A stretch of DNA of 55,045 bases from Psychromonas sp. Urea-02u-13. GTDB lineage: Bacteria; Pseudomonadota; Gammaproteobacteria; Enterobacterales; Psychromonadaceae. Location: contig NZ_PJBZ01000058.1 in NCBI RefSeq assembly GCF_002835995.1, forward strand, positions 1 through 55,045, given 5' to 3'. Shown piece by piece: positions 1 to 55,045 of this stretch (positions are counted from its first letter, which is position 1; each line of letters starts with the position of its first letter). The notes under the pieces are model-generated. The model ran no database searches, was not told the origin of the DNA, and saw nothing but the letters and a program-made list of their open reading frames with translations. Made by a program: the position numbers and the translations under genes.

Positions 1-108
1 TACACAAATAGGCTCGTGCCATAGTTAAAATTAAGTGATATAGCTTTACTTTATGGGGGAAAGTTAATCAATATGGAATGGAAATACACAGGCAGGAATC
101 AGTATAAA

Positions 109-157
109 TGCAAAAGAAAAGCGCTGTAGTTCATCGATTCATCAATTGAACTACAGC
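109..157 (-). terminator. Rho-independent terminator after kefB
   Basis: An 11-bp perfect inverted repeat (123-133 with 147-157, arm GCTGTAGTTCA) lies just past the kefB stop codon at 184. Read on the minus strand it is followed by a T-rich stretch (CGCTTTTCTTTTG), as expected for an intrinsic terminator. Nothing else was seen in bases 1-183. Confidence 0.7.
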
Positions 158-183
158 AGCAACTACAACGCTTTATTTAGTGT

Positions 184-2025
184 TTACTTAGCCTGCTCAC
201 AGTTTTCACCGTGACAGGTATTAAGCTTTTCTTGTTCTTTTTTATCGTTATCCAATACCAACTGAAGGTCTTCAAGATGTTGACGTACCGCGATGCCATA
301 TTGTTTATCATCACCCCAAGTATCTGCCAGGCTTTGTAACGTATCACTATCATGCTGACAGAATAACTTACCTGCACGCTCTGCCGATTGTTGGTTATTA
401 CCCAATAATTTCAACGCATCAATACCTAAATTAACCGCTGAATCAAAGGTTTCACGTTTAAAAGCATGGACATTTAAATGCATTAATTGATATGCATGAC
501 GGCGATCAATGGCACGTGCCGCTATTTTTAAATTAGGATAATATTTTTGTGCCATCTCAATAATTTCGATACTTTTATCAACTTCATCAACCGCCACCAC
601 TAAGAGCTGTGCTTCGCTTGCACCCGAGGCTTCTAGTAAGTCTTTACGTGCAGCATCCCCATAAAAAACTTCCGTATCAAAACGACGTAACATCTCAATT
701 TGCGCAGGGCTATGGTCAAGCACCGATAAATGATATCCCTGTGCATGTAATAAACGCCCAACAATTTGCCCGAAACGTCCATAACCAGCAATAATCACAT
801 TTTGTGCTGCCGTCATATCCTTTACATCGTCAAACTCAGGCGCTTTATTCGCACTGTTATTAACGTGTTTTTCATACATCATTAATAATATTGGCGCGCA
901 TAACATAGATATAGCAACCACCAGCGTAGTGATTTTAGTTTGCTCAGGATTTAAAATATTTAACGATGTGGTCAGTGATAATAAAACAAATGCAAACTCA
1001 CCACCTTGCGCCAACGCTAAGGTAAATAGCAATTTTTGTTTGCTGTGCATTTTAAATAATCGCGCTAACAGTGCTAACACAGCCACTTTAATAATAATTA
1101 AACCCGCAACCAAACTGATCACTAACAACGCATTTTCAAATAACAGCGGGAAATCAATAGAGGCCCCGACTGCGATAAAGAACAGCCCTAAAAGCAAGCC
1201 TTTAAAAGGCTCTATATCGACTTCTAACTCATGTCTAAACTCACTTTCTGCTAAGACAACGCCTGCTAAAAAAGTGCCTAATGCAGGCGACAAACCAATA
1301 TTTTGCATGATCAAAGCAATCGAAATAACCAAGAACAAAGCAAATACTGTAAATATTTCACGTAATCTTGTTTCTGCAATATAACGAAATAATGGTGCAG
1401 AAACGTACTTACCTGCGAGCACGATCGCGCTAATAACCCCTAGCGAAATAGCTACCTGCACATAAACAGGGAAACCTTCAATAAGGTTATGCCCCGTGCC
1501 TGTCGTATGGGTAATATCTTGGAATGCTAACAACGGTAACAAAGCAAGAATGGGAATAACCGCAATATCTTGAAACAGTAAAACAGAAAAGGCGCTCTGC
1601 CCTGCTTCTTGTTTTATCCAGCCTTTTTCGCTTAAGGTTTGTAATACAATCGCGGTTGATGACAACGCGAGCATTAACCCAATCGCTAGTGCAGCTTGCC
1701 ACTGCAGGCCAAAACCATAAAAGACCACACAAAAAATGAGTAAGGTAGTGAGCGATACTTGCAAACCACCCAGACCAATAATGGAGTGGCGTAATTTCCA
1801 TAATCGCGCCGGTTGTAGCTCTAATCCGACTAAAAATAGCATCATGACCACACCAAACTCAGCAAAGTGCATAATGTCTGTTTGGTCTCCCACAAACCCT
1901 AATAAAAAAGGCCCGATTAAAATCCCCGCTAATAGATAACCTAATACAGAGCCTAAGCCTAATCGTTTAGCAATAGGCACCGCAACAATGGCGGCTGCAA
2001 GGTAGATAACGGCTATTTCTAACAT
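184..2025 (-). CDS. kefB: KefB/KefC-type K+/H+ antiporter
   Basis: Inner-membrane CPA2-family antiporter of 613 residues (E. coli KefB/KefC are about 600-620). The N-terminal two thirds is a multi-spanning exchanger domain with family segments LGSVLGYLLAGILIGP, LALSSTAIVLQ, SVLLFQDIAVIP and ALGTFLAGVVLAESEFRHE. A Rossmann RCK/TrkA-N domain follows, beginning VIIAGYGRFGQIVGRLL at about residue 410, where nucleotide and glutathione adducts gate Kef channels. The family protects against electrophiles by K+ efflux coupled to cytoplasmic acidification. The ATG at 2025 is preferred over an upstream in-frame Met at 2073: it has AAAGGA eight bases upstream and begins at the conserved first membrane segment. 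No ancillary kefF/kefG gene is adjacent. KefB versus KefC is uncertain; the VLLFQDIAVIP and RETFDSAVNLG segments look more KefB-like. Confidence 0.9.
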   Translation of the reverse strand: MLEIAVIYLAAAIVAVPIAKRLGLGSVLGYLLAGILIGPFLLGFVGDQTDIMHFAEFGVVMMLFLVGLELQPARLWKLRHSIIGLGGLQVSLTTLLIFCVVFYGFGLQWQAALAIGLMLALSSTAIVLQTLSEKGWIKQEAGQSAFSVLLFQDIAVIPILALLPLLAFQDITHTTGTGHNLIEGFPVYVQVAISLGVISAIVLAGKYVSAPLFRYIAETRLREIFTVFALFLVISIALIMQNIGLSPALGTFLAGVVLAESEFRHELEVDIEPFKGLLLGLFFIAVGASIDFPLLFENALLVISLVAGLIIIKVAVLALLARLFKMHSKQKLLFTLALAQGGEFAFVLLSLTTSLNILNPEQTKITTLVVAISMLCAPILLMMYEKHVNNSANKAPEFDDVKDMTAAQNVIIAGYGRFGQIVGRLLHAQGYHLSVLDHSPAQIEMLRRFDTEVFYGDAARKDLLEASGASEAQLLVVAVDEVDKSIEIIEMAQKYYPNLKIAARAIDRRHAYQLMHLNVHAFKRETFDSAVNLGIDALKLLGNNQQSAERAGKLFCQHDSDTLQSLADTWGDDKQYGIAVRQHLEDLQLVLDNDKKEQEKLNTCHGENCEQAK

Positions 2026-2258
2026 AATGATTCCTTTAAGAGGCGTAATAGTCTCGATGCGGGAGGCATTCAAGTACGCTAAGTATCGTCAAGTTTATAC
2101 CGAAACTCAGGAAAATCATTGTGTTAAGGATAATAAAATTTTGAATGTTTTTTGTAGTAAATAAAAAGACAGTCGCGGTTTATTAATAAGGCAATATTAA
2201 AGGGGAGATAGGCGGGTAATGTGGGTTGGAATCTTGCTAAAACTTCTTGATGAAAAAT

Positions 2259-2285
2259 AAAAAACGTGGCATCGCCACGTTTTTA
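2259..2285 (-). terminator. Intrinsic terminator downstream of the alkyl sulfatase gene
   Basis: The hairpin ACGTGGC-ATC-GCCACGT (2264-2280) is flanked by A-rich sequence on the left and TTTT on the right. On the minus strand it ends in a T-rich run, so it can terminate the sulfatase transcript. The 2026-2374 gap holds this hairpin, the longer palindrome at 2288-2314 and the start of a tandem repeat. Confidence 0.75.
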
Positions 2286-2287
2286 GT

Positions 2288-2314
2288 GTCTGAATATAAA
2301 GCTTATATTCAGAC
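2288..2314. repeat. Perfect 12-bp palindrome
   Basis: Arms GTCTGAATATAA and TTATATTCAGAC are separated by three bases. No T-tract follows in either direction. It may add to the terminator next to it or be an operator; nothing in the sequence decides this. Confidence 0.6.
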
Positions 2315-2337
2315 AGAGTTATACCGATAAGCTTACG

Positions 2338-2387
2338 GCGTAACTTTTATGGAGTAACTTTTATGGCGTAACCTTTATGGAGTAACC
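2338..2387. repeat. 14-bp tandem repeat across the sulfatase stop codon
   Basis: About 3.5 units of a 14-bp motif (GCGTAACTTTTATG / GAGTAACTTTTATG / GCGTAACCTTTATG / GAGTAACC) run through the last codons and the stop codon (2375-2377) of the sulfatase gene. Units alternate at the second base. Since 14 is not a multiple of three, gain or loss of a unit would change the C-terminus. Confidence 0.8.
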
Positions 2388-4399
2388 ACACCAAACCATA
2401 ACTCAAACGTACCAAAGACAGACATCATCTTTTTAAATTTAGCTTGGTCTGTCACGGTCAATCGTCCCGCTTTCATTTCAGCTTTAAGGTTTGATTTTTT
2501 AGAAATCATTTTTTCAAATGAATCACGACTTAAGTTAATACTAAAATCAGCCTCTTTAAACTGCGTATCAGAGTAAGATTTTAAGGTTGAGTTACTTAAA
2601 TTCATTGAGTATTTACCATCGTCTTTAACGTTGATATTTACTTTGTAATCTAAACCCTCTGCCACTTCAGGTTTAACCGTCACACTCAAGTAATTAAGGA
2701 ACTGTGCAAAGGGCATGTTCACCGCAATAGAATCAGTTTTTGGTGTTGCGACCGCTTTAATACCTTGGCGTAACTCTTTTGCACCACCCAGGTAATAGTT
2801 GCGCCATGGGCCCGATTCCGATTGATAACCTAATTGCTCCATCGCATCCGCTTCTAAATAACGCGCTTCCATGTTTTCTGGATTAGAAAAAGTAATGTTG
2901 TTTAATAGCGTCACAGCCCAACGATACTCTCCTTTTTCAATCGCTTGTTCAGCAATATCCATCACTTTGTCTTCGCCACCAATGGCTTTAACATAGTTGC
3001 TACCCTCTTCCTCAGGTGTTAATGGATTAAGGTTTGCAGGGTTACCGTCCCACCACGCGCCAAAGTAGAAGTCATAAGTTGCACGCGCATTATGCGAGAC
3101 ACTGCCGTAATAACCGCGGTTGTACCATTCCTTATCTAAAGACTCTGGCAGTGTTAATTTATCTGAAATCTCATTAGGTGTGTAACCTTGATTGGCTAAA
3201 TTTAAGGTTTGATCGTGTACAAATTTGTACATATCACGTGTTTTTTCTAACTGATTTTCAATCTTATCTTGACCCCAGGTCGGCCAATGATGAGAGGCAA
3301 TCATAATTTCAGTTTTATCTCCGAAGGTACGAATTGCTTGATCAATATAACCCGCCCATGCAGAAGCATCACGTGTTTTAGCACCACGTAATGTGGAGAT
3401 ATTATGAATCGTATGAGTCATTACTTCCGCTGCCATCATGGTTTTATATTTAGGGAAGTAAAAAATAAACTCAGAGGGAGCTTCAGACTCAGGCGTCATT
3501 AATACTTCAATATCTAAACCATCAACCTTTAATACTTCACCGGTTGTTGTTGCTTCGATAGTAGCATCAACAATGCCGATTTTTCCCGTTGAGGTTGTTT
3601 TACCTAATCCGCCATCAACTTGGCCTGTGCTGCTTGCTTCAAGTAAGTTGCCGTACATATAAGAAGAGCGACGCGACATAACATTACCTGCCATGAGGTT
3701 CTCTGCAATAGAGTGCTCAAAGAAACCTTCTGGTGCCACAACAGATACTTTGCCGCTTTCTATTGCTTCTTTACTGGTCACCCCCCAAATACCGCCAAAG
3801 TGATCAACATGCGAGTGAGTAAATATCACCGAAACGACGGGGCTATCATCGATGTTTTCTTGTAATAGTTTTAAGCCTGCACGAGAGGTTTCTTCAGAAA
3901 TGAGCGGATCAATAACAATCCAACCATTATCACTACGAATAAATGACATTACCGATAAATCGAAACCACGTACTTGATAAACGCCATCAGCGACTTTAAA
4001 TAAGCCATCTTGATTGTTTAATTTAGCCTGGCGTAATAAAGATGGGTTAATGTTTTCTGCACCTTTATCTTGGTCGATAAAGTCATATTTACTGAAATCC
4101 CAAACAACCTTACCATCGCTGTCTTTAATGGTATCTTCTGGCCATTTTGCAATAAAACCACGTTTTGCATCTTCAAAATCACTTTTATTATCAAAGTCTA
4201 AATAACTTTTCAGTTGGTTATTTTTATCAATGGTAAATGTGGTTGCCGGTTTTTCTTGCGCTGTAGGTGCTGCAGAAACAAACGTTGGCGTTAAAATAGT
4301 GAGCATAACCGTGGTTAATATTGTTTTCTTAAAAAAACCGTTTTTAGGTGGTGCTTGTTTGCATGACGTTTCTTTATATGACACTTTTTTATATGGCAT
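2375..4399 (-). CDS. Secreted alkyl sulfatase, SdsA1/BDS1-type metallo-beta-lactamase fold
   Basis: Class III alkyl sulfatase of 674 residues (SdsA1 is about 660), which hydrolyses alkyl sulfate esters such as SDS to alcohol and sulfate. A signal peptide spans roughly residues 22-43 (hydrophobic core after FFKK, likely cut at VSA/AP), so the enzyme is periplasmic or secreted. The zinc motif is H195-S-H197-V-D199-H200 in FTHSHVDHFGG; later metal-site segments include AAEVMTHT and IASHHWPTWG. The middle carries the alkyl-sulfatase dimerisation region and the C-terminal ~130 residues resemble the SCP2-like domain of the family. ATG at 4399 has AGAGG upstream. A LysR gene lies 154 bp upstream on the same strand and may regulate it. 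The C-terminus sits inside a short tandem repeat. Confidence 0.92.
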   Translation of the reverse strand: MPYKKVSYKETSCKQAPPKNGFFKKTILTTVMLTILTPTFVSAAPTAQEKPATTFTIDKNNQLKSYLDFDNKSDFEDAKRGFIAKWPEDTIKDSDGKVVWDFSKYDFIDQDKGAENINPSLLRQAKLNNQDGLFKVADGVYQVRGFDLSVMSFIRSDNGWIVIDPLISEETSRAGLKLLQENIDDSPVVSVIFTHSHVDHFGGIWGVTSKEAIESGKVSVVAPEGFFEHSIAENLMAGNVMSRRSSYMYGNLLEASSTGQVDGGLGKTTSTGKIGIVDATIEATTTGEVLKVDGLDIEVLMTPESEAPSEFIFYFPKYKTMMAAEVMTHTIHNISTLRGAKTRDASAWAGYIDQAIRTFGDKTEIMIASHHWPTWGQDKIENQLEKTRDMYKFVHDQTLNLANQGYTPNEISDKLTLPESLDKEWYNRGYYGSVSHNARATYDFYFGAWWDGNPANLNPLTPEEEGSNYVKAIGGEDKVMDIAEQAIEKGEYRWAVTLLNNITFSNPENMEARYLEADAMEQLGYQSESGPWRNYYLGGAKELRQGIKAVATPKTDSIAVNMPFAQFLNYLSVTVKPEVAEGLDYKVNINVKDDGKYSMNLSNSTLKSYSDTQFKEADFSINLSRDSFEKMISKKSNLKAEMKAGRLTVTDQAKFKKMMSVFGTFELWFGVVTP

Positions 4400-4553
4400 A
4401 GATAACCTCTATCGTGAACAAGAATGGTGTAACTTGCTGTAAGTAACTTGTTGTAAGTAAGGTGATGATAGAGGGGATAAAGGGCAGGAACGATAGTCAA
4501 AAAGGTAAATGTTAATTAAGTAAAACTTAATTCACAAAATTGTTAGTTATCTT

Positions 4554-5444
4554 TCATTTACCTTTAAAGGCTTCAATAATGGCGTTTTTTAGCCATTCTT
4601 GACCGGGATCAGATTGCTGATGCCAAGACATATAAATAGGGATGGGGTTAGTATTAAACGGTACTTTAAAGGTTTTTATCTGCCCAAAGTCAGCAAGCTG
4701 TTGTGCATGCCATAAACCCGCGACACATAACCAATCCGTTTGCGCAGCCATGATTAACGCAGAAAAAACAGAGTCAGCATGATAAGCAATGTCACGCTTA
4801 TCAAGCTTCGAGGCGGCACTTTCATTGCTGTTCATAATACCGTTTGATTGTTTTATCCAACTAAGATGTCTTTCAGAAAAAAATTGGCTTTCAGATAATT
4901 CATCTTTAATACGTGGGTGCTGACTTTTACATACCACCACCAGCGGTTGCTCGGTTAATAAGTGATTATGATAACCGCGATCTTGTATTGGCCTTGTGGC
5001 AAAAATAAAGTCTACTTTACGCAGTCGCAAATCATCTTGGCGCGCGCTGATATCTTGATAATCAGGACTGATGATAATGTTTATATTTGGGGCATGTTTA
5101 TTTTTATAAACATGCAAAAATGGCACTAACATTTGGTCAATATCAGTATGGCTTGAGATACGAAAAGTACGCTGACTGGTGCTCGCTGAGAAGGCTTGCT
5201 TAGATTGCACGCTATTTAATAATAGCTTCAATGGAGGTTGAATTTCTGCGTGTAATTCGAGAGCAAAGTTGGTGGGGATAATACCGCGCCCTTGGCGAAT
5301 AAAAAGCGGGTCTTGATATTGCTCGCGTAATTTACTTAATGCTTGGCTGACCGCTGGCGGGGTCATATCCAATAATTCAGCAGCAAGATTAACACTACCC
5401 GTTGTGGCCACCGCGTCAAAAATTCGTAATAAATTAAGATTCAT
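4554..5444 (-). CDS. LysR-family transcriptional regulator
   Basis: A 296-residue LysR-type regulator. The N-terminal winged helix-turn-helix (about residues 2-60) includes RIFDAVATTGSVNLAAE and MTPPAVSQALSKLREQ; the rest is a periplasmic-binding-protein-like effector domain. The NLNLLRIFDAV opening resembles the NodD/LeuO-like branch. ATG at 5444 is chosen; a GTG three codons upstream (5453) is possible. Its neighbour downstream on the same strand is the alkyl sulfatase, which makes it a candidate regulator by position only. The effector is unknown. Confidence 0.85.
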   Translation of the reverse strand: MNLNLLRIFDAVATTGSVNLAAELLDMTPPAVSQALSKLREQYQDPLFIRQGRGIIPTNFALELHAEIQPPLKLLLNSVQSKQAFSASTSQRTFRISSHTDIDQMLVPFLHVYKNKHAPNINIIISPDYQDISARQDDLRLRKVDFIFATRPIQDRGYHNHLLTEQPLVVVCKSQHPRIKDELSESQFFSERHLSWIKQSNGIMNSNESAASKLDKRDIAYHADSVFSALIMAAQTDWLCVAGLWHAQQLADFGQIKTFKVPFNTNPIPIYMSWHQQSDPGQEWLKNAIIEAFKGK

Positions 5445-5503
5445 AGTCGCCACATATTAGTGAAAATCAGTATTAATTATCTTTTGTTGAAAATCAGCAG
5501 TGA

Positions 5504-6100
5504 TTATTTTTTATTGAAATCATGCTTACCGTGAGATTTTTTAGTGCGCAAGTAACTGTCGTTATCATCCTTTAAATGCAAACTGGTATTCACTTGTTCA
5601 ACGATATTAAAATCATCTTTTAAGGCATTGAATTTTTTAGGATTATTAGTAATCAAACGCAAATCAGTAATCGCAAGTGCTTCTAACATAGTCGCCGCAT
5701 CTTCAAAACTACGTGCATCTTCAGCAAAACCTAAATGTTTATTCGCTTGGTAAGTATCCATGCCTTGGCTTTGTAATACGTAAGCATCCATTTTGTTGTA
5801 CAAACCAATACCACGGCCTTCTTGGCGAAGATAAAGAATAATACCACCTTGGTCTTTCATCAGGTTGATGGTTTCATCTAACTGCTCACCACAATCACAA
5901 CGTGACGAATGAAATACATCACCGGTTAAACACTCTGAATGCATACGCACTAAGGGTGTCTTTTGATTTTTATCAGCCTGCTGAAAAATTAATGCAATAT
6001 GCTCATGGTTTTCATCAAAGACCTTAAAGGTCGCGATCTCAGCATCGATATCACTGTGTAAACCAACTTTTAAATTAACTCTTGCACGTATTTTATTCAT
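5504..6100 (-). CDS. ribA: GTP cyclohydrolase II
   Basis: Cytoplasmic first enzyme of riboflavin synthesis: GTP to 2,5-diamino-6-ribosylamino-pyrimidinone 5'-phosphate, formate and pyrophosphate. It has 198 residues, close to E. coli RibA (196). The zinc site is seen as [20 protein letters not shown], with the Cys-x10-Cys-x-Cys pattern, and the catalytic segment as [20 protein letters not shown]. The C-terminal part [14 protein letters not shown] matches the nucleotide-binding end of the family. ATG at 6100 with AAGAAG just upstream is preferred to an in-frame TTG at 6115. It is a stand-alone gene, not fused to ribB. No FMN riboswitch was seen upstream. Confidence 0.95.
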
Positions 6101-6228
6101 GGGCTTCTTTATCAAATTAACAAAGGCGCTGTTATTAGCGCCTTAAATATTATCACTTGTTAGATAGTTTTCATATTGGGATCTTCATCTGATTTTTCAA
6201 GTGTTATGCGGTGTTTATTAATACTGAT

Positions 6229-7209
6229 TTAGTGATTCTTTAAACGGTTATGTGCGCGATCATAATCAATATTGGGCCCCAGTGGCACAACCTGTGTGGG
6301 ATTGATCATAGTATGGCTAAAGTAATAATGGCGTTTAATATGTTCTTGATTAACCGTCTCTTTGATACCCGCAACTTGGTACAACTGACGCAAATAGTGG
6401 CTGATATTTTTATAGTCTTCAATTTGACGCTGATTACATTTGAAGTGTCCAAAATAAACACTATCAAAACGAATCAGTGTGGTGAATAAACGCCAATCCG
6501 CCTCACTCACTTGCTCTCCTGCGAGGTAAGCTTGTTTTGCGAGGATAGCTTCTACTTTATCCAGCGCATTAAAGAGCTGATGATACGCCTGTTCATAGGC
6601 TTTTTGTGTGGTTGCAAAACCACAGCGGTAAACGCCATTATTGATATCTGAATAAACCCATTCATTAATTTCATCAACTTTACTGCGTAGCGCTTCAGGA
6701 TAAAAATCTAAATGATTATCGGTGATGGCATTAAATGCACTATTAAACATACGGATAATTTCAGAGGACTCGTTACTGACAATACGCTTTAACTTTTTAT
6801 CCCATAATACCGGTACGGTCACTCGCCCCGTATAATCCGTTTTATTTTTTGTATACAGTTGATGCATAAAATCTAAGGCAAATAAGTGATCACCTGTACT
6901 GCCCGTTTGTTGGTCAAAACTCCAACCAAATTCAGACATATCAGTACTGACCACGGAAACAGGGATAATATCTTGTAGCCCTTTTAGCTCACGAAATATT
7001 AACGTGCGATGCGCCCAAGGACACGCTAAAGAAACATATAAATGATAACGATCTTTTTCCGCTTTAAACCCGCCTTCTCCCGTCGGACCTGCGCTACCAT
7101 CCACCGTTAACCAATTGCGTAACTGCGCTTCTTCTCGTTGGAAAGCGCCTTTACTTTCTTTTGTTTCATACCACTGATCTTGCCATAACCCGTTGACTAA
7201 TAATCCCAT
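6229..7209 (-). CDS. yqjG: Glutathionyl-hydroquinone reductase (Xi-class GST)
   Basis: A 326-residue homologue of YqjG/ECM4, which reduces glutathionyl-hydroquinones to hydroquinones. The N-terminal thioredoxin-like domain has the class signature C63-P-W-A-H-R with the catalytic Cys63 at the same position as in E. coli YqjG, followed by the conserved VSVVSTDMSEFGWSFD and SNESSEIIRMFN. The C-terminal all-helical GST domain contains YRCGFATTQKAYEQA and DWRLFTTLIRFDSVY. The gene sits between ribA and a broken pirin gene, all on the minus strand, with gaps over 60 bp, so co-transcription is possible but not shown. Start and length fit the family. Confidence 0.93.
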   Translation of the reverse strand: MGLLVNGLWQDQWYETKESKGAFQREEAQLRNWLTVDGSAGPTGEGGFKAEKDRYHLYVSLACPWAHRTLIFRELKGLQDIIPVSVVSTDMSEFGWSFDQQTGSTGDHLFALDFMHQLYTKNKTDYTGRVTVPVLWDKKLKRIVSNESSEIIRMFNSAFNAITDNHLDFYPEALRSKVDEINEWVYSDINNGVYRCGFATTQKAYEQAYHQLFNALDKVEAILAKQAYLAGEQVSEADWRLFTTLIRFDSVYFGHFKCNQRQIEDYKNISHYLRQLYQVAGIKETVNQEHIKRHYYFSHTMINPTQVVPLGPNIDYDRAHNRLKNH

Positions 7210-7276
7210 TTCCTGCTCCTAATGATTATAAAACAAAGTAAAATATCGTATGCTTAGTGCTAATTTCATGGAGGGG

Positions 7277-8133
7277 TTAGTTAATCTTGCCAAATTTACC
7301 CGCTTGATAATCGCGAATGGTTTGTTGCATTTGTGCCTGTGTATTCATCACAAAAGGCCCCCTATGCACAATCTCTTCATTGATTTTATTACCCGCTAAC
7401 ATCAGCAGTCCCGCACCATTTTCATCCGCTTGTAATTGTAATAACTCAGCACTATCAATCACCACTAACTGCCCGGCTTTGACTTTATTAGTTAAGGTTG
7501 AAGATACCTTGATAGCGCCTTAATGGATCAAGATTAAAACCTGAGTAAAGTGCGATAAATCAAGCTCAGCGGTAGCATTAGCCTTCAGGGTTAAATCAGC
7601 AATCGCACCATCACCGGCTAATTGTTGTAACGGTGAACTTGCTGTTTGTTGTGCAAAAGACCACTCCCCCGCTAACAATTTCAGCGAGGCACCTTGGTCA
7701 TTATTTAATACCGGTAAATCTTGGTGATTAGCATCTTGGTATATTGCCGGACGCATTTTGTCGGCTGCAGGTAAGTTCAGCCAAATCTGAAAACCATGAA
7801 TGTTTTTATTCTCACTTAATACCGGCATCTCTGAATGCATTACACCTGAGCCAGTGCTCATCCACTGCACGCCACCCTCTTTAATGGTGGCTTTATTACC
7901 TAGCTGGTCTTGATGGGTAAAACCACCCTCAATCATATAAGTGAAAGTATCGATGCCACGGTGTGGATGCTCAGGAAACCGCCTACATAATCATTTTCAT
8001 TGGCTGATTTTATTTCATCAATCATTAAATAGGGATCAAGGGTTAATGTTGAAAAATCAGCAATACGCGCAATGTTGACACCATCGCCATCTTGAGTCGC
8101 TTGGTTATTAACGACATTAATTATTTTCATCAT
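7277..8133 (-). pseudogene. Pirin-family gene broken by a frameshift and a stop codon
   Basis: Three minus-strand pieces together spell one pirin-like cupin protein of about 285 residues. The first (from 8133/8130, RBS GGGGGA) reads MKIINVV... to DYVGGF, then loses frame at 7976-7978. Restoring one T in the T-run (TTTCC to TTTTCC) gives GGFPEHPHRGIDTFTYMIEGG, which carries the conserved HPHRG metal site. The second lesion is an in-frame TAA at 7520-7522 after FTQVLILIH. Reading resumes in the same frame as GAIKVSSTLTNK and ends at 7277. One lesion could be a sequencing error; two independent ones suggest real decay, unless the HPHRG-lacking fragments are still made. Pirins are quercetinase-like or regulatory iron cupins. 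Confidence 0.85.
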
Positions 8134-8519
8134 TCCCCCTTCACTATCATTCGTTACACGTGTTTTTTCTCTCCCTATAAGTTAGCAAAGGGCAGCTAAT
8201 AAAACTATTTCAGATAACAGTCTAGTTTGTTCATTTTATTTGAACAAAATCAGATTCAAGTGGAATTAACTAACCAAATAAACTCATAAACATCTGATTT
8301 AAAACACAAAAAACATTTTATTTTATTTGACGCATTCAAATTACATTTTAGTAGTTTCAGGAGGGTGTTGTAGTCGTTTCAGGAGAGAGTGCGCTGTGGC
8401 AGTGTGTGCATGCAGAGTAAAAAAGGGGATATCGTCATCTTCTTAAAAATATAGGTTAGCCACAAACGCCACGTATTAAGCGATTTTTACTGCTTAATAC
8501 GTGGCTCATTAGTACTGGC
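8134..8519. other. Non-coding gap with long hairpin
   Basis: No gene was found here. A 14-bp perfect stem (8468-8481 with 8492-8505, arm GCCACGTATTAAGC, 10-base loop) ends 14 bases from the lactamase stop codon and probably ends that minus-strand transcript, although the T-tract is weak. Two short near-copies (GTAGTTTCAGGAG, GTCGTTTCAGGAG) occur near 8350-8385. Confidence 0.6.
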
Positions 8520-9275
8520 TTAGTGCGCTAACTCAGTCTCATAAGGCTGAGTAATAGATAAAGTATGACGAATAATACTTTGCCCTTGGCCAACATCACC
8601 ATGGCCCGGAATCACGTATTTACTATCGCTATAACGCTGTTGTACATTCTTCACTGACTGATGCCATTTTTCAGTATTCGCATCACCAATCCAACCTATC
8701 GTTTTAGCCTCATTCGCACGTAATAAACAGCCTCCAACGAGTGCTTGCTCCGTTGGCAACCAAACGACTAAGTTATCAGTCGAGTGTCCAGCACCGGGAT
8801 AATAGGCTTCTATTTTACCGGCCAGTAATGCAAACTCAGGGCTAGAAAAAGTATCAGTTGCCGGTGCTTTTTTATCTTTTTTGAGCAAAGCATTCGTTTG
8901 CTCTGAGGCATAACTCTGGTAACCATGTGCGCTTAAATAAGCGAGGCCAGCCGTTTGGTCTTCATGAAAATGAGTCACTATTGTCGTTTTTAAGGTTAAA
9001 CCTTGTTTATCAATCCATGCCATTAACACCGGCATATCCGTTTCATTCCAAGGGGTATCAATCAGGTAGGCATCTTTATTATCAACATAGATTAATGAGT
9101 TGGCATCAATCAGCATGGGTTTATCACCCTCATAACTGTTTACGATTTCTTTAAACGACTTCACTAGGTAAAGGTTCTCTGAAAGCGCACTTATTTGTAG
9201 CTGAGTAGATAAATTCGCGCTAAAAGCAACATTGGAGCTCAGTAGAAAAAGTAAAGAAAAGAGTTGTTTAGTCAT
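8520..9275 (-). CDS. Subclass B1-type metallo-beta-lactamase
   Basis: A 251-residue periplasmic zinc hydrolase that by family should open beta-lactam rings, including carbapenems. A signal peptide covers residues 1-20 (AFSA/N). All six B1 zinc ligands are present: H102-F-H104-E-D106 in THFHEDQTAG, H164 in GAGHSTDN, C183 in VGGCLLR, and H225 in VIPGHGDVG. Flanking segments (TYYASE-like SYASEQTNALLKK, VVWLPTEQALVGGC, GDANTEKW) follow IMP/NDM-type enzymes closely. Two differences stand out: the usual Lys three residues after the zinc Cys is Arg186, and the Asn of the GNLGDA motif is Trp195 (IGWIGDAN). There is no integron, IS or plasmid gene beside it, so it looks like a resident chromosomal gene. 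Substrates are untested. Confidence 0.9.
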   Translation of the reverse strand: MTKQLFSLLFLLSSNVAFSANLSTQLQISALSENLYLVKSFKEIVNSYEGDKPMLIDANSLIYVDNKDAYLIDTPWNETDMPVLMAWIDKQGLTLKTTIVTHFHEDQTAGLAYLSAHGYQSYASEQTNALLKKDKKAPATDTFSSPEFALLAGKIEAYYPGAGHSTDNLVVWLPTEQALVGGCLLRANEAKTIGWIGDANTEKWHQSVKNVQQRYSDSKYVIPGHGDVGQGQSIIRHTLSITQPYETELAH

Positions 9276-9370
9276 TATTATTCGCCAATATAAAAAACCT
9301 TATCTTGCACAAAGATAAACACCCAGTCTAGTAACAATAATCTCAAAAACAGATGCTTATTAGGCCATGA

Positions 9371-10075
9371 TTAACTACACAATTCAGCCCCATCAATATC
9401 GATAATAGTGCCACTTGCATAGTTATTTTGTAAAAGAAACACATACGCTTTAGCCACTTCGTTTTGCTCCCCTAAATGCTTTAGTGGTAAACGAGCCCCT
9501 AATTTTTTAACCGTTTCTAATCGCTGTTTATCATCACTAAAGCGCTCTATAAATCCCGGACAAACGGCATTAATACGAATTGGGGCAAGCTCAACAGATA
9601 ACGATTTAACCAAGGATTCAATCGCGCCATTCATAGCGGCAGTGGCTGAAAATCCTGGGTAACTACGACGGGAAGCAATGCCAGAGGTAAGGATAAAAGA
9701 GCCACCTTCATTGATGTTTTTTAACCCGTGTTGCACTAAGTTATGTTGTCCCCAGTATTTAGTATCAAAGGCGATTCTTAAATCTTTGCTACTGGTTGTT
9801 GCAAAATCACCGGTCACATGTGGGTGTTTAATGGTTGAAATAAGGTGATCAAAATGACCAATTTGTTCAAAAAAATGAATCACCTCGGTTTCGTTACTGG
9901 CATCAAGTTGATAGACAGACACATCACTGGTTAATTTCTTTTTTGCTTCGATAATTTTTTCTTGCGTGCGCCCTACAATAATCAAGGTTGCTCCAGCGCC
10001 AATCAACTGTTCTGCCACTCTTAAACCAATTCCGGCACTGCCTCCAACAATCACAATACGTTTACCTGTAAGCAT
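9371..10075 (-). CDS. SDR-family oxidoreductase with unusual active site
   Basis: A 234-residue short-chain dehydrogenase/reductase. The Rossmann signature IVGGSAGIGLRVAEQL (about residues 10-25) and the NADP-type VGRTQEKI after beta-2 indicate a cofactor-binding fold. The Ser region is FILTSGIASRRSYPGF. The canonical Tyr-x3-Lys is not evident: the aligned segment reads FSATAAMNGAIESL, so Phe and Ala replace Tyr and Lys, while INAVCPGFIE downstream is normal. This suggests altered chemistry or a non-catalytic role. ATG at 10075 has AAGGA upstream. A CTAA microsatellite lies 41-84 bases upstream of the start. Substrate unknown. Confidence 0.85.
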   Translation of the reverse strand: MLTGKRIVIVGGSAGIGLRVAEQLIGAGATLIIVGRTQEKIIEAKKKLTSDVSVYQLDASNETEVIHFFEQIGHFDHLISTIKHPHVTGDFATTSSKDLRIAFDTKYWGQHNLVQHGLKNINEGGSFILTSGIASRRSYPGFSATAAMNGAIESLVKSLSVELAPIRINAVCPGFIERFSDDKQRLETVKKLGARLPLKHLGEQNEVAKAYVFLLQNNYASGTIIDIDGAELCS

Positions 10076-10114
10076 TTTATTCCTTAAAATATTGAATGAA
10101 AAATAACAGAGCTG

Positions 10115-10159
<45 letters not shown>

Positions 10160-10253
10160 AAAGCAGTGTAAAGAAAGCGCCTCAGCAAAACATTTACCTA
10201 GCGCAATGATATGAGTGATTTTTAAGAAATAACACCGTATTCAATGATTTCAG

Positions 10254-10718
10254 TTACTCGATGATTTCAGTAACAATCTGTGTTTTAACCGAGTTGGCGA
10301 TAAAACATAATTCATGGGCTTGATGATGCATAATTTCAAGCTGCTGATAACTTGGAGGTGGCCCTGAAAAAATAATTTTTGGTCGTAAAAAAACCTGAGT
10401 CATCGACATTTTACCTTCGCTATCTTTTTCTAATATCCCGACAGCCGGATCGTTATAACTTTCTATGACCAATTTTGCTTTCGCTGCTATCGATAAAAAA
10501 AACAACATATGACAACTTGAAAGTGAAGCGACAAATGCTTCTTCAGGATCAACATTCTCGGCAACTGAAAGTGGTACTGGCAAAATAGAGGGTGATGATG
10601 AGGCAGGTACTTCAACACCGCCATCAAATACCCACAAATGGCCTCGGCTGTATTTATTATCAATAAAGGTTTCCTGTTGCTGACGTTGCCATTTTACCGT
10701 TGCACTGTATTCAGACAT
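10254..10718 (-). CDS. OsmC-family peroxiredoxin-like protein
   Basis: A 154-residue OsmC/Ohr-superfamily protein, which reduces organic or fatty-acid hydroperoxides with two redox cysteines. Both are in place: Cys69 in SLSSCHMLFFLSIAAK and Cys138 in HELCFIANSVKTQI. The N-terminal beta segment YSATVKWQRQQQETFIDNKY is typical of the YhfA/OsmC-like branch rather than Ohr. TATTTCCTTATATTG precedes the minus-strand gene; the start ATG at 10718 has AAGGAAATAA upstream. The SDR gene follows 178 bp downstream on the same strand after the CTAA repeat. The exact peroxide substrate cannot be read from sequence. Confidence 0.9.
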   Translation of the reverse strand: MSEYSATVKWQRQQQETFIDNKYSRGHLWVFDGGVEVPASSSPSILPVPLSVAENVDPEEAFVASLSSCHMLFFLSIAAKAKLVIESYNDPAVGILEKDSEGKMSMTQVFLRPKIIFSGPPPSYQQLEIMHHQAHELCFIANSVKTQIVTEIIE

Positions 10719-10949
10719 GTTTATTTCCTTATATTGCTCATTCGCTGAGAGTTAAAGAGGATCAAAATCAATTGGATGTTATCAATATTAAATCAATTAA
10801 TCAGTAAGTATTAGAAAACAAATGCGGAAGAGTAAAATCTGAAGGGCTTGCTGTTAATAATAAGGTAAATCAGTGTCTTATCTAAAGTGGTAATCGTAGT
10901 AATAGCAGTCATGGCGCAAACATCCCATGTGTTCACGCCATCAACAAAA

Positions 10950-11075
10950 CTAACCCTGTCGTGCTTTAAACCGCGGGTTGGTTTTACAAATAACAAATAA
11001 CTTGCCTTTACGCCTGACGATTTGGCAATCAGGGTGACGTTTTTTAGCACTTTTTAGCGAACTTAATACTTTCAT
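10950..11075 (-). CDS. rpmJ2: Zinc-independent ribosomal protein bL36 paralogue
   Basis: A 41-residue protein starting [19 protein letters not shown] and ending NPRFKARQG, a clear match to the type B bL36 (YkgO family) that lacks the CxxC...CxxxxH zinc ribbon; only Cys17 and Cys30 remain. It replaces zinc-binding L36 in ribosomes under zinc limitation. The start is ATG at 11075, nine bases after the rpmE2 stop codon, with GGGGAT upstream. It is too short for most gene finders, and a longer overlapping frame (10811-11050) competes with it. It forms a two-gene operon with rpmE2 under the Zur-like boxes at 11375-11407. Confidence 0.93.
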
Positions 11076-11084
11076 AATGATCCC

Positions 11085-11333
11085 CTAAGCCTTTAATTTA
11101 CCAAAACGATTATTAAATTTAGCGACACGACCATCCTGTGTTGCCACGCTTTGTTTACCGGTATAAAAAGGATGCGAGGCACTGGAAATATCAATCGGAA
11201 AATAGGGATAGGTCTTACCCTCTAACTCCACGGTTTTATCCGTTTGCAGCGAAGAACCAACAATAATGTAGTGATCGGCCGCGGTATCGTGAAAAGCAAC
11301 GTCTTGATATTTAGGGTGAATATTCTCTTTCAT
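11085..11333 (-). CDS. rpmE2: Zinc-independent ribosomal protein bL31 paralogue
   Basis: An 82-residue type B bL31 (YkgM family). Recognisable segments are [40 protein letters not shown] and [10 protein letters not shown]. The cysteines of the zinc-binding form are absent. Such paralogues displace zinc-bound L31 and free zinc during starvation. ATG at 11333 is chosen because homologues begin MKxxIHPxY; the frame stays open 19 codons further upstream but that extension runs toward the operator. rpmJ2 follows directly. Two palindromes matching the Zur core lie 42-74 bases upstream. Confidence 0.95.
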
Positions 11334-11374
11334 AAATAACCTTAATAAATAACTGAATTGAATAACACCTAAAG

Positions 11375-11407
11375 TGTTATATAGTAACAAAACGTTATAT
11401 TATAACA
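11375..11407 (-). promoter_or_regulatory. Two tandem Zur-like operators
   Basis: GTTATATTATAAC (11394-11406) is a perfect 6-1-6 palindrome matching the core of the proteobacterial Zur box (GTTATAnTATAAC). GTTATATAGTAAC (11376-11388) is a near copy 18 bases away. Both lie just upstream of rpmE2-rpmJ2, whose repression by zinc-bound Zur is established in other bacteria. Confidence 0.8.
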
Positions 11408-11586
11408 AAACGTTAAATGATAATAGTTATTAATAAGCTTTATTGTTAAAGGAATACATAAAAGAGAGAAAGATCCCCCTCTCAACAGTTAAATAACCAC
11501 CGCGCTTAAATTATCTATAAAATGAAACCTTCCTATTAATCGGCCTATGGCTCATGCATAAAAATTATATTAAGGCGTAATAGACA

Positions 11587-12726
11587 GTGACATTCAGCAA
11601 AAAACGGTCAGTCGGTTATTCTTTTTTATTCATGTTATTTATCTCGCCGTTATATTTAAGCGCCGATGAAATCCACCTTTCTCAATACCAAGAAGATGTG
11701 CAAAAAGTATTACTGGATATGGCAGGCGATAATAGTGATGCATTTAGCACAGTGAATGAAGTCGAGATTGAACCCTTAGCATTTGAAGATTACAGCACCG
11801 ATGTGCAGGCAGTATTACTCGATATGGCGGGTAAAGATCCTACTATTTTATCTCTGAGCCAAGATGAAAATAGCAGTGTCACCGTGGATTTTAGACGCGG
11901 TATTATTGAAGTGATTGCCAACAGCGAACAGACCTTAAAAAAGGCTATTGTCAAAACCCTGTTAACGCAAGTTGACCCAAACGATATCGACCCGAACACC
12001 GCCCATGACTTTGGTTTGCAATCTAAATCAGGCAAACCTTTTTTCTATGAACAGATATTAGATCAAGATAAACAAGCGATTAATAGCAATTGGCGAGCAT
12101 TACGTTTTGCCGATTATTTAATTAAAAATAATGCCAATAACCGCCCCGATAATTATAAAACACGCATCTATTTAAGCCGTGACCATACAAAAATATCCAG
12201 TATCAAATATTATGATTTGGTGGCCTCTGCAAGTCGCCGTCATCAAATTCCTATCTCCCTTATTTATGGTGTCATTGAAACTGAATCTGCGTTTAACCCT
12301 AAAGCACGTTCGAGCTCTAATGCCATCGGGTTAATGCAAATTTTGCAGCGCCAAGCCGGCAGGGAATATTTTCAGCGTATTGAAGGTTATGATCATGTAC
12401 CAACAGAATCCTATCTGTTTAATACCGCCAATAATGTTGAAGTGGGTAGTGCCTATTTAGCGATTTTAGGTAATCGTTATTTACATAAAATAAAAAATGC
12501 AACAACACGCCAATATGCAGTCATTGCCAGTTATAACGGGGGAGCGGGTAATTTATTTAAAAGCTTAAGCCCCAAAGGCAGTCGCACAGAGGCGATTAAT
12601 CGTTTGAACAATATGACCCCTGCTGAGGCTTATTGGTTTATCACGCAACGCCATCATCGCGTTGAAACTCAAAATTATTTAAAACGTGTTTCAAGCTATC
12701 AAAAAAAATACACACATTTAGATTAA
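11587..12726 (+). CDS. mltC: MltC-like lytic transglycosylase
   Basis: A 379-residue murein lytic transglycosylase. It cleaves MurNAc-GlcNAc bonds with formation of 1,6-anhydroMurNAc. The C-terminal half is a Slt/GEWL domain with catalytic Glu233 in IYGVIETESAFNPKARS, then AIGLMQILQ, YLFNTANNVEVGSAYLA and ASYNGGAGNL, all MltC-like. The N-terminal part matches the MltC-specific domain (VTVDFRRGIIEV). Unlike E. coli MltC there is no lipobox; residues 8-26 look like an ordinary signal peptide. Residues 34-50 and 69-85 are near-duplicates (YQEDVQKVLLDMAG / YSTDVQAVLLDMAG). The start is GTG at 11587, since no ATG fits before the signal peptide. It is convergent with the LysR gene, five bases apart. 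Confidence 0.88.
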   Translation: MTFSKKRSVGYSFLFMLFISPLYLSADEIHLSQYQEDVQKVLLDMAGDNSDAFSTVNEVEIEPLAFEDYSTDVQAVLLDMAGKDPTILSLSQDENSSVTVDFRRGIIEVIANSEQTLKKAIVKTLLTQVDPNDIDPNTAHDFGLQSKSGKPFFYEQILDQDKQAINSNWRALRFADYLIKNNANNRPDNYKTRIYLSRDHTKISSIKYYDLVASASRRHQIPISLIYGVIETESAFNPKARSSSNAIGLMQILQRQAGREYFQRIEGYDHVPTESYLFNTANNVEVGSAYLAILGNRYLHKIKNATTRQYAVIASYNGGAGNLFKSLSPKGSRTEAINRLNNMTPAEAYWFITQRHHRVETQNYLKRVSSYQKKYTHLD

Positions 12727-12731
12727 CTGCT

Positions 12732-13655
12732 TTAGTTCTCTGTAATAATCAGTAATTTTTCCTTCATGAAATCAATAAACACACGGTTTTTATTAGGCAT
12801 ATATTTACTCTGCACATACTGCAAACACATATCGCCGTGGTAGTTACCTTGTAGTTGCCAATCTTCTAATATTGGAATTAATGTGCCTGCTTGTATGCCC
12901 TGCAACGCGGTGTAATCTGGCAATGATCCAATGCCAAAGCCCTGCTCAATTGCATCACGACGCATTTCACTGTGATTCAATAAATAAGAGCCACTCACCT
13001 GCACAGTGGCTTGCTGGTTTTCTTTCTTAAAGCGCCAACGATTATCCGTTGAGTTTTCTCCTAACGAGATACAGGGTAAATGTTTTAAATCATCGGGGTG
13101 TGTTGGGGCTTTATGCGTTTTTAAAAAATCAGGACTGGCGCATATCACCTGCTCAACACGACCAATTTTAACGTTAACCAGGGCTTCAATCGGGCTGTCA
13201 TTAATATGAATTAAAAAATCCACGCCATCATGAATAGGATCTAACACCCTATCGGTGACTTTTAAATGCAGTTGAATATCGGGATAACATTTTAAAAATT
13301 CAGTAAAAATAGGCCGTAATACACGACTGGCCAAGGACTTAGGTGCCGCCACTCTTAATAACCCAGTCACAGTCGAGGTTGCAGAACCACTGGCATTCAC
13401 CGCTTGTTCTGCTGATTCCACCATCTGCTTACAATAATCAAAGGTGATTTGTCCCGACTCAGTCAACGCTAACTGTCGTGTTGTACGCTGTAATAGTTTG
13501 ATGCCTAATGCATCCTCTAAACGGCTTATTTGACGGCTCACCGCAGAAGGCGTTACGCCGATTTTTCTAGCTGCTTTACTGAAGTTTCCCTGCTCAACCA
13601 CAGTGACAAAAATCGCCATATCAGGTAACAAAGGGATAAGTTTATTTGTGTCCAC
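12732..13655 (-). CDS. LysR-family transcriptional regulator
   Basis: A 307-residue LysR regulator. The HTH is seen in FVTVVEQGNFSKAARKIG and TPSAVSRQISRLEDALG, followed by LQRTTRQLALTESG typical of the CrgA-like branch; the C-terminal effector domain is intact. No ATG exists near the N-terminus. GTG at 13655 is preferred because AAGGA lies about ten bases upstream; TTG at 13664 would sit almost on that site. It is divergent from the LysE-family exporter gene (gap 132 bp), a common regulator-exporter arrangement. Confidence 0.85.
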   Translation of the reverse strand: MDTNKLIPLLPDMAIFVTVVEQGNFSKAARKIGVTPSAVSRQISRLEDALGIKLLQRTTRQLALTESGQITFDYCKQMVESAEQAVNASGSATSTVTGLLRVAAPKSLASRVLRPIFTEFLKCYPDIQLHLKVTDRVLDPIHDGVDFLIHINDSPIEALVNVKIGRVEQVICASPDFLKTHKAPTHPDDLKHLPCISLGENSTDNRWRFKKENQQATVQVSGSYLLNHSEMRRDAIEQGFGIGSLPDYTALQGIQAGTLIPILEDWQLQGNYHGDMCLQYVQSKYMPNKNRVFIDFMKEKLLIITEN

Positions 13656-13787
13656 TGCGCACAAGTCCTTTTACAAATAGATGTATTGCTTTAAATTCCT
13701 CATAAATTAACATAGTTACACAATAAAAAATGTGTGGCGCAGGCATGTTTTCTTAGATTCATCGACTAAATAGCCAATGAGGTAAAT

Positions 13788-14429
13788 ATGGAATTGTTAA
13801 TAAGTAGTTATATGACAGAAATAATCGCGGTGAGCAGTTTTGCACTTTTTATGGCGGTTTTGCCTGGTGCTGATTTTGTGATGGTGACTCGCACGAGTAT
13901 TCGTAATGGCCGTTTAGCCGGTTTATACACCACCCTTGGCGTCTGTTTATCTATTTGTATTCATGCCAGTTATTCGATTGCAGGATTAGCGGTCATCATT
14001 GCAAATTCAGCGTGGTTATTCACGGCGATAAAATATTGTGGCGCGGCTTACCTTATTTATATTAGCTGGCAGTTATTAACAACTCGTGAATTATTAACCG
14101 ATGATCAAGACAATAAAACAGCCAATATGTCACCGTTAGCAGCCTTACGTTTAGGGCTAACATGTAATCTGCTCAACCCTAAAGCACCTATCTTTTTCTT
14201 AAGTATTTTCACGCAAGTGGTCTCTCTTGAAACGCCTTTAGTGATGCAGATAAGTTATGGGTTGATCATTATGCTGACACATTTGATCTGGTTTAGCAGC
14301 GTTGCAGTGCTGTTATCACATCCCACCTTATTACCTTTTTTTAATCGTCATAAACAAAAGATTGATAAAGTAGCAGGATTAGCCTTGATGCTTATTGCTA
14401 TCAAATTAACCTTGATGAATGCTGCTTAA
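13788..14429 (+). CDS. LysE/RhtB-family amino acid exporter
   Basis: A 213-residue inner-membrane exporter with about six membrane spans. Family marks include FMAVLPGADFVMVTRTSIRNGR at residues 22-43 (PGxDxxxV and the basic RNGR turn) and LTCNLLNPKAPIFFLSIFTQ. LysE/RhtB proteins export amino acids or related metabolites. The substrate cannot be told. RBS GAGGTAAAT precedes the ATG. It is transcribed away from the LysR gene at 12732-13655, its likely regulator. Confidence 0.88.
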   Translation: MELLISSYMTEIIAVSSFALFMAVLPGADFVMVTRTSIRNGRLAGLYTTLGVCLSICIHASYSIAGLAVIIANSAWLFTAIKYCGAAYLIYISWQLLTTRELLTDDQDNKTANMSPLAALRLGLTCNLLNPKAPIFFLSIFTQVVSLETPLVMQISYGLIIMLTHLIWFSSVAVLLSHPTLLPFFNRHKQKIDKVAGLALMLIAIKLTLMNAA

Positions 14430-14477
14430 CTTGATGAATGTGCTTTAACTTGGATGAAGGTAATCAATAAGATAGAC

Positions 14478-14503
14478 GGTAACTATTCGACTGAATAGTT
14501 ACC
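14478..14503 (+). terminator. Hairpin after the LysE-family gene
   Basis: An 11-bp perfect stem (arm GGTAACTATTC, loop GACT) lies 49 bases past the LysE-family stop. It lacks a clear T-tract, so it is a weak or factor-dependent terminator at best. Confidence 0.45.
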
Positions 14504-14609
14504 GGTAAGGCGTTTACAACAGATACCAATAACCTTTATAGAAAGATTAAACCAGCACTTGAACAGGCAAGCGCAACCACTGCGAAGAAACTTACGATGC
14601 AGTAAGGCA

Positions 14610-14909
14610 TTAACATTTACTTTGAACGCGATTAGCTTTCACCAAGTCGTTATAACTGCCAAGTTGTTCTTTTTCTGGTGCCGTATTTTCTGCAATAGCA
14701 ATCACAGAGTAAGATAAACCAAAAAGTAAAACCTTAGCCATCCAGGCCACTAAACCTCCAATTAATGATAAACCAATAATCACAAATCCTGCTTGCTGCG
14801 TGGCATTAATACCGGTGAATATGAACCATGCCATCACACCTACAATCAGTAATGTCATTAGGAAATCAAACACTGACAACATCGCTTTAAAACTTTTTAC
14901 TTTTTCCAT
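14610..14909 (-). CDS. Small inner-membrane protein, function unknown
   Basis: A 99-residue protein with two predicted membrane segments (about residues 12-35, FLMTLLIVGVMAWFIFTG, and 40-65, AGFVIIGLSLIGGLVAW), joined by a short polar turn, with a hydrophilic C-terminal tail ending KANRVQSKC. ATG at 14909 is chosen over a GTG four codons upstream (14921). It stands alone between convergent and divergent genes, and I do not recognise the family. Confidence 0.6.
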   Translation of the reverse strand: MEKVKSFKAMLSVFDFLMTLLIVGVMAWFIFTGINATQQAGFVIIGLSLIGGLVAWMAKVLLFGLSYSVIAIAENTAPEKEQLGSYNDLVKANRVQSKC

Positions 14910-14921
14910 CAAACAGCCCAC

Positions 14922-15351
14922 TTGAAATACATCGTAATCACAAAGTGTGAACTATAACACGCTATTAGATTTTTACAGGGGGTAATGCAGTGATAATTTT
15001 TTTTGGGGGGGATGCTTTAAGGCGACAAAAAAACTTAATTGTTCTAATAATGAAAATGAGTACGAACAGCAACTGAACTTAAAAAAATGAGCTTATTTAC
15101 TGCTATCAGATACGCATTTATTATATAAAAAACATATCAACAAGCACTTTCCAAAAAAAACGATTAATCATGTGACTTTTGCGTGACAAAACAACAGATA
15201 ATCAGCTTTAGATGATATTGTTGCAGATATTATAATTGAAGGTTATTTTTAAAAATTATTGAATGTAATACTTCATAAAATATCCTCTCCTTCACCATTG
15301 ATTAATCACGTTTATTTAATGAATAACTAAACGCAAAGATGAGATTTTAGT
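14922..15351. other. 430-bp non-coding region upstream of the lipid operon
   Basis: No gene seen. It must hold the promoter of the ynbA-type operon. A T8-G7 homopolymer pair lies at 14997-15011. The sequence from 15180 to 15350 is very AT-rich; no operator could be named. Confidence 0.5.
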
Positions 15352-15948
15352 ATGTTAACCATTTATGACCTAAAACCTAAGTTTCAAAATTTACTTAGGC
15401 CAATCGTCGCGAAACTTGCCCGCGCGAATATAACGCCTAATCAAGTCACCCTATCTGCAATGATTTTATCATTATGCTGTGGTGTGTTTATCTACTTTAG
15501 TCACTCCCTTACTTGGACATTATTAGTACTGCCAATTATTTTATTATTGCGCATGGCGCTTAATGCCATCGATGGCATGCTCGCACGTGAATATAATCAG
15601 CAGACCAAAAAAGGCGCAATGCTCAATGAAATGACAGATGTAATGGCCGATGTCGTGATGTACCTTCCGCTCGCTTATGTTGCAGGTGTTTCTGCTAGTT
15701 TTTTAGTGGCATTTGTCATTATTGGTGTTTTTACAGAAATGGCCGGAGTGGTCGCACAAACCTTAACAAAAACACGTCGCTATGATGGTCCTATGGGTAA
15801 AAGTGATCGTGCATTTGTGATCAGTTTCTTAGCCATATTATTAAGTTTTAATCTCATTAATACACTGTGGATTTCCATCTATTTAGGCATCGTTAGTCTG
15901 CTTGGTTTATTCACCCTATTTCGTCGCATGGACAGAGGTTGCCAATAA
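15352..15948 (+). CDS. ynbA: CDP-alcohol phosphatidyltransferase-family protein, YnbA-like
   Basis: A 198-residue inner-membrane enzyme with about six spans. It carries the CDP-alcohol phosphotransferase motif as DGMLAREYNQQTKKGAMLN followed by EMTD, so the usual DG-x2-AR-x8-G-x3-D-x3-D has Asn in place of the third Asp. E. coli YnbA has the same Asn, and the N-terminus (LKPKFQNLLRP) and GPMGKSDRA segment also match it. The family swaps CMP on a CDP-lipid for an alcohol, but the YnbA substrate is unknown. It is the first gene of a tight operon continuing with ynbC, ynbD, ynbB and an acyltransferase, the same enzyme set as E. coli ynbABCD in another order. Confidence 0.9.
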   Translation: MLTIYDLKPKFQNLLRPIVAKLARANITPNQVTLSAMILSLCCGVFIYFSHSLTWTLLVLPIILLLRMALNAIDGMLAREYNQQTKKGAMLNEMTDVMADVVMYLPLAYVAGVSASFLVAFVIIGVFTEMAGVVAQTLTKTRRYDGPMGKSDRAFVISFLAILLSFNLINTLWISIYLGIVSLLGLFTLFRRMDRGCQ

Positions 15949-16011
15949 CCATTTAGCAGCTTAAAAATTGAAATATCGCGTTTTATCATAAAATTAAAGG
16001 ATACTAAGCAG

Positions 16012-17841
16012 ATGAGTGTAAACGATATGGATTCAGGGCAACAAGACACAATAAAATCAAATACGATGGAAATGCAAACAGGTACGTTTGTAAGCTTTGA
16101 TAAAAAGCCACTCTTTTACCGTCGTTGGCACAATGAAGAAACCAATAATGGTAAGATTTTATTACTATTACATAGAGGGCATGAGCACTCTTTGCGTCTG
16201 CAGAGTATTGCTAACAATAAAGCCTTTCATGGTTACACGATTTATTCATTTGATAACCGTGGCCATGGCATGACCGATTTACCCGCCACGTTTGAATTTA
16301 TGGATTTAGTGCGTGATTTAGATGCCTTTGCACATTTTGTTTGCATACAGGAAAACAAACAACAGAAAGATATTTTTGTAGTGGCTAACTCAGTGGCCGG
16401 TGTTGTTGCATCGACTTGGGTACATGATTATGCGCCCAGCATTAATGGAATGGCATTAGTCGCACCAGCGTTTAAAATTAAACTCTATATCCCCTTTGCA
16501 AAACCCGCTTTAACACAGGCAGTAAAACTATTGCCAAGACTCAACATTACTTCCTATGTAAAATCAAAATACTTAACCCACGATAAAAGTGAACAGCAGA
16601 AATACGATAGCGATGATCTTATTACGCCCCATATTCCAGCAAGACAACTGACCACATTATTAGAGACTGGTGAGCGTATTGTTAATGATGCAGCCATGAT
16701 CACGGTGCCAACATTAGTCCTTTCAGCAGGTAAAGATTATGTTGTTGATTCTAAAGTACAGGGTGATTTTTATGCGCGATTATCCTCTGAGAATAAACGT
16801 TTTGTATTGCTAGAACACTTTTTCCATGGGGTTTTATACGAAGAAAATGCACAAACAGCGATTGATGAAATAGCGCAGTTTGCAGAGCAATCTTTTACAT
16901 TAAGCCAACCTTGCCAACGTCAACAGTTAATTAAAATTGCCCAACAAGAGTGTGATCAAATTAGCTATGGCACATTACCGTTACTTTCTAATGCAAACTT
17001 CCTGCTTCAGCGTACCTCAATGAAATACTTAGGTTTTTTAAGTAAAGGTATGAAAATTGGTTTGCAATACGGCTTTGATTCAGGGGTCACTTTAGATCAT
17101 GTCTATAAAAATGAACCACAGGGTGCAGGTGCAATCGGTCGTTTCATCGATAAAGGTTACCTGAATAGCATCGGTTGGAAAGGCATACGCCAGCGCAAAA
17201 AACATACAATAAAATTATTAGAAGAAAAGATACAAGCCTTACAAGCAGAGGGACAAAAGGTTAATATTCTTGATATTGCAGGCGGTCCTGCACGTTATTT
17301 AATTGAAATTGCGAATCAATATCGTGATGTGAATATTCAAGTACGCGATTACCAAATACAAAATGTAGAACAAGGTCGTGCACTTGCAAAAGAGCGTGGA
17401 TTAGAAAATATCAGTTACAGCCAGTGTGATGCTTTTGACCTTGATAATTATGAACGGGATGAGTTTAGTCCTAATATTGTGGTGATTTCTGGTGTATTTG
17501 AACTGTTCCCAGACAACGAACTCATTAGCAAAGCGATTAAAGGGCTTTGCTCAATTATTAATGCTAATACACAGCTTATTTATACAGGGCAACCTTGGCA
17601 CCCACAATTACATCAAATAGCTAACGTATTAGGCAACCACCAGCAAAGTAAATGGATAATGCGCCGTCGTAGCCAATATGAATTAGATAATATTTTTGCT
17701 CACTTTGGCTTTAAAAAAGACAATATGCTGATAGATGACTGGGGAATTTTTACCGTTTCGGCGGCCACTTTTACACCTAAAAGTGCTGAACCATTAAATG
17801 TTGATATAACGGCGATTAATAAAAATGAGTCCGTTGCATAA
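16012..17841 (+). CDS. ynbC: Alpha/beta-hydrolase-methyltransferase fusion, YnbC-like
   Basis: A 609-residue two-domain cytoplasmic protein. Residues about 20-290 are an alpha/beta hydrolase of the monoacylglycerol-lipase/lysophospholipase kind: LLLHRGHEHS oxyanion loop, NRGHGMTD, nucleophile Ser127 in VANSVAGVV, and a late His in LEHFFHGVLYEE. Residues about 380-590 are a class I SAM-dependent methyltransferase with ILDIAGGPARYLIEIA at about 418. E. coli YnbC has the same fusion. Together they suggest acyl removal and methylation of a lipid intermediate, but the reaction is unproven. Its TAA overlaps the next ATG by one base (TAATG), indicating translational coupling. Confidence 0.88.
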   Translation: MSVNDMDSGQQDTIKSNTMEMQTGTFVSFDKKPLFYRRWHNEETNNGKILLLLHRGHEHSLRLQSIANNKAFHGYTIYSFDNRGHGMTDLPATFEFMDLVRDLDAFAHFVCIQENKQQKDIFVVANSVAGVVASTWVHDYAPSINGMALVAPAFKIKLYIPFAKPALTQAVKLLPRLNITSYVKSKYLTHDKSEQQKYDSDDLITPHIPARQLTTLLETGERIVNDAAMITVPTLVLSAGKDYVVDSKVQGDFYARLSSENKRFVLLEHFFHGVLYEENAQTAIDEIAQFAEQSFTLSQPCQRQQLIKIAQQECDQISYGTLPLLSNANFLLQRTSMKYLGFLSKGMKIGLQYGFDSGVTLDHVYKNEPQGAGAIGRFIDKGYLNSIGWKGIRQRKKHTIKLLEEKIQALQAEGQKVNILDIAGGPARYLIEIANQYRDVNIQVRDYQIQNVEQGRALAKERGLENISYSQCDAFDLDNYERDEFSPNIVVISGVFELFPDNELISKAIKGLCSIINANTQLIYTGQPWHPQLHQIANVLGNHQQSKWIMRRRSQYELDNIFAHFGFKKDNMLIDDWGIFTVSAATFTPKSAEPLNVDITAINKNESVA

Positions 17842-19208
17842 TGACAAATACGATTCAATCCCAAAGTAGCCAGGTACACTACGATGCTTCAATGCAAGCA
17901 TCATCCACACTCAAAGAACGTATTGTGTGGCTACTATACCTCGGCATACTATTCTTTTTGTTATACGGTTCAGCCAATGAGCTAGCGAGTTTAACTGCGC
18001 CACACCCGGCGTGGTTATTTTCATGGGAAAGTCAGATTCCCTTTATCGAGCTCTTTATCGTACCCTATATGTCGTCTGATATTGTTTTTGTGATTGCCTT
18101 TTTACTCGCTCAAACACGCCTTGAATTACGCACACTTGCCCTGCGTGTTGCTTTTATTGTATTACTTTCGGTAAGCATATTTATTGTTATGCCATTGCAG
18201 TTTTCCTATGCAAAACCTGATATTACCCAGTTCCCATTTTTGTTTACCTTGTTAGAGGCGGATAAACCCTTTAACCAATTACCTTCATTACATGTCAGCT
18301 TTGCGATTGTATTTTGGTTTAGCATGCAGCAACACATCAAGCCCCTCTGGTTAAAAACACTATTAGGTAGTTGGTTATTATTAATAATCATCTCCACCCT
18401 GTTTGTATTCCAACATCATTTTATTGATTTACCAACAGGTTTACTGGTTGGCTTTTCTGCCGTGACTTTACTTAACCCAACCCGTAGTAAATGGCTGTTA
18501 AATTGTTTTATGACACCCAGACATCTAAAAATGGCGTTATATTTTTTAGTCGCGAGCATTCTTCTGATGACGCTTTCTTTTAAAGTCGGCATATGGTTTT
18601 TATACCCCTTTTTATCACTATTAAGTGTCAGCTTAGTGTATGCCTTCGGCTTAAATAACCTGCTTGTGAAGGCAGGTAATAAAGCCAATTTAGTGCAATG
18701 GATAGTATTTTTACCCTATTTTTTAGGTTGTAAATTATCATGGCTATTTTATAAGCGTTCATTGCCTTTATTAGCCAAAGTAGATGAGGGTATTTATTTT
18801 GGCCGTTTTCCGGCACCGAATGAATACAAACAACTCTCTGAATTGCACCTTAAACAGGTGATCAATTTAGCCAGCGAATTACAGTTTAATAAAACCAAAC
18901 TTCCAGAGCATCGATTAAATTTTCTTGATCAAACCATTCAATCGCCAGGTGCATTACATGAAGCGGTGATGCTCATCGAAAATAACAAGCAACAGGGTGT
19001 TTATATTCACTGTGCATTAGGTTTGTCGCGATCAGTATTAGTGATTTGGGCTTGGATGTTATTTAACAAGAAGAGCCCCAGGGAGATAGAACAGATGCTA
19101 CAAACAACCAGGCCTCGTTACGTACAATCAAAATATATGCGTATCAACATTGATTTATACCAACAATTTTTAACAACACGTTTGAACAGCACAGAGCAAG
19201 GAAATTAA
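17841..19208 (+). CDS. ynbD: PAP2 phosphatase-dual-specificity phosphatase fusion, YnbD-like
   Basis: A 455-residue membrane protein. The N-terminal ~300 residues have several membrane spans and PAP2 (phosphatidic acid phosphatase) marks: LPSLHVSFAIVF near residue 148 and HHFIDLPTG near 193. The C-terminal ~140 residues form a cytosolic dual-specificity/tyrosine-type phosphatase with the CX5R loop HCALGLSRS (Cys about 390). E. coli YnbD has the same architecture. In this operon it probably dephosphorylates a phosphatidylalcohol-phosphate intermediate, as PgpP/PTPMT-type enzymes do for phosphatidylglycerophosphate; this is inference. It starts inside the ynbC stop codon and stops one base before ynbB. 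Confidence 0.88.
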   Translation: MTNTIQSQSSQVHYDASMQASSTLKERIVWLLYLGILFFLLYGSANELASLTAPHPAWLFSWESQIPFIELFIVPYMSSDIVFVIAFLLAQTRLELRTLALRVAFIVLLSVSIFIVMPLQFSYAKPDITQFPFLFTLLEADKPFNQLPSLHVSFAIVFWFSMQQHIKPLWLKTLLGSWLLLIIISTLFVFQHHFIDLPTGLLVGFSAVTLLNPTRSKWLLNCFMTPRHLKMALYFLVASILLMTLSFKVGIWFLYPFLSLLSVSLVYAFGLNNLLVKAGNKANLVQWIVFLPYFLGCKLSWLFYKRSLPLLAKVDEGIYFGRFPAPNEYKQLSELHLKQVINLASELQFNKTKLPEHRLNFLDQTIQSPGALHEAVMLIENNKQQGVYIHCALGLSRSVLVIWAWMLFNKKSPREIEQMLQTTRPRYVQSKYMRINIDLYQQFLTTRLNSTEQGN

Positions 19209-19209
19209 C

Positions 19210-20145
19210 ATGTTTGCAAATATCCCCTTACATTCAAAATATGCAATGCTCACAGTGTTTGCCCTGTTAGTTATCGCAACAACGATTCGTTTAATATTAA
19301 AGCTTCGTTCACCTAATACTGATTACACTGAGCTACGCCAACGTATTCAGTCATGGTGGTGGATGATAGGCATCATGTTTTTTGTGTTTATTTTTAGCGA
19401 AACAGCAACCATAGTGTTCTTTGCTTTTTTAAGCTTTTTAGCATTAAAAGAATTTTTATCAATTGTGCCAATGCGCATGGTAGATAGGCGTGCTGTTTTT
19501 TGGTTATACCTTTCTATTCCACTGCAATATTACTGGGTCAGCCAAGCTTACTTTGGCATGTTCATTATTTTCATCCCTATTTATGTTTTCCTCTTTATTC
19601 CCATTCGAATGGTCTTAATTGGAGAAACAAAAGGTTTTATAAAATCAGCTGGTGTATTGCATTGGTCGGTGATGTTAACGGTCTTTTCGGTTAGCCATAT
19701 CGCCTTTTTACTGGTATTGCCTGAAAAGAATGCCCTCGGAGGTGGTGTTGGTCTTATTTTATACTTGATATTTATGACGCAATTCAACGATGTATGCCAA
19801 TACATCTGGGGAAAAATGCTTGGTAAACACAAGATAATCCCTAAAGTAAGCCCTAATAAAACATGGGAAGGTTTTATCGGAGGTTTAGTGACTCTCACTA
19901 TTACCTCTGGTTTTATCGCCCCTTACCTCACGCCTCTGACTTGGATAGAAGGACTAGGTGCAGGGTTAATCATTTGCATTGGTGGATTTTTTGGCGATGT
20001 TGTATTGTCATCGGTTAAACGCGATTTAAACATCAAAGACAGTAGCCAATTAATTCCAGGTCATGGCGGCATTTTAGATCGCATTGATAGCCTCATTTAC
20101 ACCGCGCCTCTTTTCTTCCATTACCTCTATTTTTTACACTACTAA
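19210..20145 (+). CDS. ynbB: Phosphatidate cytidylyltransferase-like protein, YnbB-like
   Basis: A 311-residue polytopic membrane enzyme of the CdsA family, which makes CDP-diacylglycerol from CTP and phosphatidic acid. The CdsA signature is at about residues 267-299: SSVKRDLNIKDSSQLIPGHG then GILDRIDSLIY. Upstream, SPNKTWEGFIGG is the second family block. In the operon it would supply the CDP-lipid used by the YnbA-type transferase. As a paralogue it probably does not replace the housekeeping cdsA. It begins ATG two bases after the ynbD stop with AAGGAAATT as RBS. Confidence 0.9.
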   Translation: MFANIPLHSKYAMLTVFALLVIATTIRLILKLRSPNTDYTELRQRIQSWWWMIGIMFFVFIFSETATIVFFAFLSFLALKEFLSIVPMRMVDRRAVFWLYLSIPLQYYWVSQAYFGMFIIFIPIYVFLFIPIRMVLIGETKGFIKSAGVLHWSVMLTVFSVSHIAFLLVLPEKNALGGGVGLILYLIFMTQFNDVCQYIWGKMLGKHKIIPKVSPNKTWEGFIGGLVTLTITSGFIAPYLTPLTWIEGLGAGLIICIGGFFGDVVLSSVKRDLNIKDSSQLIPGHGGILDRIDSLIYTAPLFFHYLYFLHY

Positions 20146-20147
20146 TT

Positions 20148-20795
20148 ATGATGACACGTATTCTAAAAGTATTATTCTTTGCACTGTTCATTAAACCGAT
20201 TGTATTTATTATCTTGGGTTTAAATATCACTTTCAGAGAAAAACTCCCCCTAAAGGGCCCTGCTTTATTAGCACCTAACCATAATAGTCACCTTGATACG
20301 ATGGTATTAATTAGTCTATACCCCTTATCCAAAATACATAAGGTACGCCCTGTTGCGGCTGCTGATTATTTCTTATCAAATAAATTGTTAGCGTGGTTTT
20401 CATTAAATGTGATTGGCATTATTCCACTGGATAGAAAAGGAGGAACCAATCGAGATGAGATTTTTTCAGACTGCTTAGAGGCGTTAGATAACGGCGATAT
20501 TCTGGTCGTATTTCCAGAAGGTTCACGTGGTGAACCAGAGCAACTATCTAGTCTTAAAAAAGGTATTTATTACCTTTCAAAGGAACATGGTCACGTACCA
20601 ATAACACCGATTGTGATGCATGGTTTAGGCCGTTCATTACCCCGTGGCGAAGGATTATTTGTACCTTTTAACTGCGATATTGTGATTGGTGATAGCCTGT
20701 TAGTTCAAGATTCTACAGAGCAAATTCAAAGCACCCTATTACCTGCTTATCATCATCTCTATCAATACTGTTTAACACGCCAAGATGAAGAATAA
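20148..20795 (+). CDS. PlsC-type lysophospholipid acyltransferase
   Basis: A 215-residue membrane-associated 1-acylglycerol-3-phosphate acyltransferase-family protein. Motif I is N44-H-N-S-H-L-D50 and motif III is FPEGSRGEPE at about residues 122-131; IGIIPLDRKG is motif II. It transfers an acyl chain to a lyso-lipid. ATG at 20148 lies two bases after the ynbB stop, and a second Met follows directly. E. coli ynbABCD has no such gene; here it extends the lipid operon and could reacylate the product of the YnbC hydrolase domain (inference). A strong hairpin follows. Confidence 0.9.
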   Translation: MMTRILKVLFFALFIKPIVFIILGLNITFREKLPLKGPALLAPNHNSHLDTMVLISLYPLSKIHKVRPVAAADYFLSNKLLAWFSLNVIGIIPLDRKGGTNRDEIFSDCLEALDNGDILVVFPEGSRGEPEQLSSLKKGIYYLSKEHGHVPITPIVMHGLGRSLPRGEGLFVPFNCDIVIGDSLLVQDSTEQIQSTLLPAYHHLYQYCLTRQDEE

Positions 20796-20829
20796 CCTAC
20801 GACTAGCGCTTACTTTGTAATATTAATAA

Positions 20830-20876
20830 CAAAAAAAGGCCTGCTCTTCATTATCAAAGAACAGGCCTCGCTTTAT
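20830..20876. terminator. Bidirectional terminator between convergent genes
   Basis: The stem AGGCCTG / CAGGCCT (20837-20868), extended by TCTT/AAGA across one mismatch, has A7 on the left and a T-rich right side. It serves the lipid operon on the plus strand and, with a T7 tail, the oxidoreductase gene on the minus strand. Confidence 0.85.
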
Positions 20877-20886
20877 ATTATTTTAT

Positions 20887-21864
20887 TTATGCAGTTAGTG
20901 TGATTTTACCGACCGCTTTACCTGACGAGTGATGATCATGTGCTTGTGCGACTTCCCAAATCGAGTAGTCACTTGCATCGATGATAGGAGTGATTTTACC
21001 TGCATCAACGTATTCAGCAATCTCAGTCAAAATAGCACCGTGTGCGGCATGGTTAATACCGTGGCAAAGTGGCACAAGCATTAACACACTATGAAATGAC
21101 AAGCTTTTAAGTGCAATTTGTAGTGGATCAGCAATCGGTAAAATAGTCGCTACGTGGCCATTAAATTTAGCAGCTTCGAAAGATTTCTCAATATTATCAC
21201 CGGCAACCGTATCAAAGATTTTATCAAAACCCTGTCCATCGGTATAAGCAGCAACATATTCTGCTACTGATTGTTTGCTGTAATCAACGAGGTTATCGGC
21301 GCCTAATGTTTTTGCTAGCGCTTCGTTTGCAGTGCCGTAAGTTGTTGTTACGTTTGCACCTAATACTTTTGCTAACTGAACAGCAATATGACCAACACCC
21401 CCTGTTGCGCCATGAATAAGTACGTTATCACCCGCTTGAACATTCATTTTTTGTACTAATGCTTCATAAGAAGTAATAGCAACAAGCGGTAATGCAGCGG
21501 CTTGTTTCATGGTTAATGTTGTTGGTTTTTGAGCCATTAAACGCGCGTCAACCAACATGAATTCAGCCAATGCGCCATCAACACCGTTAATACCACCCGC
21601 CATACCGTAAACTTCATCGCCCACTTTAAAGTTAGTCACATCACTGGCTACTTCTACAACAATACCAGCAACATCCCCGTGTAATACTTCAGGTAAGTTT
21701 GCAGACCAAGGCAGTTCGATTGAACGTAACATAACGTCTAATGGGTTAACGCTGCTTGCTTTAACTTCAACAACCATGTGCCCTGCTTTGGCAACGGGTT
21801 TTGCTTTTTCAACAAGTTGAAAAACGTCAGAAGAACCGATTTCTTTAATGATCATTGCTTTCAT
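20887..21864 (-). CDS. Zinc-free medium-chain dehydrogenase, quinone oxidoreductase-like
   Basis: A 325-residue MDR-superfamily NADPH-dependent oxidoreductase of the quinone reductase/enoyl reductase type. The N-terminal GroES-like domain has VKASSVNPLDVMLR and LHGDVAGIVVEV with no catalytic zinc cysteines. The Rossmann domain begins LIHGATGGVGHIAVQLAK at about residue 147. The C-terminal HDHHSSGKAVGKITLT is typical of the group. The LysR gene at 22412 is divergent from it and is a candidate regulator, separated by a 550-bp region that includes a large minisatellite. Physiological substrate unknown. Confidence 0.9.
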   Translation of the reverse strand: MKAMIIKEIGSSDVFQLVEKAKPVAKAGHMVVEVKASSVNPLDVMLRSIELPWSANLPEVLHGDVAGIVVEVASDVTNFKVGDEVYGMAGGINGVDGALAEFMLVDARLMAQKPTTLTMKQAAALPLVAITSYEALVQKMNVQAGDNVLIHGATGGVGHIAVQLAKVLGANVTTTYGTANEALAKTLGADNLVDYSKQSVAEYVAAYTDGQGFDKIFDTVAGDNIEKSFEAAKFNGHVATILPIADPLQIALKSLSFHSVLMLVPLCHGINHAAHGAILTEIAEYVDAGKITPIIDASDYSIWEVAQAHDHHSSGKAVGKITLTA

Positions 21865-22091
21865 ATTTTTGCTCTCTTATTTTGTTTAGTTACTTGGCGT
21901 ATCACTTATGAAGTGCTTATAAAGTACTTAGGAACGCGCTTAAAATGTATTGGGAACGTTGTTTCTTCGCTACTTTCAGCGACTAGTTCGTTTCAGTGGG
22001 GCTATTCTATGTGTTGTCAGCAGAGCAAACCATTACCCAAATAACAAATTACCTTTGCCTTTTAAGCAACGCCAATCTAAAATCCATCACA

Positions 22092-22381
22092 TGCTGATAG
22101 CTACTAGCTGATAGCTGATAGCTGATAGCTGATAGCTGATAGCTACTAGCTACTAGCTGATAGCTGATAGCTGATAGCTGATAGCTACTAGCTGATAGCT
22201 ACTAGCTGATAGCTACTAGCTGATAGCTACTAGCTACTAGCTACTAGCTACTAGCTACTAGCTACTAGCTACTAGCTACTAGCTACTAGCTGATAGCTGA
22301 TAGCTGATAGCTACTAGCTGATAGCTGATGGCTGATAGCTGATAGCTACTAGCTGATAGCTACTAGCTGATGGCTGATGGC
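22092..22381. repeat. 41-copy heptanucleotide minisatellite
   Basis: Exactly 41 consecutive 7-bp units fill 22092-22378, followed by a partial GGC. Units are AGCTGAT or AGCTACT; the first is TGCTGAT and two near the right end are GGCTGAT. AGCTACT units cluster in the centre (nine in a row from 22225) and AGCTGAT toward both sides. The array ends about 30 bases from the LysR start codon, just before its RBS, in the divergent promoter region of the oxidoreductase and LysR genes. The rest of 21865-22091 shows no gene. Confidence 0.95.
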
Positions 22382-22411
22382 ATTATCAAGTAGCGTGATA
22401 AGGAAATAAAA

Positions 22412-23311
22412 ATGAGTTCATTGAATCGGCTACAGTATTTTAACTGTGTAGTAGAAACAGGCAGTATCTCTGAAGCGAGTCGCATCTTTGATGTGCAACC
22501 TTCATCTATCTCACGGCAATTGGCGGTGCTTGAAAAAGAGCTTGGGGTACGGCTATTAAATAAAACTACCCGCAATACAGGTTTAACCGAAGCGGGCCAA
22601 AAGTATTATGAATTTTCTCAGCGTATTGTTTCAGAGTTTGATGAAGCTAAACGTGCGGTGAATGATTTACAAGAAACGCCTAAAGGTAAACTGCAAGTGA
22701 ATATGACAGTCGGCTTTGGTGAAAGCATCATATTGCCGTTAATGGCAAAGTTTATGGCGTTGTACCCGAATATTGATATCAAGCTTGAGTTAAGCGAACG
22801 TGTTGTTGATTTAGTTGATGAGAATGTTGATGTGGCAATTCGTAGTGGCCGTTTAGCAGACTCCAATATGATTGCTAAACACTTGGCTTATAACAACTTT
22901 ATGTTATGCGCTAGCCCAGCATACTTAACCAATAATGGCACGCCTCAAATTCCTGAAGAACTAAACGAACATCGATGTATTCGTTACAGTTACCCACGTT
23001 GGCAAGATTGGTATTTAATGGCCGAGCAACGGACAAAATTAAACATCAATAATACCCTGTCAGTGAACTCAGTAAATGGTCAAAAACAGTTATTATTAAC
23101 CGGTGCAGGATTAGCCTTAATGCCCTTTTGGGCAGTTAAAAAAGAGCTCGCAGAAGGCACACTTGTTCATGTGATGCCCAAGGTTGTATTAAGTCCCTAT
23201 GAAGAGCTCAGCTCTACCTACGCGATTTATTTAAAACGCGATATGGTTTCAGTTAAAACACGGGTCTTCTTGGATTTTTTGGTTGAGAATATTACTGGGC
23301 TAGAAATCTAA
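22412..23311 (+). CDS. LysR-family transcriptional regulator
   Basis: A 299-residue LysR regulator. The HTH is FNCVVETGSISEASRIF and VQPSSISRQLAVLEKELG, then LLNKTTRNTGLTEAGQKYYE, typical of the CrgA/AaeR-like branch. The effector domain contains VDVAIRSGRLADSNMIAKHL, a frequent motif there. ATG at 22412 has AAGGA well placed. Its promoter must lie within or left of the 41-unit heptanucleotide array. It is divergent from the quinone oxidoreductase-like gene, the most likely target. Confidence 0.9.
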   Translation: MSSLNRLQYFNCVVETGSISEASRIFDVQPSSISRQLAVLEKELGVRLLNKTTRNTGLTEAGQKYYEFSQRIVSEFDEAKRAVNDLQETPKGKLQVNMTVGFGESIILPLMAKFMALYPNIDIKLELSERVVDLVDENVDVAIRSGRLADSNMIAKHLAYNNFMLCASPAYLTNNGTPQIPEELNEHRCIRYSYPRWQDWYLMAEQRTKLNINNTLSVNSVNGQKQLLLTGAGLALMPFWAVKKELAEGTLVHVMPKVVLSPYEELSSTYAIYLKRDMVSVKTRVFLDFLVENITGLEI

Positions 23312-23470
23312 GCCAGTCTTGATGACAAAAAATAATGGTAAAGAGTGATGGTAGAGAGTAATGACAGAGAATAATGGGTCGTACATATAAAGATTCGTCG
23401 GATGTTCTTTTCTACTATTCAGTTAACAAAAAGAACATCTCAATTTTTACTCAAAGCTCAGCAGCAGTTT

Positions 23471-23788
23471 CTATGTGATCTGCTTTCTGCCTTTAAATTG
23501 ATTTTCACATTCATAAGAGCCCATTTCGAACTCACGGCAAATCCAAGGTCTATTTTCATAGATAGTACACATTTGTGTATCTCGGTCTAACGCGGCACAA
23601 CGGCCATCTTCCTCTAAGCGTAACATAGTTTCACCGCCATACTCATCAAAATCAATATAGCGTTCAGGCACACCGGTATCAGAAATGATCAACACCTCTA
23701 AACTACAGCAAGCAGCAAGGCAGGCAGAACAAGTGGCTTTCGTTTCTGGCATTTCAGGCACGGCTATATTTTTTACGCTAATAGTCAT
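23471..23788 (-). CDS. YkgJ-family cysteine-cluster protein
   Basis: A 105-residue CxxCxxxCC protein of the YkgJ/Fe-S-zinc cluster family (UPF0153 type). Conserved cysteines are in TCSACLAACC, MCTIYENRPWICREF and YECEN, with GRCAALDRDTQMC between. These proteins are thought to bind a metal or iron-sulfur cluster; function is not established. ATG at 23788 is used; a TTG three codons earlier (23797) is possible and no good RBS is visible. It stands alone between LysR (plus) and the qnr-like gene (plus). Confidence 0.85.
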   Translation of the reverse strand: MTISVKNIAVPEMPETKATCSACLAACCSLEVLIISDTGVPERYIDFDEYGGETMLRLEEDGRCAALDRDTQMCTIYENRPWICREFEMGSYECENQFKGRKQIT

Positions 23789-24103
23789 AAACAACAATCA
23801 ATTCTATTTAAATTTAGGGGACAGAGAGTCGATAGCGCACTCATCTTATAGCGCTGCATCATATAGTAATCAGCATATAATTGCCTGTTTTTCATTTTAA
23901 GGTGCATACCCATCCAGCATTTAAACTATTTTCAATGTCTGCAACACTGATGAAGGAATGAAACAGTGCTTAGCATTCGATTATCCCCCCTTAGAATCGT
24001 GATTTGAGGTGTTTTTAACATGCTGATTTTAAAGGAGTTAATAAATTGGATTTTGCCTATTTTACAGTGTTAGTCTTACCCTATTGAACATTTGGGAGAC
24101 AAC
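23789..24103. other. Upstream region of the qnr-like gene
   Basis: No gene found. It must hold the qnr-like promoter. I looked for a LexA operator (CTGT-N8-ACAG), known upstream of qnrB, and found none. The RBS GGGAG sits at 24092-24097. Confidence 0.45.
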
Positions 24104-24760
24104 ATGAAACACAACAAAAAAACCTTTCAAGAGCATGATTTTTCGAAACAATTATTACAAGATACCATTTTTACAGAGTGTCTCTTTTATCAGTGTGACT
24201 TCAGCCGTGCAGACTTGCGTGATGCGCAGTTTATTAACTGTAAATTTATAGAAGTAGGCGACAATGTTGGTTGCCAGTTTAACTACACCGATTTACGTGA
24301 TGCGAGTTTCAAACATTGCAAATTGAGCATGGCAAATTTTCAGGGTGCCAATGGGTTTGGCATGGAGTTTAGAGACTGTGATTTACAAGGTGCGAATTTT
24401 AGTAAAACCAGTTTTGTAAATCAGATATCTCATCAAAGTTATTTTTGTTCTGTTTACATCACCAGCTGTAATTTGTCTTATAGCAACTTTGAAAAACAAT
24501 GCATTGAGAAGTGTGATCTCTTTGAAAACCGTTGGACAGGCGCTAATCTACAACAAGCTTCTTTTAAAGGGTCTGATTTAAGTCGTGGTGAGTTTTCAGC
24601 CGATAGCTGGCAACAGTTTGATATGCAGTTTTGTGACTTAAGTAATTGTGAATTAATCGGATTAGATCCACGCCGTATCAATTTAAACGGCGTGAAAATC
24701 TGTGACTGGCAACAAGAGCAACTCTTAGAGCCACTGGGTCTTGTTATTTTACCAAGCTAG
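24104..24760 (+). CDS. qnr: Qnr-family pentapeptide repeat protein
   Basis: Starting at ATG 24104 the protein has 218 residues, the typical Qnr length. It is a right-handed quadrilateral beta-helix built from A(D/N)LXX-like pentapeptides: DFSRADLRDAQFINCKF, ADFxx-type LSMANFQGAN and DLQGANFSKTSF. The two Qnr loops are recognisable: loop A near VGDNVGCQFNYTDL and loop B near VNQISHQSYFCSVYITSCN, as are YSNFEKQCIEKCDLFENRW, GSDLSRGEFS and the C-terminal LLEPLGLVI dimer segment. Qnr proteins bind DNA gyrase and topoisomerase IV and lower quinolone susceptibility; marine Gammaproteobacteria carry chromosomal ones. A TTG four codons upstream is an alternative start but would overlap the GGGAG RBS. 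There are no mobile-element signs. Confidence 0.92.
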   Translation: MKHNKKTFQEHDFSKQLLQDTIFTECLFYQCDFSRADLRDAQFINCKFIEVGDNVGCQFNYTDLRDASFKHCKLSMANFQGANGFGMEFRDCDLQGANFSKTSFVNQISHQSYFCSVYITSCNLSYSNFEKQCIEKCDLFENRWTGANLQQASFKGSDLSRGEFSADSWQQFDMQFCDLSNCELIGLDPRRINLNGVKICDWQQEQLLEPLGLVILPS

Positions 24761-24767
24761 GAAAGAT

Positions 24768-24914
24768 AGCTTTCAGCCGTCAGCTATCAGTAAGTTCACA
24801 ACCATTTCACCACGAAGAAAAACATTAAAAACACTTCGTGGTGAATCGCTTTTGACGTTGCACTTGACCTTACTGACAGCTGATAGCTGATAGCTAATAA
24901 CTGAAGGCTGTTTT
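24768..24914. repeat. Nested palindrome with AGCTGATAGCT-type arms
   Basis: A 12-bp central stem (24806-24817 with 24834-24845, arm TTCACCACGAAG) sits inside imperfect outer arms: left CAGCTATCAGTAAG and right CTTACTGACAGCTGATAGCT, capped by AGCTTTCAG / CTGAAGGCT. It lies exactly between the convergent qnr-like and hflX genes, so it may terminate both. Its arms share the unit of the heptanucleotide array at 22092 and resemble the sequence at 51189-51216. Confidence 0.7.
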
Positions 24915-24917
24915 TAT

Positions 24918-26279
24918 TTATTTGTTAAAAGACGTTTGCAGCATTTTATGTAAACGCTCTAGTGCCACAGGACTGGCTTTAACTGTTAGGCGCATACCAT
25001 CTTCATGATATTGCTCTTCGATAACTTGCATTTTACTGTGAATCTCACCCATGATACCGCTTGCGGTATAAGGGATATTAAAACAAGCAGCACACATTTT
25101 CTTTTCCAAGAAAGTTTGAATTTCTTGATGAACCATCGCAACATCGCTCTTATCACGCGTGCTGATTTGTAGCGCATCAGGGTATTCTTCTAAAAGCTCT
25201 AATTGACGTTCTTCGCTAATACAATCCACTTTATTAAGTAACAGTATCTTGTTACTAAAATCGACATTTAGCTCGCCTAATACATGATCAACCACCGCTA
25301 ATTGTGATTCGAAGTTTACATCCGATGCATCCACTACATAAAGCAGTAAAGCAGCATCTTTTGCTTCTTCTAAGGTTGAGTGGAATGATGCCACTAAATC
25401 ATGTGGTAGCTTTTTAATAAAACCAACGGTATCAGAAATCAAAATACGTGGTTGTGTCGGTGGCTGCAGCGTACGAACCGTTGTGTCTAACGTCGCAAAT
25501 AACTTATCTTCAACTAAAACTTCCGAGTCAGTTAAGGCACGCATTAATGATGACTTACCGGCATTGGTGTAACCCACCAGCGCGACACATTGTTGCTCTA
25601 CACGGCCACTACGACGACCTTGCATTTCACCTTGCAACTTAATTAACTCACGTTTTAAATCGGCAATTTTATCGCGAATACGACGACGATTAATTTCAAA
25701 AGCCGTTTCACCAATCCAGCTACCTTTTTGACGCTCACGGTCACCACTGTTTTCATCACGAATACGTGGCGTTAAGTAGTTCAATCTTGCGATTTCTACT
25801 TGTAACTTAGCCGTACGGGTACGGGCATGTTTACTAAATATTTCGATAATAACGCGGGTACGGTCGTAAACTTCAACGCCTAATGCCAGTTCAACACTGC
25901 GTAATTGATTCGGGCTTAATTCACAATCGAAGACCACGACATTCGCCATCTCTTGCGTTTCTGATGCGGCTAATAAATCGCTGACTTGGTCTTGGTTAAA
26001 ATTAACCTCAACGTCATCTTGTGGCGGCAGTTCTTCATCGTTGGTTAAGGCAGCTAACTCTTCGAGTTTGCCTGAGCCTAATACCGATAGCTGTTTGGTA
26101 GATTGTTGGCGCTGTGTTTGCTTACCCACCACAACAAATCCTAAGGTCGTCACTAACCGACCTAATTCAGATAATGATTCGTCTACTTCCAGTTGCGTAA
26201 CATCTGGGGTGCGAATAGAAATTAGTAAGGCGCGGGTAACAGAGTTATCTGCTGTAGTGATCGACATAATGTGGCTCAT
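24918..26279 (-). CDS. hflX: GTPase HflX
   Basis: A 453-residue HflX-type GTPase, which splits or rescues stalled 70S ribosomes under stress. The N-terminal HflX domain contains GSGKLEELAAL and VVFDCELSPNQLRSVELALG; a coiled linker includes ARTRTAKLQVEIARLNYLTPR. The G domain has G1 GYTNAGKSS, G3 DTVGF and G4 NKVD. The C-terminal ~100 residues hold the ribosome-contact tail. ATG at 26279 is taken; Met5 is an alternative. It is not in the usual miaA-hfq-hflX operon, so it may be a second copy. Confidence 0.9.
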   Translation of the reverse strand: MSHIMSITTADNSVTRALLISIRTPDVTQLEVDESLSELGRLVTTLGFVVVGKQTQRQQSTKQLSVLGSGKLEELAALTNDEELPPQDDVEVNFNQDQVSDLLAASETQEMANVVVFDCELSPNQLRSVELALGVEVYDRTRVIIEIFSKHARTRTAKLQVEIARLNYLTPRIRDENSGDRERQKGSWIGETAFEINRRRIRDKIADLKRELIKLQGEMQGRRSGRVEQQCVALVGYTNAGKSSLMRALTDSEVLVEDKLFATLDTTVRTLQPPTQPRILISDTVGFIKKLPHDLVASFHSTLEEAKDAALLLYVVDASDVNFESQLAVVDHVLGELNVDFSNKILLLNKVDCISEERQLELLEEYPDALQISTRDKSDVAMVHQEIQTFLEKKMCAACFNIPYTASGIMGEIHSKMQVIEEQYHEDGMRLTVKASPVALERLHKMLQTSFNK

Positions 26280-26375
26280 TGCTTAAAGTAATATGCTGTG
26301 CATCCTACGCGTTTGTGCTGTGCTTATAAACGCATTTCGCGGCTGATGACAGAATCAGGTGGAAGTCGTGACTTA

Positions 26376-26418
26376 AAATAGGCACTACCCTTCATCAATC
26401 TGATGGCAGTGCCTTTAT
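26376..26418 (-). terminator. Terminator of the pvs operon
   Basis: The stem AGGCACT / AGTGCCT (26380-26414), with an inner ATCA/TGAT pairing, lies 21 bases after the last gene of the siderophore operon. Read on the minus strand it is followed by ATTTTAAG. Confidence 0.7.
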
Positions 26419-26434
26419 ACATTAGCTTTATGGA

Positions 26435-27640
26435 TCAGATAAATTGTACGCGAGGTGGCGCGTGCATTAAAAAGTTCTGATGTGAAATATTCCACGCGTA
26501 AGCCCCCGCCTGAGTGAAAACAAGATAATCGCCTATTTGCAGTTTTTCAACATACTGCTGGGTTGCTAATACATCTTTAGGCGTACATAACTGCCCCACT
26601 AAGGTAACCGCTTCCTGATTAATTTTGATGGAAGAAAAACCCCCTTCTATCTCTTTTTCAGGCTCACCATTCACAATAAAAAAGGGATGATCATGGTTTT
26701 GCGCTGCCGGCGTTCTAAAGTGGTGTGTGCCGCCGTGGCCTACTGCAAAATACTGTCCATGATTATGTTTTATATCTAATACCTGCATCACGTAAAACCC
26801 ACAATCAGCAGTCACATAACGGCCACATTCAAAACGAATTTTAACGGCGCTGAGTTGTGATTCTTCAATCAACACATCAAGCTCTTGGCAAAATAATCGC
26901 CAATCAAAACGTTGCTCAGGGTTCGCATAATCAATGCCTATCCCGCCGCCGACATTGAGTAAATTAACATCTAACGCATAGCGTTTTTTCCACGTAATAA
27001 AGGTATTGAAATAGAGTTTCATCAGCGCTAAATGAACCTGCCTATCCAGTTGATGCGACATTAAATGAAAGTGAAAACCAAGCAACTTAATATGGCTTGA
27101 AGCCTTTACCATCGCTAACGCATCCGCTAACTCATTTTCACTTAATCCAAAGGGTGTGGGTTTGCCTCCCATCGTCAGTTTTGTTGCAGGTAATCCCTGC
27201 AAAGAGATATTCATGCGTAATAATATTTGGCAATTTTTCTCTTTTTGCTGACAAATTTCAGCGATGCGATTTAGCTCAGTTAAGCTTTCCACATGAATCG
27301 CTTCAACGCCTAATTCGATTGCCTGCTCTAATTCGCTGACCAGTTTCCCCGGCCCACCAAAGATTAAAGGCACCTGTGGCTGACATTGATGTAACCAAGC
27401 AAGTTCACCACCCGATGCAGCTTCAAAACCATCAACAATAGGCGCTAAAGCATTTAAGATCTGCTCTTCAGGATTGGCTTTGGACGCATAATAGAGTTCA
27501 CAGTTTTTTGGTAATACCTGCATCATCTCTGTGGCATGTCGCGTTAACGCGGCTAAGTCATAAATATATGCACAGAGTGGTGTTTCTGGTGCTTGTGTTT
27601 CTTTTAAGGCAATAATAGTTTTGTTTATTTGAGTGCTCAT
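26435..27640 (-). CDS. pvsE: PLP-dependent decarboxylase of siderophore synthesis, PvsE-like
   Basis: A 401-residue fold-type III PLP decarboxylase of the ornithine/diaminopimelate group. The PLP lysine is in YYASKANPEE (about residue 54). The glycine-rich phosphate loop is LNVGGGIGIDY, and ECGRYVTADCGFYV follows. In the vibrioferrin pathway PvsE is the amino-acid decarboxylase thought to generate the ethanolamine-type moiety; SbnH of staphyloferrin B is a relative. Its ATG shares one base with the pvsD stop (TAATG). It is the last gene of pvsABCDE and is followed by a terminator. The identity of the acted-on substrate is inferred from gene order. Confidence 0.88.
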   Translation of the reverse strand: MSTQINKTIIALKETQAPETPLCAYIYDLAALTRHATEMMQVLPKNCELYYASKANPEEQILNALAPIVDGFEAASGGELAWLHQCQPQVPLIFGGPGKLVSELEQAIELGVEAIHVESLTELNRIAEICQQKEKNCQILLRMNISLQGLPATKLTMGGKPTPFGLSENELADALAMVKASSHIKLLGFHFHLMSHQLDRQVHLALMKLYFNTFITWKKRYALDVNLLNVGGGIGIDYANPEQRFDWRLFCQELDVLIEESQLSAVKIRFECGRYVTADCGFYVMQVLDIKHNHGQYFAVGHGGTHHFRTPAAQNHDHPFFIVNGEPEKEIEGGFSSIKINQEAVTLVGQLCTPKDVLATQQYVEKLQIGDYLVFTQAGAYAWNISHQNFLMHAPPRVQFI

Positions 27641-29490
27641 TATTTTTCCAACAGCTGTAAAAGTGGATTCGGTAAATTTGTATAACTCGACAAACTATCG
27701 GCATGTTTTAATAAACGAGTGGTTAAGTTGTTTTTACTCGGAATAGCCTCGCCGCGTAGGAAACCTTGTAACTCTGGTTGCGCCTCTTCTTTTATCTGCC
27801 AATTTTTAACAGCTTCAGCGAGCACTAACCACAGTGTTGACTCTAATGCGCGATGACCATTAGCCAGATGGAAAATCGCTTCGCTGACATTATTAATTAA
27901 TGTGCAATAAGCAATACGGTTCCAACCTAACTCGCGAGTGTAATAAACAGAACTGCGCGCACGCTCAGACATCTCTGTAAGCGATTGCTCAGGCCAATGT
28001 GATTGCATCAGTTTGGTGCCCTCTAAATCTCGCAACCAAATATGCGCCGGTAAACCATTTTCAAAACCCACTACGGTATTTTGTAAATGCGGTTCAAAGG
28101 CAATACCAAGGTCGAAGAAATAATGGAAAACACCGGGTAACAAGGCATCCAAATAGGCTTCAAACCATTGACTTGCTAATGCGTCATAATCCAGTTTTTT
28201 TTGCGTGGCTAATACCTCGATGCGTTTTACACAAATGCTGTCACCTTTTTTATCCCAAGCAAATAATGCCCCCGCCATCTCTGGTTGATACTGCTGTTGC
28301 AGTTCATGACTAATGCCATCTCGATACAAGATGCCAAAACATTCAATCACCTCTTTAATATTATCTTGTTCATCTGGCGAAGCGATTGATGACAAATCTA
28401 ATGTGCTAGCTGCCGGCTCTTGCATCACCGAAAATTTAGGGCAATGTTCTTTCGCCTGCTGTGTATGTGGCTTGATTAATTTACTCAGTTGCACGGCACT
28501 TTCTAACTCATACCAAGCATTTTTACGCACACAATTGGTTAAACGCACATGAATGGAGAACTTCATAAAACTATTGGTTTTTTCACAATAAACCGTACGT
28601 ACTGATGAGGTTGGGAAGACATTTTTACCTAAGGTGCCAACGCCAAAAATCAATCCCGCTTTAATGGCTTTTTTAACCAAAGGTTGTTTTAGAATCGTTT
28701 CCACTTCCCACGGGTGACAGGGGTAAAGCAACTCATCGGTGGGATTAACTTGCCCGATTAAATCCGCCGGCGGAAATTCATCACAGCTCATTTGTTTAAG
28801 AAATTGTGGCGCGATTTTAAACCAATACAGTGGGAATTGAGCCTGTACTTCAGGCGAACAGCTAATCAGTTGATCAAAAGTCACCCCATCACGGCTCTTA
28901 GGTGCAGGGTGCATTGCATGGCCCCAGAGCAGGCTTTGTTCCGATTTAATCAAGCTTGAGTAACCCGTCGCTTCATCTGCGTGGTTGCCATTTTCAATAA
29001 ATAAACGGGTAATATTGATGCTATTTTGAATTTGTTCTAACAACTCAGTATTAACGTCCGTCGCCATGACCAAAGCAAGATGTTCAACAATTAAACGCGC
29101 TAATGTGCTGGCATCAATCGGGTGCCATGCTAAACCTTGGTGCTTTAAATAAGCTTGATTAACAAAACGAACTCGCCCTAATAAACTCACTTGATCCGCT
29201 TTAATCAAAATGACCGCATTTGATTCAGGAAACTGTAAACGAATACGTCGATGTTCATTAGCGTTATTAAAATTATCAGCTTTATTAAAATCATTTGATG
29301 TCATTTTAAATAAAGCCGGTGCATCGGCTTGATGATCGTCGAGTATTACCTCTCCTTTACCAAGCGCATATTCGCGGATGTAACAATTTAATAAACACAT
29401 CACCGCATTCATTTCAGATAGGCGTTGGTTTACTTCATTTTTGTATTTGTTGGACGTTGATGTGTTGATATCATGCAGTTGGGTAGACAT
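27640..29490 (-). CDS. pvsD: NIS siderophore synthetase, PvsD-like (IucA/IucC family)
   Basis: A 616-residue NRPS-independent siderophore synthetase. It adenylates a carboxylate, such as citrate, and condenses it with an amine or alcohol. Family motifs: LLWGHAMHPAPKSRDG, YPCHPWEVE, the ATP-binding PTSSVRTVYCEKTNSFMKFS followed by IHVRLTNCVRKN, and the C-terminal EPHLQNTVVGFENGLPAHIW with LRDLEGTKL. It starts 20 bases inside the end of pvsC and overlaps pvsE by one base, so the operon is translationally coupled. By order it matches PvsD of Vibrio. Which NIS type (A, B or C) it is cannot be settled by eye. Confidence 0.92.
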   Translation of the reverse strand: MSTQLHDINTSTSNKYKNEVNQRLSEMNAVMCLLNCYIREYALGKGEVILDDHQADAPALFKMTSNDFNKADNFNNANEHRRIRLQFPESNAVILIKADQVSLLGRVRFVNQAYLKHQGLAWHPIDASTLARLIVEHLALVMATDVNTELLEQIQNSINITRLFIENGNHADEATGYSSLIKSEQSLLWGHAMHPAPKSRDGVTFDQLISCSPEVQAQFPLYWFKIAPQFLKQMSCDEFPPADLIGQVNPTDELLYPCHPWEVETILKQPLVKKAIKAGLIFGVGTLGKNVFPTSSVRTVYCEKTNSFMKFSIHVRLTNCVRKNAWYELESAVQLSKLIKPHTQQAKEHCPKFSVMQEPAASTLDLSSIASPDEQDNIKEVIECFGILYRDGISHELQQQYQPEMAGALFAWDKKGDSICVKRIEVLATQKKLDYDALASQWFEAYLDALLPGVFHYFFDLGIAFEPHLQNTVVGFENGLPAHIWLRDLEGTKLMQSHWPEQSLTEMSERARSSVYYTRELGWNRIAYCTLINNVSEAIFHLANGHRALESTLWLVLAEAVKNWQIKEEAQPELQGFLRGEAIPSKNNLTTRLLKHADSLSSYTNLPNPLLQLLEK

Positions 29491-30682
29491 GTTTAAATGA
29501 CTCCTTTCTATAAAAAACTAAAACGATAACCGCTAGCAGGCACGCGATGCTGGCTAATAAAAAAGGCCAATGTAATGAGAACTGTTGGCTGATATAACCG
29601 GCGCTTAATCCAGCTAACACACCTCCCCATTTTCCCCATGCATCGAAACGACCAAAGCTCAATCCCGCTTTATTGTGTTGTAAGCGTTCACTTAACATAA
29701 GATGCAGACCGCTATAACTAAGCAACATACCCAAACCAAATAACAGTCGGTAAATCACTAAACCATCACTACTGCTCAGTAAAAATTGCCCAAAACAGGA
29801 CACTCCAAGAATGAGTAATCCGATCAGGGTTTGTTTGTGAGCATTCAGTGTTAGCTTGCCAACGCTGGTCGCCAGTAAAATATAAACAAGGTGAGGCAAG
29901 CTGTAATAAAAGCCCACCACGCTGTCGCTACTGGTCGCTAATGTTTGCACATAAGGTAAGAAATAAGGGAAAGTGACAACCATCGAAAAACAGAATAAGA
30001 ACTGTAATAGCAGTACCTGTGACATCTCCTTTTTCTCTGTTCTGTCAGCTGTTGATGATGCTGATGATGCAGTTGTTGGTGATGCTGTTGTTGATAGCAG
30101 CGATGATAGCGGTGATTTTTTTGCCTTTGTGCTCAGTTCATCTTTTTCTAAAAACAAACACACCACAAAAGCAATACAGGGCAATATCGCCAAATAACGG
30201 TAAATATCGAGGGGAGATTCAATTTGTGTGAATGCCCCCAATACCACCGGCGCACTCACTAATGCGAGCCGTGCTGACAACTGTGTCATGTTTAAGCTTT
30301 TTGCTAACGATGCGCCTTTAAACTTGCTGCTTAAATAAGCATTCGAAGCAGCTAACGTACCACCACAAAGGCCCTGCACAATTAAGCCTAAACAAAATAG
30401 CCATAATGTATCGGCAAAACCCGAGAGTAAAAATCCAACAATCAAGCCAAGTTGCGCACGTAATAAAGACTGTTTTTTACCAAACTTATCGGCAAATCGC
30501 CCCCACCATGTCGCCGTCAAGGCTGCACACAACACAGGTACAATAAACATAATACCCGTGAGGTATTCAGGATCCCCTTCCATTAAACTCGCTAACATAC
30601 GCGGCATAAATAACGGCATACCCAGTGCGGTAAAGGCGGTCAAAAAATGACATATCAATACCGCATAAATAACTGGCATCAT
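29471..30682 (-). CDS. pvsC: MFS siderophore exporter, PvsC-like
   Basis: A 403-residue major facilitator with about 12 membrane spans. The loop-2 signature is WWGRFADKFGKKQSLLRAQLG. The central cytoplasmic loop (about residues 190-220) is a Ser/Thr/Ala-rich low-complexity linker. Located between the two NIS synthetase genes as in pvsABCDE of Vibrio, where PvsC exports vibrioferrin. ATGA overlap with pvsB upstream and a 20-base overlap with pvsD downstream. Confidence 0.9.
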   Translation of the reverse strand: MMPVIYAVLICHFLTAFTALGMPLFMPRMLASLMEGDPEYLTGIMFIVPVLCAALTATWWGRFADKFGKKQSLLRAQLGLIVGFLLSGFADTLWLFCLGLIVQGLCGGTLAASNAYLSSKFKGASLAKSLNMTQLSARLALVSAPVVLGAFTQIESPLDIYRYLAILPCIAFVVCLFLEKDELSTKAKKSPLSSLLSTTASPTTASSASSTADRTEKKEMSQVLLLQFLFCFSMVVTFPYFLPYVQTLATSSDSVVGFYYSLPHLVYILLATSVGKLTLNAHKQTLIGLLILGVSCFGQFLLSSSDGLVIYRLLFGLGMLLSYSGLHLMLSERLQHNKAGLSFGRFDAWGKWGGVLAGLSAGYISQQFSLHWPFLLASIACLLAVIVLVFYRKESFKHVYPTA

Positions 30683-32448
30683 GCTGATTTCACCTGAAAG
30701 TCTGCGTGTAAGAAATTAGGCACACTGCGACCATAAAACTTATTAATATCAGCAGCACCCGAAACACGCTTGCTTAACAAACTACCAGAACTCAATAAAT
30801 ATTTAGCGGGCTGGAATTCTGCGGCTAATAAATAATCACGCGCGAACTGTGTTGCAATACCCTCTTCATCAAGCAGATTCAACTGATGCTGTAATGTCTC
30901 GCGTAATTGTTTATAGAGCTGTTCAATGGACATCATGTAATAACTTGCCATCGCTTCAAAAATTGCCGCGATATCAAGCTGTAAAGTAATAGTGGTAAAC
31001 ATGTCTGCCAACGCTTGCTCATTATCCACTAAGATACGCGGGTCAATTAATTGCTCCGTTTTGGGCTGAGCATGCTGCCCTAGCGCATTATTAATGTAAC
31101 GTTCGGCCAACAACCGTGCTGAATCGTTGTCTTTCATGATCAACGTGAGTGGCTGTTGATGAGAAAAAGCAATCACCGCATTTTGCTGATTAGACTCTAA
31201 TGCAATACCGTATTTAAGCCATAATCGTAGGTGCACACTGAGTAATAATGTTAAATATTGATCCAACCAAACCTGCACATCACCCGCATAAAAATGGTCA
31301 ATCAAATGCGCTAAATAAATGCGTCCATCGGGCATCTCACTGCCAAATGCAGCCACAGGTACGAGGTGTTTATCATGCATCGATTGCGGGTATTTACGCA
31401 CAATATAAGCCAGCTCTCTGCTTTCCCCCATGTGTCCGCCATGTTGCTCATCACAATGATCATACAAACCATAAAGCTTAGGATCGTGTTTCGCTAAATC
31501 CGTTAATATCTGCTCAAAACAATCACCATCGTATAACGTGCTCGGTTTTATCAGACGTACATTACGTGCCCCCAGTGTTGCCATAATAAGTGGTAATTTA
31601 ATATGAATTTCAGGACTGCTCAGCACAACGACCGTACGCACAGACAGTGTTGCAGTCACTTCTAATGCTTTAAGTGGCGCTAATACAATACCTGCAAGCG
31701 TAAAGTCCAATGTTGGGCAAGTTAATGGATGAACAGGGAACAGTTGATGCGTTTTTTGCAGAGAACTGTTTAATCCCACTTCATAAAACTCAGGCCAGCA
31801 GTCAGGCGTTTCACTGGTTAGAGTGACAAGTTGTTTGTCTATCGCGACCCAATTTAAAGCAAAAGGACGACTAAACTCTGGCGCGTAGGATTTTAAAGCC
31901 TCGAGATCAAAGCCCGATTTAGCACGCGCAGTTGGGTAATAAGGGTGATCCAGATAAGAGGCCACTTGATCTGAAAATAATAACTGTTCATGCCAAGTGG
32001 TTAAATCCGCTAACGGTCTCTTCACTTGTGGCAAACGATTTTTATAAGCAATCTGCGCGAGTTTTCTATGTTCAACAGCACATTCAGCTTCAGTAATATA
32101 ATGATAAAAGAACTGTTTATCTTCTTCCTCGAGATTATTGGCCAACACGTTTAACCAATCTTTAAAACCATGTTCATACACCACACTGTGTTGGGTTTCT
32201 CTTAACCATCCACTATAAGGCGCTTGCCAACTTTGCATATAATGACTTTCAGCAATAGCGACATAAAAAATATCGTTATCTAAGTGACTAATTTTAAGCC
32301 AATGTGTTGGCATTTCATGGGGCCACTGTTTACCGACCGTTAATGAGTCAGCATCAATCACCGAGCCTTGAGAAATAATTTCACAGACATTTTCTCGTAT
32401 ACAGGTATTAATAATACGCTGACTAATATAAGCATTATCCATCGCCAT
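30679..32448 (-). CDS. pvsB: NIS siderophore synthetase, PvsB-like (IucA/IucC family)
   Basis: A 589-residue second NIS synthetase. Family marks: FPVHPLTCPTLDF, the ATP-site SVRTVVVLSSPEIHIKLPL, and the C-terminal ALESNQQNAVIAFSHQQPLT followed by LIMKDNDSARLL. It is only distantly similar to the PvsD-like protein, as expected for enzymes adding different groups to the citrate core. Start is ATG 32448 with the strong RBS GGGAGGTG; a TTG five codons upstream would swallow that RBS. Its ATG overlaps the pvsA stop (TAATG) and its stop overlaps pvsC (ATGA). Confidence 0.92.
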   Translation of the reverse strand: MAMDNAYISQRIINTCIRENVCEIISQGSVIDADSLTVGKQWPHEMPTHWLKISHLDNDIFYVAIAESHYMQSWQAPYSGWLRETQHSVVYEHGFKDWLNVLANNLEEEDKQFFYHYITEAECAVEHRKLAQIAYKNRLPQVKRPLADLTTWHEQLLFSDQVASYLDHPYYPTARAKSGFDLEALKSYAPEFSRPFALNWVAIDKQLVTLTSETPDCWPEFYEVGLNSSLQKTHQLFPVHPLTCPTLDFTLAGIVLAPLKALEVTATLSVRTVVVLSSPEIHIKLPLIMATLGARNVRLIKPSTLYDGDCFEQILTDLAKHDPKLYGLYDHCDEQHGGHMGESRELAYIVRKYPQSMHDKHLVPVAAFGSEMPDGRIYLAHLIDHFYAGDVQVWLDQYLTLLLSVHLRLWLKYGIALESNQQNAVIAFSHQQPLTLIMKDNDSARLLAERYINNALGQHAQPKTEQLIDPRILVDNEQALADMFTTITLQLDIAAIFEAMASYYMMSIEQLYKQLRETLQHQLNLLDEEGIATQFARDYLLAAEFQPAKYLLSSGSLLSKRVSGAADINKFYGRSVPNFLHADFQVKSA

Positions 32449-33635
32449 TAGTTCACCTCCCAAATAAGCTCATTAATAATTGAAGCCGTTTTTTGTTTGA
32501 TCTCTTTTAAGGTCGGCCCTGTTGCGGTTAATAACCCCAAATAGTCTTTATTGGAATTGCTCAGGGTAATGTATTGATTTTTTTCTTTTAAAGGCTGGTA
32601 GTTAATATTGGTCGCACCTAACTGCTTAGTGAAGGCTGATTGATTTTTCTTTAATAAACCACTTTGATAAGCGGGGAAATATTCGATAACAGCACATTCA
32701 GAGTCATTATTAAGCACACCTAATATTTCACCGGCATGCAGTTGTAGGATTTTTTCAAACCAGTTAAAGGTTAATAAATCATTGAGTAAAAACTCTCTGC
32801 CATCACCAATACTGCGATAATTTATTTCTACTAACACAGGGCCATTAGCCGTAACAATAAACTCACTGTGGCAAACACCAAAATTAGCGCCAAAGGCTTT
32901 GACTTGTTGTAATGCTTGAGCGGCAAACAAGGCGCTGTTTTCACCGTTCCAAATAGCACTTAATTCAATAAAGTGAGGCAAGGGCGATAACTGCACATCA
33001 AAACCGCCAATCACAGCAATGTTTTCACCATCACCTAGGGTTTCTAAGGTAAACAATGGCCCTTCAAGGTATGACTCCAGTAAAATAGGCATACTTTTTT
33101 TCTTGAATCTGTCTTTATAAGCAATCAGTGCAGCTTCATTTTCACACAAAGCCACATCAAGACTAGAAACACCTTCACGTGGTTTTGCAATAATGGGATA
33201 AGTTAAATTTTCTGGTAAAGGGTCACTGGCAAACAAGGTCTGAGAGCAAACATTCTCGATACCTAACGTGGTTAAGGTTTGACGCATTTGGGCTTTGTTT
33301 TTGGCCTGATAACAGGTTTTCCAATTTTTACCTGGGCAAGAAAAGTAGTCGGCAACCAGCGCGTTTGATGTTTGCAAATGATCACTGTTTGAGAAAACAA
33401 CCTGCGGTTTAATATTGTGTCCATCGAGCAAATCAATGATGGCTAACGGATTAAACACATCACACTCTATTATTTGATCCGGCCCATTACAGACCAATGA
33501 AAAGTAATGTTTATGATCTAACCCATGATCGGTTAACAACACTACTTGGTACCCGAGCTTTAATGCTGCAGGTATAAAACCTTCGGTTACCGCCCTGTTT
33601 TGTACATGCGTAATTATGACCATTATCGGTTTCAT
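32448..33635 (-). CDS. pvsA: ATP-grasp ligase, PvsA-like
   Basis: A 395-residue ATP-grasp carboxylate-amine ligase. The N-terminal domain starts MKPIMVIITHVQNRAVTEGF; the ATP-grasp region has YPIIAKPREGVSSLDV, PILLESYLEGPLFTLETLG and GPVLVEINYRSIGDGREF, with the metal-binding E-x-N. In the vibrioferrin pathway PvsA is the first gene and is thought to join alanine to the chain. An open frame continues upstream to 33722, but the AAAGGAAT RBS points to ATG 33635 (or 33638). The Fur box at 33721-33739 then lies in the promoter. First gene of pvsABCDE. Confidence 0.9.
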   Translation of the reverse strand: MKPIMVIITHVQNRAVTEGFIPAALKLGYQVVLLTDHGLDHKHYFSLVCNGPDQIIECDVFNPLAIIDLLDGHNIKPQVVFSNSDHLQTSNALVADYFSCPGKNWKTCYQAKNKAQMRQTLTTLGIENVCSQTLFASDPLPENLTYPIIAKPREGVSSLDVALCENEAALIAYKDRFKKKSMPILLESYLEGPLFTLETLGDGENIAVIGGFDVQLSPLPHFIELSAIWNGENSALFAAQALQQVKAFGANFGVCHSEFIVTANGPVLVEINYRSIGDGREFLLNDLLTFNWFEKILQLHAGEILGVLNNDSECAVIEYFPAYQSGLLKKNQSAFTKQLGATNINYQPLKEKNQYITLSNSNKDYLGLLTATGPTLKEIKQKTASIINELIWEVN

Positions 33636-33720
33636 CATTATTCCTTTTATAAAGACAGACTTGTTATCAAAAAACCAGTTCAACAAAGTATCACCTTTGT
33701 GATACTCATCCCACCAACAC

Positions 33721-33739
33721 AATGATAATGATTATCATT
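33721..33739. promoter_or_regulatory. Fur box in the divergent pvs/pvu promoter
   Basis: AATGATAATGATTATCATT is a perfect 9-1-9 palindrome and nearly identical to the classical 19-bp Fur consensus GATAATGATAATCATTATC. It lies between pvsA (minus) and pvuB (plus), so iron-bound Fur can repress synthesis and uptake together. A partial ATTATCATTA occurs again at 33835-33844. Confidence 0.93.
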
Positions 33740-33874
33740 AACATTAAAGTCAAAGTCAAGATTAAATTTGTTTTTAAATAATGATTAGCCCGTTGATAAA
33801 AATAAAAAAACTAATGAATAACTTTATGAGATCAATTATCATTACGTTTTAAATCACTTGGCTCTTTAACCACT

Positions 33875-34768
33875 ATGCGTTTCTCTGTTATTTATAAGCT
33901 TCTCTTTCTGTTTAGTTTTTCTTTGTTTTCTAGCCAATCCTTTGCGCTGAAAATTGATCATGATGCTGGCTCTATTGAGTTTGATTCAACGCCACAAAGA
34001 GTGGTGGTATTAGCTTTTTCTTTTGTTGATGCATTAGCGATTGCGGGCGTTTCCCCCGTGGGTATTGCCGATGATGGAGATAAGAATCGAGTCATTAAAC
34101 GAGTGAGAGATAACATTGAGGATTGGCAGTCAGTTGGGTCACGTTACCAACCTAGTTTAGAGGCGATTGCAGCCCTTAAACCGGATCTGATTATTGCCGA
34201 TAGCGGTCGTCACCATTCTATCTATCAAGATTTAACGCGCATTGCCCCTACGTTAATGCTTAAAAGCCGCGGTGTTACTTATCAAGAAAACCTGCTTATT
34301 ATTGAAAAAATAGCATTAGCCGTAGATAAACAGTCGCGTGTTGAAAAGCGCCTTATCGAGCATAAAAAGCGTATGTTGGACTTCAAAAACAAGTTATCCA
34401 ATAAAGGCTCGTTCCAGTTTGCCGTGACCAGTGAAAAAGGGATGTGGTTACATAGCCCTTACTCTTACGCGGGCAGTGTGATTGAGGAGTTGGCATTAAC
34501 TAGTCCATTACCAAGCAGTAATAAACAAGTCTATTTACAAAGCAGTTTTGAACAACTGTTAAGCCTGAATCCAGATTGGTTATTTGTCGGACAATATTCT
34601 GATCACAGTGTATTAGACAAATGGCAAAAGAGCCCTTTATGGAAAATGCTCACTATCAGTAAATCACAACAAGTCGTCTCGGTATCCGCAAATGTATGGT
34701 CATTAGCCAGTGGGTTATTAGCAGCCGAGCAAATAGCAGAGCAACTTACTCAAGCCGTCAAAAAATGA
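33875..34768 (+). CDS. pvuB: Periplasmic ferric-siderophore-binding protein, PvuB-like
   Basis: A 297-residue class III (FecB/FhuD-like) substrate-binding protein. Signal peptide residues 1-24 (LFLFSFSLFSSQSFA/L). The domain includes RVVVLAFSFVDALAIAGVSPVGIADD, SLEAIAALKPDLIIADSGRH and the long connecting helix, ending ASGLLAAEQIAEQL. It delivers the ferric siderophore to the permeases. First gene of the rightward operon; its stop overlaps pvuC by ATGA. The RBS is weak by eye. Confidence 0.9.
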   Translation: MRFSVIYKLLFLFSFSLFSSQSFALKIDHDAGSIEFDSTPQRVVVLAFSFVDALAIAGVSPVGIADDGDKNRVIKRVRDNIEDWQSVGSRYQPSLEAIAALKPDLIIADSGRHHSIYQDLTRIAPTLMLKSRGVTYQENLLIIEKIALAVDKQSRVEKRLIEHKKRMLDFKNKLSNKGSFQFAVTSEKGMWLHSPYSYAGSVIEELALTSPLPSSNKQVYLQSSFEQLLSLNPDWLFVGQYSDHSVLDKWQKSPLWKMLTISKSQQVVSVSANVWSLASGLLAAEQIAEQLTQAVKK

Positions 34769-35823
34769 AAACCATTCAACAAACATTAAACGCTCCAGAT
34801 TCCTTATTACTCACATTAATAAAGTCATTAACCTCATTAAGCAGTGCCAAAGTCATCGTGCTTTATATGATGTTATTATTGGGTTTTACCCTGTCGTTAG
34901 TTGGCCAATCAGAGTTTTCACTGACGCTAAATGATGCCTGGCAAGCATTGATATCGCCCGATAGCGGCAGTATTAAACAGCAAGTTATTTTGTCATTACG
35001 TATGCCACGCAGTTTAATTGCTTGTTTAATTGGATTAAATCTCGGCGTTGCGGGTGTTTTAATGCAGGGTTTAACACGTAACCCACTCGCCTCACCGACA
35101 CTGTTTGCGATTAACTCTGGGGCAGCCTGTTTAATGGCACTGAGCAGTATAGGCGTGGCTTTCATCAGTGCCTTTCCCATCGAAGTGGTTACCTTTATTG
35201 GGGCTGCTTTAGGCGGGTTTTTAGTATTTTTTTTAGGCGGAGGGTTAAGTAGTCATCATAATCCTCTGCGTTTGATTCTTGCCGGCATTGCTATTAACGC
35301 GCTATTAACCTCGTTAACCCGCGCAGCCTTAATTATCTCCGACGACAAAGCACATACCCTTTTACATTGGTTATCAGGATCACTCAGTGAAGCCGATTGG
35401 CAAAATTGGTTACAACTCTGGCCAGTCAGTTTAGTGGCCCTATTAATTGCACTCTCAACCTCTCGGGGTCTCAATTTAAATGCACTTGGCGAACAAACCG
35501 CAAGTAGCTTAGGCATGAATGTAAACGCATTACGCATACGCGTTTGCCTCGCAGTTTTGTTGCTCACCGCTATCTCTGTGACCATTGCCGGCCCTATTGT
35601 GTTTGTGGGTTTAATTGCCCCACATCTCGCACGATCTCTGTTTGGCAATAATCATTATATGTTGATCCCCGCCAGTGGATTATTAGGTGCAGCCCTTGTT
35701 TGCTGGGCAGATTTATTATCACGATTTATTGTGCCACCAGCAGAAACACCGGTTGGCATTATTACCGCATTAATCGGCACCCCGTTTTTTATCTATTTAG
35801 TGCTTAAGGAAGAAAAGCAATGA
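34765..35823 (+). CDS. pvuC: FecCD-family siderophore permease, PvuC-like
   Basis: A 352-residue inner-membrane permease with about nine or ten spans. FecCD marks: LRMPRSLIACLIGLNLGVAG, LMQGLTRNPLASPTLFAIN, GLIAPHLARSLFG (the ATPase-contact loop) and ETPVGIITALIGTPFFIYL. ATG 34765 overlaps the pvuB stop; an in-frame ATG-like start at 34696 lies inside pvuB and gives a non-homologous extension. Overlaps pvuD by ATGA. Pairs with PvuD to form the channel. Confidence 0.92.
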   Translation: MKTIQQTLNAPDSLLLTLIKSLTSLSSAKVIVLYMMLLLGFTLSLVGQSEFSLTLNDAWQALISPDSGSIKQQVILSLRMPRSLIACLIGLNLGVAGVLMQGLTRNPLASPTLFAINSGAACLMALSSIGVAFISAFPIEVVTFIGAALGGFLVFFLGGGLSSHHNPLRLILAGIAINALLTSLTRAALIISDDKAHTLLHWLSGSLSEADWQNWLQLWPVSLVALLIALSTSRGLNLNALGEQTASSLGMNVNALRIRVCLAVLLLTAISVTIAGPIVFVGLIAPHLARSLFGNNHYMLIPASGLLGAALVCWADLLSRFIVPPAETPVGIITALIGTPFFIYLVLKEEKQ

Positions 35824-36794
35824 CACGCTTTCAAAAATCATTATCAGGTGGCGGTTTATTATTAGTGATATTGGCTGTTTATAGCCTGCTTAATGGCGCC
35901 CATCATCTTTCGGTGAACACTGTGGTTAGCACCCTATTTTACGCGGGCGATCAAGACTTTATCGTTAATCATTATCGCCTACCGCGTTTGTTTATCGCTA
36001 TTTTAGTGGGCATGGGCCTCGCCATTTCAGGTGTATTAACACAGGCTATTATTCGTAACCCACTGGCCTCTCCCGATTTAATGGGCATCAGTGGTGGCGC
36101 AGGATTAGCGGCCTGTACCGTATTACTCACGCAGCCTGATATTAACCCCGCATGGTTACCGGTTATTGCCTTACTTGGCGGTTTTACCGCAGCCTTTTTA
36201 ATTTACTGGTTAAACAGTCGCCATCAACCTAGCCCCGCGCGTTTAGCCTTGCTAGGCATTGCCATCAGCGCTTTTTTATCAAGCTGTATTAATTTTTTAT
36301 TGGTGCTTTATCCGATTGAAGTCAATAGCGCCATGATTTGGTTAACCGGCAGTTTATGGGGGCGTAATTGGGATTATATCTGGCCTCTATTACCCTGGTT
36401 ACTGACACTAGTGCCCTTCTCTTATTACCTTGCTTGGCGTTTAGACTTATTTGCCCTAGGGGATGAAACCGCGAGTGCATTAGGTGTTGATACAAAACGC
36501 TTGCAAATAATGGCGTTGTTAAGCGCCGTAGCGCTCGCCAGCGTGAGTGTTGCAGTTTGTGGCACCATTGGTTTTGTGGGTTTATTAGCGCCACATTTAG
36601 CGCGTTTACTGGTCGGTTCACAGCATAAATTAATGCTCCCAGTGGCCGCATTAATTGGCGCCTTATTAGTCTTAAGCGCCGATACACTCGCACGAAACTT
36701 AGCACCTCCATTAGAGCTACCGGCAGGTGTATTAACCGCGATTTTAGGCGCGCCCTATTTTGTTTTTTTACTGCATAGATATAAAGGTTGGTAA
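35820..36794 (+). CDS. pvuD: FecCD-family siderophore permease, PvuD-like
   Basis: A 324-residue second permease of the ferric-siderophore importer, paralogous to its neighbour. Seen: YRLPRLFIAILVGMGLAISG, LTQAIIRNPLASPDLMGISG, GFVGLLAPHLARLLVG and ELPAGVLTAILGAPYFVFLL. Starts within the pvuC stop (ATGA) and is followed by pvuE after 11 bases. Confidence 0.92.
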   Translation: MTRFQKSLSGGGLLLVILAVYSLLNGAHHLSVNTVVSTLFYAGDQDFIVNHYRLPRLFIAILVGMGLAISGVLTQAIIRNPLASPDLMGISGGAGLAACTVLLTQPDINPAWLPVIALLGGFTAAFLIYWLNSRHQPSPARLALLGIAISAFLSSCINFLLVLYPIEVNSAMIWLTGSLWGRNWDYIWPLLPWLLTLVPFSYYLAWRLDLFALGDETASALGVDTKRLQIMALLSAVALASVSVAVCGTIGFVGLLAPHLARLLVGSQHKLMLPVAALIGALLVLSADTLARNLAPPLELPAGVLTAILGAPYFVFLLHRYKGW

Positions 36795-36805
36795 GGTGAT
36801 GAGTC

Positions 36806-37570
36806 ATGATTAACGTTGAAAACTTAACAGTGGGTTACGGGAAAAAACGCATATTAGAAAACCTCAATGTCACTATTCCAAAGGGTAAAATAACGGCACT
36901 GATCGGCCCTAATGGCTGTGGAAAATCCACTTTGTTAAAGTCAATTTCAGGCAGCTTAACGCCTTCGACAGGAACAGTGAGTCTGGTTGATCAAGATTTA
37001 AGTCAGTTAAACCATAAAAAACGCGCACAACGTTTGTCTATTTTGGCGCAATCACCAATCACACCGGAAGGTATCACAGTACAACAATTGGTTAATTTTG
37101 GCCGTAATCCTTACCTGTCACATTGGGGTAAGTTATCTGAGCAAGATCACCACAAAGTGCAATTGGCACTGCAGGAAACTGAGTTACAAGATTTTGCTAA
37201 TACCGCCCTTAGTTCACTCTCTGGCGGACAACGTCAACGCGCTTGGATAGCCATGATATTGGCGCAGGATACCGAATATGTATTGCTTGATGAACCCACC
37301 ACTTACTTAGATTTAACCCATCAAGTGGATCTCATGGAGATGATGCGCACGATGAATCGTCAAGGTAAAACTATCGTGGTGGTATTACACGATCTTAATC
37401 AAGCGAGTCGTTATTGCGATCATTTAATCGTTATGAAAAAAGGCAAAATAATCGCCCAAGATAGCCCTCAAGAAATTTTTAATGATGCCTTATTAAAGGA
37501 AGTGTTCAACCTCGACGCACTCATTATGAACGACCCTGTCGCTAATAAACCCATGTGTATTGCGCTATAA
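36806..37570 (+). CDS. pvuE: Siderophore ABC transporter ATPase, PvuE-like
   Basis: A 254-residue FecE/FhuC-type ATPase. Walker A is GPNGCGKST (about residues 34-42), signature SSLSGGQRQRAWIAMILAQ, Walker B YVLLDEPTTYLD and H-loop VVLHDLNQASRYCD. It powers the PvuCD permease. Last gene before a hairpin region and a new Fur box, so the downstream genes probably form their own unit. Confidence 0.93.
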   Translation: MINVENLTVGYGKKRILENLNVTIPKGKITALIGPNGCGKSTLLKSISGSLTPSTGTVSLVDQDLSQLNHKKRAQRLSILAQSPITPEGITVQQLVNFGRNPYLSHWGKLSEQDHHKVQLALQETELQDFANTALSSLSGGQRQRAWIAMILAQDTEYVLLDEPTTYLDLTHQVDLMEMMRTMNRQGKTIVVVLHDLNQASRYCDHLIVMKKGKIIAQDSPQEIFNDALLKEVFNLDALIMNDPVANKPMCIAL

Positions 37571-37594
37571 AATGAATTGATAATGAACCACGAT

Positions 37595-37652
37595 TTAATC
37601 AGTACCTTTAATCAGCACTTTAATTAAAGGTGCCTCAAGGACTGATTAAAAA
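37595..37652 (+). terminator. Possible terminator after pvuE
   Basis: Nested inverted repeats: AATCAGT (37597-37603) pairs with ACTGATT (37641-37647), and inside them ACCTTTAAT pairs with ATTAAAGGT. A-rich rather than T-rich sequence follows, so termination strength on the plus strand is uncertain. Confidence 0.5.
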
Positions 37653-37772
37653 CTAATTGCTTCGCTCATATCACCCTCACACGCTAAAAACACGCTTGTC
37701 GCATCTGCCTCCTGCAGATGCTAAATGATAATAAATACCAACAAACTCTCAAAAACACTTGCAATAAAATTG

Positions 37773-37789
37773 GTAATGATTATCATTAC
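37773..37789 (+). promoter_or_regulatory. Second Fur box, upstream of the citrate synthase and receptor genes
   Basis: GTAATGATTATCATTAC is a perfect 17-bp palindrome fitting the Fur consensus. It lies 26 bases before the proposed start of the SbnG-like gene and inside a longer open frame that begins at 37725. An operator here argues that translation starts downstream of it. Confidence 0.92.
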
Positions 37790-37814
37790 GGAAATCCCGC
37801 AATTCGTACAAACA

Positions 37815-38582
37815 ATGTTAAAAAGCAATAAAGTGAAAAGTAAGTTAATGGCCAACGAAGAGATCTTTGGCATCTTAAATTCGGTGCCATCAGCGATCAT
37901 CACAGAGATGTTTGCCTTTGCAGGTTATGACTTTGTCATTATTGATACCGAGCATTTATTGTTTTCTCCAGACATATTAGAGCACGCAATACGCGCTGCT
38001 GAAAGTGTTGACCTTAGCGTGTTTGTACGTGTTCCTAGCCCCTGCCCTATTGCCATTACCCGTGCGCTTGATGCGGGTGCACAAGGCATTGTTATTTCCC
38101 GAGTTAGTAGTTTAAAAGAAGCGCAAACAGCCATTCAATCCTGCTTCTATCCCCCGATAGGCAAGCGTGGCATCACTGGCGGTAAAAATACCGGTTTTGG
38201 CACTATCCCGTTATCTGAATATATACAGCAAGCGAATCAACAAGTGATGTTGACCTTAATGATTGAAGATGAAGAAGGCGTTCAGTCCTTACCCGAGATT
38301 CTTAAATTGGGTCATATCGATATGATTTTAGAGGGCGCGTTAGACCTGAGTTTATCGATGGGTCACGGCACTGATTTCAACCACATTGAAGTACAGCAAG
38401 CCATTTCTACGATGGCCCACCATTGCGCACAGTCAAACGTTAAGTTTTGTGCCATCCCTCGTTTACCTGGGCAGTTACAACAATGGCGAGCAAAAGGGGT
38501 AACCACCTTTTTAGCAGGGGAAGACAGAGGACTGATGTTTAAGGCACTAAAACAGCATCTACAACAATTAAAAAATCAATAA
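37815..38582 (+). CDS. sbnG: SbnG-type citrate synthase (HpcH/HpaI aldolase family)
   Basis: A 255-residue class II aldolase-fold protein. It resembles SbnG, the dedicated citrate synthase of staphyloferrin B synthesis (about 259 residues), more than HpaI or GarL: GILNSVP and AGYDFVIIDTEH near the start, FCAIPR and TFLAGEDRGLMFK near the end. Metal/active-site positions are present: His47, Arg72 (FVRV), Glu151 (MIEDEEG), Asp177 (EGALDLS). It would make citrate from oxaloacetate and acetyl-CoA for the siderophore core when the TCA enzyme is limiting under iron starvation. ATG 37815 is chosen because the upstream extension contains the Fur box; Met12 is an alternative. It is followed after 58 bp by the receptor gene. 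Confidence 0.82.
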   Translation: MLKSNKVKSKLMANEEIFGILNSVPSAIITEMFAFAGYDFVIIDTEHLLFSPDILEHAIRAAESVDLSVFVRVPSPCPIAITRALDAGAQGIVISRVSSLKEAQTAIQSCFYPPIGKRGITGGKNTGFGTIPLSEYIQQANQQVMLTLMIEDEEGVQSLPEILKLGHIDMILEGALDLSLSMGHGTDFNHIEVQQAISTMAHHCAQSNVKFCAIPRLPGQLQQWRAKGVTTFLAGEDRGLMFKALKQHLQQLKNQ

Positions 38583-38640
38583 CAAAATCTTCAAAACTAA
38601 TTTTTTAAGCTAATTTTTTAAAACTAAGGAAAGTAACATC

Positions 38641-40767
38641 ATGACAAGCAAGCCCTTTAACTTCAAAGTAAAAGTATTATCCATTGCAGTATTAACCGCT
38701 ATCTCATCAAGTTATGCCTTCGCACAAGAAGCAGATGACAACGATAATGTCGAAAGATTAGTGATTACTGCAGGTGTATTAGGTAATTCTGAGCTTGAAG
38801 AGGTCAAGAAATACGAAGGTAATCGTACTGTACTGACTTCGGAAGTATTAACTAAAACTGGCGCGCGCTCAATTGATAGCGCACTGCAACAAGTACCAGG
38901 CATTAAGATTGCTGATGAAACAGGCACCGGTGTTTTACCTAACGTTTCTGTTCGTGGTCTAAACGGCAGCCGTAGTGGTTACACACAGTTTCTATTAGAT
39001 GGTGTGCCAATGACACTGGCGCCTTACGGACATACCGGACAATCATTATTCCCAGCAACACTTGGTATGATTGACCGTATTGATGTTATTCGTGGTGGCG
39101 CAGCCGTGCAATACGGACCTAATAATGTTGGCGGTGTTATTAACTTAGTATCTAAGCCTATCCCTGAACAATGGCAAACAAGCGTGAGAGAACGTCTCAC
39201 TTCATTTGGTGATGATAAGTTCTTGTCTGATACTTACCTGAGCACAGGCGGCGCATTTAATGAATTTTTCTCAGCACGTTTAAGCGCTAACTTTTTAACC
39301 GGTGAATCATTTCGTGATCATTCTGACACCGACGTACAAAACTGGATGTTACAAACAGCGTGGCAGATGAATAAAGCACAGAAATTAGAAGCCGTTGTGC
39401 AGTATTATGATGCAGAAACGCAATTACCCGGCGCATTAGATAGCGAAGCTTATGAGCAAGATAGAACACAATCATTGCGTCCTAACGATGAGTTTGCTGC
39501 CGATACCACCCGTGTTTCATTAAAATATAGCCACAATTTATATAAGTTAGGTTTCATCGATTCAGCTGGTTTTGATATCACCGCATTTGGCCATCAAAGT
39601 AAGCGTAATTTTCAGTGGGACTTTTACAACAAAGGCAAAGATACCGATGGCAACTTAGGTTCACACTGGGGTGATACCACACAAGAAGCAACAGATTTAC
39701 GTACTTCGCCACGTGAATTTAAAGTTTATGGCATCGAGCCAAGAGCAAACTTTTATATCGATGGCACGGTAAGCCAAGATTGGGTGGTCGGTGTACGTTA
39801 CGTCAACGAAGACATTAACTACAAACTCAACCAAACAGATAACGTCACACAGGAAACCACTTCACCACGTGATTGGCACATGGACACCAATGCAATGGCT
39901 TATTACGTAAGTAATAAACTGGGTTTCATGAATGAGCGATTAACAGTGACACCAGGATTACGTTACGAAGATGTGCGCATGGAATTCTCTAACATTGGAC
40001 AATCCTATGCACAAGAAAACCACGTTCAAGAAATATTACCTGGATTAACATTAGGTTATGAATTCTCAGATGTGCTCTTCTCTTACGCAAATGCACAAAA
40101 ATCCTTAAGAACGCCACAAATTAGTCAACTATGGCCACAGGATCAAACCTTAGATTCTGAATTATCATGGAACTATGAAGCGGGTTTACGTATCACACCA
40201 AGTGATGACACTATGGTCAATGTCGCTTTGTACCGTATTGATTTTGAAAACAAAATCCAATACAGCAAAGACATTAGCCAGTTCATTAATATCGGTGAAA
40301 CACGCAACCAAGGTGTTGAACTTGAAAGTTCGTTTGCACCCACTGAGTTACTTACCTTACGCGCGGCTTATAACTACTTAGATACAGAGCAACTAGATGG
40401 CGTATTCGCGGGTAACGAATTACCTTATGCGTCTAAACACCAAGTATCGGCCAGTGTATTTTACAACCTAAACGGCGTTGATGCTGGCCTATCGGGTTAC
40501 TACTACAGTAAGTCTTATGCCGATTTAGCGAACTCTGTTGAAGAAAATGAATCAGGCACAGCGGGTGAATTACCGGCTTACACTGTGCTTAACTTAAGTT
40601 TGTCGTCAGAAGTTTATAAGCGTGATACACAAAGCTTAAAAGTAGGATTGGCTATTAATAACCTGCTAGACAACCAACACTACTTCCGTGGTTTAGATGT
40701 ATCGCCGGCTGGACGTGTGCCTGCACCAGGTCGTTCTATTACGCTTGATGTAGGTTACGATTTCTAA
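38641..40767 (+). CDS. pvuA: TonB-dependent siderophore receptor, PvuA-like
   Basis: A 708-residue outer-membrane receptor. Signal peptide 1-28 (SSSYAFA/Q). TonB box region ERLVITAG at about 38-45; plug domain ALQQVPGIKIADETG, VSVRGLNGSRSGYTQFLLDG and DVIRGGAAVQYGPNNVGGVI; a 22-strand barrel ending with the aromatic-F motif LDVGYDF. It resembles FecA-like receptors for carboxylate siderophores. RBS AAGGAAAG is ideal. It shares the second Fur box with the SbnG-like gene; in Vibrio pvuA instead heads the uptake operon. Ligand is inferred from context. Confidence 0.88.
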   Translation: MTSKPFNFKVKVLSIAVLTAISSSYAFAQEADDNDNVERLVITAGVLGNSELEEVKKYEGNRTVLTSEVLTKTGARSIDSALQQVPGIKIADETGTGVLPNVSVRGLNGSRSGYTQFLLDGVPMTLAPYGHTGQSLFPATLGMIDRIDVIRGGAAVQYGPNNVGGVINLVSKPIPEQWQTSVRERLTSFGDDKFLSDTYLSTGGAFNEFFSARLSANFLTGESFRDHSDTDVQNWMLQTAWQMNKAQKLEAVVQYYDAETQLPGALDSEAYEQDRTQSLRPNDEFAADTTRVSLKYSHNLYKLGFIDSAGFDITAFGHQSKRNFQWDFYNKGKDTDGNLGSHWGDTTQEATDLRTSPREFKVYGIEPRANFYIDGTVSQDWVVGVRYVNEDINYKLNQTDNVTQETTSPRDWHMDTNAMAYYVSNKLGFMNERLTVTPGLRYEDVRMEFSNIGQSYAQENHVQEILPGLTLGYEFSDVLFSYANAQKSLRTPQISQLWPQDQTLDSELSWNYEAGLRITPSDDTMVNVALYRIDFENKIQYSKDISQFINIGETRNQGVELESSFAPTELLTLRAAYNYLDTEQLDGVFAGNELPYASKHQVSASVFYNLNGVDAGLSGYYYSKSYADLANSVEENESGTAGELPAYTVLNLSLSSEVYKRDTQSLKVGLAINNLLDNQHYFRGLDVSPAGRVPAPGRSITLDVGYDF

Positions 40768-40829
40768 GCAGAAAAACAGCTAGAAATAGAACTATAAATA
40801 GATCCACAAAATAAAAACCGATAACAAAG

Positions 40830-40876
40830 GCAAGTGATTCACTATTATTTTTATGTGAGTCACTCGCTTTTTCTAT
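40830..40876 (+). terminator. Terminator after the receptor gene
   Basis: The stem AGTGATTCAC / GTGAGTCACT (40833-40842 with 40855-40864, one G-T pair) is followed by CGCTTTTT. The remaining 40874-41235 holds no gene that I can see; it should contain the cydDC promoter. Confidence 0.8.
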
Positions 40877-41235
40877 TGTTATTACCCTCCTCTTTTTAGT
40901 GATTACTTTGATAAAACACTCAAAATTTAATTTATTTAAAACAAATACCAATCCCCCCTTTTATTACGTGCCTTATAAACACTGCAGAAAAGCATTAACA
41001 AGCCATTAACAAGCCGTAAAAATAAAACATCATCCCGCGCCGTTACGCCTCCTAAATGTTAGTTTTTTGTTACACATTAACACCTACTTTTATTGCCACT
41101 ATTTTTAGTAAAACACAGCCTAAAATTAAATCTAAAATTCTATTTTTGTTGGTTTATTTAATATGAAATGCCTGCGATACTGGCTTGCATCACATTTTTA
41201 TTTTAAAGTCTTTGAGTAAGGTCAATAGAAATCAA

Positions 41236-43068
41236 ATGGATAAATCCTTAGAAAAACAACTAACAACCTGGCTAAAAGAGCAGAAGACATCCTGTGGTTT
41301 CTTCCTTAATTTAACGGTGTTATTTGGTTTATTAACTGGCTTTGCATTAATGTTACAAGCCTACCTACTGTCGACTATTCTGCATGGCATTATCATCAGC
41401 GAATTACCCAAGTCGGCCTTTACGAATGACTTTATTTTACTCTTAGTATTAATCCCTATTCGTGCATTATTAGCCTTTGCCCGTGAGCGAAGCAGTTTTG
41501 AAGCGGGTAAACGTTTACGACTACAAATTCGTAAAGCGGTATTAGATAAACTCAGCGAATTAGGGCCTGCCTTTATTAAAGGCAAACCCGCAGGTAGCTG
41601 GGCAAGCATCGTGTTGGAACAAATTGAAGACTTACAGGATTTTTACGCACGTTATTTACCACAAATGTTATTAGCCGGTTTTATCCCGCTGTGTATTTTG
41701 ATCGTGGTCTTTTCGCTTAATTGGACTGCCGGCCTGATTCTTTTAACCACGGCACCACTGATTCCACTATTTATGATTTTAGTGGGCATGGGCGCTGCCG
41801 ATGCAAACCGTAAAAACTTCAGCGCATTAGCACAGTTAAGTGGCCATTTTATGGATCGCTTAAAAGGTTTAAAAACCTTAAAACTGTTTAATCGCAGTGC
41901 AGCTGAAATCAGAGAAATAGAATCAGCTTCTGAATCATTTCGTCAACGTACTATGTCTGTTTTACGTTTAGCGTTTTTAAGCTCTGCGGTTTTAGAGTTT
42001 TTTGGCGCCGTTTCCATTGCGGTGTTAGCGATCTATTTTGGTTTTAGTTTTTTAGGTCACCTTAATTTTGGTGATTACGGCCAAGGCATTAGCCTCTTTA
42101 CCGGTTTGTTTATCTTAATGTTAGCGCCTGAGTTTTATCAGCCCCTGCGCGACATGGGAACTCATTACCATGCAAAAGCACTAGCAATAGGCGCAGCTGA
42201 AGAATTAAAAGCGTTGCTTGATTATCAAGTTGAAACACCTACTCAAATAAACACCACAGACCATGTTAGCAATAACAATACAGCGGAAAACAGTATTCAA
42301 GCGGTAGATTGGACAGCGCCCATTACGCTACAAGCAAGCCAACTGAATGTTTATAGTCACGATGGAATCAAACTTGTCGGGCCGCTGAGCTTTAGCCTTA
42401 AAAAAGGAGAGCAATTAGCATTAGTTGGACCAAGTGGCTCCGGGAAAACCAGTTTATTAAATGCCCTGTTAGGTTTTTTACCTTATCAAGGTTCGTTATT
42501 AATTAATGGTGTTGAGCTTAATCAAATAGATAAGTCTCAGTGGCGCCAACAACTCGCATGGTTAGGTCAAGACCCACAACTGTTCCATGGCAGTATTTTT
42601 GAAAATGTCACTATGGGAGATAGTAATATATCTGCCCAGAGAGTGGAATCCTGTTTACAAAAAGCCGCTATTTGGGACTTTGTTGAACAACAAGATCAAG
42701 GCGTAAATCATGCGATTGCAGAACAAATGGCAGGCCTTTCTGTCGGTCAAGCACAGCGTATTGCCCTCGCTCGTGCACTGGCACAAGATGCGCAACTATT
42801 TTTGTTAGATGAACCCACGGCCAGTTTAGATCAGCACAGTGAGCAAGCGATCTTCAGCGCGCTCAGTGAGGCAACAAAAACATCGGCGAGTTTAATGGTC
42901 ACCCATCGTTTAGATCAACTCCAATCAATGCAAAGAATACTGGTCCTCGATAAAGGCATGATTGTGCAACAGGGCGATTTTAATACCTTAAATCTACAGT
43001 CTGGTTTGTTTAAGCAGATGCAACAGGATGAAATAGGGCCAACAAATTCAGAGGAGCTAAACCTATGA
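41236..43068 (+). CDS. cydD: Cytochrome bd biogenesis ABC exporter subunit CydD
   Basis: A 610-residue half-transporter. CydDC exports glutathione and cysteine to the periplasm and is needed for cytochrome bd and periplasmic cytochrome assembly. The N-terminal six-span domain is very like E. coli CydD: GPAFIKGKPAGSWASIVLEQ, FYARYLPQM, APLIPLFMILVGMGAADANR and LAPEFYQPLRDMGTHYHAKA. The ATPase has Walker A GPSGSGKTSLLNALLGFLPY, the variant signature LSVGQAQR and FLLDEPTASLDQHSEQ. An upstream in-frame ATG at 41185 adds a non-homologous tail, so MDKSLEKQL at 41236 is chosen. Overlaps cydC by four bases. Confidence 0.94.
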   Translation: MDKSLEKQLTTWLKEQKTSCGFFLNLTVLFGLLTGFALMLQAYLLSTILHGIIISELPKSAFTNDFILLLVLIPIRALLAFARERSSFEAGKRLRLQIRKAVLDKLSELGPAFIKGKPAGSWASIVLEQIEDLQDFYARYLPQMLLAGFIPLCILIVVFSLNWTAGLILLTTAPLIPLFMILVGMGAADANRKNFSALAQLSGHFMDRLKGLKTLKLFNRSAAEIREIESASESFRQRTMSVLRLAFLSSAVLEFFGAVSIAVLAIYFGFSFLGHLNFGDYGQGISLFTGLFILMLAPEFYQPLRDMGTHYHAKALAIGAAEELKALLDYQVETPTQINTTDHVSNNNTAENSIQAVDWTAPITLQASQLNVYSHDGIKLVGPLSFSLKKGEQLALVGPSGSGKTSLLNALLGFLPYQGSLLINGVELNQIDKSQWRQQLAWLGQDPQLFHGSIFENVTMGDSNISAQRVESCLQKAAIWDFVEQQDQGVNHAIAEQMAGLSVGQAQRIALARALAQDAQLFLLDEPTASLDQHSEQAIFSALSEATKTSASLMVTHRLDQLQSMQRILVLDKGMIVQQGDFNTLNLQSGLFKQMQQDEIGPTNSEELNL

Positions 43069-44891
43069 AGGCGCTATTTCCTTTTATTAAGTTATTTAAA
43101 CAACAATGGTTCATGATGTGTGTGGGTTTATTATTAAGCACCACCACTTTAATGGCGGGTATCGGCTTATTATCATTATCAGGCTGGTTTTTATCGGCGA
43201 CGGCCGTTGCAGGGTTAACCTTAGTCACTGCACAAGCTTTTAACTATTTCACTCCCGGGGGCGGTGTGCGTTTTCTGTCGATCATGCGCACGGCAAGTCG
43301 TTATGGTGAACGCTTAGCAACCCACGAAGCCACCTTTAAACTACTCACACAATTGCGTGTTTGGACATGGCGAAAGCTTTTACCACTGAGCGCGTCCAAC
43401 TTGCAAGGTCAACGCCAAGGGGATTTATTAAATCGTTTAGTGGCTGACATCGATACCTTAGATCATCTCTACCTGCGTTTATTAACCCCTATGTTAAGCG
43501 CGTTTTTAATGTTGCTTGCGATGTACTTTTTTGTCGCTTGGATAGATGCACAACTGGCCTTGATCTTATGTGGCAGTTTGTTGCTTATGTGGCTTGTTTT
43601 ACCGTGGTTATTTTACTTTTTAGGGCGAAAACCTGGAGTCTCACAATTACATAACAAACGTATTTATCGCGTACAGGTTTTAGAATTTATTCAAGGCATT
43701 GCAGAAATTTCACTGTTTGGGGCAACGCAGCGTTTTCGTGAAAAACTCTCACAGGCAGAAGCCAATTTATTAGACAGCCAGCGTGCAATGGCAAATGTGA
43801 TGGCTTTTAGCCAAGCATTACTCATTCTCTGCCATGGCGCAGTGGTTGTTTTGATTCTATATCTTGCGGCATCCGGTGTTGGTCAATATCAGCCTCCCGG
43901 CGCAATGCTCGCGATGATTGCCTTTATGGTATTAGCTTGTATTGAAATGCTATTACCTATTGCCGGAGCTTTTCAGCATTTATCTTCTTGTGTCGCGGCG
44001 GCCACACGTATTAATGATGTGCTCCAACAAACACCCGACATTACCTTTAATGAGCAAAGCACGGCGTTGATTGAACAAGGTAATATTGAATTTAAAGGCA
44101 TTAACTTTTGTTATCCCGATGCAAATACCAACCACTGCACTAAAAACGATACTGAAGGTGAGAATAAATCCATACTCACAGGTATTAACTTGTCTATTAA
44201 AGCCGGTGAAAAAGTCGCATTATTAGGTCAAACAGGCTGTGGTAAATCAACCTTATTATCGTTAATCACCCGTGAATGGCAGGCAAACTCAGGGCAGATT
44301 TTAGTCGACGATTTAGCCATTGAACAATATAGCCAAAGTGCCCTCACCTCTGGTATCTCAGTAGTGAGCCAACGTATTTATCTGTTTAGCGGCACACTGA
44401 GAAGTAACTTGGTATTAGCCCAGCAACAAAACTCCCCCCTTAACTTTAAAAATGATGCACAACGAAAAGCAGCCCAAGATAAAAACGATATTGTCTTAAC
44501 CGCGGTATTACATAAAGTAGGATTAGGCGCGCTCACACAAGGTGATCACCCATTAGATGCGTGGATTGGTGAAGGAGGACGACAATTATCAGGCGGTGAA
44601 CAACGCCGTATTGGTGTTGCCCGCGTGTTATTACACGATGCGCCTATTTTGTTATTAGACGAACCGACTGAGGGACTAGATAAACGCACCGAACGTGAAA
44701 TATTGGCGCTTCTGTTTGAGTTTGCACAACATAAAAGTGTTTTGATGATCAGCCATCGATTAACCGCGATGAGCCAAATGGATAATATCTATTTAATGGA
44801 AGCAGGCAAACTACGCTGCAGTGGTTCCCATCAAACCTTATTAAAAGAAGACAGTTATTACGCCAGTTTGCATCAAAAATTAAGTGACTAA
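43065..44891 (+). CDS. cydC: Cytochrome bd biogenesis ABC exporter subunit CydC
   Basis: A 608-residue partner of CydD. The membrane domain has SGWFLSATAVAGLTLVTAQA, FNYFTPGGGVRFLSIMRTAS and RYGERLATHEATFKLL, all typical of CydC. ATPase: Walker A GQTGCGKSTLLSLITREW, signature RQLSGGEQRRIGVARVLLHD, Walker B ILLLDEPTEGLD. A Gln/Asn/Lys-rich insertion (about residues 455-475) lies between Walker A and the signature. ATGA overlap with cydD ensures coupled translation. Confidence 0.94.
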   Translation: MKALFPFIKLFKQQWFMMCVGLLLSTTTLMAGIGLLSLSGWFLSATAVAGLTLVTAQAFNYFTPGGGVRFLSIMRTASRYGERLATHEATFKLLTQLRVWTWRKLLPLSASNLQGQRQGDLLNRLVADIDTLDHLYLRLLTPMLSAFLMLLAMYFFVAWIDAQLALILCGSLLLMWLVLPWLFYFLGRKPGVSQLHNKRIYRVQVLEFIQGIAEISLFGATQRFREKLSQAEANLLDSQRAMANVMAFSQALLILCHGAVVVLILYLAASGVGQYQPPGAMLAMIAFMVLACIEMLLPIAGAFQHLSSCVAAATRINDVLQQTPDITFNEQSTALIEQGNIEFKGINFCYPDANTNHCTKNDTEGENKSILTGINLSIKAGEKVALLGQTGCGKSTLLSLITREWQANSGQILVDDLAIEQYSQSALTSGISVVSQRIYLFSGTLRSNLVLAQQQNSPLNFKNDAQRKAAQDKNDIVLTAVLHKVGLGALTQGDHPLDAWIGEGGRQLSGGEQRRIGVARVLLHDAPILLLDEPTEGLDKRTEREILALLFEFAQHKSVLMISHRLTAMSQMDNIYLMEAGKLRCSGSHQTLLKEDSYYASLHQKLSD

Positions 44892-45702
44892 GGGGTTTAT
44901 TCGCCCTAATTATTTTTAAAAGGGGCTAAATACAGCCCCCAAAGGCTATTTTACAATCTTAGAATAACCCGCTATTTAGCTTAATCGGTCCTTATTTTAC
45001 GCTAAAAAGGGGGGAAACCACCACATTAAGAAAGTGACTATTCATGCACTCCATGAAAAGTAGCAAATAGCCCATAATGGTCAATATTCGCCCTTATTAG
45101 CAAATATAGGGTGAAATTAAGGGTAAAATAATAAAATATCATTCTCAATGATATTAAAAGAAAAAAAAGAACAGTGTAATCTATGTAATGCAACTGCTTT
45201 TCTTGTTTTTGTGGCGAAGATAAAAAAACAAAATAAAAATAGCGAAAATTATGATGAAATTTAAAATCTCAGAATGAACAAAAAACAAAGAACCCCACAG
45301 ACACTAAGCTTACCACTAAATATAGGTAGTTTTTTGTTATCAAAAAACACAATCCAGTTAAAAACCTCTTCTCTAAATACACTGTTTTTTTGTTTATTAC
45401 GCCCATCAATTACCCAGTGTTACTCTGTACTTTATAAAGCAAATTAGTTCGGAATAAAACATCCAGAACAGCCCCAATCCCGCACCATTGTTATCGCTGA
45501 CTGTGTTTTTGTTTTTTGACATGGTAGCCAAAAATGCCCTCTGGCAATTGTCGACAGTTACCCATTGCACTAACATAGCTACTCTCTCTTTATATTATTT
45601 TGTTACAAGCACGTAAAGTGCATAAAAATTCACAAAAAATATAGCAGAACAGGATTATTTTTAGTTGCTCACGTTTCATAGAAAATTGCAGGGATCTGCT
45701 TA
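44892..45702. other. 811-bp non-coding region between cydC and the peptide ABC operon
   Basis: No gene found in either strand. A GGGGCT / AGCCCC hairpin at 44922-44939 is a weak terminator for cydDC. A 9-bp inverted repeat AATATCATT-CTC-AATGATATT lies at 45135-45155. Many poly-A and poly-T tracts follow. The promoter of the ABC operon must be here; a small RNA cannot be excluded. Confidence 0.5.
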
Positions 45703-47409
45703 ATGTCATTATTAGAAGTTAAAAACCTACGTATTGAATATCCATCACGCCATGGCGTGCATGCAGCCGTTAAATCACTTTCCTTCTCTATTGAGCGCGG
45801 CGAGATTGTTGGCGTGGTTGGTGAATCGGGTGCAGGGAAATCAACGGTAGGTAATGCCGTGATTGATTTATTAAGCCCACCGGGTGTTATTGCTGACGGT
45901 GAAGTTTTCTTAGACGGGGAAAAAATCTCCGGTTTATCTAACGAACAAATGCGCCAAGTACGTGGTAATAAAATTGGTTTTATCTTCCAAGATCCAATGA
46001 CCTCATTAAACCCGCTATTTACCGTAGAGCGTCAATTAACAGAAACCATACAAGCTAACTTAGATGTCACTTATAAAGAGGCCGTTGAGCGCTCAATAAG
46101 CCTGATGCAGCAAGTGGGCATTCCTGAACCAGAATTACGTATCAAACAGTATCCGCATCAATTTTCAGGTGGTATGCGCCAACGTGTGGTTATTGCTATC
46201 GCATTATCTGGTGAGCCAGATTTAATTATTGCCGATGAACCGACCACCGCATTAGATGTTTCTATTCAAGATCAAATCCTCAAACTGATCCGAGATTTAT
46301 GTCTCGAGAAAAATGTTGGCTGTATGTTAGTGACACATGACATGGGTGTCGTTTCAAACGTGACCGATAAAGTGGCAGTAATGTACCGCGGTGATTTAGT
46401 TGAATTTGGTCCAACCGAAAAAGTATTAGGCGACCCAGATCACGACTACACACGTAGCTTGATTTCTGCTGTACCTCGTTCAGATATTAAATTAGACCGT
46501 TTTCCATTAGTGAGTTATATAGAAGAAGCTCATGAGATGGAAAAACTCGATGTGAAAACACATTGGTTAGGACAAAGTGAAGACCAACGTGAATACACTG
46601 GCTCACTACTAACGGTTGAAAACGTCAGCTTACGTTTCAAAACAAAAGACTCATTTTTTGAAAGTAGACGTGAATATGTTCAAGCCTCTGACAATGTAAG
46701 TTTCCACATTAACGAAGGTGAAACCTTTGGTTTAGTGGGCGAGTCAGGTTCAGGGAAATCAACTATTGCACGTGTGATTGCCGGTTTATATCCACCTAAT
46801 GAAGGTAAAGTGACCTTTGAAGGCATTGATTTAACCGCGCTTAAAAGTGAAAAAGAACGTCGTCCGATTAGACGCCAAATGCAAATGGTTTTCCAAAACC
46901 CGTATACCTCAATGAATCCACGTATGAAGATATACGACATCATTTCTGAACCGATTCGTTTCCATAAACAGGCTAGCTCAGAAGCACAAATTCGCTCTAT
47001 CGTGCATGATTTATTAGACCATGTTGGCCTGGGTAAAATGGCTGGCGTGAAATATCCCCATGAATTTTCTGGTGGTCAACGTCAACGTATTTCGATTGCC
47101 CGTGCACTTGCTACACGCCCACGTCTATTAATTTGTGATGAACCGACCTCAGCATTAGATGTGTCAGTTCAAGCGCAAATATTAAACCTACTAAAAGACT
47201 TACAGGATGAACTTAACCTGACCATGTTATTTATCAGCCACGATTTACCGGTGATTCGCCAGGTATGTGATCGTATTGGTGTGATGAAACAAGGCACGTT
47301 ATTAGAAGTCTCACCTACCGAGCAACTGTTTACTAACCCGCAACATGACTACAGTAAACATCTGATCTCGTTAATGCCTGAATTTAAAGGGCTACGCACT
47401 AAACTATAA
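45703..47409 (+). CDS. Dual-ATPase subunit of a peptide/nickel-family ABC importer
   Basis: A 568-residue protein with two complete OppD/OppF-type ATPases in one chain, like YejF or GsiA. Domain 1: Walker [10 protein letters not shown] (about residue 43), Q-loop [12 protein letters not shown], signature FSGGMRQR, Walker [15 protein letters not shown]. Domain 2: Walker [10 protein letters not shown] (about 350), [34 protein letters not shown]. Each carries the oligopeptide-transporter C-terminal extension. It energises the permeases encoded downstream. The substrate is unknown; members of this family import oligopeptides, glutathione, nickel or opines. Confidence 0.92.
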
Positions 47410-47503
47410 TCGGCAATTGCCGTGGTCGCAGGCCTAACACTCTGCGATCTTATTATGACAACGGAAATTATTTCCAAACTTATTTTCATACAGGAGTAGA
47501 TAA

Positions 47504-49054
47504 ATGAAGTTCTTAAAAACTAAACTAGCTATCGCACTATTAGCGACAGGATTAAGCTTTTCAGCAGCAGCTGCAGATATAACAGTTGCTTATGATTCAG
47601 ACCCAGTGACGCTTGACCCGCATGAGCAGTTATCAGGCGGCGTAATGCAAATGTCGCATATGTTATTTGATCCACTAGTTCGTTTTACAAAAGACTTTGA
47701 TTTTGAAGCTCGTATTGCTGATAAATGGGAACGTATCGATGATAATACTTTCCGTTTTACATTACGCAAAGACGTTAAATTCCACTCAGGCAACAAACTA
47801 ACTGCAGATGATGTCGTGTGGACATTTAACCGTTTAAAAACATCAGGTGACTTTAAAGCGATTTTTAGCCCTTACGAAAAATTAGTTAAAATCGACGATT
47901 ACACGGTTGAAATTACTTCATTTGAACCTTACCCACTGGTTTTACAAACAGCGACTTATATCTTCCCAATGGACAGCAAGTTCTATTCGGGCGAGAAAGA
48001 CGGTAAAGACAAATCAATTATCGTTAAGCACGGTAGCTCATTTGCATCAACAAACGTATCAGGTACAGGCCCATTCATCGTGACTTCACGTGAGCAAGGC
48101 GTAAAAGTGGTATTTGAACGTTTTGAAGATTACTGGGATACAAAATCACCAGGTAATGTTGATAAGTTAACAATGGTGCCAATTAAAGAGAACGCAACAC
48201 GTGTTGCAGCCCTGCTTTCTGGTGACGTTGATTTGATTCATCCTGTTGCACCAAACGATCAAAAACGTGTTATCAAAACTAAAAACATCGATTTAACTAC
48301 GGTTGCTGGTACACGTATTATTCAATTACAAATGAACCAAAACTCACATGAAGCTTTAAAAGATGTGCGCGTTCGCCAAGCGATTGTGCATGCTATTAAC
48401 AATGAAGGTATTGTTAAAAAAATCATGAAAGGTTTTGCAACAACCGCGGGTCAATTAAGCCCTGCTGGTTACCCTGGTCACGATGATTCATTAGTGCCAC
48501 GTTACAACCTTAAAAAAGCAAAACAGTTAATGAAAGAAGCTGGTTACGAAAAAGGCTTTACGTTAACGATGATGGCGCCTAATAACCGTTACGTAAATGA
48601 TGCTCAAATCGCACAAGCCTCTGCTTCAATGCTCGCTAAAATCGGTATTAAAGTAGACCTTAAAACGATGCCAAAAGCACAATACTGGCCTGAGTTTGAT
48701 AAATGTTCTGCAGATATGATGATGATCGGTTGGCATTCAGATACAGAAGATTCTGCGAACCTCTCTGAGTTCTTAACCATGACACGTGATAAAGAGTCTG
48801 GTAAAGGCGCTTATAACTGTGGTCATTACTCAAATCCAAAAATGGACGCATTAGTTAACCAAGCAAATGCGGAAACAGATCCAGCAAAACGTAAAGTGAT
48901 GTTACAAGAAGTAGAACAGATCCTTTATAAAGATGCTGCATTTGTACCACTTCACTGGCAGAACCTTGCTTGGGGCGCAAAATCTAACCTAGATGTAGCA
49001 CCTATTGTTAACGCACTTAACTTCCCATACTTTGGCGACCTAGTGGTTAAATAA
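47504..49054 (+). CDS. Family 5 extracellular solute-binding protein
   Basis: A 516-residue periplasmic binding protein of the DppA/OppA/GsiB family. Signal peptide 1-22 (LSFSAAA/A). Family block DNTFRFTLRKDVKFHSGNKL then TADDVVWTFNRL at about residues 85-115; VRQAIVHAINNEGIV later. The C-terminal part GWHSDTEDSANLSEFL fits dipeptide/peptide binders. RBS AGGAG is well placed. It is in an operon with the dual ATPase upstream and two permeases downstream; a hairpin at 49081 follows, as often seen where the binding protein is needed in excess. Confidence 0.92.
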   Translation: MKFLKTKLAIALLATGLSFSAAAADITVAYDSDPVTLDPHEQLSGGVMQMSHMLFDPLVRFTKDFDFEARIADKWERIDDNTFRFTLRKDVKFHSGNKLTADDVVWTFNRLKTSGDFKAIFSPYEKLVKIDDYTVEITSFEPYPLVLQTATYIFPMDSKFYSGEKDGKDKSIIVKHGSSFASTNVSGTGPFIVTSREQGVKVVFERFEDYWDTKSPGNVDKLTMVPIKENATRVAALLSGDVDLIHPVAPNDQKRVIKTKNIDLTTVAGTRIIQLQMNQNSHEALKDVRVRQAIVHAINNEGIVKKIMKGFATTAGQLSPAGYPGHDDSLVPRYNLKKAKQLMKEAGYEKGFTLTMMAPNNRYVNDAQIAQASASMLAKIGIKVDLKTMPKAQYWPEFDKCSADMMMIGWHSDTEDSANLSEFLTMTRDKESGKGAYNCGHYSNPKMDALVNQANAETDPAKRKVMLQEVEQILYKDAAFVPLHWQNLAWGAKSNLDVAPIVNALNFPYFGDLVVK

Positions 49055-49080
49055 AGTAGTGAAATAGTGTGATTAAATAA

Positions 49081-49120
49081 CGTCGTTAAACAATATCGTA
49101 AATAATGTTATCTAACGACG
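49081..49120 (+). other. Intercistronic hairpin after the binding-protein gene
   Basis: CGTCGTTA (49081-49088) pairs with TAACGACG (49113-49120), with AACA/TGTT-like pairing inside. There is no T-tract. Such elements typically protect the upstream mRNA or lower read-through to permease genes; that role is inferred. Confidence 0.6.
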
Positions 49121-49256
49121 GCAGTACAGGTTAATGCTTTGGCTCAGTTAGCAAGGCATTAACAAATAGGGAGCTTGCCGTGTTTTAGTCTGTTGTAAAA
49201 ACAGAAAATCAAAACACAGTAAGCCACCCATTTTTATATTTTATAGGGAACAAGGA

Positions 49257-50234
49257 ATGTTTACATTTCTGGTCAATCGACTCTTTCAAGCGCTAATAGT
49301 GATGTTTGTCATCAGTTTGGTGGCATTTGCAATTCAAGATAATCTCGGTGATCCACTGCGCGAGATGGTAGGCCAATCAGTATCGGAAGAAGAACGACAA
49401 GTACTGCGTGACGAGCTTGGGTTAAATGACTCGTACATGGAAAAATATACGCGCTTTATCGGTAATGCCGTACAAGGTGACTTAGGCACATCTTATTTCT
49501 TTAAACGCCCTGCATTAGAGGTGATATTAGATAAACTACCCGCAACACTAGAGTTAGTATTTGGCGCCACGCTGATTATTATATTCTTAGCGATTCCACT
49601 CGGCGTGTACTCCGCGATTCATCCTAAAAGCACCTGGACAAAAATCATCATGGCGCTTAGTAGCATAGGCATCTCGGTACCGGTTTTCTTAACCGCTATC
49701 ATGCTCATGTTCTTATTCTCAATCGAACTCAATTGGCTCCCCTCCTACGGACGTGGTGACACGATCAACATATTAGGCTGGGAAACAGGTTTCCTCACTA
49801 AAGATGGACTGTTACACCTTGTTTTACCGTGTATCTCATTGGCCTCTATTATGATGCCACTGTTCATTCGTTTAGTACGTTCAGAAATGCTCGAAGCATT
49901 AAGCTCTGAATACATTAAATTTGCTAAAGCAAAAGGGTTAGCAAGCAACAAAATTTATTACCAACATGCCCTAAAAAATACAATGCTGCCGGTATTAACC
50001 GTCGGTGGTGTACAAATAGGTACGATGGTCGCTTACACCATTTTAACGGAAACGGTTTTCCAATGGCCAGGCACTGGGTTTATCTTCTTAGAAGCGATTA
50101 ACCGTGTTGATACGCCACTCATTACCGCTTATGTTATTTTTGTTGGCCTTATCTTCGTGACCACAAATACCATTGTGGATCTGTTATACGGGGTTATTAA
50201 CCCGACTGTCGACATTACTGGTAAGGGAGCATAA
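49257..50234 (+). CDS. DppB-type ABC importer permease
   Basis: A 325-residue inner-membrane permease with six spans. It has the DppB/OppB N-terminus (FLVNRLFQALIVMFVISLVAF), the GDLGTSYFFKRP block, and the EAA loop with EYIKFAKAKGLASNKIYYQH. VGGVQIGTMVAYTILTETVF is the conserved late region. Two bases separate it from the next permease. RBS AGGGAACAAGGA precedes the ATG. Confidence 0.93.
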   Translation: MFTFLVNRLFQALIVMFVISLVAFAIQDNLGDPLREMVGQSVSEEERQVLRDELGLNDSYMEKYTRFIGNAVQGDLGTSYFFKRPALEVILDKLPATLELVFGATLIIIFLAIPLGVYSAIHPKSTWTKIIMALSSIGISVPVFLTAIMLMFLFSIELNWLPSYGRGDTINILGWETGFLTKDGLLHLVLPCISLASIMMPLFIRLVRSEMLEALSSEYIKFAKAKGLASNKIYYQHALKNTMLPVLTVGGVQIGTMVAYTILTETVFQWPGTGFIFLEAINRVDTPLITAYVIFVGLIFVTTNTIVDLLYGVINPTVDITGKGA

Positions 50235-50236
50235 TT

Positions 50237-51181
50237 ATGAATACTGTTACTTCTTCGCATGTTCCTAGCCGTTGGGAAAGCTTTAAAAACTCAGACTTCA
50301 TCTACCACTTTAAGCGTGACAAAGTGGCGATGTTTAGTTTTGCGTTATTTATGGCCTTTTTTATTGCTGCATTATTTGCACCTATTATTGCCCCGACTAA
50401 CCCTTACGACTTAATGGCTATCGACATTATGGATTCTGAGTTACCACCTTCTTGGTTAGAAGACGGTGATGCACGTTTCTTATTTGGTACCGATGACCAA
50501 GGTCGTGATGTGTTATCAACCATTTTATATGGTTCACGTTTATCACTAATGATTGGTTTTCTTGCGGTTGCCGTACAGCTAGTCTTAGGTATCGTGATTG
50601 GTTTATCAGCCGGTTATTTTGGTGGCCGTGTTGATAGCTTCTTGATGCGTTTTGCCGATGTACAACTGTCGTTTTCAACGATGATGGTAGCGATTATTAT
50701 CACCGCTATTTTCAAAGCCAGCTTTGGTGCTGAGTTCTTTGCTGAATACGCTGTGGTCATGCTAGTGGTGATTATTGGTGTTGCAGAATGGCCACAATAT
50801 GCACGTACCATTCGCGCCTCTGTATTAGCAGAAAAGAAAAAAGAGTATGTAGAAGCGGCCCAAGTAATGGGTTTTAAAGCGGGACGTATTATGTTCCGTC
50901 ATATTCTACCTAACTGTTTATCACCTATTTTGGTTATCTCAACGGTACAAGTGGCTAACGCCATTATGTCTGAAGCAGCCCTGTCGTTCTTAGGTCTAGG
51001 TTTGCCCGTTGACCAACCTTCGTTAGGCGCACTGATCAGTATTGGTTTTAAATACATTTTCTCAGGTGCATGGTGGATAACAATCTTCCCTGGCGCAGTA
51101 TTAATCAGCTTAGTATTAGTGATTAACTTACTGGGTGACTGGTTACGTGACGTGTTTAATCCGAAGATTTATAAGGGTTAA
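50237..51181 (+). CDS. DppC-type ABC importer permease
   Basis: A 314-residue second permease. DppC/OppC marks: DDQGRDVLSTILYGSRLSLMIG, EYVEAAQVMGFKAGRIMFRH (EAA loop), LPNCLSPILVISTVQVANAI and SEAALSFLGLGLPVDQPSLG. Long cytoplasmic N-terminus before the first span is usual for DppC. Last gene of the operon, followed by a clear terminator. Confidence 0.93.
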   Translation: MNTVTSSHVPSRWESFKNSDFIYHFKRDKVAMFSFALFMAFFIAALFAPIIAPTNPYDLMAIDIMDSELPPSWLEDGDARFLFGTDDQGRDVLSTILYGSRLSLMIGFLAVAVQLVLGIVIGLSAGYFGGRVDSFLMRFADVQLSFSTMMVAIIITAIFKASFGAEFFAEYAVVMLVVIIGVAEWPQYARTIRASVLAEKKKEYVEAAQVMGFKAGRIMFRHILPNCLSPILVISTVQVANAIMSEAALSFLGLGLPVDQPSLGALISIGFKYIFSGAWWITIFPGAVLISLVLVINLLGDWLRDVFNPKIYKG

Positions 51182-51188
51182 CAAACAG

Positions 51189-51216
51189 GCTTTCAGCGGT
51201 TAGCTGTCAGTGATTA
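51189..51216. repeat. Copy of the GCTTTCAGC/TAGCTGTCAGT repeat
   Basis: GCTTTCAGCGGTTAGCTGTC with CAGTGATTA matches the left arm of the element at 24768 (GCTTTCAGCCGTCAGCTATC...) at most positions. It lies directly after the permease stop and before the terminator, again at a gene's 3' end. Confidence 0.6.
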
Positions 51217-51224
51217 GTAAATTC

Positions 51225-51257
51225 AAAAACAGCGCCTCATTGAGTCGCTGTTTTTTT
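51225..51257 (+). terminator. Strong intrinsic terminator of the peptide ABC operon
   Basis: The stem AACAGCG / CGCTGTT with an inner CTCA/TGAG and a T7 tail is followed by ATG. It is one of the clearest terminators in the window. Downstream, CTTTCCTTTG / CAAAGGAAAG (51373-51398) forms another 10-bp hairpin at the border of the accessory region. Confidence 0.9.
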
Positions 51258-51426
51258 ATGTCCGCGATAAAGTTTTTAGAGGATTATTGGAATACATTGG
51301 TTCGTAGGTCGTCTATCACTCGTTGATACGGTAATTAAGCTTATACCGCAGTGGTTTCAGCGGTGGCGTGAACTTTCCTTTGAATAGCCAAAGGAAAGTC
51401 AGTAAAGGAAAAGTGACCCGTGGGAC

Positions 51427-51702
51427 TTATTTCTTTTCTGAAATACCGCAGGCTAAACCAAGAATGATACCAATGGAGGCTTCTTTACTGATTTCATCTC
51501 TTAATAATTGTGCGTGAGGTGTTGTTGCACCCAGCACCTTGGCAATACTTGGTGTCACTTTGCCATTAATAAAGGCGGTAATATTAGCCGAGGTCGTACC
51601 AAGTCGGCGACTTACGCTTGGGCAAGCATGCCCAGTGTGAAGTAACTTTTTAATATTGCCCGTTGTTGTTCCTGCCTTTGATGCGATTCCTACGTAACTC
51701 AT
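51427..51702 (-). CDS. Small protein of three 23-residue repeats, function unknown
   Basis: A 91-residue protein I do not recognise. Residues 6-29, 30-52 and 53-75 read as three related units: IASKAGTTTGNIKKLLHTG..., VSRRLGTTSANITAFINGK... and IAKVLGATTPHAQLLRDEI.... The pattern is [IV][AS]x[KR]x-G-T-T-x2-N-I, reminiscent of the recognition part of XRE-like helix-turn-helix domains, but this is only a resemblance. The last 16 residues are a short hydrophobic Gly-rich segment (SIGIILGLACGI). ATG at 51702 has AGGGAAC upstream. It is the first gene of the accessory stretch. Confidence 0.65.
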   Translation of the reverse strand: MSYVGIASKAGTTTGNIKKLLHTGHACPSVSRRLGTTSANITAFINGKVTPSIAKVLGATTPHAQLLRDEISKEASIGIILGLACGISEKK

Positions 51703-52257
51703 AAATGTTCCCTGTAAATATAAATGCTCATATTAAGCGTCAAAAGTAGTGGTTATAATTTTTGATATAAAGCGAGTTTTTCTTTGAAATGAGGTTTCAC
51801 TAACAATGAAATATAACCCTTTATTTTCTCTGAAATAGAGTGATTAATCTAAAGCTAACACAGGACTCAGTGGACTAACATTGTTTACTGTATTTATTGA
51901 TGTGATCGCTAAATTGACTAGGTAGTTGTTGCGCCTTTGGTGGGTTATTTTTCTCTAAATGAGTAGCCAGTGCTTTATAAAATAGCGAAAAAATTGATCT
52001 TTCATCTCCGCTCATTCAGGTGTCCACTAAACGTAAACTGGAATTTTTGATGTTTAGTGTTTTTTGGAGGACCTAGTGTTAAGCGAACTCACGTTATTTC
52101 GCCCACCAGCCATTGTATGACCAGAGCACTCATTAGCGTTTTACACTAATGAATGCTTACTGTGCTTATTAACTCGCGTAATACTAAAATAATTCCTCAA
52201 ATTGTTTCTCGTGAAATTTTTTCAAGTACAAGTTCACTCTTCTCTCAATGAATCGGC
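51703..52257. other. 555-bp non-coding stretch in the accessory region
   Basis: No gene found. It contains a 7-bp-plus stem (GCACTCATTAG with CTAATGAATGC, 52126-52156). Read on the minus strand the flank has GGTGGGCG, the same octamer as in the attC-like site at 52622. It may be a degenerate recombination site or a remnant of one. Confidence 0.4.
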
Positions 52258-52596
52258 TTACCAATCACGAGTCGCCGTCAATGCTTCAATGTCAGCGTCA
52301 AAGCCATAAATCTTAGCTATTTTCTCAAAATCGACAGCAATACAATCTCTTGCAAGCGTTTCAATCTCGCTTTCGTTTTCCTCAAATTCCACTTGAAGTT
52401 CATTGAATTCATTAGTGGATTGATTTGTTAATTCATATAAATCTTCAAGGCTAGAGGGTTGAACATCTTCAATCTTGTAACACAAATGGATTAAGATACT
52501 CTTGCCTTTATCAACAAGATAATTGGGAAAATATCCATCTTCATACATATCATTTAAAAACTGATAAGTTTTAGCTTCTTCATTAATTAATTGCAT
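52258..52596 (-). CDS. DUF5713-family protein
   Basis: A 112-residue acidic cytoplasmic protein. The features FLNDMYEDGYFPNYLVDKGK, LEDLYELTNQSTNEFNELQ, VEFEENESEIETLARDCI and the terminal ADIEALTATRDW match the DUF5713 family. Function unknown. AAGGATGGAAC precedes the ATG, about 30 bases past an attC-like element, which is the usual arrangement for a cassette gene. Confidence 0.82.
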   Translation of the reverse strand: MQLINEEAKTYQFLNDMYEDGYFPNYLVDKGKSILIHLCYKIEDVQPSSLEDLYELTNQSTNEFNELQVEFEENESEIETLARDCIAVDFEKIAKIYGFDADIEALTATRDW

Positions 52597-52621
52597 GTTC
52601 CATCCTTAGTTTAAATTTATA

Positions 52622-52670
52622 CATAACGCCCACCTTAGCGGACAAAAATTGTCGCCTAAACGTGTTAATA
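52622..52670 (-). other. attC-like inverted repeat between small genes
   Basis: Read on the minus strand the site runs TTAACACGTTTAGGCGACAA - TTT - TTGTCCGCTAAGG then TGGGCGTTATG. The outer AAC/GTT, the TTAG/CTAA and the GCGACAA/TTGTCCGC pairings, with one extrahelical C, and the closing GGGCGTTATG resemble integron attC sites (GTTRRRY-type end). It is shorter than most attC sites and the GTTATGT end is not a strict match. Confidence 0.4.
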
Positions 52671-52708
52671 AACAGAAAAAACCAACTGCTTTTGTTCTGT
52701 TTAAATTT

Positions 52709-53311
52709 TTATGATGCGCTTTCCCAGTGCTTCGCTTGTGTGATCGCCTTTTTTAATAGCGACCAATTTAAAAGACTATACTGATATTCCCCTGCTTTTC
52801 CTTCAAAGATAAAACCGTAACTTTTGAGACGAAATGCCAAAATGGAGTAGAAGGCATCTACCGCACTAGCAGACTCAAACATATATGGGCCCTCTGCCAG
52901 TTCAAATATCGCTTCAACTCTCGTGAGTTCATTGCTAAGCGCGCTACTTATCTCAACGTTATTGACGATGTGTTTCAGCGTAAAAGGACATTGATTACGA
53001 AGACTCGAAAAACCCGAGTGCATTTCGGCACATAAGCTTCTGGCTAATGCACGATCCTTTATATTGCGAGGGTATAAGCCACCATTCGAAGACTCATTTA
53101 TATATTCTGTTATCGCTAATGAATCATGTATAACAAGCGTTTCATCAATTAACACAGGCACTAAACCTACCGATGAGTATTTTAAAATGTCAGATTTATA
53201 ATTAGCCGATCCCAAATCAATAACCTGCTCTGACACATCTATATTGACCAGTTGTAAACATATCCAAGCTCTTACAGACCAGGTTGAGTCTGTACCTACA
53301 ATTAATTCCAT
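52709..53311 (-). CDS. Glutathione S-transferase-family protein
   Basis: A 200-residue GST. The thioredoxin-like N-terminus has TDSTWSVRAWICLQ, LVPVLIDETLVIHDSLAITE (the cis-Pro and Ser-x-Ala-Ile glutathione-binding region) and YINESSNGGLYPRN. The helical C-terminal domain includes SLCAEMHSGFSSLRNQCPF. It conjugates or reduces electrophiles; substrate unknown. The STWSxRAW motif is common in proteobacterial GSTs. It lies upstream of the attC-like site and DUF5713 gene. Confidence 0.9.
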   Translation of the reverse strand: MELIVGTDSTWSVRAWICLQLVNIDVSEQVIDLGSANYKSDILKYSSVGLVPVLIDETLVIHDSLAITEYINESSNGGLYPRNIKDRALARSLCAEMHSGFSSLRNQCPFTLKHIVNNVEISSALSNELTRVEAIFELAEGPYMFESASAVDAFYSILAFRLKSYGFIFEGKAGEYQYSLLNWSLLKKAITQAKHWESAS

Positions 53312-53483
53312 TTAAAGTGCCCCATATTGAAACTGCATAGTGCATTGCTAAGTCGAAAGGAATAACTCGCTATCATGGCAGTGTGATGACCAACTGATAG
53401 CTTTCCGTTTAATAGCCTTATTAACTGTATCGAATTTATATACGAAGTGCTTCAACGATATCTTCAAATAGCGACTCCCTTCA

Positions 53484-53771
53484 CTAAACATCTGCAAAAC
53501 TTTTATACAGCGTTCGTTTACAAGCGCCACAAAAATGCTTCTCTCTGCGATCTCGACTATGCATTAGAGGTTGAAATTTAATATTCGATGAACTACAAAA
53601 TCGGCATTTAATCGTTTCATTAGCTGCATCCGAATGCTCTGGATATTGAACGATATATTCACTAACAGTCGGCAGTTTGTCCCACTTGTTATCAATATTA
53701 TCGGTTGTATCAGCTTGATAATAAAATATAGTTTTGAACAATCGAGCTGATTTTTTTAAGAAACTATCCAT
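53484..53771 (-). CDS. Small zinc-ribbon protein
   Basis: A 95-residue protein with a likely zinc ribbon: CRFC (about residue 55) and CGAC near the C-terminus (HFCGACKRTLYKS), joined by a basic loop (MHSRDRREKH). The N-terminus (FLKKSARLFKTIFYYQ) may be a short amphipathic segment. ATG at 53771 has GGGAG; the frame is open eight codons further. No known role. The 53312-53483 gap has no clear gene. Confidence 0.6.
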   Translation of the reverse strand: MDSFLKKSARLFKTIFYYQADTTDNIDNKWDKLPTVSEYIVQYPEHSDAANETIKCRFCSSSNIKFQPLMHSRDRREKHFCGACKRTLYKSFADV

Positions 53772-53978
53772 ACATAACTCCCATGATTTATTCAAATAGT
53801 CGAAATGATTAACTTAAATACGCTTCAGGCATAATATGCCCAAAGATCAAAAAAGCAACATAAACATCAAGAAAAAGTGACCTGTAGGCAGGAAAATAAA
53901 TAATGGAAAGATAACTCACGGAGGTTTAAACGGACTGAAACTATTGCTTATAGTGGAGAATGAACTGAAAAATCACCA

Positions 53979-54449
53979 CTAGCAAACATTGTTTTCGTAC
54001 TCATGCTTCTCCCATGGGACAATAAATCGTTTTTCTTCATCCTCTAATTCAAAGCAACAATATGTGGGGTCTTGTAAGCGAGATAATCTGTCTTTACAAA
54101 CCACAAACGTGGAGGAGGTATACTTTTGCTCTAAAAAAGTAAGGGTATCCTGTAGCGTTGTGCCACTACCGGCGAAGTCTTCAACAACTAAAACATTAGA
54201 ATAAAGAGGTGGAGGATCTCCCTTCCACGAAACCTTTCTAGTTGGGCGATGATATTCGACAAAGTAGACATTCAGCCCCGTCAAAAATGACAAATGCATA
54301 CCTGCAAAGCTACCGCCTCTAAGCAAGATAAGAATCCCATCAAAATCTTTAGTTTTAACATCTGAAACGAATGCTTCCACTCTAGTCGCAATCTGGTCAT
54401 AACTTAAATAATCAGCTCTACGTGTATCTTTTTTTATTTCATTTTTCAT
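53979..54449 (-). CDS. Phosphoribosyltransferase-family protein
   Basis: A 156-residue PRTase-fold protein. The PRPP-binding loop is VLVVEDFAGSGTTLQDT at about residues 86-102, with the usual acidic pair (here Glu-Asp) and SGTT. The early segment FDGILILLRGGSFAGMHLSF is the other family block, and a late WEKHEYEN follows IVPW. Length fits hypoxanthine/xanthine-type enzymes, but the purine hood residues are not obvious, so the substrate is open. The 53796-53978 gap has no gene. Confidence 0.82.
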   Translation of the reverse strand: MKNEIKKDTRRADYLSYDQIATRVEAFVSDVKTKDFDGILILLRGGSFAGMHLSFLTGLNVYFVEYHRPTRKVSWKGDPPPLYSNVLVVEDFAGSGTTLQDTLTFLEQKYTSSTFVVCKDRLSRLQDPTYCCFELEDEEKRFIVPWEKHEYENNVC

Positions 54450-54534
54450 TGCCTGCTCAATAAATTAGAAAATAGAATAGTTTCTCCGTCACGCCAATGG
54501 CACATCACACTGCGTTTAAATCCCTACTAACGTT

Positions 54535-54978
54535 TCATACTCGTAATTCCATTGATTGAAAGCCAATGCCATCTTTTTCTCCTGCATCACCAACCATTTT
54601 GAAACCAAAGTTTTGATAAATTGGAATTGCGAATAGGGATGATCTGAGCGTATATATTTCAGCTATGCAGACATTTCGAGCATAGCTCCACAGGCTCTTA
54701 GAAATGCCTTTGCCTTGATGATTTTCGGCAACAAATAGATGGTATAAATGACTATTTCCTTTTAATGCCAAATAACCCACTATTTCCCCATGAATTTCAT
54801 AAACAAAGTTTTGATATTCTTCGTTTATGATTCTATTTAAAAATGCTTTTTCCGTCAGCGTTTCAGCAAACCAATCAGGTAACTCGCTTTCAATACTTTC
54901 TAAGTAAAAATGCGAAAGAGATATTACAAGGGAGCATATTTTGGAAACATCATTTTCATTTGCTACTCGAATACTCAT
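54535..54978 (-). CDS. GNAT-family N-acetyltransferase
   Basis: A 147-residue GNAT. Motif A is LYHLFVAENHQGKGISKSLW, with the Q/R-x2-G-x-G/A acetyl-CoA loop as HQGKGIS at about residues 92-98. The N-terminus MSIRVANENDVSKICSLV and the C-terminal IYQNFGFKMVGDAG (motif B) are typical. It acetylates an unknown amine. It is near the right edge of the window; the upstream 54979-55045 has no gene. Confidence 0.88.
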   Translation of the reverse strand: MSIRVANENDVSKICSLVISLSHFYLESIESELPDWFAETLTEKAFLNRIINEEYQNFVYEIHGEIVGYLALKGNSHLYHLFVAENHQGKGISKSLWSYARNVCIAEIYTLRSSLFAIPIYQNFGFKMVGDAGEKDGIGFQSMELRV

Positions 54979-55045
54979 AGATTTACCTGAATGTTAAAGC
55001 CGTGTTAAGTGGATTAAAACGGCGGATAGCAACATTAGAAAATGG

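Follow-up and report, generated by a model that had tools for sequence, protein, structure and literature searches.

A vibrioferrin-type siderophore locus of Psychromonas carries a putative citrate synthase gene of the SbnG clade

The window analysed here is a stretch of 55,045 nucleotides from Psychromonas sp. Urea-02u-13 (contig NZ_PJBZ01000058.1, forward strand). Between positions 26435 and 40767, it contains pvsEDCBA on the minus strand and, in the opposite direction, fecBCDE/pvuBCDE-like genes followed by an SbnG-like gene and a TonB receptor gene. The features are as follows.

26435..27640, minus strand: pvsE-like PLP-dependent decarboxylase, 401 aa (Pfam PF02784, Orn_Arg_deC_N, 117.6 bits; PF00278, 65.4 bits)
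27640..29490, minus strand: pvsD-like NIS (IucA/IucC-type) synthetase, 616 aa (IucA_IucC 160.8 bits, FhuF 120 bits)
29471..30682, minus strand: pvsC-like MFS exporter, 403 aa (MFS_1 118.9 bits)
30679..32448, minus strand: pvsB-like NIS synthetase (IucA_IucC 98.1 bits; start predicted)
32448..33638, minus strand: pvsA-like ATP-grasp ligase, 396 aa (alignment with PvsA of other clusters)
33718..33742, no strand: overlapping Fur-box-like sites in the putative divergent pvsA/pvuB promoter, the best 18/19 to the consensus
33875..34768, plus strand: fecB/pvuB-like periplasmic binding protein (NCBIfam PRK11411 384 bits, cut-off 320)
34765..35823, plus strand: fecC/pvuC-like permease, start predicted at the overlap with the preceding stop (FecCD 305.5 bits; PRK11228 304.8, below its cut-off of 396)
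35820..36794, plus strand: fecD/pvuD-like permease (FecCD 325.4 bits; PRK09777 355.3, below its cut-off of 406)
36806..37570, plus strand: fecE/pvuE-like ATPase (PRK11231 400.2 bits, cut-off 375)
37772..37790, no strand: Fur-box-like site, 16/19, ending 25 bases upstream of the SbnG-like gene
37815..38582, plus strand: SbnG-type citrate synthase homologue, 255 aa (Pfam HpcH_HpaI 83.7 bits, tree and residues)
38641..40767, plus strand: TonB-dependent receptor, 708 aa (barrel PF00593 147.7 bits, plug PF07715 78.7 bits)

This gene content and order support the preliminary description of a complete vibrioferrin-type locus. The open reading frames and Pfam matches agree with its pvsABCDE order (ATP-grasp, NIS, MFS, NIS, PLP decarboxylase), the NCBIfam and Pfam matches agree with linked pvuBCDE-like and TonB receptor genes, and the receptor gene indeed stands at the end of the uptake genes, starting 58 bases 3' of the SbnG-like gene. 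For the pvsB-like gene, the ORF caller chose a TTG start at 32463; the first internal ATG, 15 bases further in, was adopted here; the TTG start called for the pvsA-like gene (33722) would extend it into a Fur-like site. The pvsA-like protein scores below the Pfam ATP-grasp cut-off (25.7 vs 27) and is 40-64% identical to PvsA from 16 other clusters in the alignment. The PvsD protein of the window groups with those of Psychromonas clusters in the PvsD tree.

The two NIS genes of the cluster are the only ones in the whole genome at E ≤ 0.001, and one canonical citrate synthase is encoded elsewhere in the genome. A whole-genome profile search for SbnA and SbnB gave no match above the curated cut-offs (best 199.3 vs 349.95 and 82.9 vs 326.9 bits), as the preliminary description had stated, and staphyloferrin B was rejected as the product on this ground. 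The window further differs from the sbn cluster in its pair of NIS synthetases, its ATP-grasp enzyme and PvsE.

The defining reaction of SbnG-type citrate synthases is the metal-independent formation of citrate from oxaloacetate and acetyl-CoA. For the SbnG-like gene of the window, the ORF caller chose a start at 37725 (285 aa). Since that reading crosses a Fur-like site and the nearest homologues have about 255 aa, beginning at the position that matches the ATG at 37815, we adopted the 255-aa start, the length given before; the three SbnG-like peptide segments noted then, including FCAIPR and TFLAGEDRG, are all present in the translation. S. aureus SbnG (PDB 4tv5) is the best solved match, both by sequence and by fold, with about 36% identity to a protein (P0001) that is 98% identical to that of the window. 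In the tree, a branch with support of 99/93 separates 84 siderophore-cluster proteins, including S. aureus SbnG, from nine other family members. Within this clade, S. aureus SbnG joins achromobactin-type and Firmicute/actinobacterial proteins rather than the pvs-type ones, which form lineages of their own.

Twelve residues mark the clade in this analysis (R60, E63, G123, M149, E173, A175, C212, A213, P215, R216, W224 and R238), picked from 15 qualifying positions, the selection being made on the very 84 + 6 sequences they characterize. The window protein also has the three residues dropped (F40, V93 and L133), and S. aureus SbnG has I93. All 12 are found in both the window protein and S. aureus SbnG; six HpaI/GarL/RhmA references have none, three other family members have 1, 2 and 6, and, among the surveyed genomes, nine unlinked members of the family have 0-3. 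Ten cluster genes found via PvsA have 10-12, two of them (G887 and G952) probably being already part of the residue-defining set. Two exceptions to the signature, each with 6/12, are an archaeal family member from Halomarina with no siderophore cluster seen and a divergent siderophore-cluster relative from Methylocystis. E46, H47, R72, E151 and D177, which are common to the aldolases, are retained in the window protein.

The tree had been set beforehand as the test of the SbnG-like rather than HpaI/GarL assignment, and it came out in favour of SbnG. By tree and residues, the window protein belongs to the SbnG clade and not with HpaI/GarL, and its gene sits in an NIS siderophore cluster. It is very improbable that the gene encodes an ordinary metal-dependent HpaI-type or MhpE-like catabolic aldolase lying here by chance. 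Such an identity is what the names in databases and that of the Xanthomonas gene indicate, but it is contradicted by the tree, the signature residues and the linkage to NIS genes; M149 stands where the six reference aldolases have Q, and the curated NCBIfam models score far under their cut-offs (HpaI 125.7 vs 368.8, GarL 114.6 vs 406.75 and RhmA 91.5 vs 441 bits).

The synteny search that had been proposed found pvs clusters with an adjacent SbnG-type gene in 50 of the best 80 of 471 relatives, a count that leans to close relatives because it is based on the best 80 of the 471 confirmed stretches. All 80 adjoin siderophore-synthesis genes; 76 show two or more NIS genes, and the other four lie on contigs of 3.5-14 kb that start inside a cluster. 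A mere chance neighbour was rejected, as the linkage to siderophore genes is constant. A survey based on PvsA found an SbnG-type gene in 12/19 clusters; the seven clusters without it come from two genera, Vibrio and a Piscirickettsia-like one. The PvsA profile was built solely from SbnG-bearing clusters, so that a divergent PvsA without an SbnG-type gene could be missed, and the 19 exclude two weak matches of 113 bits (G528 and G673), the first of which has no pvs cluster in its stretch.

The pairing of a pvs cluster with an SbnG-type gene is common, not unusual, and it is probably old. The preliminary description had implied that SbnG is an oddity in a pvs cluster; outside the two genera, the pvs clusters sampled regularly include an SbnG-type gene. 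Its placing of the gene between the ATPase and the receptor is true here, but is one of at least six arrangements.

The sites at 33718..33742 have a window-wide expectation of 0.02 at ≤ 3 mismatches, and sites as good as these, or as the one upstream of the SbnG-like gene, occurred in 0/200 shuffles. The 58-base gap between the SbnG-like and receptor genes has no Fur-like site (best 9/19). We counted the SbnG-type gene as heading a unit if no member of eleven cluster families was found immediately before it on its strand. A Fur-like site of at least 14/19 is present in 14 of the 21 such loci, the remaining seven having none that reaches 14, and in 2/60 loci with an internal gene; both exceptions share the window's layout of ATPase, gap and SbnG. 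These sites suggest that Fur controls the locus.

Vibrioferrin is made from citrate, a serine-derived ethanolamine unit produced by PvsE, alanine and 2-oxoglutarate, and is exported by PvsC. We then propose, with good confidence, that the window holds a vibrioferrin-type locus in which an SbnG-type enzyme, encoded by a gene that is old in pvs clusters, supplies citrate under low iron and Fur control. In this model, the locus would make and take up a vibrioferrin-type citrate siderophore, and Fur would repress both the divergent pvsA/pvuB promoter and a second, separate promoter for the SbnG-like gene and the receptor. Upon iron starvation, the SbnG-type enzyme would condense oxaloacetate and acetyl-CoA to citrate for the pathway, PvsE would provide the ethanolamine unit by decarboxylation from serine, and PvsD, PvsB and PvsA would join citrate with ethanolamine, alanine and 2-oxoglutarate. 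PvsC would export the siderophore, and the receptor and PvuBCDE would return the iron complex. The citrate synthase activity and the vibrioferrin-type product are predicted from homology and gene content, and the second citrate source may benefit the cell. A separate gene preceded by a Fur-like site, in a genome with one canonical citrate synthase, agrees with siderophore citrate being decoupled from the TCA cycle. That the cell already has this canonical enzyme counts against a citrate-supply role.

Another possibility is that the product of this SbnG-clade enzyme is not citrate but another tricarboxylic or hydroxy acid, giving a variant of vibrioferrin. The identity of about 36% to SbnG and the separate grouping of the pvs-type proteins make a shifted substrate possible, but all 12 clade residues agree with SbnG. 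Moreover, Marinobacter algicola DG893, given as a vibrioferrin producer in PMC8424206, has an SbnG-type gene leading its pvs genes, so that the gene is compatible with ordinary vibrioferrin. We consider such a variant improbable. The absence of the SbnG-type gene from Vibrio and Piscirickettsia-like genomes means that vibrioferrin-type synthesis does not require it.

Vibrio pvsABCDE/pvuABCDE clusters share the five synthesis genes and the divergently arranged pvuBCDE-like uptake genes with the window; they have no SbnG-type gene, and their two units are separated by two TonB receptor genes. On Cupriavidus necator H16 pHG1 and a Pantoea soli plasmid, PvsABCDE is accompanied by a TonB receptor and a neighbouring gene of the aldolase family, in another gene order and with no full fecBCDE set in the stretches shown; the Cupriavidus protein falls in the SbnG clade in the tree. 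In 13 loci that, from their gene content, we take to be achromobactin-type, an SbnG-clade gene adjoins the NIS genes as in the window, but there are three NIS genes and no PvsA. AcsB of achromobactin clusters is given as an aldolase in PMC8907978.

Proteins of Lysobacter, Dyella, Luteibacter and Rhodanobacter, presumably xanthomonad relatives, have 11-12/12 clade residues; among the 120 of 288 matches listed in the protein search, these four genera appear and no Xanthomonas name does. The Xanthomonas xss cluster (mhpE, xsuA, xssA-E) has pvs-type synthesis genes, a TonB receptor and a gene called mhpE; also written mphE, it is annotated as a 4-hydroxy-2-oxovalerate aldolase, has a Fur box and adjoins the receptor gene XCC3050, the same place as the SbnG-like gene of the window; the window differs in having its own fecBCDE-like genes and a divergent layout. 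The Xanthomonas gene probably corresponds to the SbnG-like gene despite its different name.

The clusters without the gene fall in two places within the SbnG-bearing tree, which suggests that the gene is probably ancestral in pvs clusters and was lost in Vibrio. An alternative is repeated acquisition of the gene by pvs clusters through transfer. The variable gene position agrees with this, and the SbnG-bearing rows, including the achromobactin-type outgroup, were mostly collected via the gene itself, so the trees give no measure of how many such clusters are without it. Against repeated gain, the SbnG-type and PvsD trees share deep groups (Alteromonad-like with Pseudomonas; Marinobacter with Halomonas and Marinobacterium). 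A tree forcing all SbnG-bearing pvs clusters into one clade was rejected, the AU tests having been chosen after the tree was seen, and thus a single late gain does not fit. Repeated transfer is, on balance, unlikely. Vibrio and Piscirickettsia rows have a deviant composition, with a long Piscirickettsia branch (1.87) in the PvsD tree, and the placement of Piscirickettsia is unstarred (81) in the concatenated PvsA/B/D/E tree, a quick one of 47 chosen rows that leaves out G320 and G1079.

The SbnG-type gene would thus be an old pvs component lost in the Vibrio and Piscirickettsia lineages. More broadly, and more guardedly, we find it reasonably likely that the SbnG-type citrate synthase is an ancestral core vibrioferrin enzyme, that the Vibrio form is reduced and the Piscirickettsia loss independent, that most vibrioferrin-type producers make siderophore citrate by a Fur-controlled enzyme apart from the TCA cycle, and that many 'aldolases', probably including Xanthomonas MhpE, are such citrate synthases.

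SbnG reportedly forms a clade with homologues of other siderophore clusters (abstract of Kobylarz 2014, on its structure). Vibrioferrin is important for iron exchange between marine bacteria and algae. No paper with both 'vibrioferrin' and 'SbnG' was found in the literature searched, nor, in the text available, one naming a pvs-cluster gene a citrate synthase (searches on SbnG, vibrioferrin, xanthoferrin, achromobactin and DG893); the main text of PMC5812596, on Vibrionaceae siderophores, contains neither 'aldolase' nor 'citrate synthase'. PMC8424206 touches on bacteria-algae iron exchange. Our results offer a testable reading in which iron-starved vibrioferrin producers may feed the siderophore from a citrate source of their own, and suggest that the operon of Vibrio, in which the pathway was elucidated, may be a derived, reduced version. 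If true, this would also correct a widespread naming from aldolase to SbnG-type citrate synthase. SbnG-clade proteins of Pseudomonas carry the same source name, 4-hydroxy-2-oxovalerate aldolase, as Xanthomonas mphE.

The SbnG-like gene lies in a siderophore region of the window made up of the following features:
within 26435-40767, minus strand: the vibrioferrin-type synthesis genes pvsEDCBA
within 26435-40767, plus strand: four fecBCDE-like uptake genes
within 26435-40767: the SbnG-like gene (37815-38582, plus strand) and a TonB receptor gene, which complete the region

Mechanical ORF calling opens the SbnG-like frame at 37725, giving 285 aa, a reading that crosses the palindromic Fur-like site at 37772-37790. 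The nearest homologues are ~255 aa long with a start matching the ATG at 37815, and from this start the residue numbers equal those of S. aureus SbnG at every listed position compared.

Scanning an alignment of the SbnG clade against named genomes yielded 471 confirmed relatives, the best 80 of which were retained. Among these best 80 of 471, 50 lie in clusters bearing the ATP-grasp ligase PvsA, and 26 in clusters that have two or three NIS (IucA/IucC-type synthetase) genes but lack PvsA, 13 of them in achromobactin-like clusters of Pseudomonadota and 13 in Bacillota and Actinomycetota. The remaining four are on contigs of 3.5-14 kb with a decarboxylase gene visible. Within PvsA clusters, the SbnG-type gene follows pvsE, precedes the receptor gene, precedes pvsA or, as in the window, follows the ATPase gene; it shifts place inside the cluster yet remains with it. 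In Marinobacter algicola DG893, a strain stated to produce vibrioferrin (PMC8424206), the order is SbnG-type gene, pvsABCDE, receptor gene.

An aldolase-family gene, SbnG-like by position, lies immediately upstream of pvsA on an Enterobacterales plasmid (Pantoea soli, L164:10180-10947). A divergent relative on a Methylocystis iwaonis plasmid (L006:5986-6783) sits in a three-NIS cluster and retains 6 of the 12 clade residues derived here; it may represent an intermediate or a shifted function. An archaeal family member on a Halomarina plasmid (L096:5001-5777) also has 6/12, with no siderophore gene listed nearby, and is the outgroup row closest to the SbnG clade in the SbnG-type tree. PvsA-like proteins of ~39% identity occur in the actinomycetes Streptomyces chartreusis (L166, plasmid NZ_CP108841.1) and Nonomuraea (search match H60).

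A survey free of SbnG bias was obtained by searching a PvsA profile over overlapping sets of 369, 60, 398 and 394 genomes. Nineteen genomes, own genome counted, gave a PvsA match at E 1e-57 or better; the cluster contains an SbnG-type gene in 12 and is devoid of it in seven, which come from two genera (4 Vibrio, 3 Piscirickettsia-like). Five of these seven have no family match anywhere at E <= 1e-10, and the other two (G651 and G1007) carry an unlinked match with 1/12 clade residues. In G409 the pvs stretch matches a Vibrio fortis plasmid at 100% identity, and in G220 it matches a P. salmonis plasmid at 100%. In the Piscirickettsia-like G320 (L130, G320:C1:555000-574000), pvsA, pvsB and pvsC each span two separate open frames, a picture resembling cluster decay or an assembly error. 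Within Psychromonas the pvs cluster is sporadic, with a PvsA match in 3 of 24 genomes (own genome counted), all three of which have the SbnG-like gene.

The PvsD tree was rooted with achromobactin-type proteins, whose clusters were gathered through the SbnG-type gene and thus cannot show that all such clusters possess it. Vibrio clusters are nested among those of Psychromonas, Shewanella, Microbulbifer and Pseudomonas, and Piscirickettsia clusters fall in the opposite half, both groups having odd composition and long stem branches. Topology tests, chosen after the tree was viewed, rejected forcing together the clusters without the SbnG-type gene (p-AU 0.0008), forcing together all SbnG-bearing pvs clusters (AU 2.4e-7) and placing Vibrio outside the remaining pvs clusters (AU 0.0003). 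A quick concatenated PvsA/B/D/E tree with extra Vibrio rows agrees, its Piscirickettsia placement being unstarred, and the SbnG-type tree has the same deep groups as the PvsD tree. The simplest reading is that the SbnG-type gene was ancestral and was lost twice.

Against a Fur consensus, the divergent pvsA/pvuB region has a site matching 18/19 positions, and a site upstream of the SbnG-like gene matches 16/19; for each, 0/200 dinucleotide shuffles equalled it. The whole window has 4 Fur-like matches versus 0.02 expected. Across loci, a Fur-like site of at least 14/19 precedes the SbnG-type gene in 14 of 21 where it heads a unit. Among loci with an internal gene, which mostly overlaps or abuts the upstream frame, only 2 of 60 have such a site, both sharing the window's layout. 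Thus, by its own Fur-like site or its place inside the siderophore row, the SbnG-type gene is tied to the siderophore genes in most loci.

SbnG is described as converting oxaloacetate and acetyl-CoA to citrate (PMC7139808; PMC12096840). By analogy, the SbnG-like enzyme would supply citrate to PvsD/PvsB while iron shortage throttles the TCA cycle. The own genome (4.75 Mb, 320 contigs) has one canonical citrate synthase and no NIS genes beyond those of the locus.

The window locus belongs to an already known kind of cluster. Earlier papers give mhpE, xsuA and xssA-E for the Xanthomonas xss cluster (PMC6804348), list a Fur box upstream of mphE in 2007 (PMC1790865) and name Xanthomonas campestris as a vibrioferrin maker (PMC5130282). 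We infer that mhpE is an SbnG-type gene from its position, from Pseudomonas proteins of the SbnG clade that bear this name in their source records, and from relatives in kindred genera. Source names within the clade differ ('siderophore biosynthesis protein SbnG', '4-hydroxy-2-oxovalerate aldolase', '4-hydroxy-2-oxoheptanedioate aldolase'). A 2018 study of Vibrionaceae vibrioferrin systems covers PvsABCDE only in its available part (PMC5812596), and the literature searched gave no report of an SbnG-type gene as a regular, probably ancestral part of vibrioferrin-type clusters that was lost in Vibrio. Our comparisons suggest that the gene is such a regular component, probably ancestral, and that the Vibrio operon lost it.

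Elsewhere in the window, a tandem pair of ABC exporter half-transporters (41185-44891), CydDC-like by arrangement, directly follows the siderophore locus. At 16012-20145 lies a gene row, perhaps a lipid-modification operon, that encodes a fusion of alpha/beta hydrolase and methyltransferase, a dual-specificity phosphatase domain and also a cytidylyltransferase.
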